A DNA stretch of 64,000 bases from Hymenopus coronatus (lineage: Eukaryota > Arthropoda > Insecta > Mantodea > Hymenopodidae): positions 17,103,527-17,167,526 of the forward strand of contig CM060896.1 of assembly GCA_030762935.1 (NCBI GenBank). Direction: 5' to 3'. Shown here piece after piece: positions 1 through 64,000 of the stretch (within the stretch, counting starts at the first letter, position 1; each line of letters starts with the position of its first letter). The notes under the pieces were generated by a model that worked only from the letters and a program-made list of their open reading frames with translations, had not been told where the DNA came from and did no database searches. Position numbers and translations under genes: made by a program.

Positions 1-2619
1 TATTATCTATATATGCACCTACAGAAGAGAAAGATGAGATAAACAAGGAAGAGTTTTACGAAAGCTTAGAAAATACATGTAATTCAGTAGGAACTTATGA
101 TACATTGGTGATACTAGGAGATTTTAATGCCCAAGTGGGGAAAGAAGACTATTTAAATGGAGTGGCAGGGAAACATTCACTACATCAAATAAGTAATGAA
201 AATGGTAATCTACTTGGACAATTCGCAGTTAGAAATAATATGATTATTAAAAGTACCTGCTTCCCTCACAAAGAAATACATAAAGGAACGTGGAAAATGC
301 CAGGCTCAGATATAGTAAATCAAATTGATGATGTGCTAATTAAAGCAAGACATACATCATCAATTATAGATGTAAGAAGTTGTAGAGGCCCAAATTGTGA
401 TTCAGATCACTTTTTGGTTAAAGTGAGAATGAGAATAAAAATAAAGAAGATGGAGAGGGTTCAAGAGAACAAACATATACGATGGGATAGAGAAAAAATA
501 AAAGATAAAGAAGAAAAAAAGAAATATCAAAAGTTAATGAGCAGCAAATTAAATGAAAAAGGAACAGAAGAAGGTGTAGAAGAACAATGGGAGGTAATAA
601 AGGAGACAGTAAAAGTGGTAGCAAAAATAAGTATAGGTGAAAAGAAAATGGAAAGAAACATAGAATGGTATGATAAAGAGTGTGAGCAAGCTATAGAAAA
701 AAAGAACATGGCTAGGAAAAAAATGCTCCAGAAAGAAACTAGAAATAACTATGAAGAATACCGTCAAAGAAGAAGAGACGCTAATAACATATGTAAGAAA
801 AAGAAAAGAGAATATTGGAAAATGCAAACCCAAGAAATAGAAACGCTGATTCAACAGAGTGAGATAAAGAAATTCTATATGACATTAAAGCAAATGAAAC
901 AAGGGAAACAGAATAAAATGAAAGAATGTCTAAGCAAGGAAGGTAATGTTCTTGGAGAAGATAAAGATATACTGGAAAGATGGGCTGAGTACTACAAGGA
1001 ATTGTTAAATAAACGACAATCAATAAATAATCAGGAACAAGGAGAGAATGAAAATGGAAATGAACAAAAAATGGAAGAAGAGGAAGAACCGGATATTTGG
1101 GATGTTAAAATAGCAATACAGAGCCTAAAGAATAATAAAGCACCAGGAGAAGATGACATAATCGCTGAGCTAATTAAATATGGTGGGAATGAAATTATGA
1201 AAGCAATACATAAGTTAATATTAGAAATATGGAGGAAGGAACAGATGCCTGAAAGCTGGAAGACAGGCATAATATGCCCAATATATAAAAAGGGTAATAA
1301 ATATCAATGCCATAATTATAGGGGAATTACATTGCTAAATGTAGCATATAAAATATTTTCAAGTATTTTAAATAATAGAGTGAAAAAATATGCGGAAAAT
1401 GTATTAGGCGAGTATCAATGTGGATTTAGAAGTGACAAGAGTACGATAGACCAGATATTTGTAATACGACAAATAATGGAAAAATTCTATGAGCATGGCA
1501 TAGATTTATGCTTTCTGTTTATTGACTTTAAGTTTGCATTTGACTCAATTGACAGAGAAGTTCTCTATAACACCTTACAATGTTTTAAAGTGCAACCGAA
1601 AATAATAAGACTAATAAAAATGACAATGGAAAATACAAAAGCCAAAGTGAAAGTAATGAATAAATTAAGTCCGGATTTTGATTATAACACAGGAGTAAGA
1701 CAAGGTGATGGACTATCGACGACTCTATTCAACCTAGCCCTGCACAGAGCAGTAGAAAAAATAAATACTAAAGGAACAATATTTTTTAAGTCTAGTCAGA
1801 TATGTGCATATGCAGATGACATATTGATTGTGGCAAGAGATAGGAAAATGTTAGTTGAAGTTTATGAAGAATTAGAAAGAAGGTCAAAAAAAATAGGATT
1901 AGAAGTAAATGAAAAAAAAAATAAATACCTGAAAATGACAGCAGACAAAAGCAAAAGAATAATTGAAAATCTAGTAGTTGGAGACAAAACATTTGAAGGG
2001 GTATCCAAATTTAGATATTTAGGAGCGCTTGTAAATAATGATAACAATTTAAACGAGTGCATAAAAGAAAGAATTCAAGGTGGAAATGCAGCCTATTATG
2101 CAAATTTAAATCTATTAAAAATAGGCTTATTAGTACAGGGACAAAATACAATATCTATAAAACACTAATAAGACCAATAGTAACGTATTCTGCAGAAACC
2201 TGGACCCTAAACAATGTAGATGAAGAAATACTACGAAGATTTGAACGGAAAATACTTAGACGAATCTTTGGACCTGTAAAGGATAAAGACCAATGGAGAA
2301 TAAGATATAATTATGAGATAGAAGAACTAATTAAGCAGCAAAATATTGTGAAATTTATAAAGGCACAAAGAATAAGATGGCTAGGACACATAGAGAGAAT
2401 GACAGAAGATAGAATGCCAAAAAGAATATTGAAAGGAAGACTGTACGCTAGAAGAAAAAAAGGAAGACCAAAAACAAGATGGTTAGATGATGTGATGGAA
2501 GACCTAAGAAAAATTGGAATCAGAGGGTGGAAAAGTAAAGCAGAAGATAGAGATATGTGGAGGAGGATTGTGCAGGAGGCCAAAGCTCACCAAGGGCTGT
2601 AGAGCCAGAAGAGAAGAAG
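1..2619 (+). mobile_element. Non-LTR retrotransposon (LINE), 5' part outside the window
   Basis: The single coding unit is open from the first bases of the window, so the 5' part lies outside. In order it holds the C-terminal half of an APE-type endonuclease, a reverse transcriptase and a basic C-terminal region. A purine tail rich in GAAGA (about 2606-2619) follows the stop and marks the 3' end. This tail abuts the start of the Polinton polymerase gene, so the LINE probably landed at or replaced the Polinton's left end. The clade is RTE-like by general resemblance, but I did not verify this. Confidence 0.9.
3..2602 (+). pseudogene. LINE endonuclease/reverse transcriptase ORF, one frameshift
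   Basis: This polyprotein would copy its own RNA at a nicked genomic site. Endonuclease motifs are GDFNAQVG near 117-140, NQIDDVLI near 318-341 and SDH near 403-411. Reverse transcriptase landmarks are NYRGITLLN (about 1315-1341), FIDFKFAFDSID (about 1518-1553), GVRQGDGL (about 1692-1715) and the catalytic CAYADDIL (about 1804-1827). The first frame stops at 2166-2168. The family's C-terminal region (YSAETWTLN, RIRWLGHIERM, GRPKTRW) is in another frame up to the stop at 2600-2602, so there is one frameshift near 2120. There are no other stops, so this copy is young or recently broken. The frame is already open at base 3. Confidence 0.88.
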
Positions 2620-2637
2620 TTACACGAAAAAGTGTAA
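2620..2637. repeat. Short hairpin at the LINE/Polinton junction
   Basis: TTACAC, then gaaaaa, then GTGTAA form a perfect 6-bp inverted repeat with a 6-nt loop. It sits between the LINE tail and the ATG of the first Polinton gene. Its role is unknown and it may be chance. Confidence 0.4.
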
Positions 2638-2982
2638 ATGACTGACATTGTCAATTTTTTAGGTGTACCAGACGATCTGACACGCCAACTGGACCTGTTG
2701 GAGGAAAGATCGCAATTTCCAGCACAGAAGAAACTGAGTGAAATAGAACAGGATGTTCAGCACCCTGCCACAGCCTGTAGACGCGTCAAAACACGCTACG
2801 GGAATCGTACCGTGATTCATCTGGAGGATTGTCAACTGTTCCTTCCAGCGAGGTACAGTACCATGGCAGAGGATCAGATTAACACGCTTGGCAATGGGGG
2901 ATATGTCATGGTATACAAGGGATTTGAAACTTTGAAGTCCGGATACAAGAAGCACAGCATATGTTTTTTACAGCAGAACAAC
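2638..2982 (+). CDS. First exon of the polymerase transcription unit (or small separate gene)
   Basis: The exon begins at ATG 2638 and reads about 115 residues to a consensus GTAAGT donor at 2983. It contains an acidic helical stretch (EERSQFPAQKKLSEIEQ), a Cys-Arg-Arg basic patch and a compact segment with HLEDCQLFLPARY. From memory, arthropod Polintons carry this module directly upstream of PolB. It may be the spliced N terminus of the polymerase or an independent protein. A short readthrough past the donor would end at 3039. The start is supported because the LINE and hairpin lie immediately upstream. No core promoter is visible in the 18 bp left. Confidence 0.6.
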
Positions 2983-3729
2983 GTAAGTACTAACGTCTCC
3001 ATAGTTATAATGCTTATTTTAATATCACATTTCATTTAAATTCAATGAATACTACTTATTATAGGTGTCTTTTTGTTTGTCAAATTTTATATTTTCTACA
3101 TTTCTGTATTATTTTTCTGGTTTTTATTATTACGATGTTTATTATATCACATTTAATTCAAATTTAACGTCAAGAATGTTAAGCAACACTGTGAGTGAAA
3201 TTTTTTAAATGTTTCTCGATTTTTTTGAAATTTTTACGTTTTCTGCAGTTCTGTACAGATTTTTTCTGATTTTAATTGTTAATACCACTTTTCATTGAAA
3301 ATGAACGAATACTGTAGGTTATAGCTTGTTTTGATTGTTAAGGGACATTTGGAGTGAGAAATTTAAAATTTCGAAAATTTCCTAAATTTCTGTTTATCTT
3401 AATATCACATTTCATTCAAATTGAACGCATACTGTAGATTACACCTGTTTGTTGTTTATTAAGGGGCATTTGGAGTGAAAATTTCTAGCAACATTCCTAC
3501 ATTTCTGTTTTTTCTATTTTTTTAATGTCACATTTCATTCAAATTGAACAAATACTGTAGATTATGTCAGGTTTTTGTTTGTTTGTTTGTTAAGTGGCAT
3601 TTGGAGTGACAAATGAAGCAATAATAAAAAAAATTAAGCATTATTTCATGCAATGTATTATATACTTTTTACATGGCTATAAATGAATATTTGTGTTGGG
3701 ACACTGACTCGCTGTTACAACTGTTTCAG
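2983..3729 (+). other. Intron in the Polinton polymerase unit, built of about 120-bp repeats
   Basis: A GTAAGT donor and a pyrimidine-rich TTTCAG acceptor (ending 3729) bound 747 bp. The interior contains about five diverged copies of a 117-140 bp unit. Each begins near CACATTTCATTCAAATTGAA (around 3025, 3148, 3289, 3406 and 3528), followed by AATACTGTAGATTA, and in most copies TTGGAGTGA. The canonical acceptor leaves the flanking exons out of frame. An AG ending at 3743 would restore the phase, so either that AG is used or one base has been lost. Confidence 0.65.
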
Positions 3730-6700
3730 GTTCCAACCAAAAGAGACCCCGCAGGGATACCACCGATGTAAATGAAACCCAGGCCAAGAGACCATCGCTA
3801 GCGTGTGACGCAACAGGGCAAACGTCAGAATCCTCTGTAAGTCATGGTCAGAATTTACAGTGCTATCAGATAGAAAGTGCTTTCAAAAACAGATTGCAAA
3901 CAATGAGAATAGATAATACCATAAACATATTTGATCCTGAAGCATACATAGAGCAATGTCGTGTTCTAGTTACCAATCTAATTGAAACTCATCTAACTGA
4001 ACATAAATGTGGAATCAAAGTAGACGCGACTCTAACTTGTGCATATATAATTACTACCCCCTATAAAGAACAGACTGAGACGTTTAATTTTAACACCAAA
4101 ATGGATTATGTCGTACAAAGTACAAACCTCAGTCGATGGTATAATGATAAAATAAAAAAAACTTTATTATCACATGTCGATAATTTTGAAACCCGAGATA
4201 GTTCGAAGGCTCTCCATCAGATTCATTCATTAACCATTAACATCTGTAGATACGATGCATTAAATGCATCTCAGTATATAGAATTGCCCGCATTTATTAA
4301 ACATAAGAGGGCAGTCATAAATATAAAGAATACAGACAATAAGTGCTTTGGTTGGTGTCTGCTAGCAGCAAAGTTTCCGGCAAAGTATAACAAAATGCGA
4401 ATATGTTCTTATTCTAAATATAGAATGACAGAAGAATTTAACTTTGAGGGAATACAATTTCCAGTCGGACTCGATCAATTAGAGACATTTGAAAATCAAA
4501 ACAGAGATATATCCATTTCTGTTTTTGGAGTAGACAATCAACGTATTATTCCACTATATCAAATCTTAAATAGAAAAGATACTCACGTTAATCTTTTAAG
4601 AATTGAAAATGAACATAGATCACATTATACATTAGTTACAGATCTGTCGCGTCTTTTGAGAAGTCAAATGAGTAAATGCAAACGAAAAATGTGGATTTGT
4701 GAGGCCTGTTTAAAAGGCTTTTCAAGTGAAACGATATTAAGCAAACACCGTTTAAAGTGTATGAAATGTCAAAATATCGCAACACCTCAGTTGGGAGTTG
4801 ATGACGTAGTTGAATTCAAAGCTTACAATAAGGCTTTCCCAGTTCCATTTGTGGTCTATGCAGATATAGAAACAATACCTCCTAAAGTACAGTCATGTCA
4901 ACCATCTTGTTCTAATAGTTGGTCGCGATCGATACAGCATCATGAGCCCATGTCAATAGCTCTTAAGTTGATATGCAGATATGATGAGTCCGTTTCAAAA
5001 TTTAAACTTTTCAGGGGTTCTAATGCGATCAGTGAATTTCTCATTGAACTTAAATTAATTGCTGATGACGTGATTCAGATATATTCAAATATTATTGAGT
5101 TGACAATGTCTGAGGAAGATGAAATTATTTTTCAAAATTCTGAGTACTGTCACATATGCAAACGGAAATTGGAAATTGATGACATTAAAGTACGTGACTA
5201 TTCGCACTTAAGTGGCCATTTTTTGGGTCCAGCTCATAACTCGTGCAACTTAAACAGAAAACTACCAAATTTCATACCTATATACTTTCATTGTCTCTCG
5301 AACTATGATGCTCATTTTATAGTGAGACACCTAGGTTATGATAATGAACCTATATCTTGCATATCGCAGAGTTCAGAACGATATCTCTCATTTAGTAAGA
5401 AATATAAGTCAATATACTTTACATTTTTGGATACATACAGATTCATGAGTGATAAATTGTCAAATCTAGCCGATTTGTTAACCGATAAGGATTTCAGAAT
5501 TACAAACAGGGAGTACAAAACTCTGGAAAGTCAAAGACTTATGAGACAAAAAGGTATCTTCCCATATTCGTATGTAGACAGCGAAGAAAAATTAAAGGAG
5601 ACGTCACTACCTCATCTTACAAAATTTGATGAAATAACCGCTGAAGAGTACAGTCATGCTCAAAATGTGTGGAAAACGTTTGATATTAGGAACCTTGGGG
5701 AGTATAGTGATTTATATCTGAAAACAGACACCTTATTGTTGGCCGATGTTTTTGAAAATTTCCGTGATCTTGCATTGAAAATCTATGGTTTGGATCCTAG
5801 TCACTATTTCACATTACCAGGATTAGCATTCGATGCAATGCTCAAAATTACGAACATAAAATATCATTGATATCCGATAAAGAGATGATAGATTTTTTCG
5901 AGCCTGCTGTCAGAGGAGGTTTATGCATGGTATCGAAACGCTATGCAAAAGCTAACAATAAGTACATGTCTGATTATGATAATTTGCAACCCGATAATTA
6001 TCTGGCATACCTGGAGGTGAATAATTTATATCCTACTGGAATGTTAGAATTTCTGCCATACGGGGGACTCAGATGGTTAAGTAGGGAGGAAATCAGTAAT
6101 ATCGATTTCTTAAAAATACCATCCAATTCAAAGGTCGGTTACGTTTTGGAAACAGACTTAGATTATCCATCTTCACTACACGACTCCCATAATGAATGTC
6201 CATTATGCGCACAGAGTGAGATTCCACCCAAGGGTGAATACAAGAACCTGTTAGCCACACTAGCACCCAAACTTAATTATATATTACACTATGGAAACCT
6301 GCAGCAATGTATTCAATTAGGGATGACTTTAACTCGCATACATAGAGTGGTCGCATATGATCAATCAGATTGGCTTAAAACATACATAAACAAATTCAGA
6401 TTTGCGTGCAAAGGAGAGCTCCAAATTTGGACAGAATCTATATAAATTAATGAATAATTGCGTTTATGGTAAATTCATTGAGAACGTACGAAAGTATAGT
6501 GACTTCCGTCTTGTTACATCATGGAAGCAGGCACGTAAACTAATTGCACGTAAACTATATATATATATATATATATATATTGGTCAGGCAATCCTTGACA
6601 AGTCAAAATTTATAATGTACTATTTCTATTACAATATAATGAAACCTAATTTAAAAGATCTAGTTCTAATTTACGTTGACACGGATGCATTCCTTTTTGA

Positions 6701-7163
6701 ATGCAGCACAGATATATACAAATTCATAAAAAGTAACATTCAATATTTTGACACATCCAACTACGCTCAGGATAATGTTTATGGAATACCTCGTGTTAAC
6801 AAAAAAATTATCGGGCTGTTTAAAGATGAATTAGCCGGAAATATTATGACTGAATTTATAGGATTGTATATTATTGTATACTTTTAAATATGATGGACAA
6901 GTTGTAAAAAAGCAAAGGGTGTCACAAAGACTGCAATGCGTTCGATCAGTTTTGAAGACTACAAATCGTGCCTTGCTGATACGAGCAAAACGTATTATGC
7001 CAAGCAAACGACATTTAGAAGTAATAAACACGATGTCCATACAATAGAAATGAACAAGGTAGCATAGCACAGTCGTGATGACAAACGTTTGCTTTTGGAA
7101 GGTTCATATTCAACCCTAGCTTGGGGTCACTATTCTATAGTTGAACATTCTGACCATGAATGA
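3730..7163 (+). pseudogene. Protein-primed DNA polymerase B of the Polinton, frameshifted
   Basis: This family replicates linear element DNA from a protein primer. The frame is open from 3732 through the ATG at 3894. Visible landmarks are a Cys-rich finger (CEACLKGF), exonuclease motif I YADIE (about 4858-4872), a DYSHLSGHFLG element, exonuclease motif NYDAHF (5301-5318), the KTDTLLLADVF block (about 5720-5752), motif A LEVNNLY (about 6010-6030), motif B KLMNNCVYGKF (about 6443-6475) and motif C YVDTDAF (about 6672-6692). Breaks are frameshifts near 5866 and 6400, loss of frame near 6870-6915 with a stop at 6885, and TAG at 7065. A (TA)n tract at 6557-6582 replaces coding sequence between motifs B and C. 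Motif A has Glu where I expect the catalytic Asp. The last recognisable frame ends at TGA 7161-7163. Confidence 0.92.
6557..6582. repeat. (TA)n microsatellite inside the polymerase gene
   Basis: About 13 TA units are read as alternating Tyr-Ile in the polymerase frame, between motifs B and C. This is a post-integration expansion in a gene no longer under selection. Confidence 0.85.
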
Positions 7164-7610
7164 GGGTGGGAAGTATCAAGAGGTCTGGGGAGGGAAAGAC
7201 ATTTCAATGACAGTATTGCACTACATTTTTTCGAAGTATATTTTGAGATATTACATAGAAAACCGAAAATGTAGTTTAAAAATATATTTTATGAAAGCAT
7301 ATTTAGTATTACAAACTGCATCTTAATTTTCATTTCTTTACACAAATTCGACGAAATTGCAACACATTATTTTTCCAGATTAGTTTTAGGATACTTAGAT
7401 AGGGAATCACAGTTGTAGGATTATTTTCAAAATGTAGATTGTACTTAGTATTAATAATGTATATTAATTTTAATTTTTCACACAATTTTGTAAACATTGC
7501 TACACAAATAAAATAATAATTTTTGTATTTGATTTGTCTTCGTTGTTTTCATTTACATCCTTATTCTTATCCTCATCCTTATTATAGAAGGTAGAAAATA
7601 AGAACACATA
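7164..7610. other. Polinton intergenic region after the polymerase
   Basis: This is an AT-rich spacer between the convergent polymerase and integrase genes. An AATAAA-like run lies near 7506-7518 and could end the polymerase transcript. No coding potential is seen. Confidence 0.5.
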
Positions 7611-7755
7611 TGCCAGCATGTTGCCATGGTAGCTCAGTGATAAAGCAACCGGCTACAAACCATGAGATATTTGTTCAAATCCCGGCTATAGCATCGATGT
7701 TTTTCAGTCTGACTCTACCTATCCAACTCCTGTCCCACACAAGGCTTGGGTAATC
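7611..7755 (+). mobile_element. tRNA-derived SINE (family A) with 14-bp target duplication
   Basis: Box A-like GGTAGCTCAGTG (about 7630) and box B-like GTTCAAATCCC (about 7673) sit at tRNA spacing. They are followed by a non-tRNA tail (CAGTCTGACTCTACC). The flanks are AATAAGAACACATA (7597-7610) and AATAAGAACGCATA (7756-7769), 13 of 14 identical, which is the signature of LINE-mediated retroposition. It sits in the polymerase/integrase spacer of the Polinton, so it arrived after integration. A related truncated copy is on minus at 49738-49838. Confidence 0.85.
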
Positions 7756-7907
7756 AATAAGAACGCATAGTTCAATATACCAATTTTTATTGCCTAAAAC
7801 AATTTTGGTTACATTAAATCCTTACTTTCAATCCATTCTGACTTACGAAAGCCTAACCATTTCACTTTAACCTTGTTTCCTCTTCGCTTTAGTATTTTTT
7901 CAACCAG

Positions 7908-8726
7908 TTATTTATCAGGATATCGCGTCGTCGATAGCTCATGCCCATAGAATCCTGCAGAAATTTCATTTCCCTCAGAATCCTTTATTATGTATGTTGG
8001 AGGAACTGTAGACTTCACTTTGCTGATTTGAAATATCTCCGTACTCCAGTTTGGTGTGTATCCCTTTTCAAACATTGATTTATACTTTGAGATCCTAACG
8101 TTGTCACCGATTTTGAATTTTTTTGATCTCCTCTTTTCTCTCTTATGGTGGCGTCGAGAGTAGACGCTGAGAAGAAGATCATTGTTGGTGACATCTTTAG
8201 GACGCATTCGAATCGTTGAATGGTAAGAGTTATTATAAGAGTCTATCACCTTAGGTAAGAGGTCTAGCCATTGGTATGACCCTTGTATCAGAAACTCACG
8301 GTACATCATTGTTTTTATGGTAAGTATTAGACGTTCCACAGCGGCTGCCTTTACAATGCTGAATGTACTATAATGGTTGATCTTATACTTCATCATTAAT
8401 TGTTTGAATGAGTTGTTATAAAACTCTTTACCATTGTCGGATTGAATGTGCTTTGGAGACGTTCCCATTTCCTTCAATATGAGCTCCATTGCATTTGTTA
8501 CATGACTACCAGACGTATCCTTTAGAGGTTTTGCATAGGCCATTTTTTAATAAAAGTCGATAGCAATCCGTATATATTTATGATTTTTATTTTCCCTTGC
8601 ATATGGAATCATTTCTATTAGATCGATCTGTACCAGGTCATGCAGTCCCTTTATGACTATTTTTCTACGAAGACATTTTATTCGCGCCGGTGAATGTAGT
8701 TCCTGTGCAATGTTTCGCTTAATCAT
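7908..8726 (-). pseudogene. Polinton DDE integrase, one in-frame stop
   Basis: This is a retrovirus-type integrase that would join element ends to host DNA. Reading from ATG 8726, the N terminus (ELHSPARIKCLRRK) leads to the first acidic residue in VQIDLIEM. The second Asp is in SDNGKEFYNN and the Glu is in VERLILTIK, so the DDE triad is present. The C-terminal part has a basic patch (RRHHKREKRRSKKF) followed by a small beta-rich domain (IGDNVRISKYKS...), as in Polinton integrases. One in-frame TAA at 8547-8549 breaks the protein after the first third; otherwise the frame is continuous to the stop at 7908. Its ATG overlaps the stop of the upstream gene as ATGA. An AATAAA on minus at 7786-7791 is a plausible poly(A) signal. 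Confidence 0.9.
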
Positions 8727-9478
8727 GATATAATTTTCGATATACTCAGTTCATGTATTATTTCTTCGATCTCAATGCCGTGGTTCTTATTCCCCGCCTC
8801 TTGAGATGCAAGTAGAAGCCTCAGACGATTCACCAATACGTTAGGGTCGGACCAATAAATATAATCGGTACTCTCCCGAAGCTCCTTCCATTCGACTCCC
8901 GATCCTGTCTTCTTTATGAGATTCTTGATTATGTTTTTATATTTAAAGCCAGAATTCGACTTCAAACGGCCGTTACGCACATATCCACTTTTGTGAACTA
9001 ATGTATTTTGTAGAATGTGAGCGTATGTATCCAGATCGTCTTCGGTAAATGCTGATTTACTTGGCACTCTTTTGAAGATTAGTTCAAGTAACCCAGGATT
9101 TATTTTATAACGCTCACTCCCTATTTGAATGTAATTGTCATCGTCGATTTGGATAACTTTATTCTCTAGCCAATAGCTACCATTTTCATAACGGATTCCA
9201 TATGTCGTATCCAGGTCGTTTTTTCCTAATTTACGAATTTTGCCTAGGTACGATGTAATGTTATCCTCGTGTTCTTTCATGTCTTCAGTTTTCTTTCCCG
9301 CCTCTTCTTTGATTTGCAACATTGCGTTGAGAGGTGTAGTTACGGGTTGAAGAACCTCCGACATGATACGCTGGGTTTCGAACTTAGTACCCTTTAGATA
9401 GCGTAACTTTTCCCTAATAGCCTTAGTATGCTGTGCTATGGATTGCTTCAGTCTGATAGTATCACTTTCAGTATCCAT
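8723..9478 (-). CDS. DUF8207-like Polinton protein
   Basis: 251 residues, intact from ATG 9478 to TGA 8723. The first about 90 residues are charged and helical, probably coiled coil. The rest resembles the domain I know as DUF8207 from spider and insect Polintons: a TTYGIRYENGSYWLENK strand region, YKINPGLLELIFKRVP, KYKNIIKNLIKK and a C-terminal WSDPNVLVNRLRLLLASQEAG helix. The function is unknown; conservation beside the integrase and structural genes suggests a virion or packaging role. It is one of the few unbroken genes here. It shares ATGA with the integrase start downstream, and 17 bp separate it from the fibre-like gene upstream. Confidence 0.8.
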   Translation of the reverse strand: MDTESDTIRLKQSIAQHTKAIREKLRYLKGTKFETQRIMSEVLQPVTTPLNAMLQIKEEAGKKTEDMKEHEDNITSYLGKIRKLGKNDLDTTYGIRYENGSYWLENKVIQIDDDNYIQIGSERYKINPGLLELIFKRVPSKSAFTEDDLDTYAHILQNTLVHKSGYVRNGRLKSNSGFKYKNIIKNLIKKTGSGVEWKELRESTDYIYWSDPNVLVNRLRLLLASQEAGNKNHGIEIEEIIHELSISKIIS

Positions 9479-9495
9479 TTTGAAATGATTAATTA

Positions 9496-10434
9496 TTAAC
9501 TAGACATTATCAATTTATAAGAGACAACCAATTCGATATTTAGGATATGTCCGTCTTTAGGTTGTTGAACTGGGGCTGTGAATGTTATTCTATCTCCTTT
9601 CGTGAATGGGTATGGATATGCTTCTATACGTTTTCCGTTTACTGCCGCCATAGTACCTGATCTTGTGAATGGTTGGGGTGATGATATCATACTGCATTCG
9701 ATCAATGACCCATCGAACGGGAGTGAATAGTATTGGAGTCCGGACGTGAGCATATATCTTAGCGAGCTTCCTCTGAAAGCCTTCGTTTGTAGTCGAATGA
9801 CCAGCTGACCTCTCAGTCGGTCTATAATCGTGTTTATGACGTTCACTTGAGTTTTGAGAACTTCGACCTTATCCATCGTCACGGTTAGAAATTTATCCAT
9901 GGAGTGCTGTCTCGCGGTCATAGGTTCCAGGTTTTGCTCCACCACCTCAGCGATATCTTTTGGGAGGGGGTCTATGGCACTCTTGATGTACTTTAGCGTC
10001 TCTTCGTGTTTCTTTTCTACGACTTGAATGACAAATTGTTTATTTGTTGCATCACCGTTGTCTATAGGAAGAGCTATTTCTTTTAATTTTCTGTGTCCGA
10101 ACGTAACGTTTCCGTCAGAGTCCAATGGCGGAGTATGTGATTCTACATAGTCTGTTAAATACTTTTTATTAGGCACATCGTATTCATGCTCAGGAGTCAT
10201 TAGTATTTTCAGTCTGATCTTATCAAGAAGTATGTTGTTTTCAGAATCGCGTTCTAATGCATATTTGCCTAAGTATGACAATAGATTCTCGTACTGAGTG
10301 TCGAGTGATGTTTGTATGTGATTCCTAAGCGTAGTTTCGAATTGACCCACGTGACAATAACATGTTTTTTCTGTGAATGTCTGCAATCGGATCTCGATGA
10401 CAGACGTAATCGTATCCACATACTTCTTAGTCAA
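9496..10434 (-). CDS. Fibre-like/minor structural Polinton protein
   Basis: 312 residues from ATG 10434. The frame is also open upstream through codons reading DPEEEGDALTKKYVD, so the true N terminus may lie a few residues earlier or the original start may be lost. The sequence contains repeated short elements ending in TKKYVD or NKQFV, long amphipathic helices (about residues 130-220), and a compact beta-rich C-terminal domain (SGLQYYSLPFDGSLIECSMI to the end). A helical or repetitive shaft with a globular C-terminal head suggests a fibre or attachment protein, which is an inference from architecture. No break is seen. It lies between the DUF8207-like gene and the ATPase on the same strand. 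Confidence 0.7.
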   Translation of the reverse strand: MTKKYVDTITSVIEIRLQTFTEKTCYCHVGQFETTLRNHIQTSLDTQYENLLSYLGKYALERDSENNILLDKIRLKILMTPEHEYDVPNKKYLTDYVESHTPPLDSDGNVTFGHRKLKEIALPIDNGDATNKQFVIQVVEKKHEETLKYIKSAIDPLPKDIAEVVEQNLEPMTARQHSMDKFLTVTMDKVEVLKTQVNVINTIIDRLRGQLVIRLQTKAFRGSSLRYMLTSGLQYYSLPFDGSLIECSMISSPQPFTRSGTMAAVNGKRIEAYPYPFTKGDRITFTAPVQQPKDGHILNIELVVSYKLIMSS

Positions 10435-10562
10435 CGCGTCACCTTCTTCCTCAGGGTCGCGAACATTACACTGATTAGAAACCGATTAATTACCCCCCTG
10501 TAGGGAGTTGTTCGCCGGGAACCGAATCTGTCGATGCACATTACTATAATGAATGACGCTAC
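10435..10562. other. Spacer between ATPase and fibre-like gene
   Basis: 128 bp. The part nearest the fibre-like gene is open in that gene's frame and may be lost N-terminal coding. No TATA/initiator pair is recognised. Confidence 0.4.
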
Positions 10563-11263
10563 TTAACTATTCACCGTGATAAAGGTATCGAAGCCACTTC
10601 TATAACGCCCATCGTTCAGGGGAAATTCTGGAGCAATGACAACAAAAGGTCTCGAGTTCAATCCGTCGTTGCTCTCCCAAACTTTTCTACACACATCTTT
10701 GAATTCTATATATCTCATATCTGTATTTACGTAATCGTCGTATATGTGTTTTAAGTTTAGATTGTCTTGTCTAAAGAGGATAATCATACTCGCATTATCT
10801 CTAATTAAATGCTTGGGGACTTTGGCGTATGACTGTGCTAAATAAATAGCATCTACATTGCGATGTCTTCCCATACTGAAATACGATGCAATTTTGCTCT
10901 GTTTCTCATTGATTTAGTCATCGAACACGAAGATGGAATTTTCTCTAGCTTCAGATGTATCTACAACATTGTCACCTTCCGTGAATGTGCAGACTCCTAT
11001 GTCGGGTATGCTCCTTAGTACCTCGAATAAGTATTGGTATTTTGGTTGGTATAGAGATTTTGAGTATATGTACAGGTTTTCAAATCTCAGTCCATTCTCG
11101 TGAACTAGTAAATTGAGCAATACGTTGGTCTTTCCAGCATTCGAACTACCTAATATGAGCTCACGTTACTCGGAAAGAGTGATCCGTATCTCCCTTCTCT
11201 CACATCACTATCGAAGTCAATCACTTGTATGGGCAGAGTACACTTCTGCTTTACAACTTCCAT
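10563..11263 (-). pseudogene. A32/FtsK-type genome-packaging ATPase, two breaks
   Basis: This ATPase would pump DNA into capsids. From ATG 11263 the N-terminal part (VIDFDSDVREGRYGSLFPSNV) is typical of the family. A frameshift near 11160-11170 separates it from the Walker A loop GSSNAGKT, and an in-frame TAA lies at 11166-11168 in the second frame. The Walker B strand IFVFDD is immediately followed by an in-frame TAA (10914-10916). The same frame then continues through MGRHRNVDAIYLAQSY (sensor-like) to the stop at 10563. The total span corresponds to about 233 codons, the usual family size. The gene is transcribed divergently from the PLA2 gene across a 54-bp gap. Confidence 0.88.
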
Positions 11264-11317
11264 CTAGTAACTAAGACTATAAAATGTATATATACAGTAT
11301 TTATTCAGTATTGTATC
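11264..11317 (+). promoter_or_regulatory. Divergent core promoter: TATA box plus arthropod initiator
   Basis: TATAAAA at 11278-11284 is followed by TCAGTA at 11305-11310, whose A is 29 bp from the first T of the TATA box. That is the standard TATA-to-start spacing, and TCAGT is the arthropod initiator consensus. The PLA2 gene ATG at 11318 lies 11 bp after the predicted start. The 54-bp region also separates it from the ATPase ATG (11263, minus). Confidence 0.65.
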
Positions 11318-11992
11318 ATGAGATACAAGGGAGTAAAGAAGGCTACTAAGAGAGGTGCGGGAGTTCTTAATTCTTTAATTAATTCTCTACCATTTGAAGT
11401 TCATTTACCTGGCTATAGATACTGCGGACCTGGAACCAAACTTTATAAACGATTACAAAGGGGTGCCCCAGCCCTAAATCCATTAGACCAAGCGTGTAAG
11501 GATCACGATATCGCCTACGCAGTGAGTCAAGACTCCAGCTCAAGACACATGGCAGACAAGATCCTGGTGGATAAGGCTTGGAGTAGAACACAGGCTAAAG
11601 ACGCTACTTTGGGTGAGAAACTCTCTGCTAGACTTGTCACTACGGTCATGAAGGGCAAGCTTGCGACTGGCGCTGGTTTGAAGAGGATGAAAGTGAGGAG
11701 GAGGAGAATTCTACCACTGCCAGCTCGGGGTGGTTTTCTACCATTGGTACCCTTATTAGCAGCATTGGGTGCAGCCGGAAGCCTTGCTGGAGGTGCTGCT
11801 CACATTGCTAACTCTGTAAATAAGAAGAAAGCTGCCGATAAACATTTAAGTGAATTGATTCGTCATAATCAAAAAATGGAGGCTTTAGCTATGGGAAAAG
11901 GACTTAGAAAGAAGAAGCGAAAGGGCAAGGGGTTGTACATACGTCCAAAAAACTGGGGAAGAGGTCTGTATTTATTCCCGAAAAAGCGTTAA
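11318..11992 (+). CDS. Phospholipase A2-domain / core-like virion protein
   Basis: 224 residues from ATG 11318, preferred to an in-frame ATG at 11225 because the TATA/initiator pair lies just upstream. Residues 35-40 (YCGPGT) look like the calcium-binding loop and residues 57-64 (DQACKDHD) hold the His-Asp catalytic pair, as in parvovirus-type PLA2 domains found in adintoviruses. A hydrophobic Gly/Ala-rich segment (about 136-170) and a Lys/Arg-rich C terminus with GKGLY-type repeats follow, resembling adenovirus core peptide pX. It probably acts in the virion at membrane passage and in DNA condensation, inferred from relatives. The frame is intact. It is a structural virus protein, not a venom enzyme. 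Its 3' end overlaps the start of the protease frame. Confidence 0.82.
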   Translation: MRYKGVKKATKRGAGVLNSLINSLPFEVHLPGYRYCGPGTKLYKRLQRGAPALNPLDQACKDHDIAYAVSQDSSSRHMADKILVDKAWSRTQAKDATLGEKLSARLVTTVMKGKLATGAGLKRMKVRRRRILPLPARGGFLPLVPLLAALGAAGSLAGGAAHIANSVNKKKAADKHLSELIRHNQKMEALAMGKGLRKKKRKGKGLYIRPKNWGRGLYLFPKKR

Positions 11993-12321
11993 GCGCAACA
12001 GAGATTGAGAGGTATGCCAGACTTTTAAATATTCCTCATTTTAGGGGAGTGTATATGATAGACAATCTTCCATCAAGACCGAAATTTAGAGAGAGGATTA
12101 TCGTTAACTTGGATACTTTGGCAAATCCTGGAACTCATTGGGTTGCTATACGCAAGGACGGAAGTTTCGCTTTATATTTTGACAGCTTTGGTATTCTGAA
12201 ACCACCCAAGGAAATTGAGACCTATCTCAATGGTGTTCAGATAAAGTATAAGAGGCATAGGTTTCAGAATTTCAACTCAGTTATTTGTGGTCAATTGTGT
12301 CTACAGTTTCTATCGACATGA
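11973..12321 (+). pseudogene. Adenain-like cysteine protease, start codon not evident
   Basis: This is the maturation protease of the capsid. The family's N-terminal segment (ALSATEIERYARLLNIP, HFRGVY) starts at about 11979 in a frame that overlaps the PLA2 3' end, but no ATG lies upstream before a stop; an ATT precedes the first family residues. The catalytic His is in GTHWVA, the Asp/Asn position is in YFDSFG, and the Cys is in ICGQLCLQFL. The TGA at 12319-12321 overlaps the ATG of the next gene. It is otherwise unbroken. Either the start codon was mutated or translation depends on the preceding frame. Confidence 0.8.
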
Positions 12322-13025
12322 GTTACACGATCACTGTAAGCGGTACTGCTTCCGTTATTTCAACGTCTCTGCATCCACCGATCTAGCTGGATCCTGATGG
12401 TCTTTACGTGATTGCACTTTTAAATTTGGAGACTTTCTACTCTATTTCGAACGTTGATAAGAGCAACAACTTATTCCACTATTATAAAGATGGTGTACTT
12501 GTAACGATAGAACCTCCTCCAGGCACGTATGAAATTGATGACCTTCACAAGCTGCTCAAGGAAAGGCTTGGCACTGGTAATGACTTTTTCCAACGACCTA
12601 ATAATAATACAATGAAATCTGAAATTCAATGTCCCTATCCATTCGATTTTTCGAAGGAGAACTCTATCGGCTCGCTTTTGGGATTCAACAAGACTGTAAG
12701 GGTTGAGGCGGGCGTCTTAACGACATTCGACAACCTGGTGTACATATTTAAAGTGAGTATCATCCGCGTCGAGTGCAGTGTTGCTACTGGTTCTTTCATT
12801 GACGGTAGAAGGGGTCATTCATTGTACGAGTTTTTTCCTTCGGTTCCTCCTGGCTATCACATTTCACAGGAACCTTCCAATCCAATATATCTACCTCTCA
12901 TCGATACAAATATCATAGACCAAATAACCGTTTGCGTAGTGGATCAGAACGGTGATACGGTGAATTTTAGAAACGAAAACATAACTGTAAGACTACATAT
13001 CAGACGATATGGGAATAAATTTTAA
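12318..13025 (+). pseudogene. Penton-like minor capsid protein, one in-frame stop
   Basis: The ATG at 12318 overlaps the protease stop as ATGA. An in-frame TAG at 12384-12386 interrupts after 22 codons. The remaining frame is intact to TAA 13023-13025 (about 235 codons in all). Recognisable segments are ETFYSISNVDKSNNLFHYY, EPPPGTYEIDDLHKLLKE, CPYPFDFSKENSIGSLLGF, HSLYEFFPSVPPGYHISQE and a C-terminal ITVRLHIRRY strand. From memory these belong to the conserved single-jelly-roll minor capsid (penton) of Polintons. It lies just upstream of the major capsid gene, as usual. Confidence 0.82.
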
Positions 13026-13118
13026 AAGGAGATGCTATAATAGCTCTCCTCTTTCCCGATTACGCCAATCTCGATCTAATCAAAGGTTCCTCGAGAGCTT
13101 AGGATTCCGAGTGTTACG
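13026..13118. promoter_or_regulatory. Minor/major capsid intergenic region
   Basis: 93 bp with a TATAATA at 13036-13042. No initiator is found at the expected distance, so a promoter is only possible here. Confidence 0.25.
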
Positions 13119-14397
13119 ATGATGAATATTTTAGATGTGACAGCAGTTCCAACCTTCGATGACAAGATTAGTAAGGAGGAAGAACACATATTTCTACCAT
13201 ACAACATGTCGGCTCTAGATGCAAACGATGAAATTAGAATACCATGTCAAACGGAAGATTTGTACACATTACCCAGTGGAAGTTATCTTTACATCGAGGG
13301 GGCTATCACTAAGGCCGATGGGAGTCCTACATCTACGAAGCTCACCAATAATGCAATGGCGTTTCTCTTCGATGAAGTTCGTATTGACGTGAATGGTACT
13401 ACTATAGATCGAACTAGGAATCCTGGTATTTCATCGACCATGCGCAACTATGTTAGTCTCAACATACTGGAATCGAATCGCTTACATCCCGCCTGCGGTG
13501 CCATTAGTAGTTAAAGCGGGCGTTAAACACTACCAAAAAAAAAAATCGAATCGCTTACAGAATGCTGGCTGGACATATCCAGGGCAGGAGGTTGACATTG
13601 TAAACGCAACTGGAGGTTTAGACGCTGTTTTACCCCTCTCTTTACTTCTTGGATTTGCTGACGATCACAAGGAACTCATACTCAACAGCAAGTTTGAACT
13701 GGTTCTCATTCGATCTAAAAATTCTAATAATTGCATGAAGGGTGAAGAAGCAGCTGTTATTAGACTGAAGCGTATTGAATGGAGGATGCCAGGACTTAGA
13801 CTTTCCGATTCCGAAAGAGTGGAAAAACTCAAATTGGTAAAATCTGATCAACCGCTACATGTTGCATTTCGAACTTGGGACCTGCACACACAACCTGCTG
13901 TTCCTGAGACTAAATCTTTCACTTGGAATATTGCTACTACCTCGAAACTAGAAAAACCTCGTTTTGTAATTGTGGGAGTACAAACGGCTAGACTGAATGA
14001 TTCGACAAAAGATTGCTCTCTATTTGATCATTGTAACATCACTAATCTGAAACTGTATCTCATTAGTGAATGTTATCCATCCAACGATATGAACTTGGAT
14101 TTTAGAACTTCAAAGTTTGCATCCCTATATGAACTGTACTCGAAATTCCAGAATTCATATTATGGCAAAGATAATTATCCTCTGTTGAAGCGGAATGACT
14201 TTGCGAAATTTGCACCCCTATTCGTCATCGATTGCTCTCATCAACCTGAGGAGACCGTCTCTGGAGCTGTCAACATCAGACTGGAAGTTCAAGCATCGGA
14301 TAACATACCTGCACGCACATCTCTGTTTTGTCTAGTTATTCACGATAAACTTATCACTTACAGACCTCTAACACATGTAGATCAATCCATTATATAA
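13119..14397 (+). pseudogene. Hexon-like major capsid protein split by a mini-SINE
   Basis: This is the double-jelly-roll capsid shell subunit. The N-terminal half starts at ATG 13119 (a second ATG follows at once) and includes FLPYNMSALDANDEIRIP and VRIDVNGTTIDRTRNPG. The frame ends at 13514 because of a 57-bp insertion plus a 16-bp target duplication (73 bp, so a frameshift) at 13487-13559. The C-terminal part (GLDAVLPLSLLLGFADDHKE, QLEKPRFVIVGVQTARL-like region, FQNSYYGKDNYPLL, GAVNIRLEVQA) runs intact to 14397. Apart from the insertion no other break is visible, so the gene was intact when the insertion came. AATAAA lies at 14406-14411. Confidence 0.9.
13487..13543 (+). mobile_element. 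57-bp poly(A)-tailed mini-SINE with 16-bp target duplication
   Basis: The 57-bp insert includes GCCATTAGTAG and GGGCGTTAAACACTACC and ends in an A-run of about 10. The 16-bp sequence AATCGAATCGCTTACA is present exactly on both sides (13471-13486 and 13544-13559). A relative, GCCATGGTAGTTCGCCTGCG then GACGTTAAACAC plus poly(A), is on minus at 49838-49905. This is the signature of retroposition by a LINE machinery. Confidence 0.85.
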
Positions 14398-14405
14398 AAT
14401 CTATG

Positions 14406-14411
14406 AATAAA
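14406..14411 (+). terminator. Poly(A) signal of the capsid gene
   Basis: AATAAA 9 bp after the capsid stop codon and before the convergent minus-strand gene. Confidence 0.6.
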
Positions 14412-14426
14412 AAGAAACTAAAATAT

Positions 14427-14879
14427 TTACATCTTATCTTTTTTATTGCATCTAGAATACATATCTATTACCCTTTTCCTAATACTCCTGCTTGGCATAT
14501 TATACGGGCACAACGATGTATGAAAATCTTGCAGCTGATATAAATATTTTTGAATATATGGTATAAGTCTTTTTAATCCTGTTATTGCAACATTATCCAG
14601 ATATATTACGTTATTATTTAGGCAAGTATTTGCTAACATTATTTGATTCACATTGTTTATGCACAAGATTATATTATATGCATAAATTATATTTTCACCA
14701 TACTGTTCACTGGGGAACTTTTCTTCATGAATGTACCGTTCAATCTTAGGAATATTTTTCACCACTATCTGCCAGTCAGGTTTTGTTATGTACACATATG
14801 AATCATCGTTCGTTCTTATGTAAAGAACCGGAACTTCATAATATAATCCTATATTCACACGTGCACCTGGGCTCTTCAT
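14427..14879 (-). CDS. Unknown small Polinton protein
   Basis: 150 residues from ATG 14879 to the stop at 14427. I do not recognise the family. It is a soluble, mixed alpha/beta-looking sequence with Tyr/Asn-rich middle segments (YAYNIILCINNVNQIMLAN) and a basic C terminus (SRSIRKRVIDMYSRCNKKDKM). No signal peptide or membrane segment is convincing. It is convergent with the major capsid gene, 29 bp apart, and its ATG overlaps the stop of the upstream minus-strand frame as ATGA, matching the overlap style of the other Polinton genes. That context makes it a Polinton accessory gene. Confidence 0.65.
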   Translation of the reverse strand: MKSPGARVNIGLYYEVPVLYIRTNDDSYVYITKPDWQIVVKNIPKIERYIHEEKFPSEQYGENIIYAYNIILCINNVNQIMLANTCLNNNVIYLDNVAITGLKRLIPYIQKYLYQLQDFHTSLCPYNMPSRSIRKRVIDMYSRCNKKDKM

Positions 14880-15490
14880 TTTGAAGCATTTTCTTTCTTG
14901 ACTTGAGGAGGCGACTGGGATGGTGCAATGGGATCCAGGAAAATTACTATCACCTGATCTTTATCCAGTCCTGTCTTAGACTTCCTCAACTTGTTATTCC
15001 TTTTCTTTGCTGTCCTCTCCTTTTTCGCCTCTCTGCAACACACACACACATATATACACACCCTTCTTTAGTTACGAGACTTATAAGGTTTACATTACAC
15101 AAGGGTAATATCAACCATATGCTCAACTTTCTCCTTCAACTGATGGTGAAGTGACTGGAGGTAGATTTTCTACATCAGGGATTGCAAGAATTTCTTCAGC
15201 GTCAGGATTGCTGAAAATAATTATCATAGACTCAGTTCTATTGTATTTATAACACAGTTTACTAACTAGTTAGACCCATAAACTTATTTTATTCTTACGT
15301 TTTTTCTTCCTTGTTGCCATACACTTCACAGTTTTCCCCACAGTGGAAGACTGACATCATTTCCTTGTGCTGGGATGGTTCGGTGCAAATGATCCGGTGT
15401 GTCGCACTTTTCGATATGCTTCTCTAGACAATGCTCCCTCATCTCATCGTATGTCTTAATGTTAGACCACGTTGCGTTGTCGCTCTCCAT
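14876..15490 (-). CDS. Probable spliced accessory gene at the Polinton right end, structure uncertain
   Basis: Minus-strand segments look coding. One ORF starts at ATG 15490 (MESDNATWSNIKTYDEMREH) and has Cys/His-rich spacing. An overlapping frame from ATG 15357 reads MSVFHCGENCEVYG. A GTAAG donor (exon end 15299) and a TTTTCAG acceptor (exon start 15210) bound an 88-bp intron that keeps the second frame open into NPDAEEILAIPDVENLPP. A third segment, 14876-15032, follows a (TG)n stretch with TTGCAG and is Lys-rich (EAKKERTAKKRNNKLRKSK); its stop overlaps the next gene's start. The first two frames disagree by one base, so the gene may be broken. The family is unknown. Confidence 0.45.
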
Positions 15491-15530
15491 GTTCACTCGG
15501 TACGACGACTTTCGGACAAGTGGTTTCATG

Positions 15531-15740
15531 CCTCTTTTTTCTCTCCTTTATTCCATTGCTGCAGGGGGTGGCGGGTGAGGAGGGATTTATTGACACGTAT
15601 CGACTTGCTCTGTCGTGATGACACACCACATCACGGAAATGAATATACACCGTGGGGGGACTCGTGTGACATGTCTCGACTTGTCCTAGCACTTCGTGCA
15701 CTTGAGGTCACACACAGACACACTCACGCACACACACACA
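15531..15740. other. Polinton right-end non-coding region with CA runs
   Basis: Overlapping short ORFs on both strands look like chance. There are (CA)n tracts near 15703-15740. No gene is called. Confidence 0.4.
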
Positions 15741-15953
15741 CACTCGGAGGGGGTCCGCCTTCTTTCCTCTCCTTATGACACGTACAAACTACCGTTGAAC
15801 CCTTATGAGGATTCAAAATCAGATCGATATTACCACTGAATCCTTATACACACTCGGAAGGGGTCCGCTCCTCTCCGTATGGCACGTACAAGTATTACCG
15901 TTGAACCCTCATGAGGATTCAAAAACAGATCTATATTACCATTGAATCCTTAT
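15741..15953. repeat. Two tandem copies of a 107-bp motif, possible Polinton terminal repeat
   Basis: CACTCGGAGGGGGTCCGC...TTGAACCCTTATGAGGATTC...GAATCCTTAT (from 15741) recurs with a few substitutions from about 15850, ending at 15953. The next base begins a different repeat (Helentron-like). Tandem motifs are known in Polinton terminal repeats, but no partner remains at the left end to prove it. Confidence 0.5.
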
Positions 15954-16285
15954 TTACATACTACTACGAACTTTTTTGAGATGTTCCTTGTTATTGGTTT
16001 CAGTTTTAAAATGTACTTTTCTCATGCGGGAATTTGTCAATTTCTGGCAATACAAACAAGGGAACTTCAATCACATAACAACCAGCTTTTAAAACGTTTG
16101 ACCATCGCTTTAACCTATGCTACTTCCTTATTTCCCTTCTACTTACAAGGAAGCAAGTAATACGTATGACAATCTGCTAATTTTGTCTCGATTAGCATGA
16201 AGTAAATAGAAGAATAAGCGTTTTAACAATAGTGTTTGCAGAGATGTAGAGAAAGTCATATGAATGGAACACATCAGCCTTTTTG
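15954..16285 (+). repeat. Helentron-like repeat, copy 1, 3' part
   Basis: Matches the 3' third of the family described at 35056-35943, from the segment after TTTTTTCGTGG to GTAGAGAAAGTCATATGAATGG and the terminal hairpin. It begins exactly where the putative Polinton end stops. Confidence 0.75.
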
Positions 16286-16575
16286 TTTCATTTAAAAATA
16301 TTCTATGTACATTTTGACGTCTGACATCTTTTCATGTGACTACCCTTCAAAGAGAGTTTGTTTCAATGATATCCAGTTCCGATTCACATTAAAGAACCTT
16401 GAACGTGTTTAAAATAAATAACAGAGTTGCTGCCAGATATGGCCGGCCACAGACATATAGGTAAAATGTGCTTTACATGTATTTAAAGTAGCACGCTTAA
16501 AGATAAATGTTAATACGAGCACGAAATAGTTGTTTGTGTAACAAGTGGATAATAAAAGAAACTTTCACGAATGTC
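16286..16575. other. Unassigned spacer
   Basis: AT-rich; no gene or recognised repeat. Confidence 0.4.
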
Positions 16576-16793
16576 ATAAAAAAAATCTGATGTGCTACAT
16601 TCACATGAATTTCGCTAGCTTCTCTATAAACTTCTTACAAAAGATTATTCTTGTTTCTACACAATGCTAATCGAGATCAATATTAGCAGAATGTTCTTAT
16701 TACTTAGTTCCTTATAAATAGAAGGAACTTAGGGAATGTGCTAGGCTAAAATGATAGTCAAATGTTCTAAAAGCTTTCGTTATGCGATTGTCA

Positions 16794-16794
<1 letters not shown>
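16576..16794 (-). repeat. Helentron-like repeat, copy 2, 3' part, cut by the CATA array
   Basis: Starts with the terminal AAAAAATCTGATGTG and reads inward (ATTAGCA, CCTTATAAATAGAAGG) until the (CATA)n array begins at 16795. Confidence 0.7.
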
Positions 16795-16824
<30 letters not shown>

Positions 16825-18049
16825 CATACATACATACATACATACATACATACATACATACATACATACATACATACATACATACATACATACATACATA
16901 CATACATACATACATACATACATACATACATACATACATACATACATACATACATACATACATACATACATACATACATACATACATACATACATACATA
17001 CATACATACATACATACATACATACATACATACATACATACATACATACATACATACATACATACATACATACATACATACATACATACATACATACATA
17101 CATACATACATACATACATACATACATACATACATACATACATACATACATACATACATACATACATACATACATACATACATACATACATACATACATA
17201 CATACATACATACATACATACATACATACATACATACATACATACATACATACATACATACATACATACATACATACATACATACATACATACATACATA
17301 CATACATACATACATACATACATACATACATACATACATACATACATACATACATACATACATACATACATACATACATACATACATACATACATACATA
17401 CATACATACATACATACATACATACATACATACATACATACATACATACATACATACATACATACATACATACATACATACATACATACATACATACATA
17501 CATACATACATACATACATACATACATACATACATACATACATACATACATACATACATACATACATACATACATACATACATACATACATACATACATA
17601 CATACATACATACATACATACATACATACATACATACATACATACATACATACATACATACATACATACATACATACATACATACATACATACATACATA
17701 CATACATACATACATACATACATACATACATACATACATACATACATACATACATACATACATACATACATACATACATACATACATACACACATACACA
17801 CATACACACATACACACACACATACATACATACATACATACATACACACATACACACATACACACACATACATACATACATACATACATACATACATACA
17901 TACATACATACATACATACATACATACATACATACATACATACATACATACATACATACATACATACATACATACATACATACATACATACATACACACA
18001 TACAGACACACACACACATACATACATACATACATACATACATACATAC
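16795..18049. repeat. 1.25-kb (CATA)n microsatellite
   Basis: Essentially perfect CATA units from 16795 to about 17789, then units with CACA variants (17790-17870 and 17993-18018). Because the 4-bp unit makes no stop codon, all frames are open for over 1.2 kb. These ORFs are artefacts. Confidence 0.98.
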
Positions 18050-18355
18050 TTTTTTTCGTGGAGTTGATTGTTTTTGAGATGTTCCTTTTTTTAGTTTCAG
18101 CTTTAAAAAACTTATATTTTTCTCATACAGGAATTTTTCAACACCTGTCCATACAAAGGAACTTCAGTCACATAGCAACCAGCTTTTGACTATCACTTTA
18201 ACCTATGGTACACCCATATTTCCCTTCTACTTACAAGGAAGCAAGCAATAAGACTATTTTGACTATTAGAATGAAGTAAATTGAAGCTTAAGCTTTTTAA
18301 CAATAACTTGTTGCAGATATGTAGAGAAAGTCATGTGAATGGAACACATTAGATT
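18050..18355 (+). repeat. Helentron-like repeat, copy 3, 3' part
   Basis: From TTTTTTTCGTGGAGTTGATT to ATGTAGAGAAAGTCATGTG and the hairpin. It is joined directly to the 5' end of copy 4. Confidence 0.8.
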
Positions 18356-19052
18356 TTTACTTTCTCTAGCCCCATATTTATAATGTACATAAGTGGATAG
18401 AGAAGGCAATGTATTCCACCCAATAATTCGATGTTGAGATTTCACCAGAAATAAATGTTTTATGGATACCCTGAGTCCGAACATTTTTATTTTCTCAAAA
18501 ATGGCTCTAATGATTTTGATTAAAATACCATATATTAAATATATTTACATACAAACAAAATGTATATCTTGAGTTTTCTGGGAATTTCTTCTGAAGACTT
18601 CTTTATTCTATATGAATTTTGGGACTTTTGCATAGCTGGTAAACCGTAAGAAATGAACAAAAACTTACTATACAAAATCTGTAGAGCCTGTTAAAACATA
18701 CAATTTATGTTATAACACCATTTTTCGTGGAGCTGAACGTTTTTGACATATTCTTTATTTTTGGTTTCAACTTTAAAATACTTATACTTTTCTCATATGG
18801 GCCTTTGTTAAACCTGGCCATACAAACGAAGCCACTTCAGTCACATGGCAACCAGTTTTTAAGAGATTTGACTATCACTCTAGCCTAGGGTATTCCCTTA
18901 TTTCCCTTCTAAATTAAGGAACCAAATAAAAATTCTATTTCTGCTAATTTTTTCTCGATTAGCATGAAAAAATGGAAGAATAAGCTTTGTAACAATAATT
19001 TGTTGCAGAGTTATAGAGAAAGCCATGTGAATGGAACACATTAGATTTTTTA
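18356..19052 (+). repeat. Helentron-like repeat, copy 4, head-to-tail with copy 3
   Basis: Begins TTTACTTTCTCTAG at the very end of copy 3, lacks the GT-rich middle, and ends in TATAGAGAAAGCCATGTG with the terminal hairpin. The head-to-tail join has no intervening sequence. Confidence 0.8.
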
Positions 19053-19285
19053 TTTTGGTATGTTAAGAGAAAAGAAGCTCCTCCATTATTTATTGCTCCC
19101 GTCTATGACTTGAGTCAATGCTACAATCACCTGTGAGGAATCCGATTTCATTTTAGAAACTCTGATTTGTTTCATTTGCATAACTATCTCCACAAACTAT
19201 TGTCACAAAATATTATTCTTTTATCTTGTGCATCATGCTAATCAGGATAAACCTTAACTGATATGGTTTTATTTATGCCTTATAA

Positions 19286-21756
19286 CAGTGGTTCCCAACT
19301 TTTGAAGTTCACGGCACCCTTGGGAATAACATTAAACACTAGGGGCATCCTTCCTTGAATTAAAAGAAAATTAAGCTTAATGTGTTAATTTATTGAAATA
19401 TTATATAATAATAACGTACACCATAACATAATACAGTAAACTTTACTACAATCACTGAGTAAAAATACATCAATAAATTTTGTTCGATTAATGATTATTG
19501 TGAAATCTGTGATTGATGCTTAGAGCACAGATATGTGATGTCGAGTCTTACAGTTGACAGTGAAACACGCATCCTCAAGGTTATTCAGTCTATTTCTTGC
19601 TTTGCATTTTACTGTCACCATAGCAGAGGAGGCTTGCTCGCATAGATAGGATGTTGAAAAGGGCAAAAGTGCGTTAATTGCTTTCTTCATTAGGTTAGGG
19701 TACTCCTCTCTCCGTTGAAAAAACTAGCCACCGACGCCTCACTCTTGGTGAACCTACCTTTGAGTGTGGAATCAGCGCAAAGATCAATAAATTCATCTCG
19801 TTCGCAAGCAGTGAAATCTATTTCCTCTGCACTATCTACGAAATCAAATGGTGAGACAACCCAGTCGAGATTCGTAGTGGAAATAGTTGGAAAGTACGCA
19901 TCTATTGCATCTTGCAATCTTGATAAGTGATCACAAATGCGGTCTTTCAGCTTACCCAGATCTTTATCTCCTGTCACATTAAGAAGAGATGAAAAGTTCG
20001 ACAAATCTCCTTTTTGAACTGCAGACTTCCAAGAACTAAGTTTTCTTTTAAAACCTTTCATTTTATTGGTTGAGGAGATTATTGTTTCATGTCGACCCTG
20101 CATCGAAACATTCAGTTCATTCAGCTTATGGAAAATATCTGCCAGATACGACAGTTCAAAACACCAAAAATCACTTAGTAAGAGCTCATGAAATGTGTAT
20201 TGATTTTCATCCTTAAAAAAAGTTTTTAGCTCTTCTTTTAGTTCGAGAAACCGGTTCAATACACGACCCCGCGAAAACCACCTTACTTCTGTGTGAAGTA
20301 ACAAAGAGGTAGGAGCTGCATCCGTTGCGCGACATAACTGTTCAAAAATTCTGCACTTTAAAGGTCGAGACTTCATATAGTTCACCATTTTCACAACTTG
20401 GCTAAACACTTCAGCAAAATCTTCATTACACGCTTTCACGACTAATGCCTCTCTATGCAGAAAACAGTGAGTTATAATAATGGATGGATTTTCATTGAGA
20501 GCTCTGGCAGTAAAACCTTTAATTTTCCCAGACATATATGGTGCACCATCTGTACATATACCACAACAGTCTGTCCATGAAAGATCATGGTCATTGAGAT
20601 AGGAATTAATATAAACGAAAATATCAGGGCCTGTGGTTGTAGTCTCCAGCGGTCTACAGAACAGAAACTGTTCACTAATATCTTTTTCATCAACATATCT
20701 GATAAAACCAAGGAGTTGCGGTTTGTCACCAATATCGAGACTCTCATCTACTTGCAAAGCAAATGTTCCATAAGTTTTTATTTTCTCCGTAACTTGTTCG
20801 TTGATATTTCATGACATTTCAGATATCCTGCGGCTGATTGTGTTGTTGGACAGAGGAACTTTCGAAATTTGATTAGCTGCTCCTTCATCAAGGATTATTG
20901 AAACTATAACTTGACATGCAGGGCCAATGATTTCCTCTCCAAGAGTATGAGGTTTCTTTTTTTTAGCTATCAGTTCTGCTACTTTAAATGAGGCTTCAAG
21001 AGCAGTATCACCCATGGTCATTCTCTTTACCATTCGCACAGCTGTTTTCTTCTCCCCTTCTAATATATGTGAAAAATACATTACACTTTTCTGTGACACA
21101 CTAGGGTGCTTTGTTGTAAGATGCCGCTTCAGTTTGCTAGGTACCATGGCCTCGTTGCTAAGTGTTTCGCCACAAACTAAACACACAGGGATAGGGTTTT
21201 CCTCGTTGTTATTCCACTTAAATCCATACGCTAAGTAACTGTCCTGGTATGTTCTTTTCTTTCGTTTGTCTTCTTTATGTGGTAAATTCGACGGTCCGGG
21301 AGAAATTGTAAGATTTGGCTTCTTAAAGCAAGCAGTAGGAACCGACTGTTCACTTTCACTGTCCTGGCGTTTAGTTTAACAATGAACTTATCCATAGCTA
21401 AACACTGTGAATCAACGCGAGGAAGACAACTGAAAGCGCCAAGCGGCGTACACTTTTATATATTCACGTCGAAGTCTCGGGAATGTTCGTGAGGAAGCGA
21501 GTAGTCTCGGCAGGGTATAGCTGTAATGCTATCTGTGGGATACTAGTATAACTGAATTATTGAAATGAATCGACCACTATCACCATCTGCCGTGCATGAG
21601 AGTAATTGATTTGACTTATTTTATTTCAAGACCTTACAAGACTTAAGGCTTCAGTAGAAGGTATTTTTTTTTTTGTTTATCTCAATATATCGCGGCACCC
21701 CTTAGCCAATCACACGGCACCCTAGGGTGCCGGAGCACACCGGTTGGGAACCGTTG
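19286..21756 (-). mobile_element. hAT DNA transposon with perfect 8-bp target duplication
   Basis: The element is 2471 bp. Its 5' end CAGTGGTTCCCAAC and the complement of its 3' end, CAACGGTTCCCAACC, form short imperfect TIRs, with CGGCACCC motifs just inside both. CCTTATAA flanks both sides (19278-19285 and 21757-21764). 8-bp duplications and CAGxG ends are hAT hallmarks. It carries a transposase on minus. Confidence 0.95.
19520..21395 (-). pseudogene. hAT transposase (ZBED5/SCAND3-like), lightly broken
   Basis: Cuts and pastes the hAT element. From ATG 21395 the N terminus shifts frame once near 21370. A BED zinc finger follows (CLVCGETLSNEAMVPSKLKR, then HLTTKH). An in-frame TGA at 20809-20811 falls just before the catalytic core (QVDESLDIG). 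The core continues through CCGICTDGAPYMSG, THCFLHREAL and TEVRWFSRGRVLNRF to 19690. A last frameshift near 19705 precedes the C-terminal dimerisation segment (INALLPFSTSYLCE), ending at TAA 19520-19522. The three breaks are few, so this copy died recently. It resembles the transposases domesticated as ZBED5/FAM200 in vertebrates, but nothing here suggests domestication. Confidence 0.92.
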
Positions 21757-22404
21757 CCTTATAAGAATGGAAATAAGGTAATACTCTAGGCTTAAGTGAT
21801 ATTCAAATCGTTTAAAAAACGATCGATATCTGAAACAACTGAAATCCAGTTCTCTTTGCAAGGTCAAGAATAAAACAAACAGATAAAACCAAAGAAAGCT
21901 TCTCGTTTAAGTATTTTAAAATTGAAACCAATAAAGGAATACCTTGGCAACAGTTAACTGTATATGAAAATATCTATATATCACATAAATTGTGTATTTT
22001 AACGAGATCTGTATTTTTTGTATGGTACGTTTTTGTCTATCTCTGAGATCCTTGGTGACTATTCCCAAAAATTCAAGTTATAGAATAATTTTTCGGAAAA
22101 TAAAAATATTTGAAAAAGTTTTCATGTAAAGGGTAGTTGAGGTGGGGAATTTTCCTTGAAAATCTTCGTGTCATATGCTTGTAAGTTACTACCGAACTTC
22201 AATACCTACCGACTTTTCGTTTTTGAGTTATGTTACCCACACACTTACACACAGACATTTTATTTAAATGTTTTTTTTTTTGGGTTTAGCGTACATCAAA
22301 ATATGCATTTCTGGAAAAATTTTGGAATCGAATTTTTAGTAGAGTATAATCCCTTCTCTATATACTATGTACATTGTACAGACGTGATAGAGAACGTAAA
22401 AATT

Positions 22405-23704
22405 ACGACATGATGCTATCACATGGCTTTCTCTATTTTTATTAAGTATTTCCTTATGCCCATAATGGAAACATGAAATAAGTAGGCTGATAGTTAACCC
22501 TTTTAGTAGCTGGACGCTATGTGGTATTTTGAATTTCGTTCTCTCAGGAGAAAGAAAAACATATAACGATTTCATATTTGAAATTAATTAAACTGCAAAT
22601 GATAAAAAGGAATATCGTGGCAATGGACATTCTAAAACAAACGAAAGCAAATGTATTGGATATAAACTGCGTGCTATATTTTCTTCTACAGAAAAATGTT
22701 TTATCTCTTACGGTTTACTATTTAGGTAAAAGCTCTCCATTATATAGAGGACTACAATGCCTACTTACAGAAAATTTAGTGTAAAAATGTTTAACTTTAA
22801 GACGTGAAAATGTCCTAAACATGTACTATTTTAAGGGAGCGAGCTATCAAATGACTATAAGTCTGAATAGATTTTTCGCAAAAAGTTTGCTGCGATAGCA
22901 TTGCTGTTTTGTTAATGTGGATATCAAATTGCATTCAAATTGGATAAATACCTAGCAAGGTGCACAAATGTTTTTCTAAATTTTATTATGTAAATATATT
23001 GCATAATCAAAAATCCCACGCGGTCAAAATTGGAGTTCTGTACCACACACAAAAACTTTAAACGGTGATAGCTCAATAACAGTGATTACTGAATTATTAT
23101 AATTTTTTAAAAATGTTTAGAAATTTTAAATCTCCAAAATTAATAATTTTTCATAAAAATATATAATTTTGACAAATTATTATTGGTGTTAGAATAATTT
23201 GTCCTTTGTAATATTACAATATATACTTCCACACATTCTTAGATATGTTAGTTGTATTCAAATAGAAACAGAGACGCCTGAAATATTTGGAAAGTGTGAA
23301 AGTGTAGTTTTGAGAAAAATGCTGACTTATGAATTAGTAGGTATGCTAGATAGCAGGTGTATTGTACGATTTTTAAATGGCTATAGAGCCCAAAGCAAGG
23401 GGAGGACAGCTAAACCCCTAAGATTCTAATAACCATTTGCTATAAAAAAAAAAAAATTTCGGTTGTTTGACCGGTTGAAGTCACATTTGAGTCAATATAT
23501 CATATCGACCAAAACAATTGTCAAATAATAACAATAATAACTCATGAATTAATGAAAAACCATCAGTCAAATCAATATAAATCGGTAATTTTTGGAATAG
23601 AAACAATGTAAACATACCATTAGAAAGCTAGTACAATACCGAATATCTGTTTAAAGTTTGAGCTACATTGAGGAATAAATAGCGACAGAATTTAAGATCT
23701 GTTT
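22405..23704. other. Unassigned AT-rich DNA
   Basis: No gene, no recognised repeat. Short ORFs here (for example near 23199-23429) have no recognisable motif. Confidence 0.4.
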
Positions 23705-23935
23705 CTCGGTAAAACTGTATTTTTTTTCTCTCCATTTTTCCAGTTTCCTATATTTCCTTTGTAGACCTTATTATTCTTAACGTTTTCCTTTTAAATATAC
23801 ATAGACACATTTACAAACACAGAAACACCCATGCCCAAGGCGGAACTCAAACTCACGATCCTGTGCACCACGAAGCGCCAAAGCGAGTCACTTTAGCGAG
23901 CGCGGCCACCGGGATCGGCGAATAGATAGGCAACA
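23705..23935 (-). mobile_element. tRNA-derived SINE (family C), minus copy
   Basis: On minus: GCTCGCTAAAGTGACTCGCT with a box-B-like GTGAGTTTGAGTTCC, then CCTTGGGCATGGGTGTTT and an A-rich tail near 23705-23725. Shares head and body with the plus copy at 34265-34520. Confidence 0.75.
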
Positions 23936-24594
23936 TTTAATTTTCTCGGAGGGTGTAACTCTCGAACATCTGGCTGAGCGACAGTATGGCGCCTCCTCAA
24001 GCTTGGAGCAGGCTCCTAACGCTACCCTTGGGCCAATGAGAAGATAGCATTTAAATTTAAACAAAAGTGTCCGTCAATGGTAGCCCAGTATCATTCTTCT
24101 AACTGGCGAGATTAGCATGGGTTGCAGTCAATATAAATAGAATTTTCGTCCAAGTTCGGGCACTACTATTACGATCGCATTAAACCACCACTGCATTAGG
24201 ACTAGTTCATAATACGCGCAGACTCCGCGTCGCTCCTAATCAATGTTGCGCCGTTAAGAATGTAATAGTAAAGTAAGGCGCGAATAAGTGTAACTATAAA
24301 TAAGACAAAGATTAAGGAAGTGCAAGATTCGTGTCAAGTAACGTCAAAATGAAACAGATTTAACATTAAACATCGCTGCGAATCAGACATTTTTGTATGA
24401 GATAATTTTCACCTTACAACATCCTCAAGTTCCCATGTGCATATAGTTAGCTAGCCGGAAAGATCTCAGCGACCCTGAGATCTTCAACTCGACAAAGTGT
24501 CGAGAACCAAAAATAGGTGTTCATCGCTAACCATCCACCACAGACGTGTCACCTCTCATTTCACTCCGTGTGTCCATTAACCAAAATCAAGAGA
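23936..24594. other. Unassigned region
   Basis: Moderate-GC sequence, no recognisable gene or repeat. Confidence 0.4.
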
Positions 24595-24770
24595 GATTTC
24601 TGAAGGAAAAAAAATAATTATTGAAAAGTCTTGCAATTAAAGGGTAGTGTAAAGTGCGAGGATTTTCTTGAAAATGTTTCTGTTGCATCCTTGGAACAAG
24701 TAAAGTTACATATTAAATTTGGTACTTAACCGACTTTTCGTTTATATGAGTTACACTGTTCACAGGCGCG

Positions 24771-24805
<35 letters not shown>

Positions 24806-24827
24806 TTACATACACTTACACACACAT
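24595..24827 (-). repeat. Helentron-like repeat, copy 6, middle fragment
   Basis: Contains AAAGGGTAGTGT, the CCGACTTTTCGTTT motif and an expanded (GC)n(CA)n tract; stops where copy 7 begins. Confidence 0.65.
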
Positions 24828-25803
24828 ATTTTTACTTTCTCTATACGCACAATGTACATAGTGTATAGAGGAGGTATTGCACTCCACCCAAAAATTCGAT
24901 ACCGAGATTTCACCGGAAATATATGTTTTAGGGTCCCCAATATCCAAAAAAAGCATTTTCACAAAAAGGTCCGTATGTGTGTGTGTGTGTCCGTGTGCCT
25001 GTGAACACGATAACTCAAAAACGAAAAATAGGTAAAATACCAAACTCGGTATTTAAGTTTAGTATCTTCCAGGGATGCCACACGAAGATTTTGAGAAAAA
25101 TTCCCCACCCCAAACTACCCTTTACATAGAACTTTTTTCGAAAATTTTGATTTTCTAAAAAATGGCTCTAATGATTTTTTATTAAAATTTCGTATATTAA
25201 AGATATTTCCCTGATAAATAAAACGTATATCTTGAATTTTCTGGGAATAGCCTCTGAAGAGTAGTTTATTCTGGATGAATTTTACTGAATTTTGAACAAC
25301 TGCTAAACCGTAAGAGATGTACAAAAACTTACTACACAAAAAATGAAGAGCACGTTAAAACACACAATTTATGTTATATACATTTTTTCGTGAGTTCGTC
25401 GTTTTTGAGACATTCCTTATTTTTGGTTTCAGCTATGAAAAGCTTATACTTTTCTCATACAGGAACTTGTCAACTCCTATCCATATAAACAAAGGAACTT
25501 CATTGACATAGCAACCAGCTTTTGACTATCACTTTAACCTACGGTTGTCCCTTATTTCGCTTCTACTTACAAGGATGCGAGTAATAAGACTATTTCTGCT
25601 AATTTTTTCTGATTAGCATAAAGTAAATAGTAACCTACGGTTGTCCCTTATTTCGCTTCTACTTACAAGGATGCGAGTAATAAGACTATTTCTGCTAATT
25701 TTTTCTGATTAGCATAAAGTAAATAGAAGTATAAGCTTTTTAAGAATTATTTGTTGCAGGGATATGGAGAAAGTCATGTGAATGGTACACATCAGATTTT
25801 TTT
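24828..25803 (+). repeat. Helentron-like repeat, copy 7, full length with internal duplication
   Basis: Runs from TTTTTACTTTCTCTATACGC through the GT tract to GATATGGAGAAAGTCATGTG and the terminal hairpin. An exact 96-bp tandem duplication lies at 25535-25630 and 25631-25726. Confidence 0.85.
25535..25726. repeat. Exact 96-bp tandem duplication
   Basis: Both units begin TAACCTACGGTTGTCCC and end AAGTAAATAG, with no visible differences, so the duplication is recent. Confidence 0.9.
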
Positions 25804-25805
25804 AT

Positions 25806-26682
25806 AAAAATCGTATGTGTTCCATTCACATGACTTTCTCTACATCTCTGCAACAAATTATTGTTAAAAAGCTTATGCCTCTGTTTACTTCATGCTAATC
25901 GAGAACAAATTAGTCGCAATAGTCCAATTACTTGCTTCCTTGTAAGTAGAACGGAAATAAGGGAATACTATAGGTTAAAGTGATAGTCGAAAGCTGGTTG
26001 CTATGTGACTGAAGTTCCTTTGTTTGTATGGACAGGAGTTGACAAATTCCTGTATGAGAAAAATGTAAGTGTTTTAAAGCTGAAACTAAAAACAAGGAAT
26101 ATCTAAAAAAAAAAACAAAAAAACAATCAACTCCACGAAAAAAGTATGTAATATAAATTGTGTGTTTTAACGTGCTCTACATTTTTTGTGAGGTAGGTTT
26201 TTGTCCATCTCGTACGGTTTAGCAGTTATGCAAAATCATCCATAATAAAGTAGTCTTCAGGCTATTCCCAGAAAATTCAAGATATACATTTTATTTGTCA
26301 CTTAAATATCTTTAATATGCGGTATTTTAATTAAAAGCGTTAGAGCCATTTTTAAGAAAATCAAACATTTTGAAAAGAATTCCATGTAATGGGTAGTTTG
26401 CTGTGGGGGCATTTTTCTCAAAATCTTCGTGTCGCATCCCTGGAGGATACTAAACTTAAATACCAAGTTTGGAATTTTAGCGACTTTTCGTTTTTGAGCT
26501 ATCGTGTTCACAGACAATGAACAGACGGGCACACGGACCTTTTTCTGAAAATGCTTTTTTTTTTTTTGGTTACAGGGGACCCTAAAACATATTTCCGGTG
26601 AAATCTAGGTATCGTATTTTTGGGTGGAGTGTAATACCTTCTCTATACACTATGTACATAATACGTGTAAAGAAAGTAAAAA
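25806..26682 (-). repeat. Helentron-like repeat, copy 8, tail-to-tail with copy 7
   Basis: Full minus copy, starting at the hairpin end (GTGTTCCATTCACATGAC) 3 bp after copy 7 ends, and ending in the palindromic TTCTCTATACACTATGTACA region. Confidence 0.85.
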
Positions 26683-26999
26683 TGCACATTTTAGTTTTTT
26701 TTTATTTCCATTTATAGATAAAATTACATGTTAGTATAAAAACAAGGATATAAACTTGAACAATAAATTGACTTAGACAACCATGGTAATTTCACTGCGT
26801 TACACTGGTGACACTGGTGCTAAATGGTCACGTTCCCTCCATCTTTCCCTGGTTTGGATGCTCCATCTAGTGGTAGAAACAACGCCCCTGGGATTCTGGT
26901 GATTATATTACCGTTAGAGCAAGGTGATCTGGATTCTCCTTTTCTGTACAGAATAAAAGCACAAAACATTAATCGCAAGCTACCTCTAAGGAAGTCAAT

Positions 27000-29900
27000 A
27001 AATCTCGCTACTTGTCACACATCGAGACATGCAATCTGTGCCGCGCACCGTTTCGCCATGGGCGACGTTAATATAGCTAAGTGTAGTCGCTCTTTTCTCA
27101 ACAGCCTTTTGAAAGTGACGACGTTCTTATCGGTCTCTGTGAACAAAAATACTGGTACCCCATGGCAAACCATATTTGTAGAAATTCATATTTTGCGCCA
27201 CTAGATTGCAACTGGAGAAAGAGGCCAAATAGTTCTGTGCGCATCTGCGTTGGGAACAGTTTTGCAAATTCTGTCATTGTCCAGTTCTATAGCTGTTGGA
27301 CTTCCATACATTGTGTCAGTCGATGCCTCGGTTGTCTAGCCTTCCACACTTCTGGCATAAGGGACTCTGAACCAGATTATGCTGGTACTTCTTTTCTTCT
27401 GTTGGAATAATTTCATGTATCAGGGAGTATGCTTGCACCTTCCATTCTGTTGGTATGTACGGGGTCCTAAACGCCTTCCAAATTGTACTCCAATTGTTAT
27501 TCGGATACTTTACATGAATTCCAGATAATTTCACCTTTTTTGTGAGTAAATATTTATTCAGTATCCTCGTCCGTATTCCCGCTACCACATCGCTCAGGGA
27601 AGCAGGAAACTCTCTCAGCAATTCCCACAGGGGCCGAAAACTTACTGGAACAGCTTCAAGCCTCTGCGGTGACCGTTGCAAAGCAGCCCAATGCGCAATA
27701 TCCTGTTCATCTCCAATTCCAGCCAGAGCTTCCAGTATCCCTTAAACAAGAAGTGCCTTACTTTTCAAATGGACAGAAACTAAACCCAACCCTCCTTTCC
27801 CGAGTGGTTATCGAATTTGATCTCTGGCTACCTTATAAAGGTAACTACGCCAAATATAATAGCCTATAGCTCGTTCAATTAACTGTGCATATTTCTCAGG
27901 CATTAGTAGAACTTGTGCCAGATACCAGATTTTCGACAAAGCATAAGTGTTAACGTACCAGACCTTCTGGATTAAATTCAGTCTCCTTCTAAGTTGCCGC
28001 ACAAGTATATATTTAACGCGCGTCACCAAACCATTCCAGTTTACTTCAATTATCCTAGGGAGTGTCTGACAGACCTGCAGGCCCTACATTTTCATTTGAT
28101 CTTTCTTCTACATACCATACAGCGCATGTTCTTTCCACGATCCAAGAGGCATCAACGTCGATTTTTGCAAATTTACTTCTCCTGTTGAGGCTTGTTCATA
28201 AAAATGTAGTGCGTCTCTCAGCATCTGCAGGTGCTCTGCTGTTCGCAACAAAATCGTGACGTCGTCCGCATACGCTCTAACATTAAAGAGTCTGTTCGCT
28301 GGACGAGGACTATAGAACTCGTTGAGCTTCCGTAACAATGGTTCCAGGCAAAAGGCAAACAGTAACATGGACATTGGGCATCCTTGCCGCACAGAACGGT
28401 TTATGGGTATTGGTGGCGTGAAGAAGCCATTAATTTGCACTCAGGAGTGAGCTACTTCATACAAGGATTGTATACTAGTAATTATTTTAGCTGGGATTCC
28501 AAAACGTTCCAAAATTGCAAATAAATAATCGTGATGGATATAATCAAAAGCTTTTTCAAAGTCAATAGACACAAGACTTCCACTATGTTCAGGGTGCCTT
28601 TCATAGTATGAAATAGAGTCTCTAATTGTAGCAAGATTATGTGTTATTTTCCTGTCAGGTATGCTACAAGTTTGTCCACTCTCAATGACTGTTGGTAGAA
28701 TCTGACGGAATCTTTGTGCCATTACTTTCATAAATAATTTATAGTCTGCGTTTAAGAGAGTTATTGGACGGTAGTCCTGTACGATGGCTGGAGACTGCAC
28801 TTTCGGCAACAAAATTATTATTCCATCACTGAAGCCTACCACGTTACTAGTAGTATTCAATACTTCATTCATGAGTTGGACTAACTCCTTCTGTATGACC
28901 GGGAAGAAAACTTTGTAGAAGCCATAGGTCAGCCCATCGAGTCCGGGTGCAGATTGCAAACTAGCATGCCGTATGGCATACCTTATTTCCTCAGCCGTTA
29001 TTGCTTTTTGGTCCGGCGAAATCTGTTTATTTACGGTGTTCATTAGCTCCACGGTCGCTGCAGTTGAACGTGGGGTTGCAGAGAACACGTACGTAAAATT
29101 TTCATGGAATGCCTCCTTATATTCCTTAGTAGTAGACGCTACTGTCCCATTTGACGTCACACCAGCGATATATCTGGATTGAGCACCCTGCTTTTCTGAG
29201 GCTATATGGAATAAAGAGCTTTTCTCCTCCCCTATAATAGATTTAGAACAAGATCTTATCTTTGACCCTTCTAGGGCGTCTTCTTTCAGAGAAAAAAGTT
29301 TTTGTTTAACTTGCGACAGTTCCACATGAACCGCACTTCCTTCTGTTTGCAACCGATGCAAATCATGCAAAAGTGCATAATAGTAGCTCATGCGCATACT
29401 ATTTTCGTTCGCTTTAGTTATGCCCAGTTTCTTAAAAAAGGACTGGATGTGCGGTTTCATAACTAAAAACAATTGCTGAATAATTGACAGTTTGCTGTGT
29501 TGTAACCTATGCTGCAGTGCTTGCCATCTGTCCCGGAAGTCCTCTTGTGTCGTATCAGTCTCTAACAGCCTATTATTGGGTTTCCAATATCCCCTACCAT
29601 AAAGAGGAAATGGACAATCTAAGTCGACTTTTAGTGCGATCGCATGGTGGTCACTGATCGCAGCTGGCACAACTTGGACATCTTGCACTTGCTCGGGCAT
29701 ATTTACATAAAAGCGATCATTCCTAGAAGCAGCCTGTCCCCTATAAAAGGTGTACTGTGTATTTAGACCCCCAAGCATCCTGTAGTTTTAAGTCCTGTAC
29801 CAATCGTTTCAGGGCAAGGGATGGATGAAACTCCCCCCGCTGATCTCTGGCATTAAGAATACAGTTAAAATCCCCTCCAATAATTAGGCGGTGGTATCGA

Positions 29901-30252
29901 TGGCGTAAATAAAAAATTGTTTGCGTAAGAAGAAATTCCTCCCTCTCCTTGTGCTTATTTGTTCCAGATGGCAGGTAAAGATTTAAGTATAAAGTGTTAT
30001 CTGCAGTAAACAAAGGTGTGACTCTCCCACGTCCGTGCTTTTCTATTAACTGAATTGGCAACCCTGTCCTATAAATTATAGCAGTACCTCTTTCATTCTC
30101 TCCAATGTTAGTGGCATAATTACCAATATTTACTTCTTGCAAAACACAATGTCCGAATCATAATCAGGAATAAAGTCCCTTAATAGCATCTGCTTTACTG
30201 GATTCCTCAAACAATTCACATATAAAGATATAATGTGTTGACATAACACCAT
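27000..30252 (-). pseudogene. LINE ORF2: APE endonuclease, reverse transcriptase, zf-RVT tail
   Basis: From ATG 30252 the endonuclease holds IIGGDFNCILNARD (about 29865-29905). A frameshift lies near 30140 and another near 29760. Reverse transcriptase motifs are DYRPITLLNADYKLF, VSIDFEKAFDYIHHDYL, SVRQGCPMSMLLFAF and RAYADDVTILL (catalytic YADD near 28260). An in-frame TGA at 28441-28443 falls between them. After 28108 the frame breaks repeatedly. A C-terminal PLCQKCGRL zinc-binding segment is near 27330, typical of the zf-RVT domain. Multiple stops mean it is inactive. Confidence 0.88.
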
Positions 30253-30473
30253 GACAATAAAAACAAAAATAAAATCATGGAGACATGGTGGCTATCTCAA
30301 CCGTACCCCCATCACTTGGCACTGGTACCATTTTCTCTTTTTTCTTACTAACCGATTCGTACACTCCATCACATCTTTACGCTTTTTCTGCAGCCTTGGA
30401 TCTCGACTACTAGCAGCGAAAGAGGCCACCTTAGGTTGTAGCACCTTCGTTTATTGTCCGCCTCTCTCTTCCG

Positions 30474-31175
30474 CTAATACCGCCGGCACCCGTCTAATGG
30501 GGAAGGAACCTTGTGCAGTGCCCACGTTGGCGGATCCTCACCGCGGGGTGTCTGAGTTATTACTCTTCGTCGTGGACATTCATTACGTAAGTGAACCGTA
30601 CTATTACAAAATGCACATGTACTAAGTTGCCCTTCATAGCTTACAAAGCTCTTAATATTACCAATGTCAATATAAGAAGGAATATGCTTTTTCAACTCAT
30701 TTTAACCGTTCGCATTCCTTTTGCGAATTTGATAACGCAGATTCGAGCCCCAAGAATCAATCGTTAATGACAACACTGTCCCGTATTGTGCAAACGTCTC
30801 TTTAATAATACCTGGGTCCAGTTCCAGAGGTACATGATATAACTTGACAATTCTAAAACCCATTCCAGCTGTTGTTATAGTTACCCTACTTCTCTGCCCA
30901 TTACTATGAGGAAAAATGGACTCACCATTGGTTTCCGTGATGGCCTTCTGGACTGTTTCCTCTGACTTGCACTTAATGAACACCTGCCGTGTGAAACTGT
31001 TTATCTGTATCATGTCTAACTCATCTTCTTCAAACCGAAACACCTCGTAAATCCATTCGTGCATTTCGTATGGCGATGGCTTCGGCACATCTCGATCCAC
31101 AAAAGAAGTAACTATTGTATTTTTACTTTCCACAATCATCGTATTAAACTTGTCCGTATTCTGCTTAAATTTCAA
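30474..31175 (-). pseudogene. LINE ORF1: RNA-binding protein with CCHC knuckle
   Basis: Starts at ATG 31175. The N-terminal part (VPKPSPYEMHEWIYEVFRF) and a second beta-rich part (GFRIVKLYHVPLELDPGIIK) look like the nucleic-acid-binding folds of LINE ORF1 proteins. The frame stops at 30702 and resumes in another frame with KKHIPSYIDIGNIKSFVSYEGQ and CAFCNSTVHLRNEC, a CX2CX4HX4C zinc knuckle. So at least one frameshift lies near 30700. Confidence 0.8.
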
Positions 31176-31400
31176 TCAAAATGCAGGAAACCACGTTCCC
31201 TTTAAACACGTAGCGCAGTGTAAACAACTCGCAGACCCAATAGCAGCCTTGCCTTAGTAAATCTTTATCTACGTACGATATGAAAGTCAGAGAGATGTAA
31301 TTGTTGCTGTCCCAGAAAGGAATAAGGACAGCTATAAATCAGTGAAAGAGCCGGGTACCTGCTCGTCCTCTCGCCGCAACGAGACTGTGTGATTCAACAG

Positions 31401-31505
31401 TCCTCAAAACATCGGTTTCCGGTAAAATATCGGTATTGAATTTTTTGATTGGAATACAATGCCTCCTGAACCTACTATGTACGTGGCAGAAAAAGTATCA
31501 CTGCA
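31401..31505 (-). repeat. Helentron-like repeat, copy 9, 5' fragment
   Basis: GGTTTCCGGTAAAATATCGG and AATACAATGCCTCC match the family's CACCGGAAAT / TGCACTCCA region, diverged. It flanks the LINE. Confidence 0.55.
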
Positions 31506-32009
31506 CAAATAATTGCGCAAATGTTTCTTTTCAATGAATAATGCTATGTCTATAAATGATAAAAAAAGTATAAAACTGTGTATCACACAAAATAAAACAT
31601 TCTTTATTTAAAGCTGGTACATCTAGAAAATTGAATGAACTGTTTTCAATTAGTGGCTAAACTGAACACACTTGAAGCTCTCTCTGGCAGTCCGACGGGA
31701 TACTGGGGGCATCAGAGGCGATCCAATTGTAGCCGTTAAGAACCCCATCCATGCATGTGCCCGTCTTCGTCTGGATCTGGTTGACCCGAAGGTCTCTTCC
31801 TTCATTCCTCTATCCCTGGGGTCAAATAAGAGGCAAAGAATCACAAGACCCTATGCCCGGTGCTCTGCCCCAGTATCCTATGTATGTGCCTGTGTCTAAT
31901 TCTAATCCTTAGAAAGGAAGAGAAACAGACCTTTGCTGTAAATCCAAAATGCATTACTGCAATACCCAAATTACTCAACTAAAACATCCAAAATAACGTG
32001 GACTAAGAA
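31506..32009. other. Unassigned region
   Basis: Opposed short ORFs at 31650-31900 overlap each other; no family recognised. Confidence 0.35.
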
Positions 32010-32877
32010 TAAACATCTGTGTTACACTCACATAACTTTCTCTAGCTGCTCTACAAACCTCCTACAAAAGATTATTCTTCTTTGTACACAATGCTAACCA
32101 AGATAAATATTAGCAGAATGTTATTACTTAGTTCCTTATAAGTATGAGAGAATAAGAGAATGCGCTATGCTAAAGTGATTGTCAAATGTTTTAAAAGCTA
32201 TCGTCATGCGATTGTCATTGCAAATCACTTCTTTGCTTGGCCAGTAGAACAAAAGAAAAACGAACACTTCCTGTCTGAGTAAAGTTTAAGTACTTCACAA
32301 TTGAAATCAGTAACAAGGAATATCTCGGAAACGGTTACCTCCACAACAAAAACGTAAAAGACATAAACTATGTGTTTTGACGTGATGTACATTTTTTGTA
32401 TGGTGAGTTTTTTTCTATCTCTTACGGTTTAGCAGTTAAGCAAAATTAATCCAGAATAAAAAGCTCTTCAGAGGCTATTCCCCAAAAATTCGAGGTATAC
32501 ATTTTATTTCGAACATAAATAGCTTTAATATGCGGGATTTTAATCAAAATTCGTTAGAGCCATTTTTAAGAAAATCAACATTTTCCATGTAAAGGGTAGT
32601 TGTGGTAGGGGGATTTTTTTTTGAAAATCTTCGTGTCGCATCCTTGGAAGATACTAAACCTAGATATCAAGTTTGGTATTTAACGGTCTTTTCGTTTTGG
32701 GGCTATGCTGTTCACAGACACACACGCGGACCTTTTTCTAAAAATCCTTTTTTTCGGACCCAGGGGACCCCAAAATACATATTTCCGGTGAAATCTCGGT
32801 ATCGAATTTTTGGGTACATTACAATACCTTCTCTATCCCTATGTACATTGTACATATTGGGCTAGAGAAAGTAAAAA
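32010..32877 (-). repeat. Helentron-like repeat, copy 10, full length
   Basis: Starts GTGTTACACTCACATAAC and ends CTAGAGAAAGTAAAAA, with CACAGACACACACGCGG in the middle. Confidence 0.8.
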
Positions 32878-33094
32878 AGCCCCGTTTCACATTTTTAGAA
32901 AACTGACCTCCTTCCCTCTCTCTCGCTCTCTCTGCCCTAAAATATGGCTAGTTCACATCTGCTTACAACACGGATAGTGTGTTTACATTTAATTAGTTTA
33001 TTTATGATTAAACTATATTCAGCAAACTTTATCGACTTTGATTCCAAAACACATTTTAGAATTCCTCTTCAGTAAAATTCACAAAATATGCTAT

Positions 33095-33370
33095 CGAAAG
33101 CGCCCTCCGAGATGTAAAGGTTATTATGCTAACTTCATACACACAAGGTCGCGGGTTCAAACCCGGCGGAGGAGATGGATTTTTTCGGGCGTAAAAATCC
33201 TTAGCATGGCTTCCTTCGGAAGGGAAATAAAGCCGTGGGTCCCGTGTCGTAGATTTACGGCTCGTAAAAGAACCTCAAACCTGATAGAGAGGCCTCTGAG
33301 CAAAATTAAGCGGTCTTTCACGCCCAGCATAGAATGGGACGCTGAGAACCGCAGCAGTCCATAAATAACA
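33095..33370 (+). mobile_element. tRNA-derived SINE (family D)
   Basis: Box-B-like GCGGGTTCAAACCCGG is followed by a non-tRNA body (TTTTTCGGGCGTAAAAATCC, CTTCCTTCGGAAGG, CCGTGGGTCCCGTGTCGTAG). I have seen this body in other arthropod SINEs. ORFs across it are not genes. Confidence 0.7.
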
Positions 33371-33454
33371 CGCATTTCATTTCCTTAGTATTTGGAGTGT
33401 CTCTTTGGATATAGTTATTTCGTTGTTGATGGTTATTGATATTACTAACATGAT

Positions 33455-33718
33455 AATAATTGGGACTCACCGCGATAGTGTAGGGGAAGCCTATCTGGTT
33501 CATATTGAAGAGGTCGGTGTTCGATTTTCGCTTAGGTCGAGTTACCCGTATAAGCTTTATTTTTGGGATTATCTCTTATCCTGTGGAGATGAATGTCGAT
33601 TAACTTTAAGCTCTATGGACCCCAAGATATTTGAGCATCATTTCACCGATTTCATTTATCGTCCGACATTACCAACCAGGTTAAAGGACGTTAAGACAGA
33701 GGAAAGTAATAACATAAA
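33455..33718 (+). mobile_element. SINE family B, plus copy
   Basis: tRNA-like head (GGTGTTCGATTTTCGC) and body GAGTTACCCGTATAAG, ATCTCTTATCCTGTGGAGAT, GAATGTCGATTAACTTTAAG. The same body occurs on minus at 38945-39215. Confidence 0.8.
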
Positions 33719-33723
33719 ATAAA

Positions 33724-33785
33724 ATGAATAATTTGTTGCAGGGATATAGAGAAAGTCATGTGAATGGTACACATCAGATTTTTAA
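33724..33785 (+). repeat. Helentron-like repeat, copy 11, 3' end fragment
   Basis: About 60 bp: AATTTGTTGCAGGGATATAG, AGAAAGTCATGTGAATGG and the hairpin end. Confidence 0.75.
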
Positions 33786-34264
33786 TTCTAATTCTAAAAT
33801 CTTCTGAGTGGATCTAACATATAATGCTTCTTTCAGGAAAATATTAAAACAAATGTTACTTACTCAACTCAGCAAATACTCTCGCTGGATTGCTCACAAA
33901 TATTACTGACTTTATATTATCAATTTTAAGTCGATAGAGCAGATTGTTAATAAAATTACAGATGGAAACCATCCAAAAGTGATGCCTTAATATTACTTTC
34001 TTATATGTTAACCAATAAATATTCTTTTCAATTCAAGAATTTAAGCGCTTTTTACACCATTTGCTAAATCCTGAATAACATAGCTCTTATAAACGAATGT
34101 TGTCTATAGGATAAGATTGTCTGTAATATTCTCACTGTGTTTTCGTTGTTTCTTGTAAAAATATCAAATATAATAGGAGGTTAAGTCGTGAGGCTCCGTG
34201 AATAAATACACTAGAAAGTGAATGCCTTAGAACTCAGACATTTAACGTTTGTGAAGCTCAAGAA
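33786..34264. other. Unassigned AT-rich spacer
   Basis: No gene or recognised repeat seen. Confidence 0.4.
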
Positions 34265-34520
34265 AGACCGGTTCCCATGGCCACGCTCGCTAAAGCGTCT
34301 CGCTTTGGTGCTTCGTGGACAGGGGATCGTGGGTTCAGGTCCCGCCTTGGGCATGGGTGTTATATGTTTGTGGAATGTGTCTATGTTTGTAAAAGAACAG
34401 TAAAACCAGTAATCAATAAAACCTACGGGGGGAAATGTAAATGGGGATAAAGCGCCGGAGTCCTGATCAGACTCCGGTAATGTTTAAGAGAGAAAAAAAA
34501 AAAAAAAAAAAAAAAAAAAG
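34265..34520 (+). mobile_element. tRNA-derived SINE (family C), plus copy with long poly(A)
   Basis: Head ACGCTCGCTAAAGCGTCTCG, box B GTGGGTTCAGGTCCC, then CCTTGGGCATGGGTGTT and an inverted repeat CCGGAGTC/GACTCCGG, ending in about 27 A (34493-34519). The long tail suggests a young copy. Confidence 0.85.
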
Positions 34521-34599
34521 CGACTGAATGTTCAATGGCTAGTTGAATACATCACTCAAATGCAGACTAGTACTACAACAGTAGACTTAATAACATAAA

Positions 34600-34790
34600 C
34601 TTTGTGAACGTGCATGGATGAAGTATGCAAAAACGAGCAGGTGGCTATCGCTTTCGAGAGGTCCCGGGTTCGATCCCTGTCATAGACTCTTCTGAGTTTA
34701 GTCTTCTTTTTTGGAGTTGTCGGTATATGTTAGAGTGGATTCTCATATATCACAATTTCTTTTCCTTTTCATTCCGTTTCTTTTTGTGTT
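34600..34790 (+). mobile_element. tRNA-like SINE fragment (family E)
   Basis: GGTGGCTATCGCTTTCGAGA with box B CCCGGGTTCGATCCC, then CTTCTGAGTTTAGTC and GAGTGGATTCTCATATATCA. Only one copy was seen here. Confidence 0.5.
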
Positions 34791-35055
34791 TCAGGTAAGC
34801 CTTTCAGTCTCATTAGTTTAAAACTGATTAGCAACTTGAGAACGATGGTATATGAATAGACCATTGAGTCAATCAAACGTATTGTTCTAGTAAAATATTA
34901 GCTTCATTTAAGTTGTATAGAATGAATTTAGGTATCAAGGTCTAATACCTTGTACAAACTATGGTCTTATACATGTGTGTATACATATATGATTACGTTA
35001 GAAAATATAACCCTCTGCATATGTGTTTGTGTAGTCATTTATGTTTAGGGATTAA

Positions 35056-35196
35056 TTTTTACTTTCTCCATACGCACTATGTACATAGTGTATAGAGAAA
35101 GTATTGCACTCCACCCAAAAATTCGATACCGAGATTTCACCGGAAATATATGTTTTAGGGTCCCCAATATCCAAAAAAAGCATTTTCACAAAAAGG

Positions 35197-35227
<31 letters not shown>

Positions 35228-35943
35228 CCGTGTGTCTGTGAACACGATAACTCAAAAACGAAAAGTCGGTAAAATATCAAACTTGGATTTAAGTTTAGTA
35301 TCTTCCTGGGATGCGACACGAAGATTTTGAGAAAAATACCCCCACCCACAACTACCCTTTACATGGAACATTTTTCGAAAATTTTGATTTTCTCAAAAAT
35401 GGCTCCAACGATTTTGATTAAAATTACGGATATTAAACATATTTACCTGACAAATAAAATGCATATCTTGAATTTTCTGGAATAGCCTCTGAAGAGTAGT
35501 TTATTCTGGATGAATTTTACTAAATTTTGAATAACTGCTAAACCGTAAGAGATGGACAAAAACTTACTACACAAAAAATGTAGAGCACATTAAAGCACAC
35601 AATTTATGTTATATATATTTTTTTCGTGGAGTTCGTCGTTTTTGTGACATTCCTTATTTTTGGTTTCTGCTATGAAAAACGTATACTTTTCTCATACAGG
35701 AACTTGTCAACTCCTATCCATATAAACAAAGGAACTTCATTGACATAGCAACCAGCTTTTGACTATCACTTTAACCTACGGCTGTCCGTTATTCCGCTTC
35801 AACTTATAAGGAAGCGAGTAATAAGACTATTTCTGCTAATTTTTTCTAATTAGCATAAAGTAAATAGAAGTATAAGCTTTTAAAGAACTATTTGTTGCAG
35901 GGATATGGAGAAAGTCATGTGAATGTTACACATAAGATTTTTT
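35056..35943 (+). repeat. Helentron-like repeat, copy 12, reference full-length copy
   Basis: 888 bp. The 5' end TTTTTACTTTCTCCATACGC opens a near-perfect palindrome of about 40 bp (35060-35100) centred on TATGTACATA. Then come CACCGGAAATATATG, a (GT)n core (35200-35230), conserved blocks CTTTACATGG and CCGTAAGAGATGGACAAAAA, the TTTTTTCGTGGAG block, AACCTACGG, and the 3' end GGAGAAAGTCATGTG followed by a hairpin (ATGTG/CACAT type) and a T-run. ACTTTCTC at the 5' end and GAGAAAGT near the 3' end are subterminal inverted repeats. No coding sequence. Subterminal repeats, a 3' hairpin, a T-rich end and a microsatellite core fit non-autonomous Helentrons (HINE/DINE-type), but that assignment is inference. 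Confidence 0.75.
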
Positions 35944-36316
35944 GCATTAAATTGTTCTATAATGTCCTAAATCTTTATGTAGTGTCCTATATCATAGACC
36001 ACATGTGTTCTACATTTCATTAAAAGCACGAATCTTCCGTCCCTTTCGTATTTCAGAATAGTATGGTAGGTATCTTTTCTGGAAGGAAGCTTCTGCATCT
36101 GCTCGGAGAGGTTGGCAGAGCGGTATTCAATGAGGAAACGTTGGGGTCCTGCTTGTTGCCCTTCATTTCTACCTTCCCCCCGGAGATTTAATCACAGCCA
36201 GTAGCCGCAATACCGAATTCTTCTCCGTCCTAGTTTAGTTCTCCAGCCACATTGTAGCGACTCCATCATTGATACATTAACGTGTCACATGATCACGATT
36301 CCTGTAATATTATGTG
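35944..36316. other. Unassigned spacer
   Basis: No recognised gene or repeat. Confidence 0.4.
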
Positions 36317-37114
36317 TATTTTTACTTTCTCTACAGTAAAAATTCGAAAACAAGATTTCACCGGAAATATATGTTTTAGGATCACCTGTATAAAATAAAC
36401 ATTTTCAGAAAAAGGTTCGCGCGCGCGTGTGTGAACACGATAACTCAAAAACAAAACAAACTTGGTATTTGAGTTTAGTATCTTCCAGAGATGCGACACG
36501 AAGATTGAGAAAAATCCTCCCACCCCAAACTACTCTTTACATGGAACTTTTTTTCGAAAATGTTGATTTTCTCAACAATGGCTCCAACTATTTTGATTAA
36601 AGTATCGTACATTAAAGATATTTACATGAAATAAAATGCATATCTTGAATTTTCTGGGAATAGCCTGAAGACTATTTTATTTGGGATGAATATTACGGAA
36701 TTTTGCATAACTGCTAAACCGTAAGAGATGGACAAAAACTTACCTCACAAAAACTGTAGAGCACGTTAAAATACACAGTTTATGTTACATGCCTTTTTTT
36801 CGTGGAGTTGATTGTTTTTTAGATATTCCTTGTTTTTAGTTTCAGCTTTAAAAAAGTTACACTTTTCTCATACTGGAATTTTTCAACTCCTGTCCATGCC
36901 AACAAAGAAACTTCAGTCACATAGTTACAATTTTGACTATCAATTTAACCTATGGTAACTATTTCCCTTCTACTTACAAGGAAGCAAGCAATAAGATTAT
37001 TTCTACTAATTTTTTCTCGATTAGCATGAAGTAAATAGAAGCCTTAGCTTTTTAACAATAATTTGTTGCAGAGATGTAGAGAAAATCACGTGAATGGAAC
37101 ACATCAGATTTTGC
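36317..37114 (+). repeat. Helentron-like repeat, copy 13, 5' palindrome deleted
   Basis: TTTTTACTTTCTCTACAG joins directly to AAAATTCGAAAACAAG, skipping half of the palindrome. The rest is complete to the 3' hairpin. Confidence 0.8.
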
Positions 37115-37746
37115 GTTACTAGTTTTACTTTTTTGACAATCGCAAATTCAGAGTTTCGTATCAAGTTCTCAGTATCAGTTGCTACCCTCATATAATTTGC
37201 GAACATTAGTGAAGATAGAAGTGGCACCACATTTGAGTTCAAACCAGCATATGAACATTTTCGTACATTAGGAAAGCTGAACGGTTTGTAATAGCCTATA
37301 AGGCAGCAGTGGATGGCTTGAGCAATGTTGAAGTACCTATATGCTCCTTAAAATGTGGTAAAAGAAGATAAGTCACTAGTACTTAATGTGATTGTCAAGC
37401 GTGGATACTGCAGGACAATTTCTAAATAAAAACAAGTATCTTGCAACTGACCACTTGTTAGGCCAGCCATTTAGTAAACTTTTATTTACGGAAAATAATG
37501 GACAACCCCAGCAAACTGAACGTGGTCATACAATCGAAAACGTTTGTTCGCCGTACCAGTAGAAATATTTATGAAAGTGACCTTTTGATTTGTGAATGTG
37601 AGGTGTAAAAAATATGTTTTTTCTATTGTTTATTGATTTCTCACGAAAAAGAGCGTGGAATAACGGAGATTACAATGATATGAACGAAAAGCATTTATGT
37701 GTAAATCAGTAAGCGGTGTAAAGACTCGGTAATCGCAATAAATGTG
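37115..37746. other. Unassigned spacer
   Basis: AT-rich; no recognised gene or repeat. Confidence 0.4.
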
Positions 37747-38583
37747 AAAAAAAATCTGATAAGTTCCATTCACATGACTTTCTCTATATCAATGCAACAA
37801 ATTATTGTTAAAAAGCTTACGCTTCCATTTATTTTATGCTATTTAGCAGAAATATTCTTATTACGTTCGTCCTTGTAAGTAGAAACGAATAAAGGGTCTT
37901 TTATAGGTTAAACTGATAGTCAAAAGCTGGTTGCTATGTGATTGAAGTGTTCCTTTGTTTGTATGGACATGAGTTCACAAAGCCCTGTATGAGAAAAGTA
38001 TAAGTTTTTTATAGCTGAAACCAAAAACAAGGAATATCTAAAAGAACAATCAACTCCTAGAAAAAAATGTATATAACATAAATTGTGTGTTTAAAAGTGC
38101 TCTACATTTGTTGTGTGGTAAGTTTTTGTCCATCTCTTACGGTATAGCACTTATGCAAAATTCCGTAAAATTGACCCAGAATAAAGTAGTCTTCAGAGGC
38201 TATTCCCAGAAAATTCAAAATATACATTCTATTTGTCAGGTAAATATCTTTAACATACGATATTTTAATCAAAATCGTTAGAGCCATTTTTTAGAAAATC
38301 AAGATGTAAAGAGTAGTTTGGGGTGGGGGGATTTTTCTCAAAATCTTCGTGTCGCATCCCTGGGAGATACTAAACTTAAATACCAAGTTTGGTATTTTAC
38401 CGACTTATCGTTTTTGAGTTATGGTGTTCACAGACACACGGACACACACGGACCTTTTTCTGAAAATACTTATTTTGGATACAGGGGACCCTAAAACATA
38501 TATTTCCGGTGAAATCTCGGTATCGAATTTTTTGGTGGCGTGCAATACCTTCTCTAGTACATAGTTCGTATAGAGAAAGTAAT
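37747..38583 (-). repeat. Helentron-like repeat, copy 14, full length
   Basis: Starts AATCTGATAAGTTCCATTCA and ends TATAGAGAAAGTAATAAG. Confidence 0.8.
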
Positions 38584-38944
38584 AAGTAGGTTAACATTTT
38601 CTCTCGGTGAACAATTTCTCATTGCAGCATAAATCTATAACATTTCTTATTTATTAATTCGCTTTTTAATTCGGAATAAGCAATTTTGATTGTTTTTCAT
38701 ACTTTGTAGTTGTATCCGCTAACGAGTCGCCACTGGCTCGTACCCATGTATACCAACAAATATATAATACATAGATGTTATGAACTGACATTCATCACTA
38801 ATGTATCCATTAAAACGAACATTTTAAGTACCTACTACAGACATGTGACATACAAGAAACCATAGGATTTTAAAAACACAAAGCGGTCCTATCCTTTATT
38901 TTCACGTTCTGAGTTCATGAAGAACATTTAACATTTATTACACT
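38584..38944. other. Unassigned spacer
   Basis: No recognised gene or repeat. Confidence 0.35.
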
Positions 38945-39215
38945 GTGCTATTACAATCGAACGATATGGCTCCGCGGTAGCGTGTGAGTTTTTGTTTTAT
39001 TTAATAATCTGGTTGGTCATATCGGAGGATCAATGGAATTTGTGAAATGCTCAAATCGGGATGCATTGAGCTTAAAGTTAATCGACATTCGTCTTCTCAG
39101 GATAAGGGAAAACCCCGAAAAAAACCTTATACGGGTAACTCACCCTAAGTGAGATTCGAACTCATGACCTTTTGCATGTGAGGCATACACGCTACCACCA
39201 CACTACCCAGGGGGC
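38945..39215 (-). mobile_element. SINE family B, minus copy
   Basis: tRNA-like head near 39215 (GTGTGGTGGTAGCGTG, box B GAGTTCGAATCTCAC) and the body shared with 33455-33718 (GGGTAACTC, CTTAAAGTTAATCGACATTC on plus). Confidence 0.8.
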
Positions 39216-39305
39216 AATTCGAGAAGTGCCAGGTTCGATTCCCGACGACTGGTGTTTTTCGTGGTTCTCTGATAGCCAAGGTGGTGATTCTCCTGCTAGT
39301 GATGG
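39216..39305 (+). mobile_element. Second tRNA-like SINE fragment abutting family B
   Basis: Box-B-like CCAGGTTCGATTCCCG with CTGGTGTTTTTCGTGG tail. Confidence 0.45.
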
Positions 39306-39307
39306 GA

Positions 39308-39570
39308 CAAAAATAACCCAACAGCTATTTTGAAACAGTTTCATCAACACAACTACTATTTGAAACAGTTTCACCACTAAAACTGTTTCATAAAACACTT
39401 CTGGAAATTGTGTTATTCTTTCATGAATCGCTTCCCCGCAACAATAACAGCAACGCCTGAATAATTGTTTCACTTATTGCAACAGTTACTACGCTGCGGT
39501 TACGCTTCATAACAAATATTTGTTCATTGCTTCCAAAGTTTACCGCAAGGTGCACCTTTGTACCACGATA
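39308..39570. repeat. Dispersed about 255-bp repeat, copy 1
   Basis: AACAGTTTCATCAACACAAC, AACAGTTTCACCACTAAAA and TTTACCGCAAGGTGC recur in order and orientation at 48388-48643. The end reads YKGAPCGK in minus translation in both copies, so it may be part of a protein-coding transposon. Confidence 0.75.
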
Positions 39571-41884
39571 AGTTGAGTATACTAGATGTCGACTCCGGAG
39601 GGGGTAAGGGGTCGAATAGGGCGCTTTTTAAAACCTTTCGCACGGGCGTTGTTAGAACTAACATAGCATCGATAACATAACCAACTTCTATATTGACCGA
39701 GCGTGCGATTCTGTACCCTCCCTTCCCTCGCGTATTCAACGCAGGAATTATCTACCGAAGTTCTTTCGAAGTCCCATCTCACGCACCAATGAATTGTTAC
39801 CGAATATTTCCAAATAGCTGATTTAATATTTCTGTGTGAGAAGTTGAAAAGTGCGGTAAATTATTCATTGTGCCCGAGATGTGACTTAGAAAGAAGTTCG
39901 GTAGCTAATTCCTTAAAAGAAAATAATCAGCAAGAAGAAATTCACGTTTAACTGAACTTTTTTCTGATGTATACAACAAATTAGATTTTTTATATAATCA
40001 GATGAGAAGCACAGTATTTATATGACATTGGGATTGTGCAGAAATACATGTTTCATCCTTTCATTGAGTAGAATTAAAATCCTGTTTGATATATAGCACA
40101 TCAATTATAAGTTGAATTAATGCATTCTGTAAAGGGAGGAAAACTGGAAAGGATACCAACAAGGTTAAATGTAATGCAATTTTTTTGTACATAGCAAGTT
40201 AATAACAATATTGAAAAATTCCATTTAAAACTAGTGTAAAAACAGCATAGATGCACACATAAAAATTCTAAATGAAGATAGGATAACAACTATGTGCAAA
40301 AAAACAGCACCACCTGTTTCAAGAAGTAAACAAAAGTGTTATGTTAATGCTTGTATTAATGAATTAAGTTTTGAATAGAAGCAGCTCCATTACTTTGTAT
40401 ACACATAAACGTTTTTTGCATAAGATTACAGAAGTTCCTCAGAGAGGGACCTCAAATTTGAAACTCTCTCCTGTAGTATTAACATTTTAGCAGCACCTTT
40501 AACATTTGTACATGAGACAATGTCAGCAACTAGTGGCATACCTTTTATCAATCATACTATTTGTGCATTCTTGTAATAACTTTGGTTAAAATATGCATCT
40601 TTTACAAATACAGAAAAAGCAAATTATTACAATTAAAATAACATATACTGCACAATGAAAATAAGAAAGTAGTAAAATGCACCATTTGTTTAAAATCTAC
40701 TTGTCTTTACAACACAAGGAATACTAGACTCTTCAGTTTCTGAGACCAAATATCTTGCATGGTAATCAACACTGACAAAGAAAACATGTAGTTTTAGAAA
40801 CAAAATTTAAAACTCCAATATATCTTGTTATATGACAAATTTCGTATTCTGTCTGTCAAGTGAAGCATCTTTTTGAGTACATATCCCAATTTATATTGGT
40901 AACAGTTTAAGCAATGCTGCTTCAGCTCTTTGCTTAGCATATATTTCTCAGGCTGCAGGACTCGACAGAATGTGTGCCATATAAGCGACTGAGGGAACGA
41001 TTACAATCTCAAAGTGAGAAAACTGCACATTTCATTTATGCCAAGAGTGAGGGATTTGCAATTGCATTTAAGGATTTTCAACTGCAACAGTTTCATTTCA
41101 ATGCAAATAACTCCTGTGGAACAAATTCTGGCATAAAATAAAGCTGATATGACTCTTATAGTTTGTAACATTACAAAACTGAAGATTATTATTATTATTC
41201 AATAGGAAAGGCAAACAATGAAAAGGAGTACAAACAAACCACACTAAAATATCAGTGCCCATATCTTCCCTTCATATATATTGTCTTAATATGAATTGGA
41301 TGAATGCAATTGCAAATAAAACAGAAAAATGCCCATTCCACACAATAATACAGGAGTTGAACATTAAGGTAATAACAATGAGTCACAAAAGCCTTGGCTA
41401 TTGAAGCACTGAGCTGACATCATTGTAATAATTTATTTTCAATTATGTTATAATTATGTTCGGAAGCCATATGCAACAATAGCTGTGTGTATAATTTGTG
41501 CAGTTTCATCTCAGAATACATATAAAAGATTGTGTTAAATTAATTAATCAAAGAATAATTTCTGCTCATAATATTAGGGCAAAAATGGAGTAGAAACTCC
41601 TCGATTATGAAAATGTTTAATTCCATACTACCAATTAATTTGCATCTATAATAGCTGTAAAGTAAAAGCAACAATTCCTTGTTTTATATTTATAAACAAT
41701 TACTTAAAATTGTGCAGTGTTTACAAACTTCAATCACACAGACGTCCTGCATTGGACAATTACTAATTTTACTGTGATATATTCATAGATATACCAAAGG
41801 ATTCTTTAAGCAGTTCATTTCAGATTGTTATATTTATGTCATGGATGCACAAGTTTGACCTAGTTAGTGCAAATTTTGCATTTT
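39571..41884. other. Gene-free AT-rich DNA
   Basis: No gene or recognised repeat; a short (ATT)n near 41189-41200. Confidence 0.4.
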
Positions 41885-42750
41885 GTAATAATTAGCTGGC
41901 CACATCATTACAAACATAAAAACTTATATCCAAGCAACTCGTCCAAAGTAATAATTAGCTGGCCACATCATTACAAACATAAAAACTCGTATCCAAGCAA
42001 TTCGTCCAAAAGTAATAATTAGCTTGCCACATTACAAACATAAAAACTCATATACTAGCAACTCGCCCAAAGGTATTAATTAGCTTGCCACATTATTACA
42101 AACACAAAAATTCATATCCGAGCAACTCACCCAAAAGTAATAATTAGCTTGCCACATTATTACAAACATAAAAATTCATATCTGAGCAACTCGCCCAAAA
42201 TTATTAATTAGTTTGCCACATTATTACAAACATAAAAATTCATATCCGAGCAACTCGCCCAAAAGTATTAATTAGTTTGCCACATTATTACAAACATAAA
42301 AATTCATATCCGAGCAACTCATCCAAAAGTATTAATTAGTTTGCCACATTATTACAAACATAAAAATTTATATCCGAGCAACTTGCCCCATGGTATTAAT
42401 TAGTTTGCCACATTATTACAAACATAAAAATTCATATCCAAACAACTCGCTCAAAAGTATTAATTAGTTTGTCACATTATTACAAACATAAAAATTCATA
42501 GCCGAGCAACTCGCCCAAGAGTATTAATTAGTTTGCCACATTATTACAAACATAAAAATTCATATCCGAGCAACTCGCCCCATGGTATTAATTAGTTTGC
42601 CACATTATTATAAACATAAAAATTCATATCCAAACAACTTGCCCTAAAGTATTAATTAGTTTGCCACATTATTACAAACATAAAAATTCATATCCAAACA
42701 ACTCGCCCAAAGTATTAATTAGCTTGCCACATTATTACAAACATTTGTCA
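41885..42750. repeat. 62-bp minisatellite, about 14 units
   Basis: Unit core TTAATTAGTTTGCCACATTA then TTACAAACATAAAAATTCAT then ATCCGAGCAACTCGCCCAAA; unit starts near 41891, 41954, 42018, 42079 and so on every 62-64 bp. Early units have AGCTGGCC, later ones AGTTTGCC, so variants are clustered. A diverged unit remains at about 42775-42830. No palindromic direct repeats with unique spacers, so this is not a CRISPR array. Confidence 0.95.
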
Positions 42751-44607
42751 CTGCATGATAATGGAAAAAAGTTGTAAAAATTCATAACCAAGTAACTCAC
42801 CCTAAGATATTAATTAGATAACAAGATTATTATTGGGCAGACATGGTGCCTATGATATGATACAGCTAAATTTATTTGCTGATTCTTATACTACATTAGA
42901 AACAAAGCAATGCTATTGAAATGAAAAAAATTAAAAATAATTAATTCAAGTGAGTTTACCAACATTTCCACCACACTTAACGTATCTAATGCCAATAGTA
43001 TAGAATGCATTTTTCTCTTGGTTTCATTGTTATTTGCCAAAAGAAATTAAGGAAACAAATTAAGTGATCATACCTTAACAATTCACCTCACTTACTCTAT
43101 ATTAATGTTTTTCCAATGTAGATAACGCATGCTGAAGCAAAGCAAACAACACAAAGTAGTCTTTCTGAACCACTGAGGTTTACAGATTGATACCCAAAAT
43201 GTGTGCCAAATTAAAACAGCCCAGGCTGATGGTTTTTGTGTTTAAAAGCAACCTCATATTACTGCATGTAAAAGAACTTCTCATGATGAAATTCTGGCAC
43301 ACAGGTAGTACTGGTATCCTGGCAATTGATAGCATCATTGACAAAAGACTATTTAAAAACATTATTTTTGTCAAATGTATTTAGGCTACCCTGAAACAAA
43401 TGACAGAAAACTGTGCAAATATATGCTTATATATCAATCATCAGCATTTCATAATATGATTTAGATTGTTTAATGCAAGAAAAGTACTGTAAATAATATG
43501 TGCATTGAACGTAAATTTATACAAGTTTGTACTGAAATGCCAACTCACATTTAATTACAAGATGGCCGAGGCAAACAATAACTTAGTCATAAGAGTCTGC
43601 AATGCAGTATGTGGTTAGTTTAAGTTACATAACGAGTGTCAAGTATACACTCCAGGAAAAAGAGGCTAAGTTGGTGGTTATGGTTAAGATAAAAATATTG
43701 CTTCAAATCTGACATTGTTTCATTAAGAATTATATGTATAATGTACACAATACTTAATTTTGTAGTGAATTATTTTTCTGCGTGAGAATATGAAACAGTT
43801 ATTAAAGTGTCGTTTCACAAAGTTATGACAACCAAGCGGCAGCATTTTTCAGGTTAGGTAATGACTTGATTCTTTATTCCTGTGTTGTTCTGTAAGCTTC
43901 TTACCTTTCAGTATAATTCGGAAGCGAAACAATTTAATTCCCTTAATCCTCCCTGTAGCAGGGCAACCTCAAAAGGCAATATTTTCTTTCAGAAGACTTT
44001 GTGAATTTTAGTTATGAAATTACGGGCACATTAAATCTGTTTCAAATTCAAAGCATGTCGTCAAGATGGCCAACATTATACTAGGAAGCAGACTGCCAAT
44101 ATAGGCTATTGTTTCACAGTCCTGTTACGTAATGTGTGAATAAATGGAATTAATTGATACTAAGTCCCATCTTTATAATCTTATTTCGGAATTTTCCTTT
44201 ATTTAGCCCACACTAAAATGTATCTATATTAATGACCATTGGTACCACTAAACCATTTTATACTTCCGCTGAACCTTGGTAGAAAGAGACATCTATTGAC
44301 AGCATATACAAGATAATTTTGGTGTGCAACGCTCGAAATGTCACCTTTCGAGCAATTTTTTTTTATGGAACCTTGACTCGGCACCGGATGTCCCTATTCC
44401 AGTTGACAAAATTCATTCGATTCTGCCAATTTCTAATCTAAAGCTATCTCATTAAATATTTTCCTCCCCATGTGCAATTAAATATTTCATCTAATGATCT
44501 CATTTGTGGAGTATCAACGTTATGCACATGAATAATTTAAAAATATATATAATTTTTAATGGTTTTTGAAAACAAATGGTATATTTATCCCTTTTTACAA
44601 AACAAAG
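42751..44607. other. Gene-free AT-rich DNA
   Basis: No recognised gene. Confidence 0.4.
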
Positions 44608-44609
44608 TA

Positions 44610-45916
44610 CGAGGGGCATACTGAAAGTCATGAGCAACACTGTTTTACAATCTTAATATTTATTTTTAAGCTAAACCAAATACATCATCATAATCTACAG
44701 ACTTTCTTTCACTTTTCGACATGGTCTCCATTTTTTTGCACACATTTTCCCCATCGTTCTACAAGTTTGAAAATGCCCATGTGATAGAACTCCGTTCCAG
44801 CTGCCCGCAGACCCTGACGCACTGCTTTCCGAATATCCTCCAGCGTCTCGTAATGTTGGCCACGCATCTGCTCCTTCACAGAACCGAAAAGATGGTGGTC
44901 GGAGGGTGCCAAGTCCGGACTATAGGGAGGATGTGGAAGAGTTTCCCACCCTAATGCCCTGATCTTCTCCATAGTGGCACGGGCAGTATGCGGACGCGCA
45001 TTGTCCTGTTGAAGGATGATCCTCTTTCCAGGGCGTTTATCACGCAAAGCCCGACGGAGCTTCAGAAGTGTCTTGATGTAGCGGGCAGAATTTATGGTTT
45101 GTCCAGGGAAAGTCAACCAGAATGCAATCTTGTGCATCCCAAAAGACACTTCCCATAACTTTTCCTACAGACTGCACTGTCTTCACTTTCTTCTTCGATG
45201 GTGAGTTCAAGTGGTGCCATTCCATACTCTGACGTTTCGTTTCTGGCTCATAGTGATGGAACCAGCTCTCATCTCCAGTCACAATACACGTCAAAAATTC
45301 ATAACCTTCATTATGAAATCTCTGAAGAAGGTTTTGTGCAATGGTTCTTCTCTGAAGTTTGTGGTCTTCATTCAATAAACGGGGGACCCAACGGGCACAG
45401 ACCTTTCGATAACCCAAGCTGTGGATCATTTCTTGCACTGCACTATGTCCTATTCCAAGTTTCGCAGCAATTTCATTCTCAGTGAAACGCCTATCTCCTG
45501 TAATGAGCTCATCAACTCTTTCCTTGTTGCGTTCTGTAGAGGCAGTTCGAGGACGCCCGCTACGAGGCGCATTTTGCAGACTCGTGTTTCCATCTTTGAA
45601 ATGTTTCACCCATCTTCTAACACTGCTGGCACCCATGCAGACACCTCCATACGCACGATGAAGTCTGAGATGAATTTCAGGAGCAGATTTTCCTTCTTTC
45701 ACAAGGAATTCAATTACAGCACGCTGTCGAAACGAAACATCAATGTCAGCCATTTTTCAAACACCGTCTGTGGTCACGTGATAGAAGCTAATTACGTCAC
45801 AATATGTCAACATGTGGCTTAAAGTCTGTAGATTACAATCCTGCAGTTCGTTTCGTTACATTGTTGAAATTTAAGTTTTTACAATGGGTTGCTCGTGACT
45901 TTCAGTATGCCCCTCG
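44610..45916 (-). mobile_element. mariner transposon, 1307 bp, nearly intact
   Basis: 29-bp TIRs beginning CGAGGGGCATACTGAAAGTC at both ends differ at one position. TA dinucleotides flank them (44608-44609 and 45917-45918). One transposase reading frame is on minus. Confidence 0.97.
44709..45753 (-). pseudogene. mariner transposase (D,D34D), one frameshift
   Basis: Catalyses cut-and-paste at TA sites. From ATG 45753 the N-terminal paired helix-turn-helix DNA-binding region includes RQRAVIEFLVKEGKSAPEI and RSGRPRT. The first catalytic Asp is in VTGDESWFHHY, the second in LQQDNARPHTA, the third in YSPDLAPSDHHLF, with 34 residues between the last two, which defines mariner. One frameshift near 45105-45115 separates the first frame from the second; the total is about 348 codons, the full family length. 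One single-base lesion is the only visible defect. Confidence 0.95.
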
Positions 45917-46009
45917 TAGAAGTAATCATATGTGCTGCCATCTGTAGTACATAGGTTTCTAGTAGTTCAGCGTTCTGCCTGCAGGTTTCACTATATTGTG
46001 GCAAGATGA

Positions 46010-47395
46010 CCTGTATCTTCTTCTTCTTTCCCTCTCCCTTATGCCCTCTCGAGCGTCGGGTTTCCTCAGTCGGCTTTTGTCCATTTCCTAGATTTTGTCT
46101 TATCCCTAGTTAGTTCTTTAACCTCCCTCAAAGTCTTTCCTTTCTGCTTCATCATTTTCTCTACATAATTCTATTCTTGGTCGCCCTCTCCTTCCTCTTC
46201 CTGCCCCTCTGGCCCTCAAACCGGTTTCAGTTTCCTGCTCTCATCTATCCTATTTATGTGTGCAAACCATCTTAAAATATTTGCCTCTTTTTTATTACTG
46301 GTTCTTTATTATTTTACGGTTTATAATTTTGTCCATTCTGATTATCCCTATACATATCCGTAAATACTTCATATCTGTACTTGTAATTCTACTTTTATGT
46401 TTTGACAATACTGTACGCTTTCTGAGCCACAAAGAAGTGTTGGGAGTTGAATTGAACTTATGTTGATGAACTTATGTATTCGCATTTTTTTTATGATAAG
46501 TAATATAACGAGAGCTCCAACCTTTATCGATACATTCGCGAGTAACTTGTTTCGAGTTGTAGCTCGAGTTGTATTTAATTAGACTATTTCGCGAATAAAA
46601 TAATATTCCTAAAATAATATTATAATAATATTCCCAAAATCCCATTTGTCTTTACATATATTTGGACCGAATCACTGCAACTTGATGACCATATCATAAA
46701 TTGCAGATCTTTTTGTATCGCTATATTCTATTTTTGTTGTAAAATAAACAATAGTTGCTGCTTTGAGTTTTTAATTAATATGTATATTTCAGCGATAGAC
46801 CTTTCCGTAAAACGTTTTGGAACTTCCGCCATTATATACGGGAATATCACTGATACTATTACAAGACGAACATTAGTTCAGAGAGAAAACAAATGCACGT
46901 GGGTGCGATAAATTTAGAAAACCAATTGCACGTGGGTGTGATAAAATAAGATTAAAATGCAGAGTTCCGATTGGTTGGAAGTTTACCCACCAATGTAATG
47001 GATTGGCCACTTCTTACAATCACGCGTCAAGAACAAAATAGTCATTGTTAATTTCCTTTTTTCCTATTACTGTTTGATTGGTTTGGTAATAGATTCGGCT
47101 TGTCTTAATTATTCTAAGATTTATTTCTGTATCTATTTTCCTTTTTCAATTGATGATTGTCCCAAAACATTCAAAGTTCTCAATTTGCCCTATGGTTTCT
47201 GTGTTTCATTTAACATTTATTCTTCTCTGTGCCTCTATTGCAACATGTATTACTTGCTTTTGTTTAGATTTACTTCCATGCCTCTATCTTGCATGTATTG
47301 GTCCACTCTATAACTGTGTTCAGTAGTTCTTCTTCACTATTGACCATTAGGACAACGTTCATCTGCATAAACTAGATATGCTCTAATCTAGGGTG
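46010..47395 (-). pseudogene. Degraded LINE reverse transcriptase C-terminal region
   Basis: On minus, a catalytic-type MQMNVVLMVNSEEELLNTVIEW (in decayed frame) lies near 47330-47385, a PTLLCGSESVQY segment near 46430, and a C-terminal GRGRRGRPR-like basic run near 46180. The frame is broken many times. About 46480-47060 does not fit and may be an insertion. This is a distinct lineage from the two better LINEs. Confidence 0.55.
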
Positions 47396-47571
47396 ACACT
47401 ATGTTAACGATCTAACCGTCTTAAAATTGTTGGGGAAATATTAGAAGTATGTATATTAACTATTTAGCAGGATCCAATTTGCATTAACATTATGGTGTTA
47501 ATGAATTTCAAAAATTTTAAGATTAAATATTGAAAGAAAATCAAATATTAATTTGAAAAAAATCTGTGCAA

Positions 47572-48368
47572 ATCAGCTTACTGTTCATTTATTGAAAGCT
47601 CGAAAAGCTCTCCCTCGGTATCGGAAATTTCCAGAACTTCATTTGTTGCATCCTGAATGTCAGCTTCAGTGAGCAGCAATCAAGGAAAACGCCTCATTTT
47701 AACATTTAAGAACGCCACTGTAACAAACAGATCACCACCTTCAAGGTAAATGGCGAGGCAATATTATTAACTTTCTTAAATTTCCTAATAGTTGACAAAA
47801 GCAACGACATGATAGCACAAATCAGACAACTAAACGGCAACTGATGCATGACAGTTGCCACATAGCCCAAAACCGAGATACAGTCGTTGAATTGCATTAA
47901 AAGCGTTAGCAATACATGCCTGAGCTATGCTCGAAAGTGGGCCGCATGAACATTTCGCACGGCCCGAGGTATATCTGGGCTTGGGCTTCAATGTGTTAAT
48001 CAATTTCGAAGTACAGTCTGTTGATCTAAATGACTGGTTATGAATTATTGTGTGAAATGCAAAACATGCTTCTGTTGATGTAAACATTTGTTCTTTGTGT
48101 CCGAAATCCTTATTTCTGAAAAATGTGGAAATTGATGCAGTTGCATTAGTAAAGTTGACGATTCATGTTTTGCCGTTTGTAAATGGCGTATTATTTCGGA
48201 CTTCCGACTGTCTGCTGTTGAACAATTTGCCGAACATTTTTGACAATATACGTCATTGTCTGTCTTTACTCTTTTGATGAAAGGGTACAGAGACTGAAGT
48301 TCGGAATTTAAAATATTTTGTTCTCGGTGCCATCCCGAAAAAACGACTGAAGCAGAGAACTGTAACAA
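47572..48368 (-). pseudogene. hAT-like transposase relic with zinc finger
   Basis: ORF from 48368 contains YCQKCSANCSTADSRKSEII and HLQTAKHE, a BED-type C2H2 finger as in hAT-related transposases. A next frame holds EACFAFHTIIHNQSFRSTDC. The end near 47572-47680 reads as an acidic C terminus (EADIQDATNEVLEISDTEGE). The middle is missing or scrambled. An internally deleted copy. Confidence 0.6.
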
Positions 48369-48387
48369 CTACTGTAACAACAACAAA

Positions 48388-48643
48388 ATAACACAACTAT
48401 TTTGAAACAGTTTCATCAACACAACAACTATTTGAAACAGTTTCACCACTAAAATTGTTTCATAAAACACTTCTCGAAATTGTATTATTCTTTCACGTAT
48501 CGCTTCCTCGCAACAGATAACAGCAACGCCAAAATACTTGTTTCAGTTACGAGTATTGCAATAGTTACTACGCAGCGGTTGTTCTGTTCCATAACGTTTG
48601 TCATTACTTCCAAACTTTACCGCAAGGTGCGCCTTTGTACCTT
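48388..48643. repeat. Dispersed about 255-bp repeat, copy 2
   Basis: Same sequence as 39308-39570. It follows the hAT-like relic immediately, so it may belong to that transposon's end. Confidence 0.7.
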
Positions 48644-49737
48644 GTAGTACATGGCCTGATATTATCGCGAAATTCGAATGCACTAATCAAATTCATTCCC
48701 TCTCGTTTACGCGCAACAATGCCTTGGTTCTGTAGTTTGATAATTTCCTCTTCAGTGCACCTAATGAGTGGTTGCATTTGGCGCATCTCAATAGTATTTG
48801 GTGATAAACATCATGTCTGCAACAGTTTTGCAGCTGATCATTGTGGCGCAAAAGTTTGGGGAATTTCTGTTGCAGGAAACTGTTATTTCGAAACTGTTTC
48901 GTGGTTGCAACAGAAACGTATTAAACTGTTTCGCAAAAAAGAGCAACTTTTCCCACCACTATCTATCACGATTCTCCTTTCAGTTTCATCCTTCAGGTGT
49001 GCTTTCCTGAGCGTTGTCGGAGCCCGGAAGGTGGTACAGTTGCTTTCGTTGTGGAAAGATTTATCTCCTCGAGATTGAGCAGTCTCGCACGTTAGGGGCG
49101 CTATTTGTCCTCTTGGAAATACTCCGTATTGATGAGAGAATGTTCAAAAACTTGAAATGTTAGGAACTTCTGCGCGACACTGTGAGCCTGACTGCCTGCG
49201 GGACTGAGACCTCCTATGCCTCCTTAATCTCACCCCTGTCTCCCGGGGATGTAGCCGCAATCGATTCAAATGAAGTGCCCCGTGTGCGAAGTGCTCCCAT
49301 CCGTCCCAAATAATGCACAATGTTGTAACAATCCTGTCCGGTATGTGATCGTTCTCATTGTCACTCTGGTATGCGACAGTGGAGCTGGAATGTGAACTTC
49401 GCAGTTGGATGCGTAAATAACGACGTGACGCAACAGGATCCTTTGGAACGTGAGCCTCTTCACGGGACATCATGATTCTTTGCGATATCCGAGATGTTTC
49501 TCCAAGCTTTGGTTTCTAGTACCTCGACAAGTTTCCAGAAAGTTTGTGACGTCATTTTCTAGCTATTAAAGGAGGAAGGAGTGTATTGCAGTGTCTGCTG
49601 TTGTGAATTGCACAGAGTTAGCGCGCAGTGATGCGCGACCCGTTGATGGCGTGCAGCCATGAACTGCCTACGCATCGGAACATCAAGTGAATTATTCACA
49701 GCAGTGAATCAGACTGTATTTGTAACAGATTTTTGAG
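48644..49737. other. Unassigned region with decayed ORFs
   Basis: Overlapping ORFs on both strands (48635-49078, 49144-49473) have no family I recognise. GC content is higher than the surroundings. Confidence 0.35.
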
Positions 49738-49838
49738 TCAATAGACATTTGATAAGTAGAGTCAGACTGAAAAAGTCAACACCAGAACCGGGATTAGAAC
49801 CACGGATCTCGCGGTCTCTAACCGGTTGCTCTTCCACT
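49738..49838 (-). mobile_element. tRNA-derived SINE (family A), truncated minus copy
   Basis: On minus: GTGGAAGAGCAACCGGTTAG, box B GTGGTTCTAATCCCGG, tail CAGTCTGACTCTAC, as at 7611-7755. Confidence 0.75.
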
Positions 49839-49905
49839 TTTTATTTTTTTTTTTTTGTGTTTAACGTCCGCAGGCGAACTACCATGGCAACATAAATACA
49901 TTTGC
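49838..49905 (-). mobile_element. Mini-SINE copy with poly(A)
   Basis: On minus: GTTGCCATGGTAGTTCGCC, then TGCGGACGTTAAACAC and a 13-A run. It is the relative of the insert that split the Polinton capsid gene. Confidence 0.7.
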
Positions 49906-50329
49906 TACAATATGCATCTTATAGGTCCTGCCCGGTACGAGAACGAGAAACCTGGGCAAGCCTTGCTTCCCGTCAATTGAAATACATGTATTCCAACATT
50001 CCCATTCTCGTTACCGCTAACCAGCCTTTTGGCTCAGTTTTCTCACTTCTTATTTTCAATAACTACCTAATAATCTTACAGTTTAAAGAGGTTAAGTTAA
50101 TTTTTTTTTGAGCACACAGGGGAACATTGAATGGCTGGCTCACAACTTGATGAAAAGGAGTGCTGTTACTAATTTAACTAGCAACAAAAAACATCTGAGT
50201 TTCTACTTTTCTTGTTGCGCAATAGATTGGGGATTTTAGATGGGCCGATTGAGAATTACTGAATTCAATACCACAAGTGACTTCATTTTACTGCACAAAA
50301 GACTGCAACACATTTTATGCAGACCTAGA
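49906..50329. other. Unassigned spacer
   Basis: No recognised gene or repeat. Confidence 0.35.
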
Positions 50330-51185
50330 TTTTATTTCTCTGCACGGACTATGTACAGTGTATAGAGGTTTTGTATTTCACACAAAAATTCGATACCAAG
50401 ATTTCACCGGGAATTCATGTTTTGAGACTCCCTGAATCGAAAAATCCAAGAAAAAAGCGTTTCTAGAACACTGTCCGCATGCGCGCGTGTGGGGGGGGGG
50501 ACATAGCTCAAATACGAAAAATCTATTAAATACTAAATTTGGTATTTAAGTTCATAATGTCCAACTATGCGACTCAAAAAATTTTCAACAAACACCTGAG
50601 CTACTCTTTACATGTAACATTTTCCCACATTTGTGGATTTTCTCAAAAATGACCAATGATTTTGATTAAAATACCATTATGTTTAAGTATTTTCATGACA
50701 AACAACATTTATATTTTGAATTATCTAGGAATAGCTTCTGCAGATCTCGTTCTAGATGACTTTTGCATAATTGGTAAACCATAAGGGATAGACAAAAACC
50801 TACCTACTTCACAAAAAATATAGATCTCGCTACAACACACAATTTTATGCTAAATTAATTTTTTTGTAGAGTTAAACATGCTATTCCTGGTTTAAATTTT
50901 AAACTACTTAAACTTTTCTCAAACATGGAGCCGTCTATCATTTCATACCTCTTTTGTTTTACTCCTAGTTATGCTAAATAACAAATTTCAATTCTTTCAC
51001 ATAGTGATAATTTTTAGAAGATTTGACTATTACTTAAGCATATTCCCTTATTTCCCTTACATTTACAAGGAAGCAAGTAATAAGACAATTTCTGCTAATG
51101 TTTATCTTGTTTAACATGGTGTAGATAAATAAATAATCTTTTGTAAGAATATGCTGGGTCTTTCTTTATGAATGTTGAGAAAGAC
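50330..51185 (+). repeat. Helentron-like repeat, copy 15, diverged
   Basis: TATTTCTCTGCACGGACTAT, AAGATTTCACCGGGAATTCA and the AAGGAAGCAAGTAATAAGAC block keep the family order; the 3' end is degraded. Oldest-looking copy and the only one outside the 16-39 kb cluster. Confidence 0.65.
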
Positions 51186-53339
51186 TCCATTCGTCTGACT
51201 GAATACATTCTAATCCAGATTTAATTCTAGGCACCAAACTAAACGACACACTAGTGGCTGCCACTACTCATTTCTGTACAGACTTGAATTTACTTCACGA
51301 GTTAACTTTCCAACATGCATTAATGTAAATAAAATAGTAATGAACAAACACAATCTACCCCCACAAATATTTACGTGTTGCATGACATTAAAAAGCGTAT
51401 GGGAATTTTTAAAATCTTTCTTGAAAATTTTATATTGATTAGGATTCCTTAATAGTTTGAGGTAATGCAAGAGTTTACTATAAATTTGTATTACAGCATT
51501 GTAACATTTTTTGGAACAGTATTACACTGAAAATTTGAAGTTTTGCAAATATGCAATTATTGCAAAGTTGCTGTAATTATTTACAAGATAGCTACAGAGA
51601 GAATATGTGTATTTGACAGTAAGAGTAAACATGTTTTGGATTTTAAGGGCCTTACATGAATGATGGGCCCAATGCCACTGATGATGTGTATGGCCATTTT
51701 TATTGTAATATTAACACTTATTTGCTGTGAGCTGATTTACTCCAGAAGGCTATTCTATATCACAAAATGGAGTAAAAAGTGGATTTTTTTTGTTTAATTT
51801 GTTAACACAAAACAAGCAGAGCTAAATTTTGGTAGCATAATTTGTATCTGTTTTTTCCAAACGAAGTCTTCATTTATTTGAAGCCCAAGAAATTTTGCAT
51901 CAGATACTTTACTAATGGTGCATTTGTTGTAAATGATTATCACTTCATTTATTTGCCTATGCTCAAGTTTCCCATTATTGGGTAATGAAACAGTAGGACA
52001 TGTAGCATGTCTTATAACTAAAGCTCACTTTTGGATTCTGAAGCACACAAAGTTTAGTAACACACAGAGCAGTCAGCAGTATAAAGTGATGGAAGTGAGG
52101 AGGGATTTGTAGCATAAACATGCACATATTAAAGTATAATCTGTTCCAAAAGTAGCTCATTACATGTACTGACAGTATATGCATCACTCTAATACATAAA
52201 GTAACACAATAAAACAATTATTTTATAACATTGTTAGTAAATAAAAATGCCTTGTACTTTTACAAATAAAAGTAAAGCTTGATACAAAAAATTTAGGATA
52301 ATAATGTGCAGAGCTTTCAAAAGAAAATTAACTTAAACTCACTCAGAATTACAGTGAATTACTGCATACATCTTTACTGTATTAAAAGAAAAGGCTCTCC
52401 TCCTGTCACCCAAAGTATATTTGAGTTATGTACAAGTTTGTTCAGTGTCAAATGCCTATGCTTTTGTATTTTTAAACATTTTCAATCTATGCCCTCTTTC
52501 AGTGTTCACTGGTTTATCTACTAGCAGGAACTGAACGAAGCCAGGCAGTGAGCAATACTAGATAATGCAACACGTTTCGAAACAGGCTGTAGAGACCACG
52601 CCTACTCCATCATGTCATAGTAATTATGCTCTACATGCATCAAACCTAAATCTGGCAAATATAAGGCTAGGAGTTTTATATAATATCAACATACAGAATA
52701 TGTACATATTTATGTAAAAATATTTTTGAATTATGCGCTACGACATGAAAAGTTTCAAAATGTATAGTGCATAAAATATTAATTTAATTTTTATATAAAT
52801 GATGAATTAAACATTGTTACTTGAAAGTTCCTCATGACATTAATTATATTTTTGAAAAATAAAGTCTGGTACAATAATTAAGCATGACCATGTTATAGCA
52901 AACTTAAATAAATTTCATTACTATGAAGATTCATAGTTATTTTAATTTGCATAGTCACTGTTTAAACTATTTATCCACTAAATATTTCTTTGCAGAACCC
53001 AATGTACTTGCTTCTTTCTCAATTACAATAATCTATTAGACACATCTCTTAAGTTTTCCATTGTTATGGAATGCCACCAGTCAGAAAAGAGGTTATTATC
53101 TACAGAAAATGACCATTCAAGGTCACAGGTAGTAACTGGTGCAAATTTAAGTAGATTAAATTTTTCAGCAGATTCCATCTGGAGATGTAACTTGGTAACA
53201 TTATCTGACTTGATGTGCTACTATAATTTAGACTTTTTCTAAGTTCATGAATAATCTTACTAAAAGGCCTAGAGTGACCTAGAAAAGTATGCAAATCATT
53301 TTATGTACTACCCATTTATATGTTATTTTTGCTTAAATA
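51186..53339. other. Gene-free AT-rich DNA
   Basis: No recognised gene or repeat. Confidence 0.4.
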
Positions 53340-53996
53340 CTAATAAAATTAATTCTGAAAATCATAGCTATAGTACTAGAAATAGGGGTAATGGTGCTGT
53401 TTAAGGGTCAGTTGGCCGCGTAACGTCAGGCAGCCAACCTTTGCATATGTAAGGTGCAAGGTTCAGCGTTATGGAGCATGAAATTGCAAAAAGGAGGGAA
53501 GGCAGTGCAGTCATAGGGTAGGGTGGAAGAAAATTTGCAATTAACAGTATATGCCCTAGGAAGCGTAACCATTGCAAGGCGGGGAAACCCAGAAATATAC
53601 AATAGGCAACGCATTCATAGGAAAATTGGTATGGTTTTGCGGCATTGCGTGGCCAACTGACCCTTAAACGGCAACATTACCGAAATAGGAATGACTATAC
53701 TATAAATCATAGGCTAACAGCTTTTGAAACGAGTGCAAAATATACTGAAATCTTATTTTACAATAAACTTCGAAAAGATTTAAAAGGAATAATAAATGTA
53801 AATATATTTAAGAAATTATATAAATAGTTAGTTGATGAGGCATTCTATTTTATAGAACAGTTAATAACTAATGATGTATGTATTTTGCTGCAAATATTTT
53901 CTACACTGTTGTCAATATTTTATCCATATTTTATACCTGACAATCTCTAATAGATTTTTGTAACCTCTACAAGCAATAAAAAAATTTGAATTTAGG
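53340..53996 (+). pseudogene. LINE 3' end (C-terminal coding fragment), interrupted by a MITE
   Basis: Upstream of the MITE the frame reads HSYSTRNR, and downstream it continues NDYTINHRLTAFETS, ILFYNKLRKDLKGI, a typical C terminus of Jockey/CR1-type LINEs. An A-rich tail (AATAAAAAAATTTGAATTTA) ends near 53996. Confidence 0.65.
53387..53681. mobile_element. 295-bp MITE with 38-bp TIRs and 8-bp target duplication
   Basis: Both ends, read inward, contain GTTTAAGGGTCAGTTGGCC after GGTAATG, with four differences over the 38-bp TIR. GAAATAGG is present exactly at 53379-53386 and 53682-53689. An 8-bp duplication suggests a hAT (or P-like) transposase moved it. No coding sequence. Confidence 0.9.
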
Positions 53997-54495
53997 GTTT
54001 AAAATCAAGACCTTAAAATAAATAGAGATCAGAAAAAAAATCTTGAATGGTTTACTAACAATGTATGGCTTAGTTACAATTGTACAAAATCAATTTCTAT
54101 GTTTGCATGTAAAAGCTATGCAAAATAATTTGGATATACATATGTTGAGAACTAAAATTGTAAACCATACAAAGGATGATGTGCATTGATTATTTTCTTC
54201 AGTTGTAGAAAATTCAAAACTTCTGATTCTGATAAATGAATGGTGCTAATACATGTTGACTGTTGCATCACCTACCTGTTTCTCAGTTTACAAGTTGCTC
54301 TAAGGCTCAATATTTTTAAAAAGTGTAATTTAACATTTTCACATTGAAGGTATTTGTTTTGTTTGTTTGATTGTTTTAGTGTTGGAAGGTCTCAAGCTTG
54401 GTATTTAATTCAAAATTGAGTATACATAGTTCTACCATAAGCTCTGTCAGTACTTTCAATACATATGCTACTAAATAAAACCTGCAAATCCATTA
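53997..54495. other. Unassigned AT-rich spacer
   Basis: Nothing recognised. Confidence 0.4.
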
Positions 54496-54519
54496 ATATA
54501 TTGTGAAAGAACACAAAAA

Positions 54520-54850
54520 ATGCATAAAATGATTGCAATGTGCAGCAAGACAGCAGTGAAGAAGTTGAGGCCACTCATGTGTTCTGCACAAATCATGTCC
54601 AGTGGAATTTTGTTGACAGCTGGCATGATTGATTCTTTTAGCATCGGAATATTGTGGTGCCTCTTTTGACATGCTCTTGCCTCGAGCTTCTACCACAGAT
54701 AATAATCCAATGGATAGAGGTCCAGAGTTCCACTAGGCCAGTCAGCAGCAGCAACAATGAGCTGTGGTGATTGGTTGCCAACCACTGCTGTGTGGCTTTT
54801 GCTTTCCCCGTATGTTGTTAACAAAGCCTGGAATCGAACCCGCGTATCTT
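54520..54850 (-). pseudogene. Tc1/mariner-superfamily transposase scrap
   Basis: On minus, DWPSGTLDLYPLDYYLW (the third catalytic acidic region) is followed by a TAG, then KLEARACQKRHHN and VNKIPLDMICA in the same frame. This is the last third of a transposase unrelated to the mariner at 44.6 kb. Confidence 0.75.
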
Positions 54851-54934
54851 CTTGAACTTGTACTAAAATTAGCAAATACCCTGTTATCAGCTTTTTGTTG
54901 CACCTCTTTGCTATTTAATTAATGCTTCCTTCTT

Positions 54935-56485
54935 AACAGGCGTGTTTCCCGAGTGTATGAAAAGTGCAAAAATAATACCTATATTTAAAAAGGGTGACAG
55001 GAGTAAAACTGAAAACTATAGATCAGTAGCAATACTATCTTCCATCTCAAAAGTACTAGAAAAGGCTATGTATAATAGATGTCAAAACTTCATACAAAAA
55101 CATAATATGTTAACTGCACTACAAAATGGATTCATTAAAGGTAAATCGATTGAGACAGCCATATTCAATTTCTTAGATGCAGTATACAGTTCGCTAGATA
55201 AAACAGAAAACAATATCAGGATATTTCTAGACCTTTCCAAGGCCTTTGACGTAGTCAATCATAATATTTTGCTGAAAAAATTGGAATTCTTTGGGGTAAG
55301 TGGTCTAGCAAATGACTGGTTTAAATCATATCTAAATCAACGTGAGAAACTAGTTGAAATAGTACAAGCAAATTCCCACAATAATACATCTGAAGTGAAT
55401 AGATCTAATAAAAAATATGTAACCTGTGGAGTTCTCCAAGGTTCAGTTTTAGGACTTTTTTGTTTTTATTACAGACCAATGACTTAGTAAACTATCTAGA
55501 TCCAAGTAATATTGTTTTGTTTGCTGATGACACATCCATAGACATAATGGGTAGTAATAAAGATGTTGAAGCAGATATATTGATTTTAGTACAAAAAATG
55601 CAGGAATGGTTCATTGAAAATAAGTTGATAATATATAAGAATAAATCTGTAGCCATTTCATTCAGTCACATTCAAAATACCACTGTCCATAAGTCACAAC
55701 TAAAACTAGAATATGAATTAGCGCATTATAGACCCACTACCAAATTTCTGGGTATATGGATTGATCAGCATTTGAAATGGAGCATGCACGTTGAGAAACT
55801 GACATCTAAGTTGAGTCAGCTTTGTTTTAGGTTTAGATCTATAAAAAATATTGCAAACTTAAAAACTCTGAGGAATCTATACTTTGTACATTACAACAGT
55901 TTATTAAAATTTGGCGTGATATTTTGGGATAACTATGATTCAGAAAATATAATCTTCAAAATTCAAAAACGAACAATTAGAATAATAATAGGGAAGAAAC
56001 AATGGGATTCCTGCAACAATTTATTTCGAACACTCCACATATTGACACTTTCTTACCTGCATATATTAGAATTGTCATTTTTGTTAGGAAAAATCTGGTA
56101 TACTTTCCGATAAACTGTGAAAAGCATAGCTATCACACAAGAAATAGGCATACATTGAGCATAATTACACATAACATGTCATTATTTGGCAAAAGCATAA
56201 GACATTCTGAGATTACATTATACAGCAAGTTACCTGATAATATTAAAATATTACCACCTCAGAAGCTACATTTAAATGCGAAGTAAAAGAATTGTTATTA
56301 CAGCACTGTTTTTATTCAATTGAAGAATTTAAAAATACTTTTAAATAACTATGATACTTCTAGGGTGTGTAATTTAACATATTGTAATTAAGTGTACATA
56401 TTTATTCTTTCTTGTTCATTTACTGTTTTTTTTTTGATGAATTCTTGTAATTCCTACGGTTGACAATAAATCTAATCTAATCTAT
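54935..56485 (+). mobile_element. 5'-truncated LINE with reverse transcriptase
   Basis: Begins inside the RT at VFPECMKSAKIIPIFKKGD and ends after a poly(A)-signal-like AATAAA in (ATCTA)n repeats (AATCTAATCTAATCTATC, about 56468-56485). 5' truncation with a 3' microsatellite is usual for LINE retroposition. Confidence 0.85.
54938..56286 (+). pseudogene. Reverse transcriptase of the truncated LINE, two frameshifts
   Basis: RT motifs: ENYRSVAILSSISKVLEK, IFLDLSKAFDVVNHNIL, YVTCGVLQGSVLG, then after a frameshift near 55455 VLFADDTSIDIMG (catalytic FADD), FLGIWIDQHLKWSMHVEKL, and after another frameshift near 56015 the C-terminal HSYHTRNRHTLS. Jockey/CR1 style. Not functional. Confidence 0.88.
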
Positions 56486-58074
56486 CTTTTATATGCACTA
56501 ATTTGTAGATCATCTTTAAAACATATGCGTCATTGTTCATGAAGAGATGTTCATTTCACAAGACAAAATTGTTTGTTTATGCAAAGGATTGCATTGAATC
56601 CTTGTATGAACAGCATTCACAACTTCTTTTGTGCATAAGCATCTAGGATCACCAGATCTGAAACAGTTGCACCATTTCTTTAAACCATGCTATTGTCTGA
56701 ACACAAATCGTTCATTGATGACAAGAGGTTTCAGAGTTGAAAAAATGTCCTTAACTTGCTTTCCACAACAAAATAACTTCAATAACCACGATACAATTTT
56801 CGTACCCCACTGCATCGTTCTTTCTTGCCTGTTACTGGCACATTGCAAGCTGGTTTCTCATGGAGAGTAAAGATGACCTTGTGGATGACAATATGCAGCA
56901 TTGCCATGTTTCTTCATACTCAATTTCCATACTATAGCACCTTTAAATTTTACTGACAGAACTCATGGCATGTATATACAGGGCTCAAATATTGTCCACA
57001 ATAGCACATACAATATGCTAGCTTTGGTTACTGTTACATCACTAAGTGTACTATTCAGCATTTACTTCAACATTCAAAACTCAAAACAATTTGAAATTTA
57101 AGAATTAGTTGCCTGAGACATCGACATCACTGATTTATGCACTTACAATTCAGGAATGGGACTGAGATTGTTGCAGAAGTGATTTGGTGACTCTGATGAT
57201 TAAAAATCCACTTCACTGTACTTTCCCATGAATTATTAATACTTTATATTTAAATCCTCAAAGTATCTCCTTTGCATCTTCAGTTTGGTTCTATGTAAAT
57301 CATCCTCTACAGCACAACCAGGCTTAACCGATCAGGTGAAGGAAATGCAGTAGAATGCAATTTTGTATATTGAATCAGTTTAAAAGAAATAAAGCTTAAC
57401 TTCATAGTTTTTTTAAAAGTATATATTTTATTCAAGTTTTTACAAAACTTGACCGCTCGCAGAGTATTGTGCATCAGATTGGCATCCTCAATCTCCACAC
57501 CCTGCACTTGTCACAGGCTTTCTGTCTTTCAGTTACACCACATTCATTAGTGTCAGTAGTCCATTTGCTTTCATGCGAAAGTAGTTAGCTATCTTGAGAA
57601 CAACTTATTTATATGTGAATCCTATTTTAAACACAAATTGGCTCACCACATTCATGAAGAATTTATCCTGAAGTTTTCTGTACAATTGTCTCCTTTCAGA
57701 ACTTCAATCTTAACCTTTTGAATAAATTTTAAAGTACTGGTTTAGTGCAAAACAATAAATATATGCGAAGACATACAGTGATAATAAAATAAAAATTAAG
57801 ACTAAATTGGCAAAAATCTTGCATGTGGTAACAGTTAATTTTGTTATATTTTATTTACAGGAATGCAGATTTAAGAAGCAAAGACACATTCTTAATATGG
57901 CCAGTTTGAGGTACCTAGATACAATAACTTGTGCAAGTGGTTGAGTTTTATAAGCAAGACCCTGTACAAATGATCAGTGGATATTTACAGTTTGTATTAT
58001 TAATTTTCCAAAATTACAAATTAAGTGTTGTTATTGGTTACTTTTGCAAAAAAATGAAAAAGAAAATTTGATAC
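56486..58074. other. Gene-free AT-rich DNA
   Basis: No recognised gene or repeat. Confidence 0.4.
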
Positions 58075-58804
58075 AGAATGTCCCAGAATTCAACCGCACG
58101 AATTTGCAGAATTGTAAAGGGGTCCTAGACAAACAGTTTTGAGATAGGGAACCTACTGTCCCTTTTGCCAAATGTCAAAGTTATGGCATGTTTTCTGGGT
58201 CGTGCATTAGTGACCATAAATTAAAAGAATGTGAACATGTGTGTCCTATTTTCATTCAGTATGCCTCATTTGTATGCCAGTAGTTGAAGGAATGCAGCAA
58301 TGGTGCACAATCAACACAATATTTAAAATTATTGGATTTGCAAGTTTGCAAAATTGCCTGTTCTTTGAGGGTGTGCATGCCCCTATTAACAATTTGATAG
58401 ATTTCAGATCATATGTACTTAGCTAGAGTGCTTCAGTACAACATACTGGTGGGTGAGTCAGTATAGGGCTGCTCAATGAATCCCTGATATAATGTTCGCA
58501 ACATTCTCCAAAGTTTCCATTTTTCAGTTTTTTAATTTTCTTATTTTTCTCAAAGAGGTATATAATCTGTACAGCACTATTACACTTAGTTTACACTTTT
58601 GAAGCCAAGACGACAAACCCTCCAGTAAAAATTACTTTCAAAAGACTGCGAATGATATTCACATAGCGTTCAACATTAAATGCAGTAATTGTCAAGGAAC
58701 CTGCATAGATTAATGCAGCAGAACAATTAGGTTTCTTGAAAACATTTATGTAATGTGTGCTTTGAAATGTAGCAACTGAACTATGATTTTAGCAGTGGAA
58801 TGAA

Positions 58805-58910
58805 AAACCTGGGTTATTACTAGGATTCGAACAGCAGTACTTAGATTTTATCTCTATGTAGTATTATGCCATTTAAACCAATTGAGTTACTCTGGTCCAC
58901 TAGACTGTGC
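58805..58910 (-). mobile_element. tRNA-like/SINE segment 1
   Basis: On minus: AGAGTAACTCAATTGGTTTA (box A-like) and GCTGTTCGAATCCTAG (box B). Confidence 0.5.
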
Positions 58911-59664
58911 TTCTGAAAATCTTGGCTAATGCCTACATGCAACTACTGTGAAAACCATGAATTTCTAAACATACTATTCACATTGTAAAAATATACATAT
59001 TATGTGTAAGGATATATATAGTTTCATCTAGATGCGAAATGGGGCTCACACAGATTAACATTCTAAGATAATCTAAGGAACTCATGTGCTTTTTAGGTGC
59101 CACATATTACCATTGCTCTTATGAAGAAACAAGTACTGACATGAACTTTAGCTACTTGTGATGAGGTACAGAATACTCCTGGAATTTTTGACAGGGTTGA
59201 GGTCAATTCTTCATAGGTGCAATCTCTACAGGGATTTTCCAGGTCATCAAATCAAACATGATGTATTTTTTGCTTTGGATATGTATTATTTCTCAAAATC
59301 TCATTCTATTTGCCTTTCATGCAGAACAAATGAATTCAAAGATAGAATGCACTTTTCTGACTAGTATATAGGTCTTAATTAGACACAATGATAATATTCT
59401 TTTGTAAATTGTGTACCATGCCTACAATTGTAATGTGTACATTCATAACACATCAATGATACACTTTATTTTAGAAACTTCTTCAGGGGGGATGGAGAAA
59501 TGTACCCGTTCAGGTATTAAATGCAATTCTTAATGAAATGCTCTCTGTTGCACCTACATGCCAATAGTGCATTACATTTATTTTACTTATCAGTACAATA
59601 AAAGCATGTTGTGTAATGCAGAAAAATATGAACAGCTCATTATGAAGCCAACAATATAAAAATA

Positions 59665-59765
59665 AAGTTACCTTCGAGGGCTTGAACTCTCAATATCTTA
59701 ACCTGATGCACACACACTTACCATTGTGCTAAACAATGCCACTACATCTATGGTCTCTGAAATTG
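59665..59765 (-). mobile_element. tRNA-like/SINE segment 2
   Basis: On minus: TTAGCACAATGGTAAGTGTG (box A-like) and GAGAGTTCAAGCCCTC (box B). Confidence 0.5.
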
Positions 59766-59945
59766 GGTACTTAGGTTATAGTCCACAGTGCAGTTTGAAC
59801 AGTGGCGTGCTAATCCTTAATAATTGTTAAGCTTTGCAAAGAATTTAGAATCCTTAGTCCATAGGTTCCCTATCTCAAAAAGTTTATCCTGGGTCCCTCC
59901 ACAATCCTGCCAATTTGTGCAGTTGAATTTTGGGACACCATGTAT

Positions 59946-60689
59946 ATATGCATGTACATAAAAATGGATGTTGTTAATGTGAGATTGATAAACTCCACTG
60001 TTGTTTGACCAATCACCATGAAAGCTGACATATCTACATTTTTTTTTGACAGAGAATGTTTTTATGCTCTCTATTTTAGTTTATTTTGCTATTGCATTGT
60101 ATAATTTTTAATACTATTCAAAGATTGCCATGAAAATGGATATGCGTAGATATTTGAGCATGGAGCATATTTATGCAATATCTATTTTGCTACAACTCAA
60201 TAATAACAACAAATAATAATTAATAGTGATTAATAGTTGGCAAGAAGTTTAAAATCTAAGTGCTGTATGAATAACTATTATTCTTCTATTTGTAGGGAAA
60301 TGATATTTGCATCATACACAAAATTAAATACTAGAAATTATTTGAAATGCTATGTAAAAAATCAAGATCAACCCGACATGTGCAGAAACTGTCTTCTGAA
60401 ACATTTGAAGAGAGGGGCAGGCCTGGAAACTAACTGGATCAGAGCCTCACTTAAGAGCTGCTGAAACATCTGAAAAGCAAGACTCACAACTTGAAAACCT
60501 GCAAATGCGAGCTTCTACTAAGAGCTGCTACAATTTGAAACAGAACGCTAAACAGACTCGATAAAGAACTACAATCACTTTCAAGAAAGCAGCATTTAAT
60601 TATGATAAAGGCTGCGATTAGAGAAAGCATTGCAATGTTGTCATTGGTCCAATGACTATATTGTGCTTACATTTTCACAGTTTGAAATT
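59946..60689. other. Unassigned AT-rich spacer
   Basis: No recognised gene. Confidence 0.35.
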
Positions 60690-60998
60690 TCAGATAGAAA
60701 TGCCTGACAGGTGTTGTTCCAATGGCAAAGGCAATTTGCCACCACTGGTTGAGCCACCAGAATCACTTAACTTATGTGGCTGGAATTGCTCGGGAGTCCG
60801 AAGATTTTCCACAGCATATCTGGAAATATGACTCATGCTTTCAAATAACTTGAATAATGTGAGATATAATTTCATGCTCATATTAAAAGTGTAAGGATAA
60901 GTTGTATCATCAGATTGGTTAATTTCTTCCAGTACCCAAGCAACTTCCAATTTTGTCAAATTTATTTCATGGACAATGAGGAGAAAGAGACTGATCAA
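60690..60998 (-). CDS. Unassigned ORF, possible 3' terminal exon
   Basis: 102 codons, ending TGA 60690. I do not recognise it. Residues such as LEVAWVLEEINQSDDTTYPY and the Ser/Gly/Pro-rich end (SDSGGSTSGGKLPLPLEQ) look more protein-like than neighbouring chance ORFs. A possible acceptor (ATTGATCAG) lies at its 5' edge; the preceding pyrimidine tract is weak. It could be the last exon of a host gene, a processed fragment, or chance. Confidence 0.25.
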   Translation of the reverse strand: MISLFLLIVHEINLTKLEVAWVLEEINQSDDTTYPYTFNMSMKLYLTLFKLFESMSHISRYAVENLRTPEQFQPHKLSDSGGSTSGGKLPLPLEQHLSGISI

Positions 60999-61807
60999 TG
61001 ATACACATTAAATATAGCAACAGATTGAGAAATTATTGCTGAACTACAAACATTATTTGTGCAACTATTTGATCAGAGATCTGCATTGGAGGATGAGAAA
61101 GCGGACACAGAAGTGGAGCATATAAAATGCTGTCAAACAACAAGAAAGATGCTTCAGTGCTCTAATGTCCCCTAATGGTATAATGTGGAACTGAGATTAC
61201 CCAGCAAGAAATTCTCAGCAAATGAGACCAAATCAAGAAACATGTTGCTGAAACTCACCTTTCATACAATGCACTTTAATATCCAACTCTGTGTTGCAAG
61301 GAGAAGATGAGTATCATCTCAAATTATATCAAACTAATTCCATCACATGTGTTACAACTTAGCAAATTCATGTTTTTCGCATGGTCAACTACTTATATGT
61401 TCCTTACTCCAGAGTGGGAACTCCAAAAAAATTTGTACCTCTATACACCAAATTAGAAAACCAATAAGTTAGTATTAGCTTAAATTATTTTAAGTTTGAT
61501 TACTTAGTGAAAATATAAAAATATTACTCATTCACATGAATTATTAGCAAAAAAAGTACAAAGATCATTATCAATTTATACCAATAAAAAATAACCAAAT
61601 CTTATCAGTTTGTGTAATTTTTTATTTTTCCATATTTTTCTATAATATTTTATAGATTCTACATTACAAATAAACCATTCATTTTTAGGTGTATAAAGAT
61701 AAAATAAATATACTCCAGCTGGACATCTGCCTGGTTCTGCTAGTTATTTATAAAGCAAGAAAAATACTATAATCTTTCATTGTAGTAGATTATTCCAAAA
61801 TAAAGCA
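60999..61807. other. Unassigned AT-rich spacer
   Basis: No recognised gene or repeat. Confidence 0.35.
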
Positions 61808-61810
61808 TTA

Positions 61811-62756
61811 GGCCCATTTCACACTGGTGATGGTCACTGATAGAGATACATTCATTTGAATTGGAACATTCACACAGGGCCACTACACTGCCTCACTGAG
61901 ACCGAGTCACTGTGATGCAACAGTGTCTCACCCTCGCCACATGCGTTGGACAGGGTCACTGTGTTCAGTGCAGTGAAGTGTTCACACTGGGACACAGACA
62001 CAGTGTTGCAGATTTGCCAACACAGTCATTTCTGAGCACAGCTAAACATTCATTTTACATTATACTTCGCACAATGTAACCACGAGTTTAGATTTAGTTA
62101 TTTAGCAACATTTTATAAGCAGAGTAGAAAGTCTTCCAGCTATTTGGGCCATTAAAAGCAATGACTATAGCAACAGTGGTGAAAACGAATGCAGGGCAAG
62201 AATTTATAAATAAGTTTGTGCATGATTTCAATGTGAAGGGCATGAATGAAAAAAGAAATTAAGTTGTATGTTATTTTTTCACTTTAATGCAGTATTTTTC
62301 GTACCATAAGACTAGCAAAATTTAGTTTCTACCCCTGTACGAGTCTAGGAAGTTATAACCTTCAGAGACATTTGCACCCCTTACCCCCTTTATTTTGTGT
62401 TACTAATAGCAAGTGTACCTTAATGCAGTCTCGATGCTAGAAGAGTGGACAAAATGGATGATTAAAGGGCATTAAGCTACCAAAAAAAATAAATAAAGGA
62501 GCACGGAAACCATGAACTCACCCTTATAGGGTGCAGAGAAAATTTAAAAAATATTTTATTTTAAAATTTTCATAACAACATTAAGGGTGATCTTATTGTC
62601 ATGCTAAGGCCTTATGGTCCGAAAAATACTGTCCATTTCACTAGCTAATTAGTTGGCAATAACTGCAGTGTCAGACATAAGTGATCTAGGAATGTTCACC
62701 AGTCACCAGTAACCAACGCTGGTGACCATCATCAATGTCCCAGCATGAAATGAGCC
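61811..62756. mobile_element. PIF/Harbinger-like MITE, 946 bp, TTA target duplication
   Basis: Ends read inward as GGCCCATTTCACACTGG and GGCTCATTTCATGCTGG, both followed by GATGGTCAC. TTA flanks both sides (61808-61810, 62757-62759), the 3-bp duplication typical of PIF/Harbinger. No transposase frame inside. Confidence 0.8.
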
Positions 62757-63119
62757 TTAATTTCTTCCTCCATCAGAGGTAAAGTGTGTTTTGATCATAT
62801 ATTAGGGAATAAGTGAAAGTAACTTTCATTATTGCTGATTTGTAATGAAGTATTTCAGGATATCTACAGAAGGAGTTTCTCAAGATGACTGTGGTACCTG
62901 CATTTTCCTCAGCCATTCAGATTCAGAAGGCCACTGTCAAATACAAATTCTTTCAGATTTTAAAATAATCAGTGCGTCTGCAGTTCTTGGGAACAATGTT
63001 AAGAACAGTTCCTTCACAAGATAAAACATTTACACATTTAACTGTAATCCAGACAACCATAATTCCAAGAATTTTGAATCTTCAACAGAATTGGTAAAAG
63101 ATAAAATTAATTATGAGGA

Positions 63120-63625
63120 CTACTGTATACAAATGTGAGTTTTATGAGAAGAGTTTTGATTATTGGTAAGATAGTAAATCATTGTGGTACCATATGGTAG
63201 ATGCCAGACATGTGAGTGTGAAACATGTGAGAAAACTTACAAGCTGAAGGTAGATTTAGAATCACACAATCATTTACAGCAGCTCATGGTCACAAGACCA
63301 TATACATGTGACAAATGTGAAATGTCTTTCAAATGCAATTCAGGTTCACAACAGCATGTACAGACACATTCTGGCACAAAAACCATACAAATGTCAGAAG
63401 AGTTCTCTGATAAGAAACATTTAAAACAGCATATTTTGATTCATTCAGACACAAAAACAGTACAAATATAACATTTGTCAGAAGAGCTTCTCTGGTAAAA
63501 ATTATTTCAAACAGCATACTCAATTTCATTCAGAATGGCTTAAAACAGCATATTTCACATCATTACAGCATAACAAAACACAAATGTGACACTTGTGATC
63601 AGAGCCTCTGTCAGAAGTTGAGTTG
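63120..63625 (+). pseudogene. Decayed C2H2 zinc-finger array
   Basis: Successive finger relics: VYKCEFYEKSFDYW (63125), CETCEKTYKLKVDLESHNH, one well-kept finger YTCDKCEMSFKCNSGSQQH with VQTHSG linker (about 63301-63375), then degenerate fingers to CDTCDQSLC (about 63586). Missing Cys residues and shifted frames mean no functional protein. It may be part of a host ZNF pseudogene; upstream coding is not visible. Confidence 0.75.
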
Positions 63626-64000
63626 AATGAATTAATTTATCATAAATGCAATATAAATATTTGAAGTATTTTCATACAATAATATAGCTCTCTTCCTTTC
63701 TTATTCCTTTATTCACATATAGCCTAAGTTTCTCTCCTTGAAAATTGCTTAATTTATTATCATAAATCCAATACATTATATTTTCATACAATAATATAGC
63801 TTTCTTCCTTTCGTAAACACATTTAGCCAAGTCTCTATCCTTGAGAATGGTTTGTTCCTTTGCACCTTATATGCGTAATACCCTGGTTATTTGTGAATAA
63901 GAATTTTGTTTAACCTAGGTAATCCCATTCTCTCTTACAGTCATCTCCTGCTTGTACTGTCTCACAATTCTATACCTTTCCTGAATATTTTCCCCATGTT
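63626..64000. other. Right edge, duplicated short segment
   Basis: ATAATATAGCTCTCTTCCTT and ATAATATAGCTTTCTTCCTT with surrounding sequence occur twice (about 63678 and 63790), a local tandem duplication of about 112 bp. No gene seen. Confidence 0.5.

What the first reader, a model, noticed from the sequence alone, without database searches (positions are those of the whole stretch)
2620..15953. Nearly complete Polinton/adintovirus fossil with a full virion gene set
Polymerase, integrase, ATPase, protease, hexon, penton, PLA2/core, DUF8207-like and fibre-like genes are all present in order. Four core genes lack only one or two lesions and two structural genes are unbroken. An element with both integration and capsid genes preserved is informative about the Polinton/virus boundary in arthropods, and the two right-end minus-strand genes (14427-15490) match nothing I recognise.
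Basis: partly seen in the sequence, partly recalled or inferred. Interest (0 to 1): 0.75.

Follow-up and report, generated by a model that had tools for sequence, protein, structure and literature searches.

The report
Polinton fossil with a spliced gene
A virus-like jumping element (a Polinton) lies broken but complete from end to end in a large, unnamed, probably insect genome that also holds many younger relatives, and one of its unknown genes appears to be cut by introns, which published work says intact vertebrate relatives do not have.

Summary
The element is a Polinton/Maverick, but its edges were misread. Position 2620 is the edge of a 3.13-kb LINE insertion; the left terminal repeat lies outside the window. 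The copy spans C17:17101557-17119491 (17,935 bp with the LINE) and ends at window 15965, with 257-bp TIRs (6 differences), (AGT)2//(ACT)2 ends and a 6-bp duplication matching at 5 of 6 positions. Integrase, double-jelly-roll capsid and PLA2 are placed by profile; polymerase and A32-type ATPase through sister copies. Protease, penton and DUF8207 labels are not confirmed. The window copy is dead. The genome holds at least 122 capsid matches in three rough groups; in 15 copies of the youngest group a 1260-aa polymerase frame and a 438-aa capsid frame are both open. The two unknown right-end genes are a three-exon gene plus a single-exon gene. Two phase-2 introns recur in all three groups, with a protein-coding substitution pattern between groups A and B. 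The single-exon gene has at least 151 matches here and no relative in two searches of 5.8 billion proteins. Splicing rests on comparison; no RNA was tested. Known kind, with an unusual spliced orphan cassette.

The parts
1..2617 (+). LINE inserted in the element (about 3.13 kb, from L051 9487 to window 2617); reverse-transcriptase-like frame 2045-2602
   Evidence: 13-bp direct repeat on both sides; ORF; LINE identity recalled from the ORF's appearance, no profile match
2618..2630 (.). right copy of the LINE's 13-bp target duplication (left copy L051 9474-9486, outside the window)
2664..2982 (+). second exon (predicted by eye) of the left-end gene, an OB-fold-like domain by recall only; predicted first exon, TATA box and ATG lie left of the LINE, outside the window
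   Evidence: 150 matches scored in the genome, other families included; similar layout in a group B copy, L058; no Pfam match
3708..7142 (+). type B DNA polymerase, broken: at least two frameshifts (about 5860, 6392) and at least one stop (about 6885)
   Evidence: 51-61% identity to an open 1260-aa sister frame; DNA_pol_B_2 2.2e-14 on a 267-aa part of that sister
7812..8723 (-). integrase, one frame with two in-frame stops (8547-8549, 7908-7910)
   Evidence: rve 2.3e-7, just below the curated cut-off; 64% identity to a 306-aa open sister frame, itself rve 1e-10, above cut-off
8723..9499 (-). open frame of unknown function (reader: DUF8207-like; not confirmed)
   Evidence: 53% identity to a sister frame; no Pfam family above cut-off
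9496..10485 (-). fibre-like open frame, shorter than its sister (329 against 496 aa)
   Evidence: sister matches 25 residues of the T7 tail-fibre N-domain, 2.6e-6, above cut-off
10563..11263 (-). A32-type packaging ATPase, one frameshift (about 11163) and one stop (10914-10916)
   Evidence: 65-74% identity to a sister frame that matches Pox_A32, 1.1e-5, above cut-off
11183..11992 (+). PLA2-domain/core-like protein, frame open
   Evidence: Phospholip_A2_4 3.8e-13; Adeno_PX 0.003, below cut-off
11908..12321 (+). protease-like frame, open
   Evidence: 67% identity to a sister frame; in that sister only sub-threshold matches: an Ig domain 0.00067, Josephin 0.011, Peptidase_C5 0.031
12387..13025 (+). 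penton/minor capsid candidate, open
   Evidence: found by tblastn in 27 of 30 capsid loci, the window's own included; label by gene position, no profile match
13080..14397 (+). double-jelly-roll major capsid protein, broken by a retroposon tail (about 13486-13543) with a duplication of about 15 bp and poly-A
   Evidence: PF21738 1.6e-13 and 8e-84; insertion read
14427..14960 (-). single-exon orphan gene; short deletion near its start in this copy
   Evidence: 151 matches in this genome; none in protein and Pfam searches and only weak ones in PDB
14877..15032 (-). third exon (Lys-rich) of the spliced right-end gene; overlaps the start of the orphan gene
15128..15210 (-). second exon (acidic) of the spliced gene; donor after it changed in this copy
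15299..15490 (-). first exon (Cys/His-rich) of the spliced gene; 8-bp deletion in this copy
15709..15965 (.). right terminal inverted repeat, ends ACTACT; left partner L051 8031-8287 starts AGTAGT
   Evidence: 257 bp, 6 substitutions, no gaps
15966..15971 (.). right copy of the 6-bp target duplication ACGAAC (left copy CCGAAC)
   Evidence: the site lies inside a dispersed repeat whose other part flanks the left TIR

Best explanation
The feature is a complete but dead copy of a Polinton/Maverick (adintovirus-like provirus). Shown: TIRs with AGT-repeat ends, a 6-bp duplication (one mismatch), integrase, type B polymerase, A32-type ATPase and double-jelly-roll capsid in one element; many relatives in the same genome, including a young group at unlinked sites. 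Inferred, from knowledge of the family: the polymerase copies the linear DNA from a protein primer at the AGT repeats, the integrase inserts it with 6-bp duplications, and the capsid genes package it in virions. The right-end cassette on the minus strand holds a three-exon gene with two phase-2 introns, followed by an overlapping single-exon orphan gene. Both are constrained between groups and are most likely nuclear accessory proteins for nucleic-acid binding or regulation (proposal). Their expression would then need the host spliceosome, as adenoviruses do (recalled).
For: TIRs, ends and duplication; a group C copy on C6 has the perfect duplication AGCTAT and TIRs of about 1.08 kb. Genes. 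Family, as lower bounds: 122 capsid matches, 65 polymerase matches, 151 matches of the orphan gene. Youth of group C: 9 right ends, 36 pairs, mean 0.24% substitutions (0.11% without L035), stopping sharply in different flanks. Introns: same order and phases (2 and 2) in groups A, B and C; splice dinucleotides kept in 22, 21, 22 and 21 of 22 group B copies; differences between one A and one B copy by codon position 45/29/80, p 1.5e-6. Constraint A against B: capsid pN 0.11, pS 0.72; orphan gene pN 0.31, pS 0.68.
Against: No transcript was examined, so splicing is inferred. Within group B the codon-position signal is weak or absent: exon 1 shows it, exons 2 and 3 and the orphan gene do not, and intron divergence (0.037, 0.041) overlaps exon divergence (0.026-0.041). 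Exon 3 aligns between A and B hardly better than the introns do, and another frame of it has the same amino-acid identity, though with stops. The window copy has lost a donor, and 7 of 7 other group A loci looked at (L002-L008) have a lesion in the capsid or the cassette. Full-length and 560-aa sister polymerase gave no DNA_pol_B_2 match; only a 267-aa part did. No virion evidence. Penton, protease and DUF8207 labels unproven. The window's target duplication matches at 5 of 6 positions.
Confidence: 0.87

Rival explanations
1. The right-end exons are separate small unspliced genes, and the GT-AG sites are coincidental.
For: Each exon is itself an open stretch; within-group codon signal is weak; no RNA data.
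Against: Phase 2 at both junctions in the three groups; in the A/B pair compared, exons are open in the carried frame and other frames hold stops, except one nearly open frame of exon 2; in group B the four dinucleotides are kept in 22, 21, 22 and 21 of 22 copies, the two misses being a gap and one AC.
Confidence: 0.1
2. The family now moves only as a transposon inside this genome; the capsid genes are passengers.
For: High copy number; near-identical copies at unlinked sites.
Against: Capsid is the most constrained of the three sequences tested between groups A and B (pN 0.11, pS 0.72); 15 young copies keep capsid and polymerase frames open together.
Confidence: 0.3
3. Part of the near-identity in the genome is segmental or assembly duplication rather than transposition.
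For: Group B copies on C21 (237-239 Mb) and C39 recur at similar spacing.
Against: The 9 group C right ends looked at sit in different flanks, and the C6 copy has its own 6-bp duplication.
Confidence: 0.08

Closest known systems
Vertebrate Mavericks (PMC8097293; abstract start in the listing, passages)
   Same: (AGT)2//(ACT)2 ends, 6-bp duplications, PolB, integrase, ATPase, protease and capsid genes, size 12.7-24.6 kb, TIRs 46-1447 bp, fossils beside open copies, core genes under purifying selection
   Different: that paper reports no introns in intact elements; here two introns are predicted in a right-end gene; an orphan right-end gene without relatives in the searches made. Gene order and the PLA2 gene were not compared in detail
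Drosophila-associated adintoviruses (PMC8363768; passages seen)
   Same: 13.3-14.6 kb, PolB, integrase, capsid, protease and FtsK-like ATPase (gene list stated for the first of three)
   Different: known as contigs from fly pools; no splicing of their genes mentioned in the passages seen; sequences not compared here
Proteins with the PF21738 domain in insects such as Cotesia, Exocentrus, Leptinotarsa and Plutella
   Same: 37-49% identity to the window's capsid piece among 119 of the 120 listed (of 163 found); the best, from an unnamed source, has 74%
   Different: gene context not examined

Membership tests
Polinton/Maverick | terminal inverted repeats with AGT- or AG-repeat ends | tested here: met
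Polinton/Maverick | 6-bp target duplication | tested here: met
   5 of 6 in the window copy, 6 of 6 (AGCTAT) in the C6 sister copy
[quoted passage not shown]
   window piece only 0.072; 267-aa sister part 2.2e-14, sister homologous to the window; full-length sister no match; protein priming not testable
Polinton/Maverick | retrovirus-like integrase | tested here: met
   window 2.3e-7, just below cut-off; sister 1e-10, above it
Polinton/Maverick | A32/FtsK-type packaging ATPase | tested here: met
   sister above Pfam cut-off; window pieces below it
Polinton/Maverick | adenain-like cysteine protease | tested here: inconclusive
   Peptidase_C5 0.031 and Josephin 0.011 in a sister, both below cut-off, and an unrelated Ig domain scored better; window none
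Polinton/Maverick | double-jelly-roll major capsid protein | tested here: met
Polinton/Maverick | single-jelly-roll penton protein | tested here: inconclusive
   conserved frame (27 of 30 loci), no profile or PDB match
Polinton/Maverick | intronless genes (reported for intact vertebrate elements; not a criterion of the family) | tested here: not met
   two predicted introns in the right-end gene in three groups; no RNA
Adintoviridae | makes virions | not testable with these tools
   -
Adintoviridae | position in a polymerase or capsid tree | not tested
   no tree was built

The most novel reading that the evidence does not exclude
In this genome several Polinton lineages share an intron-containing accessory gene and an orphan partner gene, both kept by selection, so that the elements depend on the host spliceosome as adenoviruses do; one lineage has spread very recently.
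Probability: 0.75. Interest if true: 0.55.

Novelty: new variant of a known kind. Interest (0 to 1): 0.47.

Why it matters
Polintons are discussed as links between transposons and adenovirus-like viruses. Conserved spliceosomal introns in their genes would be a trait shared with adenoviruses and would place part of their expression in the nucleus. A genome with many young copies that keep open frames, beside fossils such as this one, makes expression and splicing testable by looking at RNA and particles of the living host.

Tried and rejected
An 1842-aa frame holding the left-end domain on C13 looked like a fusion with the polymerase but was an artefact of N runs. A PC4-like (single-strand-binding) reading of the orphan gene and an OB-fold reading of the left-end domain come from recalled motifs only; searches gave no support (best PDB match kinectin at 0.031, then a proteasome subunit at 1.1). 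A single-sequence fold of the orphan gene was unusable (mean pLDDT 35), so no fold search was made. Capsid scans (single piece and alignment) and a polymerase scan of IMG/VR found nothing. A blastn for TIRs at the window's candidate ends failed because the left TIR lies outside it. Whether the left-end exon is also spliced to the polymerase is unresolved: the phases of the visible sites do not fit in this copy (read), and the group B exon may simply run to a stop. The left-end domain was not found by tblastn in the group C left ends (L052, L053) nor in L054, which may not reach far enough.
Full report
What was checked. The window is C17:17103527-17167526 of an unnamed 3.127-Gb assembly in 384 contigs. 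Direct profile matches in the window are rve 2.3e-7 (31.5 bits, cut-off 32.6), Phospholip_A2_4 3.8e-13 and the double-jelly-roll domain 1.6e-13 and 8e-84. The window's polymerase piece (0.072) and ATPase piece (0.018) are sub-threshold. Open frames of two sister copies of the young group settle both: DNA_pol_B_2 2.2e-14 on a 267-aa part (the full 1260 aa and a 560-aa part gave none) and Pox_A32 1.1e-5, above cut-off. They align to the window at 51-61% (PolB) and 65-74% (ATPase) identity.

Boundaries. The comparison of the candidate ends found no TIR in the window. The 10 kb to the left (L051) hold a reverse-complement match to window 15709-15965, 257 bp with 6 substitutions. The left end reads CCGAAC|AGTAGT and the right end ACTACT|ACGAAC, so the copy is C17:17101557-17119491, 17,935 bp. 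The insertion sits in a dispersed repeat: one part flanks the left TIR (L051 7935-8024) and the next part follows the right end. Between L051 9487 and window 2617 lies a LINE of about 3,131 bp with a 13-bp duplication. Hence 2620 is the LINE's edge. Left of the LINE I read by eye a TATA box (L051 about 9065), an ATG (9107) and a donor; a group B copy (L058) has a similar arrangement, so the LINE appears to lie in the first intron of the left-end gene. This is reading by eye only.

State of the copy. Compared with sister frames and ORFs: PolB has at least two frameshifts and at least one stop; integrase two stops; ATPase a frameshift and a stop; the capsid gene a retroposon tail with poly-A and a duplication of about 15 bp; the right-end cassette an 8-bp deletion, a changed donor and a short deletion. 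Five frames remain open. If the TIRs were identical at insertion, 2.3% divergence suggests a few million years at about 3e-9 per site per year (rate recalled, six events only).

The family. The capsid query matched 122 places (a lower bound, 122 of 17,603 candidates scored). By identity to the window they fall roughly into group A (about 82-95%, mostly broken), group B (about 74-81%, frames often 435 aa) and group C (about 68-73%, frames often 438 or 407 aa); the bounds are soft and no tree was built. The polymerase query matched 65 places (62 of 3,448 candidates scored). Pairing the two lists by position gives 15 group C copies in which a polymerase frame of 1260 aa and a capsid frame of 438 aa are both open, the matches starting about 10.0 kb apart on one strand, and 4 of a sister subgroup (1306-1319 and 407 aa). 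The other genes were not checked in each of them. Nine group C right ends were compared: 36 pairs, mean 0.24% substitutions, 0.11% without L035, maximum 0.83%. The nine stop at the same point of the element in different flanks. The C6 copy runs over 19,276 bp with TIRs of about 1,083 bp (937 aligned with 1 difference, the remaining 155 at 99.4%) and the duplication AGCTAT on both sides. In vertebrates the largest number of intact copies reported is 38 (PMC8097293, passage), so the number here is high but not without parallel; 'intact' there means more than was checked here.

The right-end cassette. The 177-aa frame matched 151 places in the genome, many with an open frame over residues 30-174, and a homologue was found in 30 of 30 loci of the first capsid set, the window's own included. 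It has no relative at E up to 1 among 12 candidates (single sequence) and 1,349 candidates (alignment of groups A, B and C). The other 'gene' is the first exon of a three-exon gene. Exon lengths in one group A copy (L005) and one group B copy (L013) are 200/84/151 and 221/81/130, introns 88/96 and 87/83. Both introns are phase 2 in A, B and C (in C for one copy, L031). In group B the four dinucleotides are kept in 22, 21, 22 and 21 of 22 copies, in group C in 9, 8, 9 and 8 of 9, where the two misses are a pattern not found rather than a change seen. Between L005 and L013 the carried frame has no stop except the terminal one; other frames hold stops, apart from one frame of exon 2 (1 and 0). 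Differences fall 45/29/80 by codon position (p 1.5e-6), and alignment scores over shuffles are 11.7, 6.3 and 3.0 standard deviations for the exons against 2.1 and 2.8 for the introns. Exon 3 is therefore not clearly better than the introns on that last measure, and in another frame its amino-acid identity is as high (0.45 against 0.44), though with stops. Within group B the codon-position signal is weak or absent, as expected if most differences there arose after insertion. A paper on vertebrate Mavericks states that no introns were seen in intact elements, in agreement with earlier work (PMC8097293, passages). Searches for Polinton or adintovirus with intron, splicing, splice or intronless (listings; passages of PMC12220804 describe group I introns in protist elements) showed me no report of spliceosomal introns in animal Polintons. 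I opened few of the listed papers, and most subscription journals are not held; the adintovirus proposal itself was not available.

Selection. By Nei-Gojobori counting between A and B copies, pN/pS are 0.11/0.72 for the capsid, 0.31/0.68 for the orphan gene and 0.29/0.77 for the first exon (one pair of several each). Synonymous sites are near saturation, so ratios are rough, but constraint is clear.

Interpretation. Integration and terminal features place the element in the Polintons; the capsid constraint suggests that virion formation has mattered for the lineages. What the right-end proteins do is inferred from their place, their Cys/His-rich, acidic and Lys-rich segments and their overlap: most likely nuclear accessory or regulatory proteins that bind nucleic acid. 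That is a proposal, not a result.

On going back to the calls I corrected the penton count (27, not 28, of 30 loci), the distance between polymerase and capsid matches (about 10.0 kb in every pair), the group bounds, the wording on open frames of the orphan gene, and added the results against exon 3 and the protease label.

Noticed in passing
genome, e.g. L057 1499-1807 (C3:76035400-76041400): A further repeat family carries a relative of the left-end domain: 39 of 150 listed matches have nearly the same score at 34% identity, and those that I compared do not coincide with group C capsid places; two of its neighbouring frames matched no Pfam family above cut-off.
   Followed up: partly
genome C21:237.0-238.7 Mb and C39: Group B capsid copies recur at similar spacing on both, and a right-end-exon relative lies about 62 kb from several of those on C39: segmental or assembly duplication.
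   Followed up: no
window 16795-18049: Tetranucleotide array, about 315 copies of TACA.
   Followed up: no
window 41885-42744: Tandem array with a period of about 64 bp (self-comparison).
   Followed up: no
window about 15968-51150 and L051: A dispersed repeat of about 0.9 kb in many copies on both strands; the element is inserted in one of them.
   Followed up: partly
L031 948-1994 (minus): Group C has a longer right-end cassette with two frames resembling the first exon, apparently an exon duplication, read by eye.
   Followed up: partly
window 15738-15953: The TIR contains a tandem repeat of about 106 bp.
   Followed up: no
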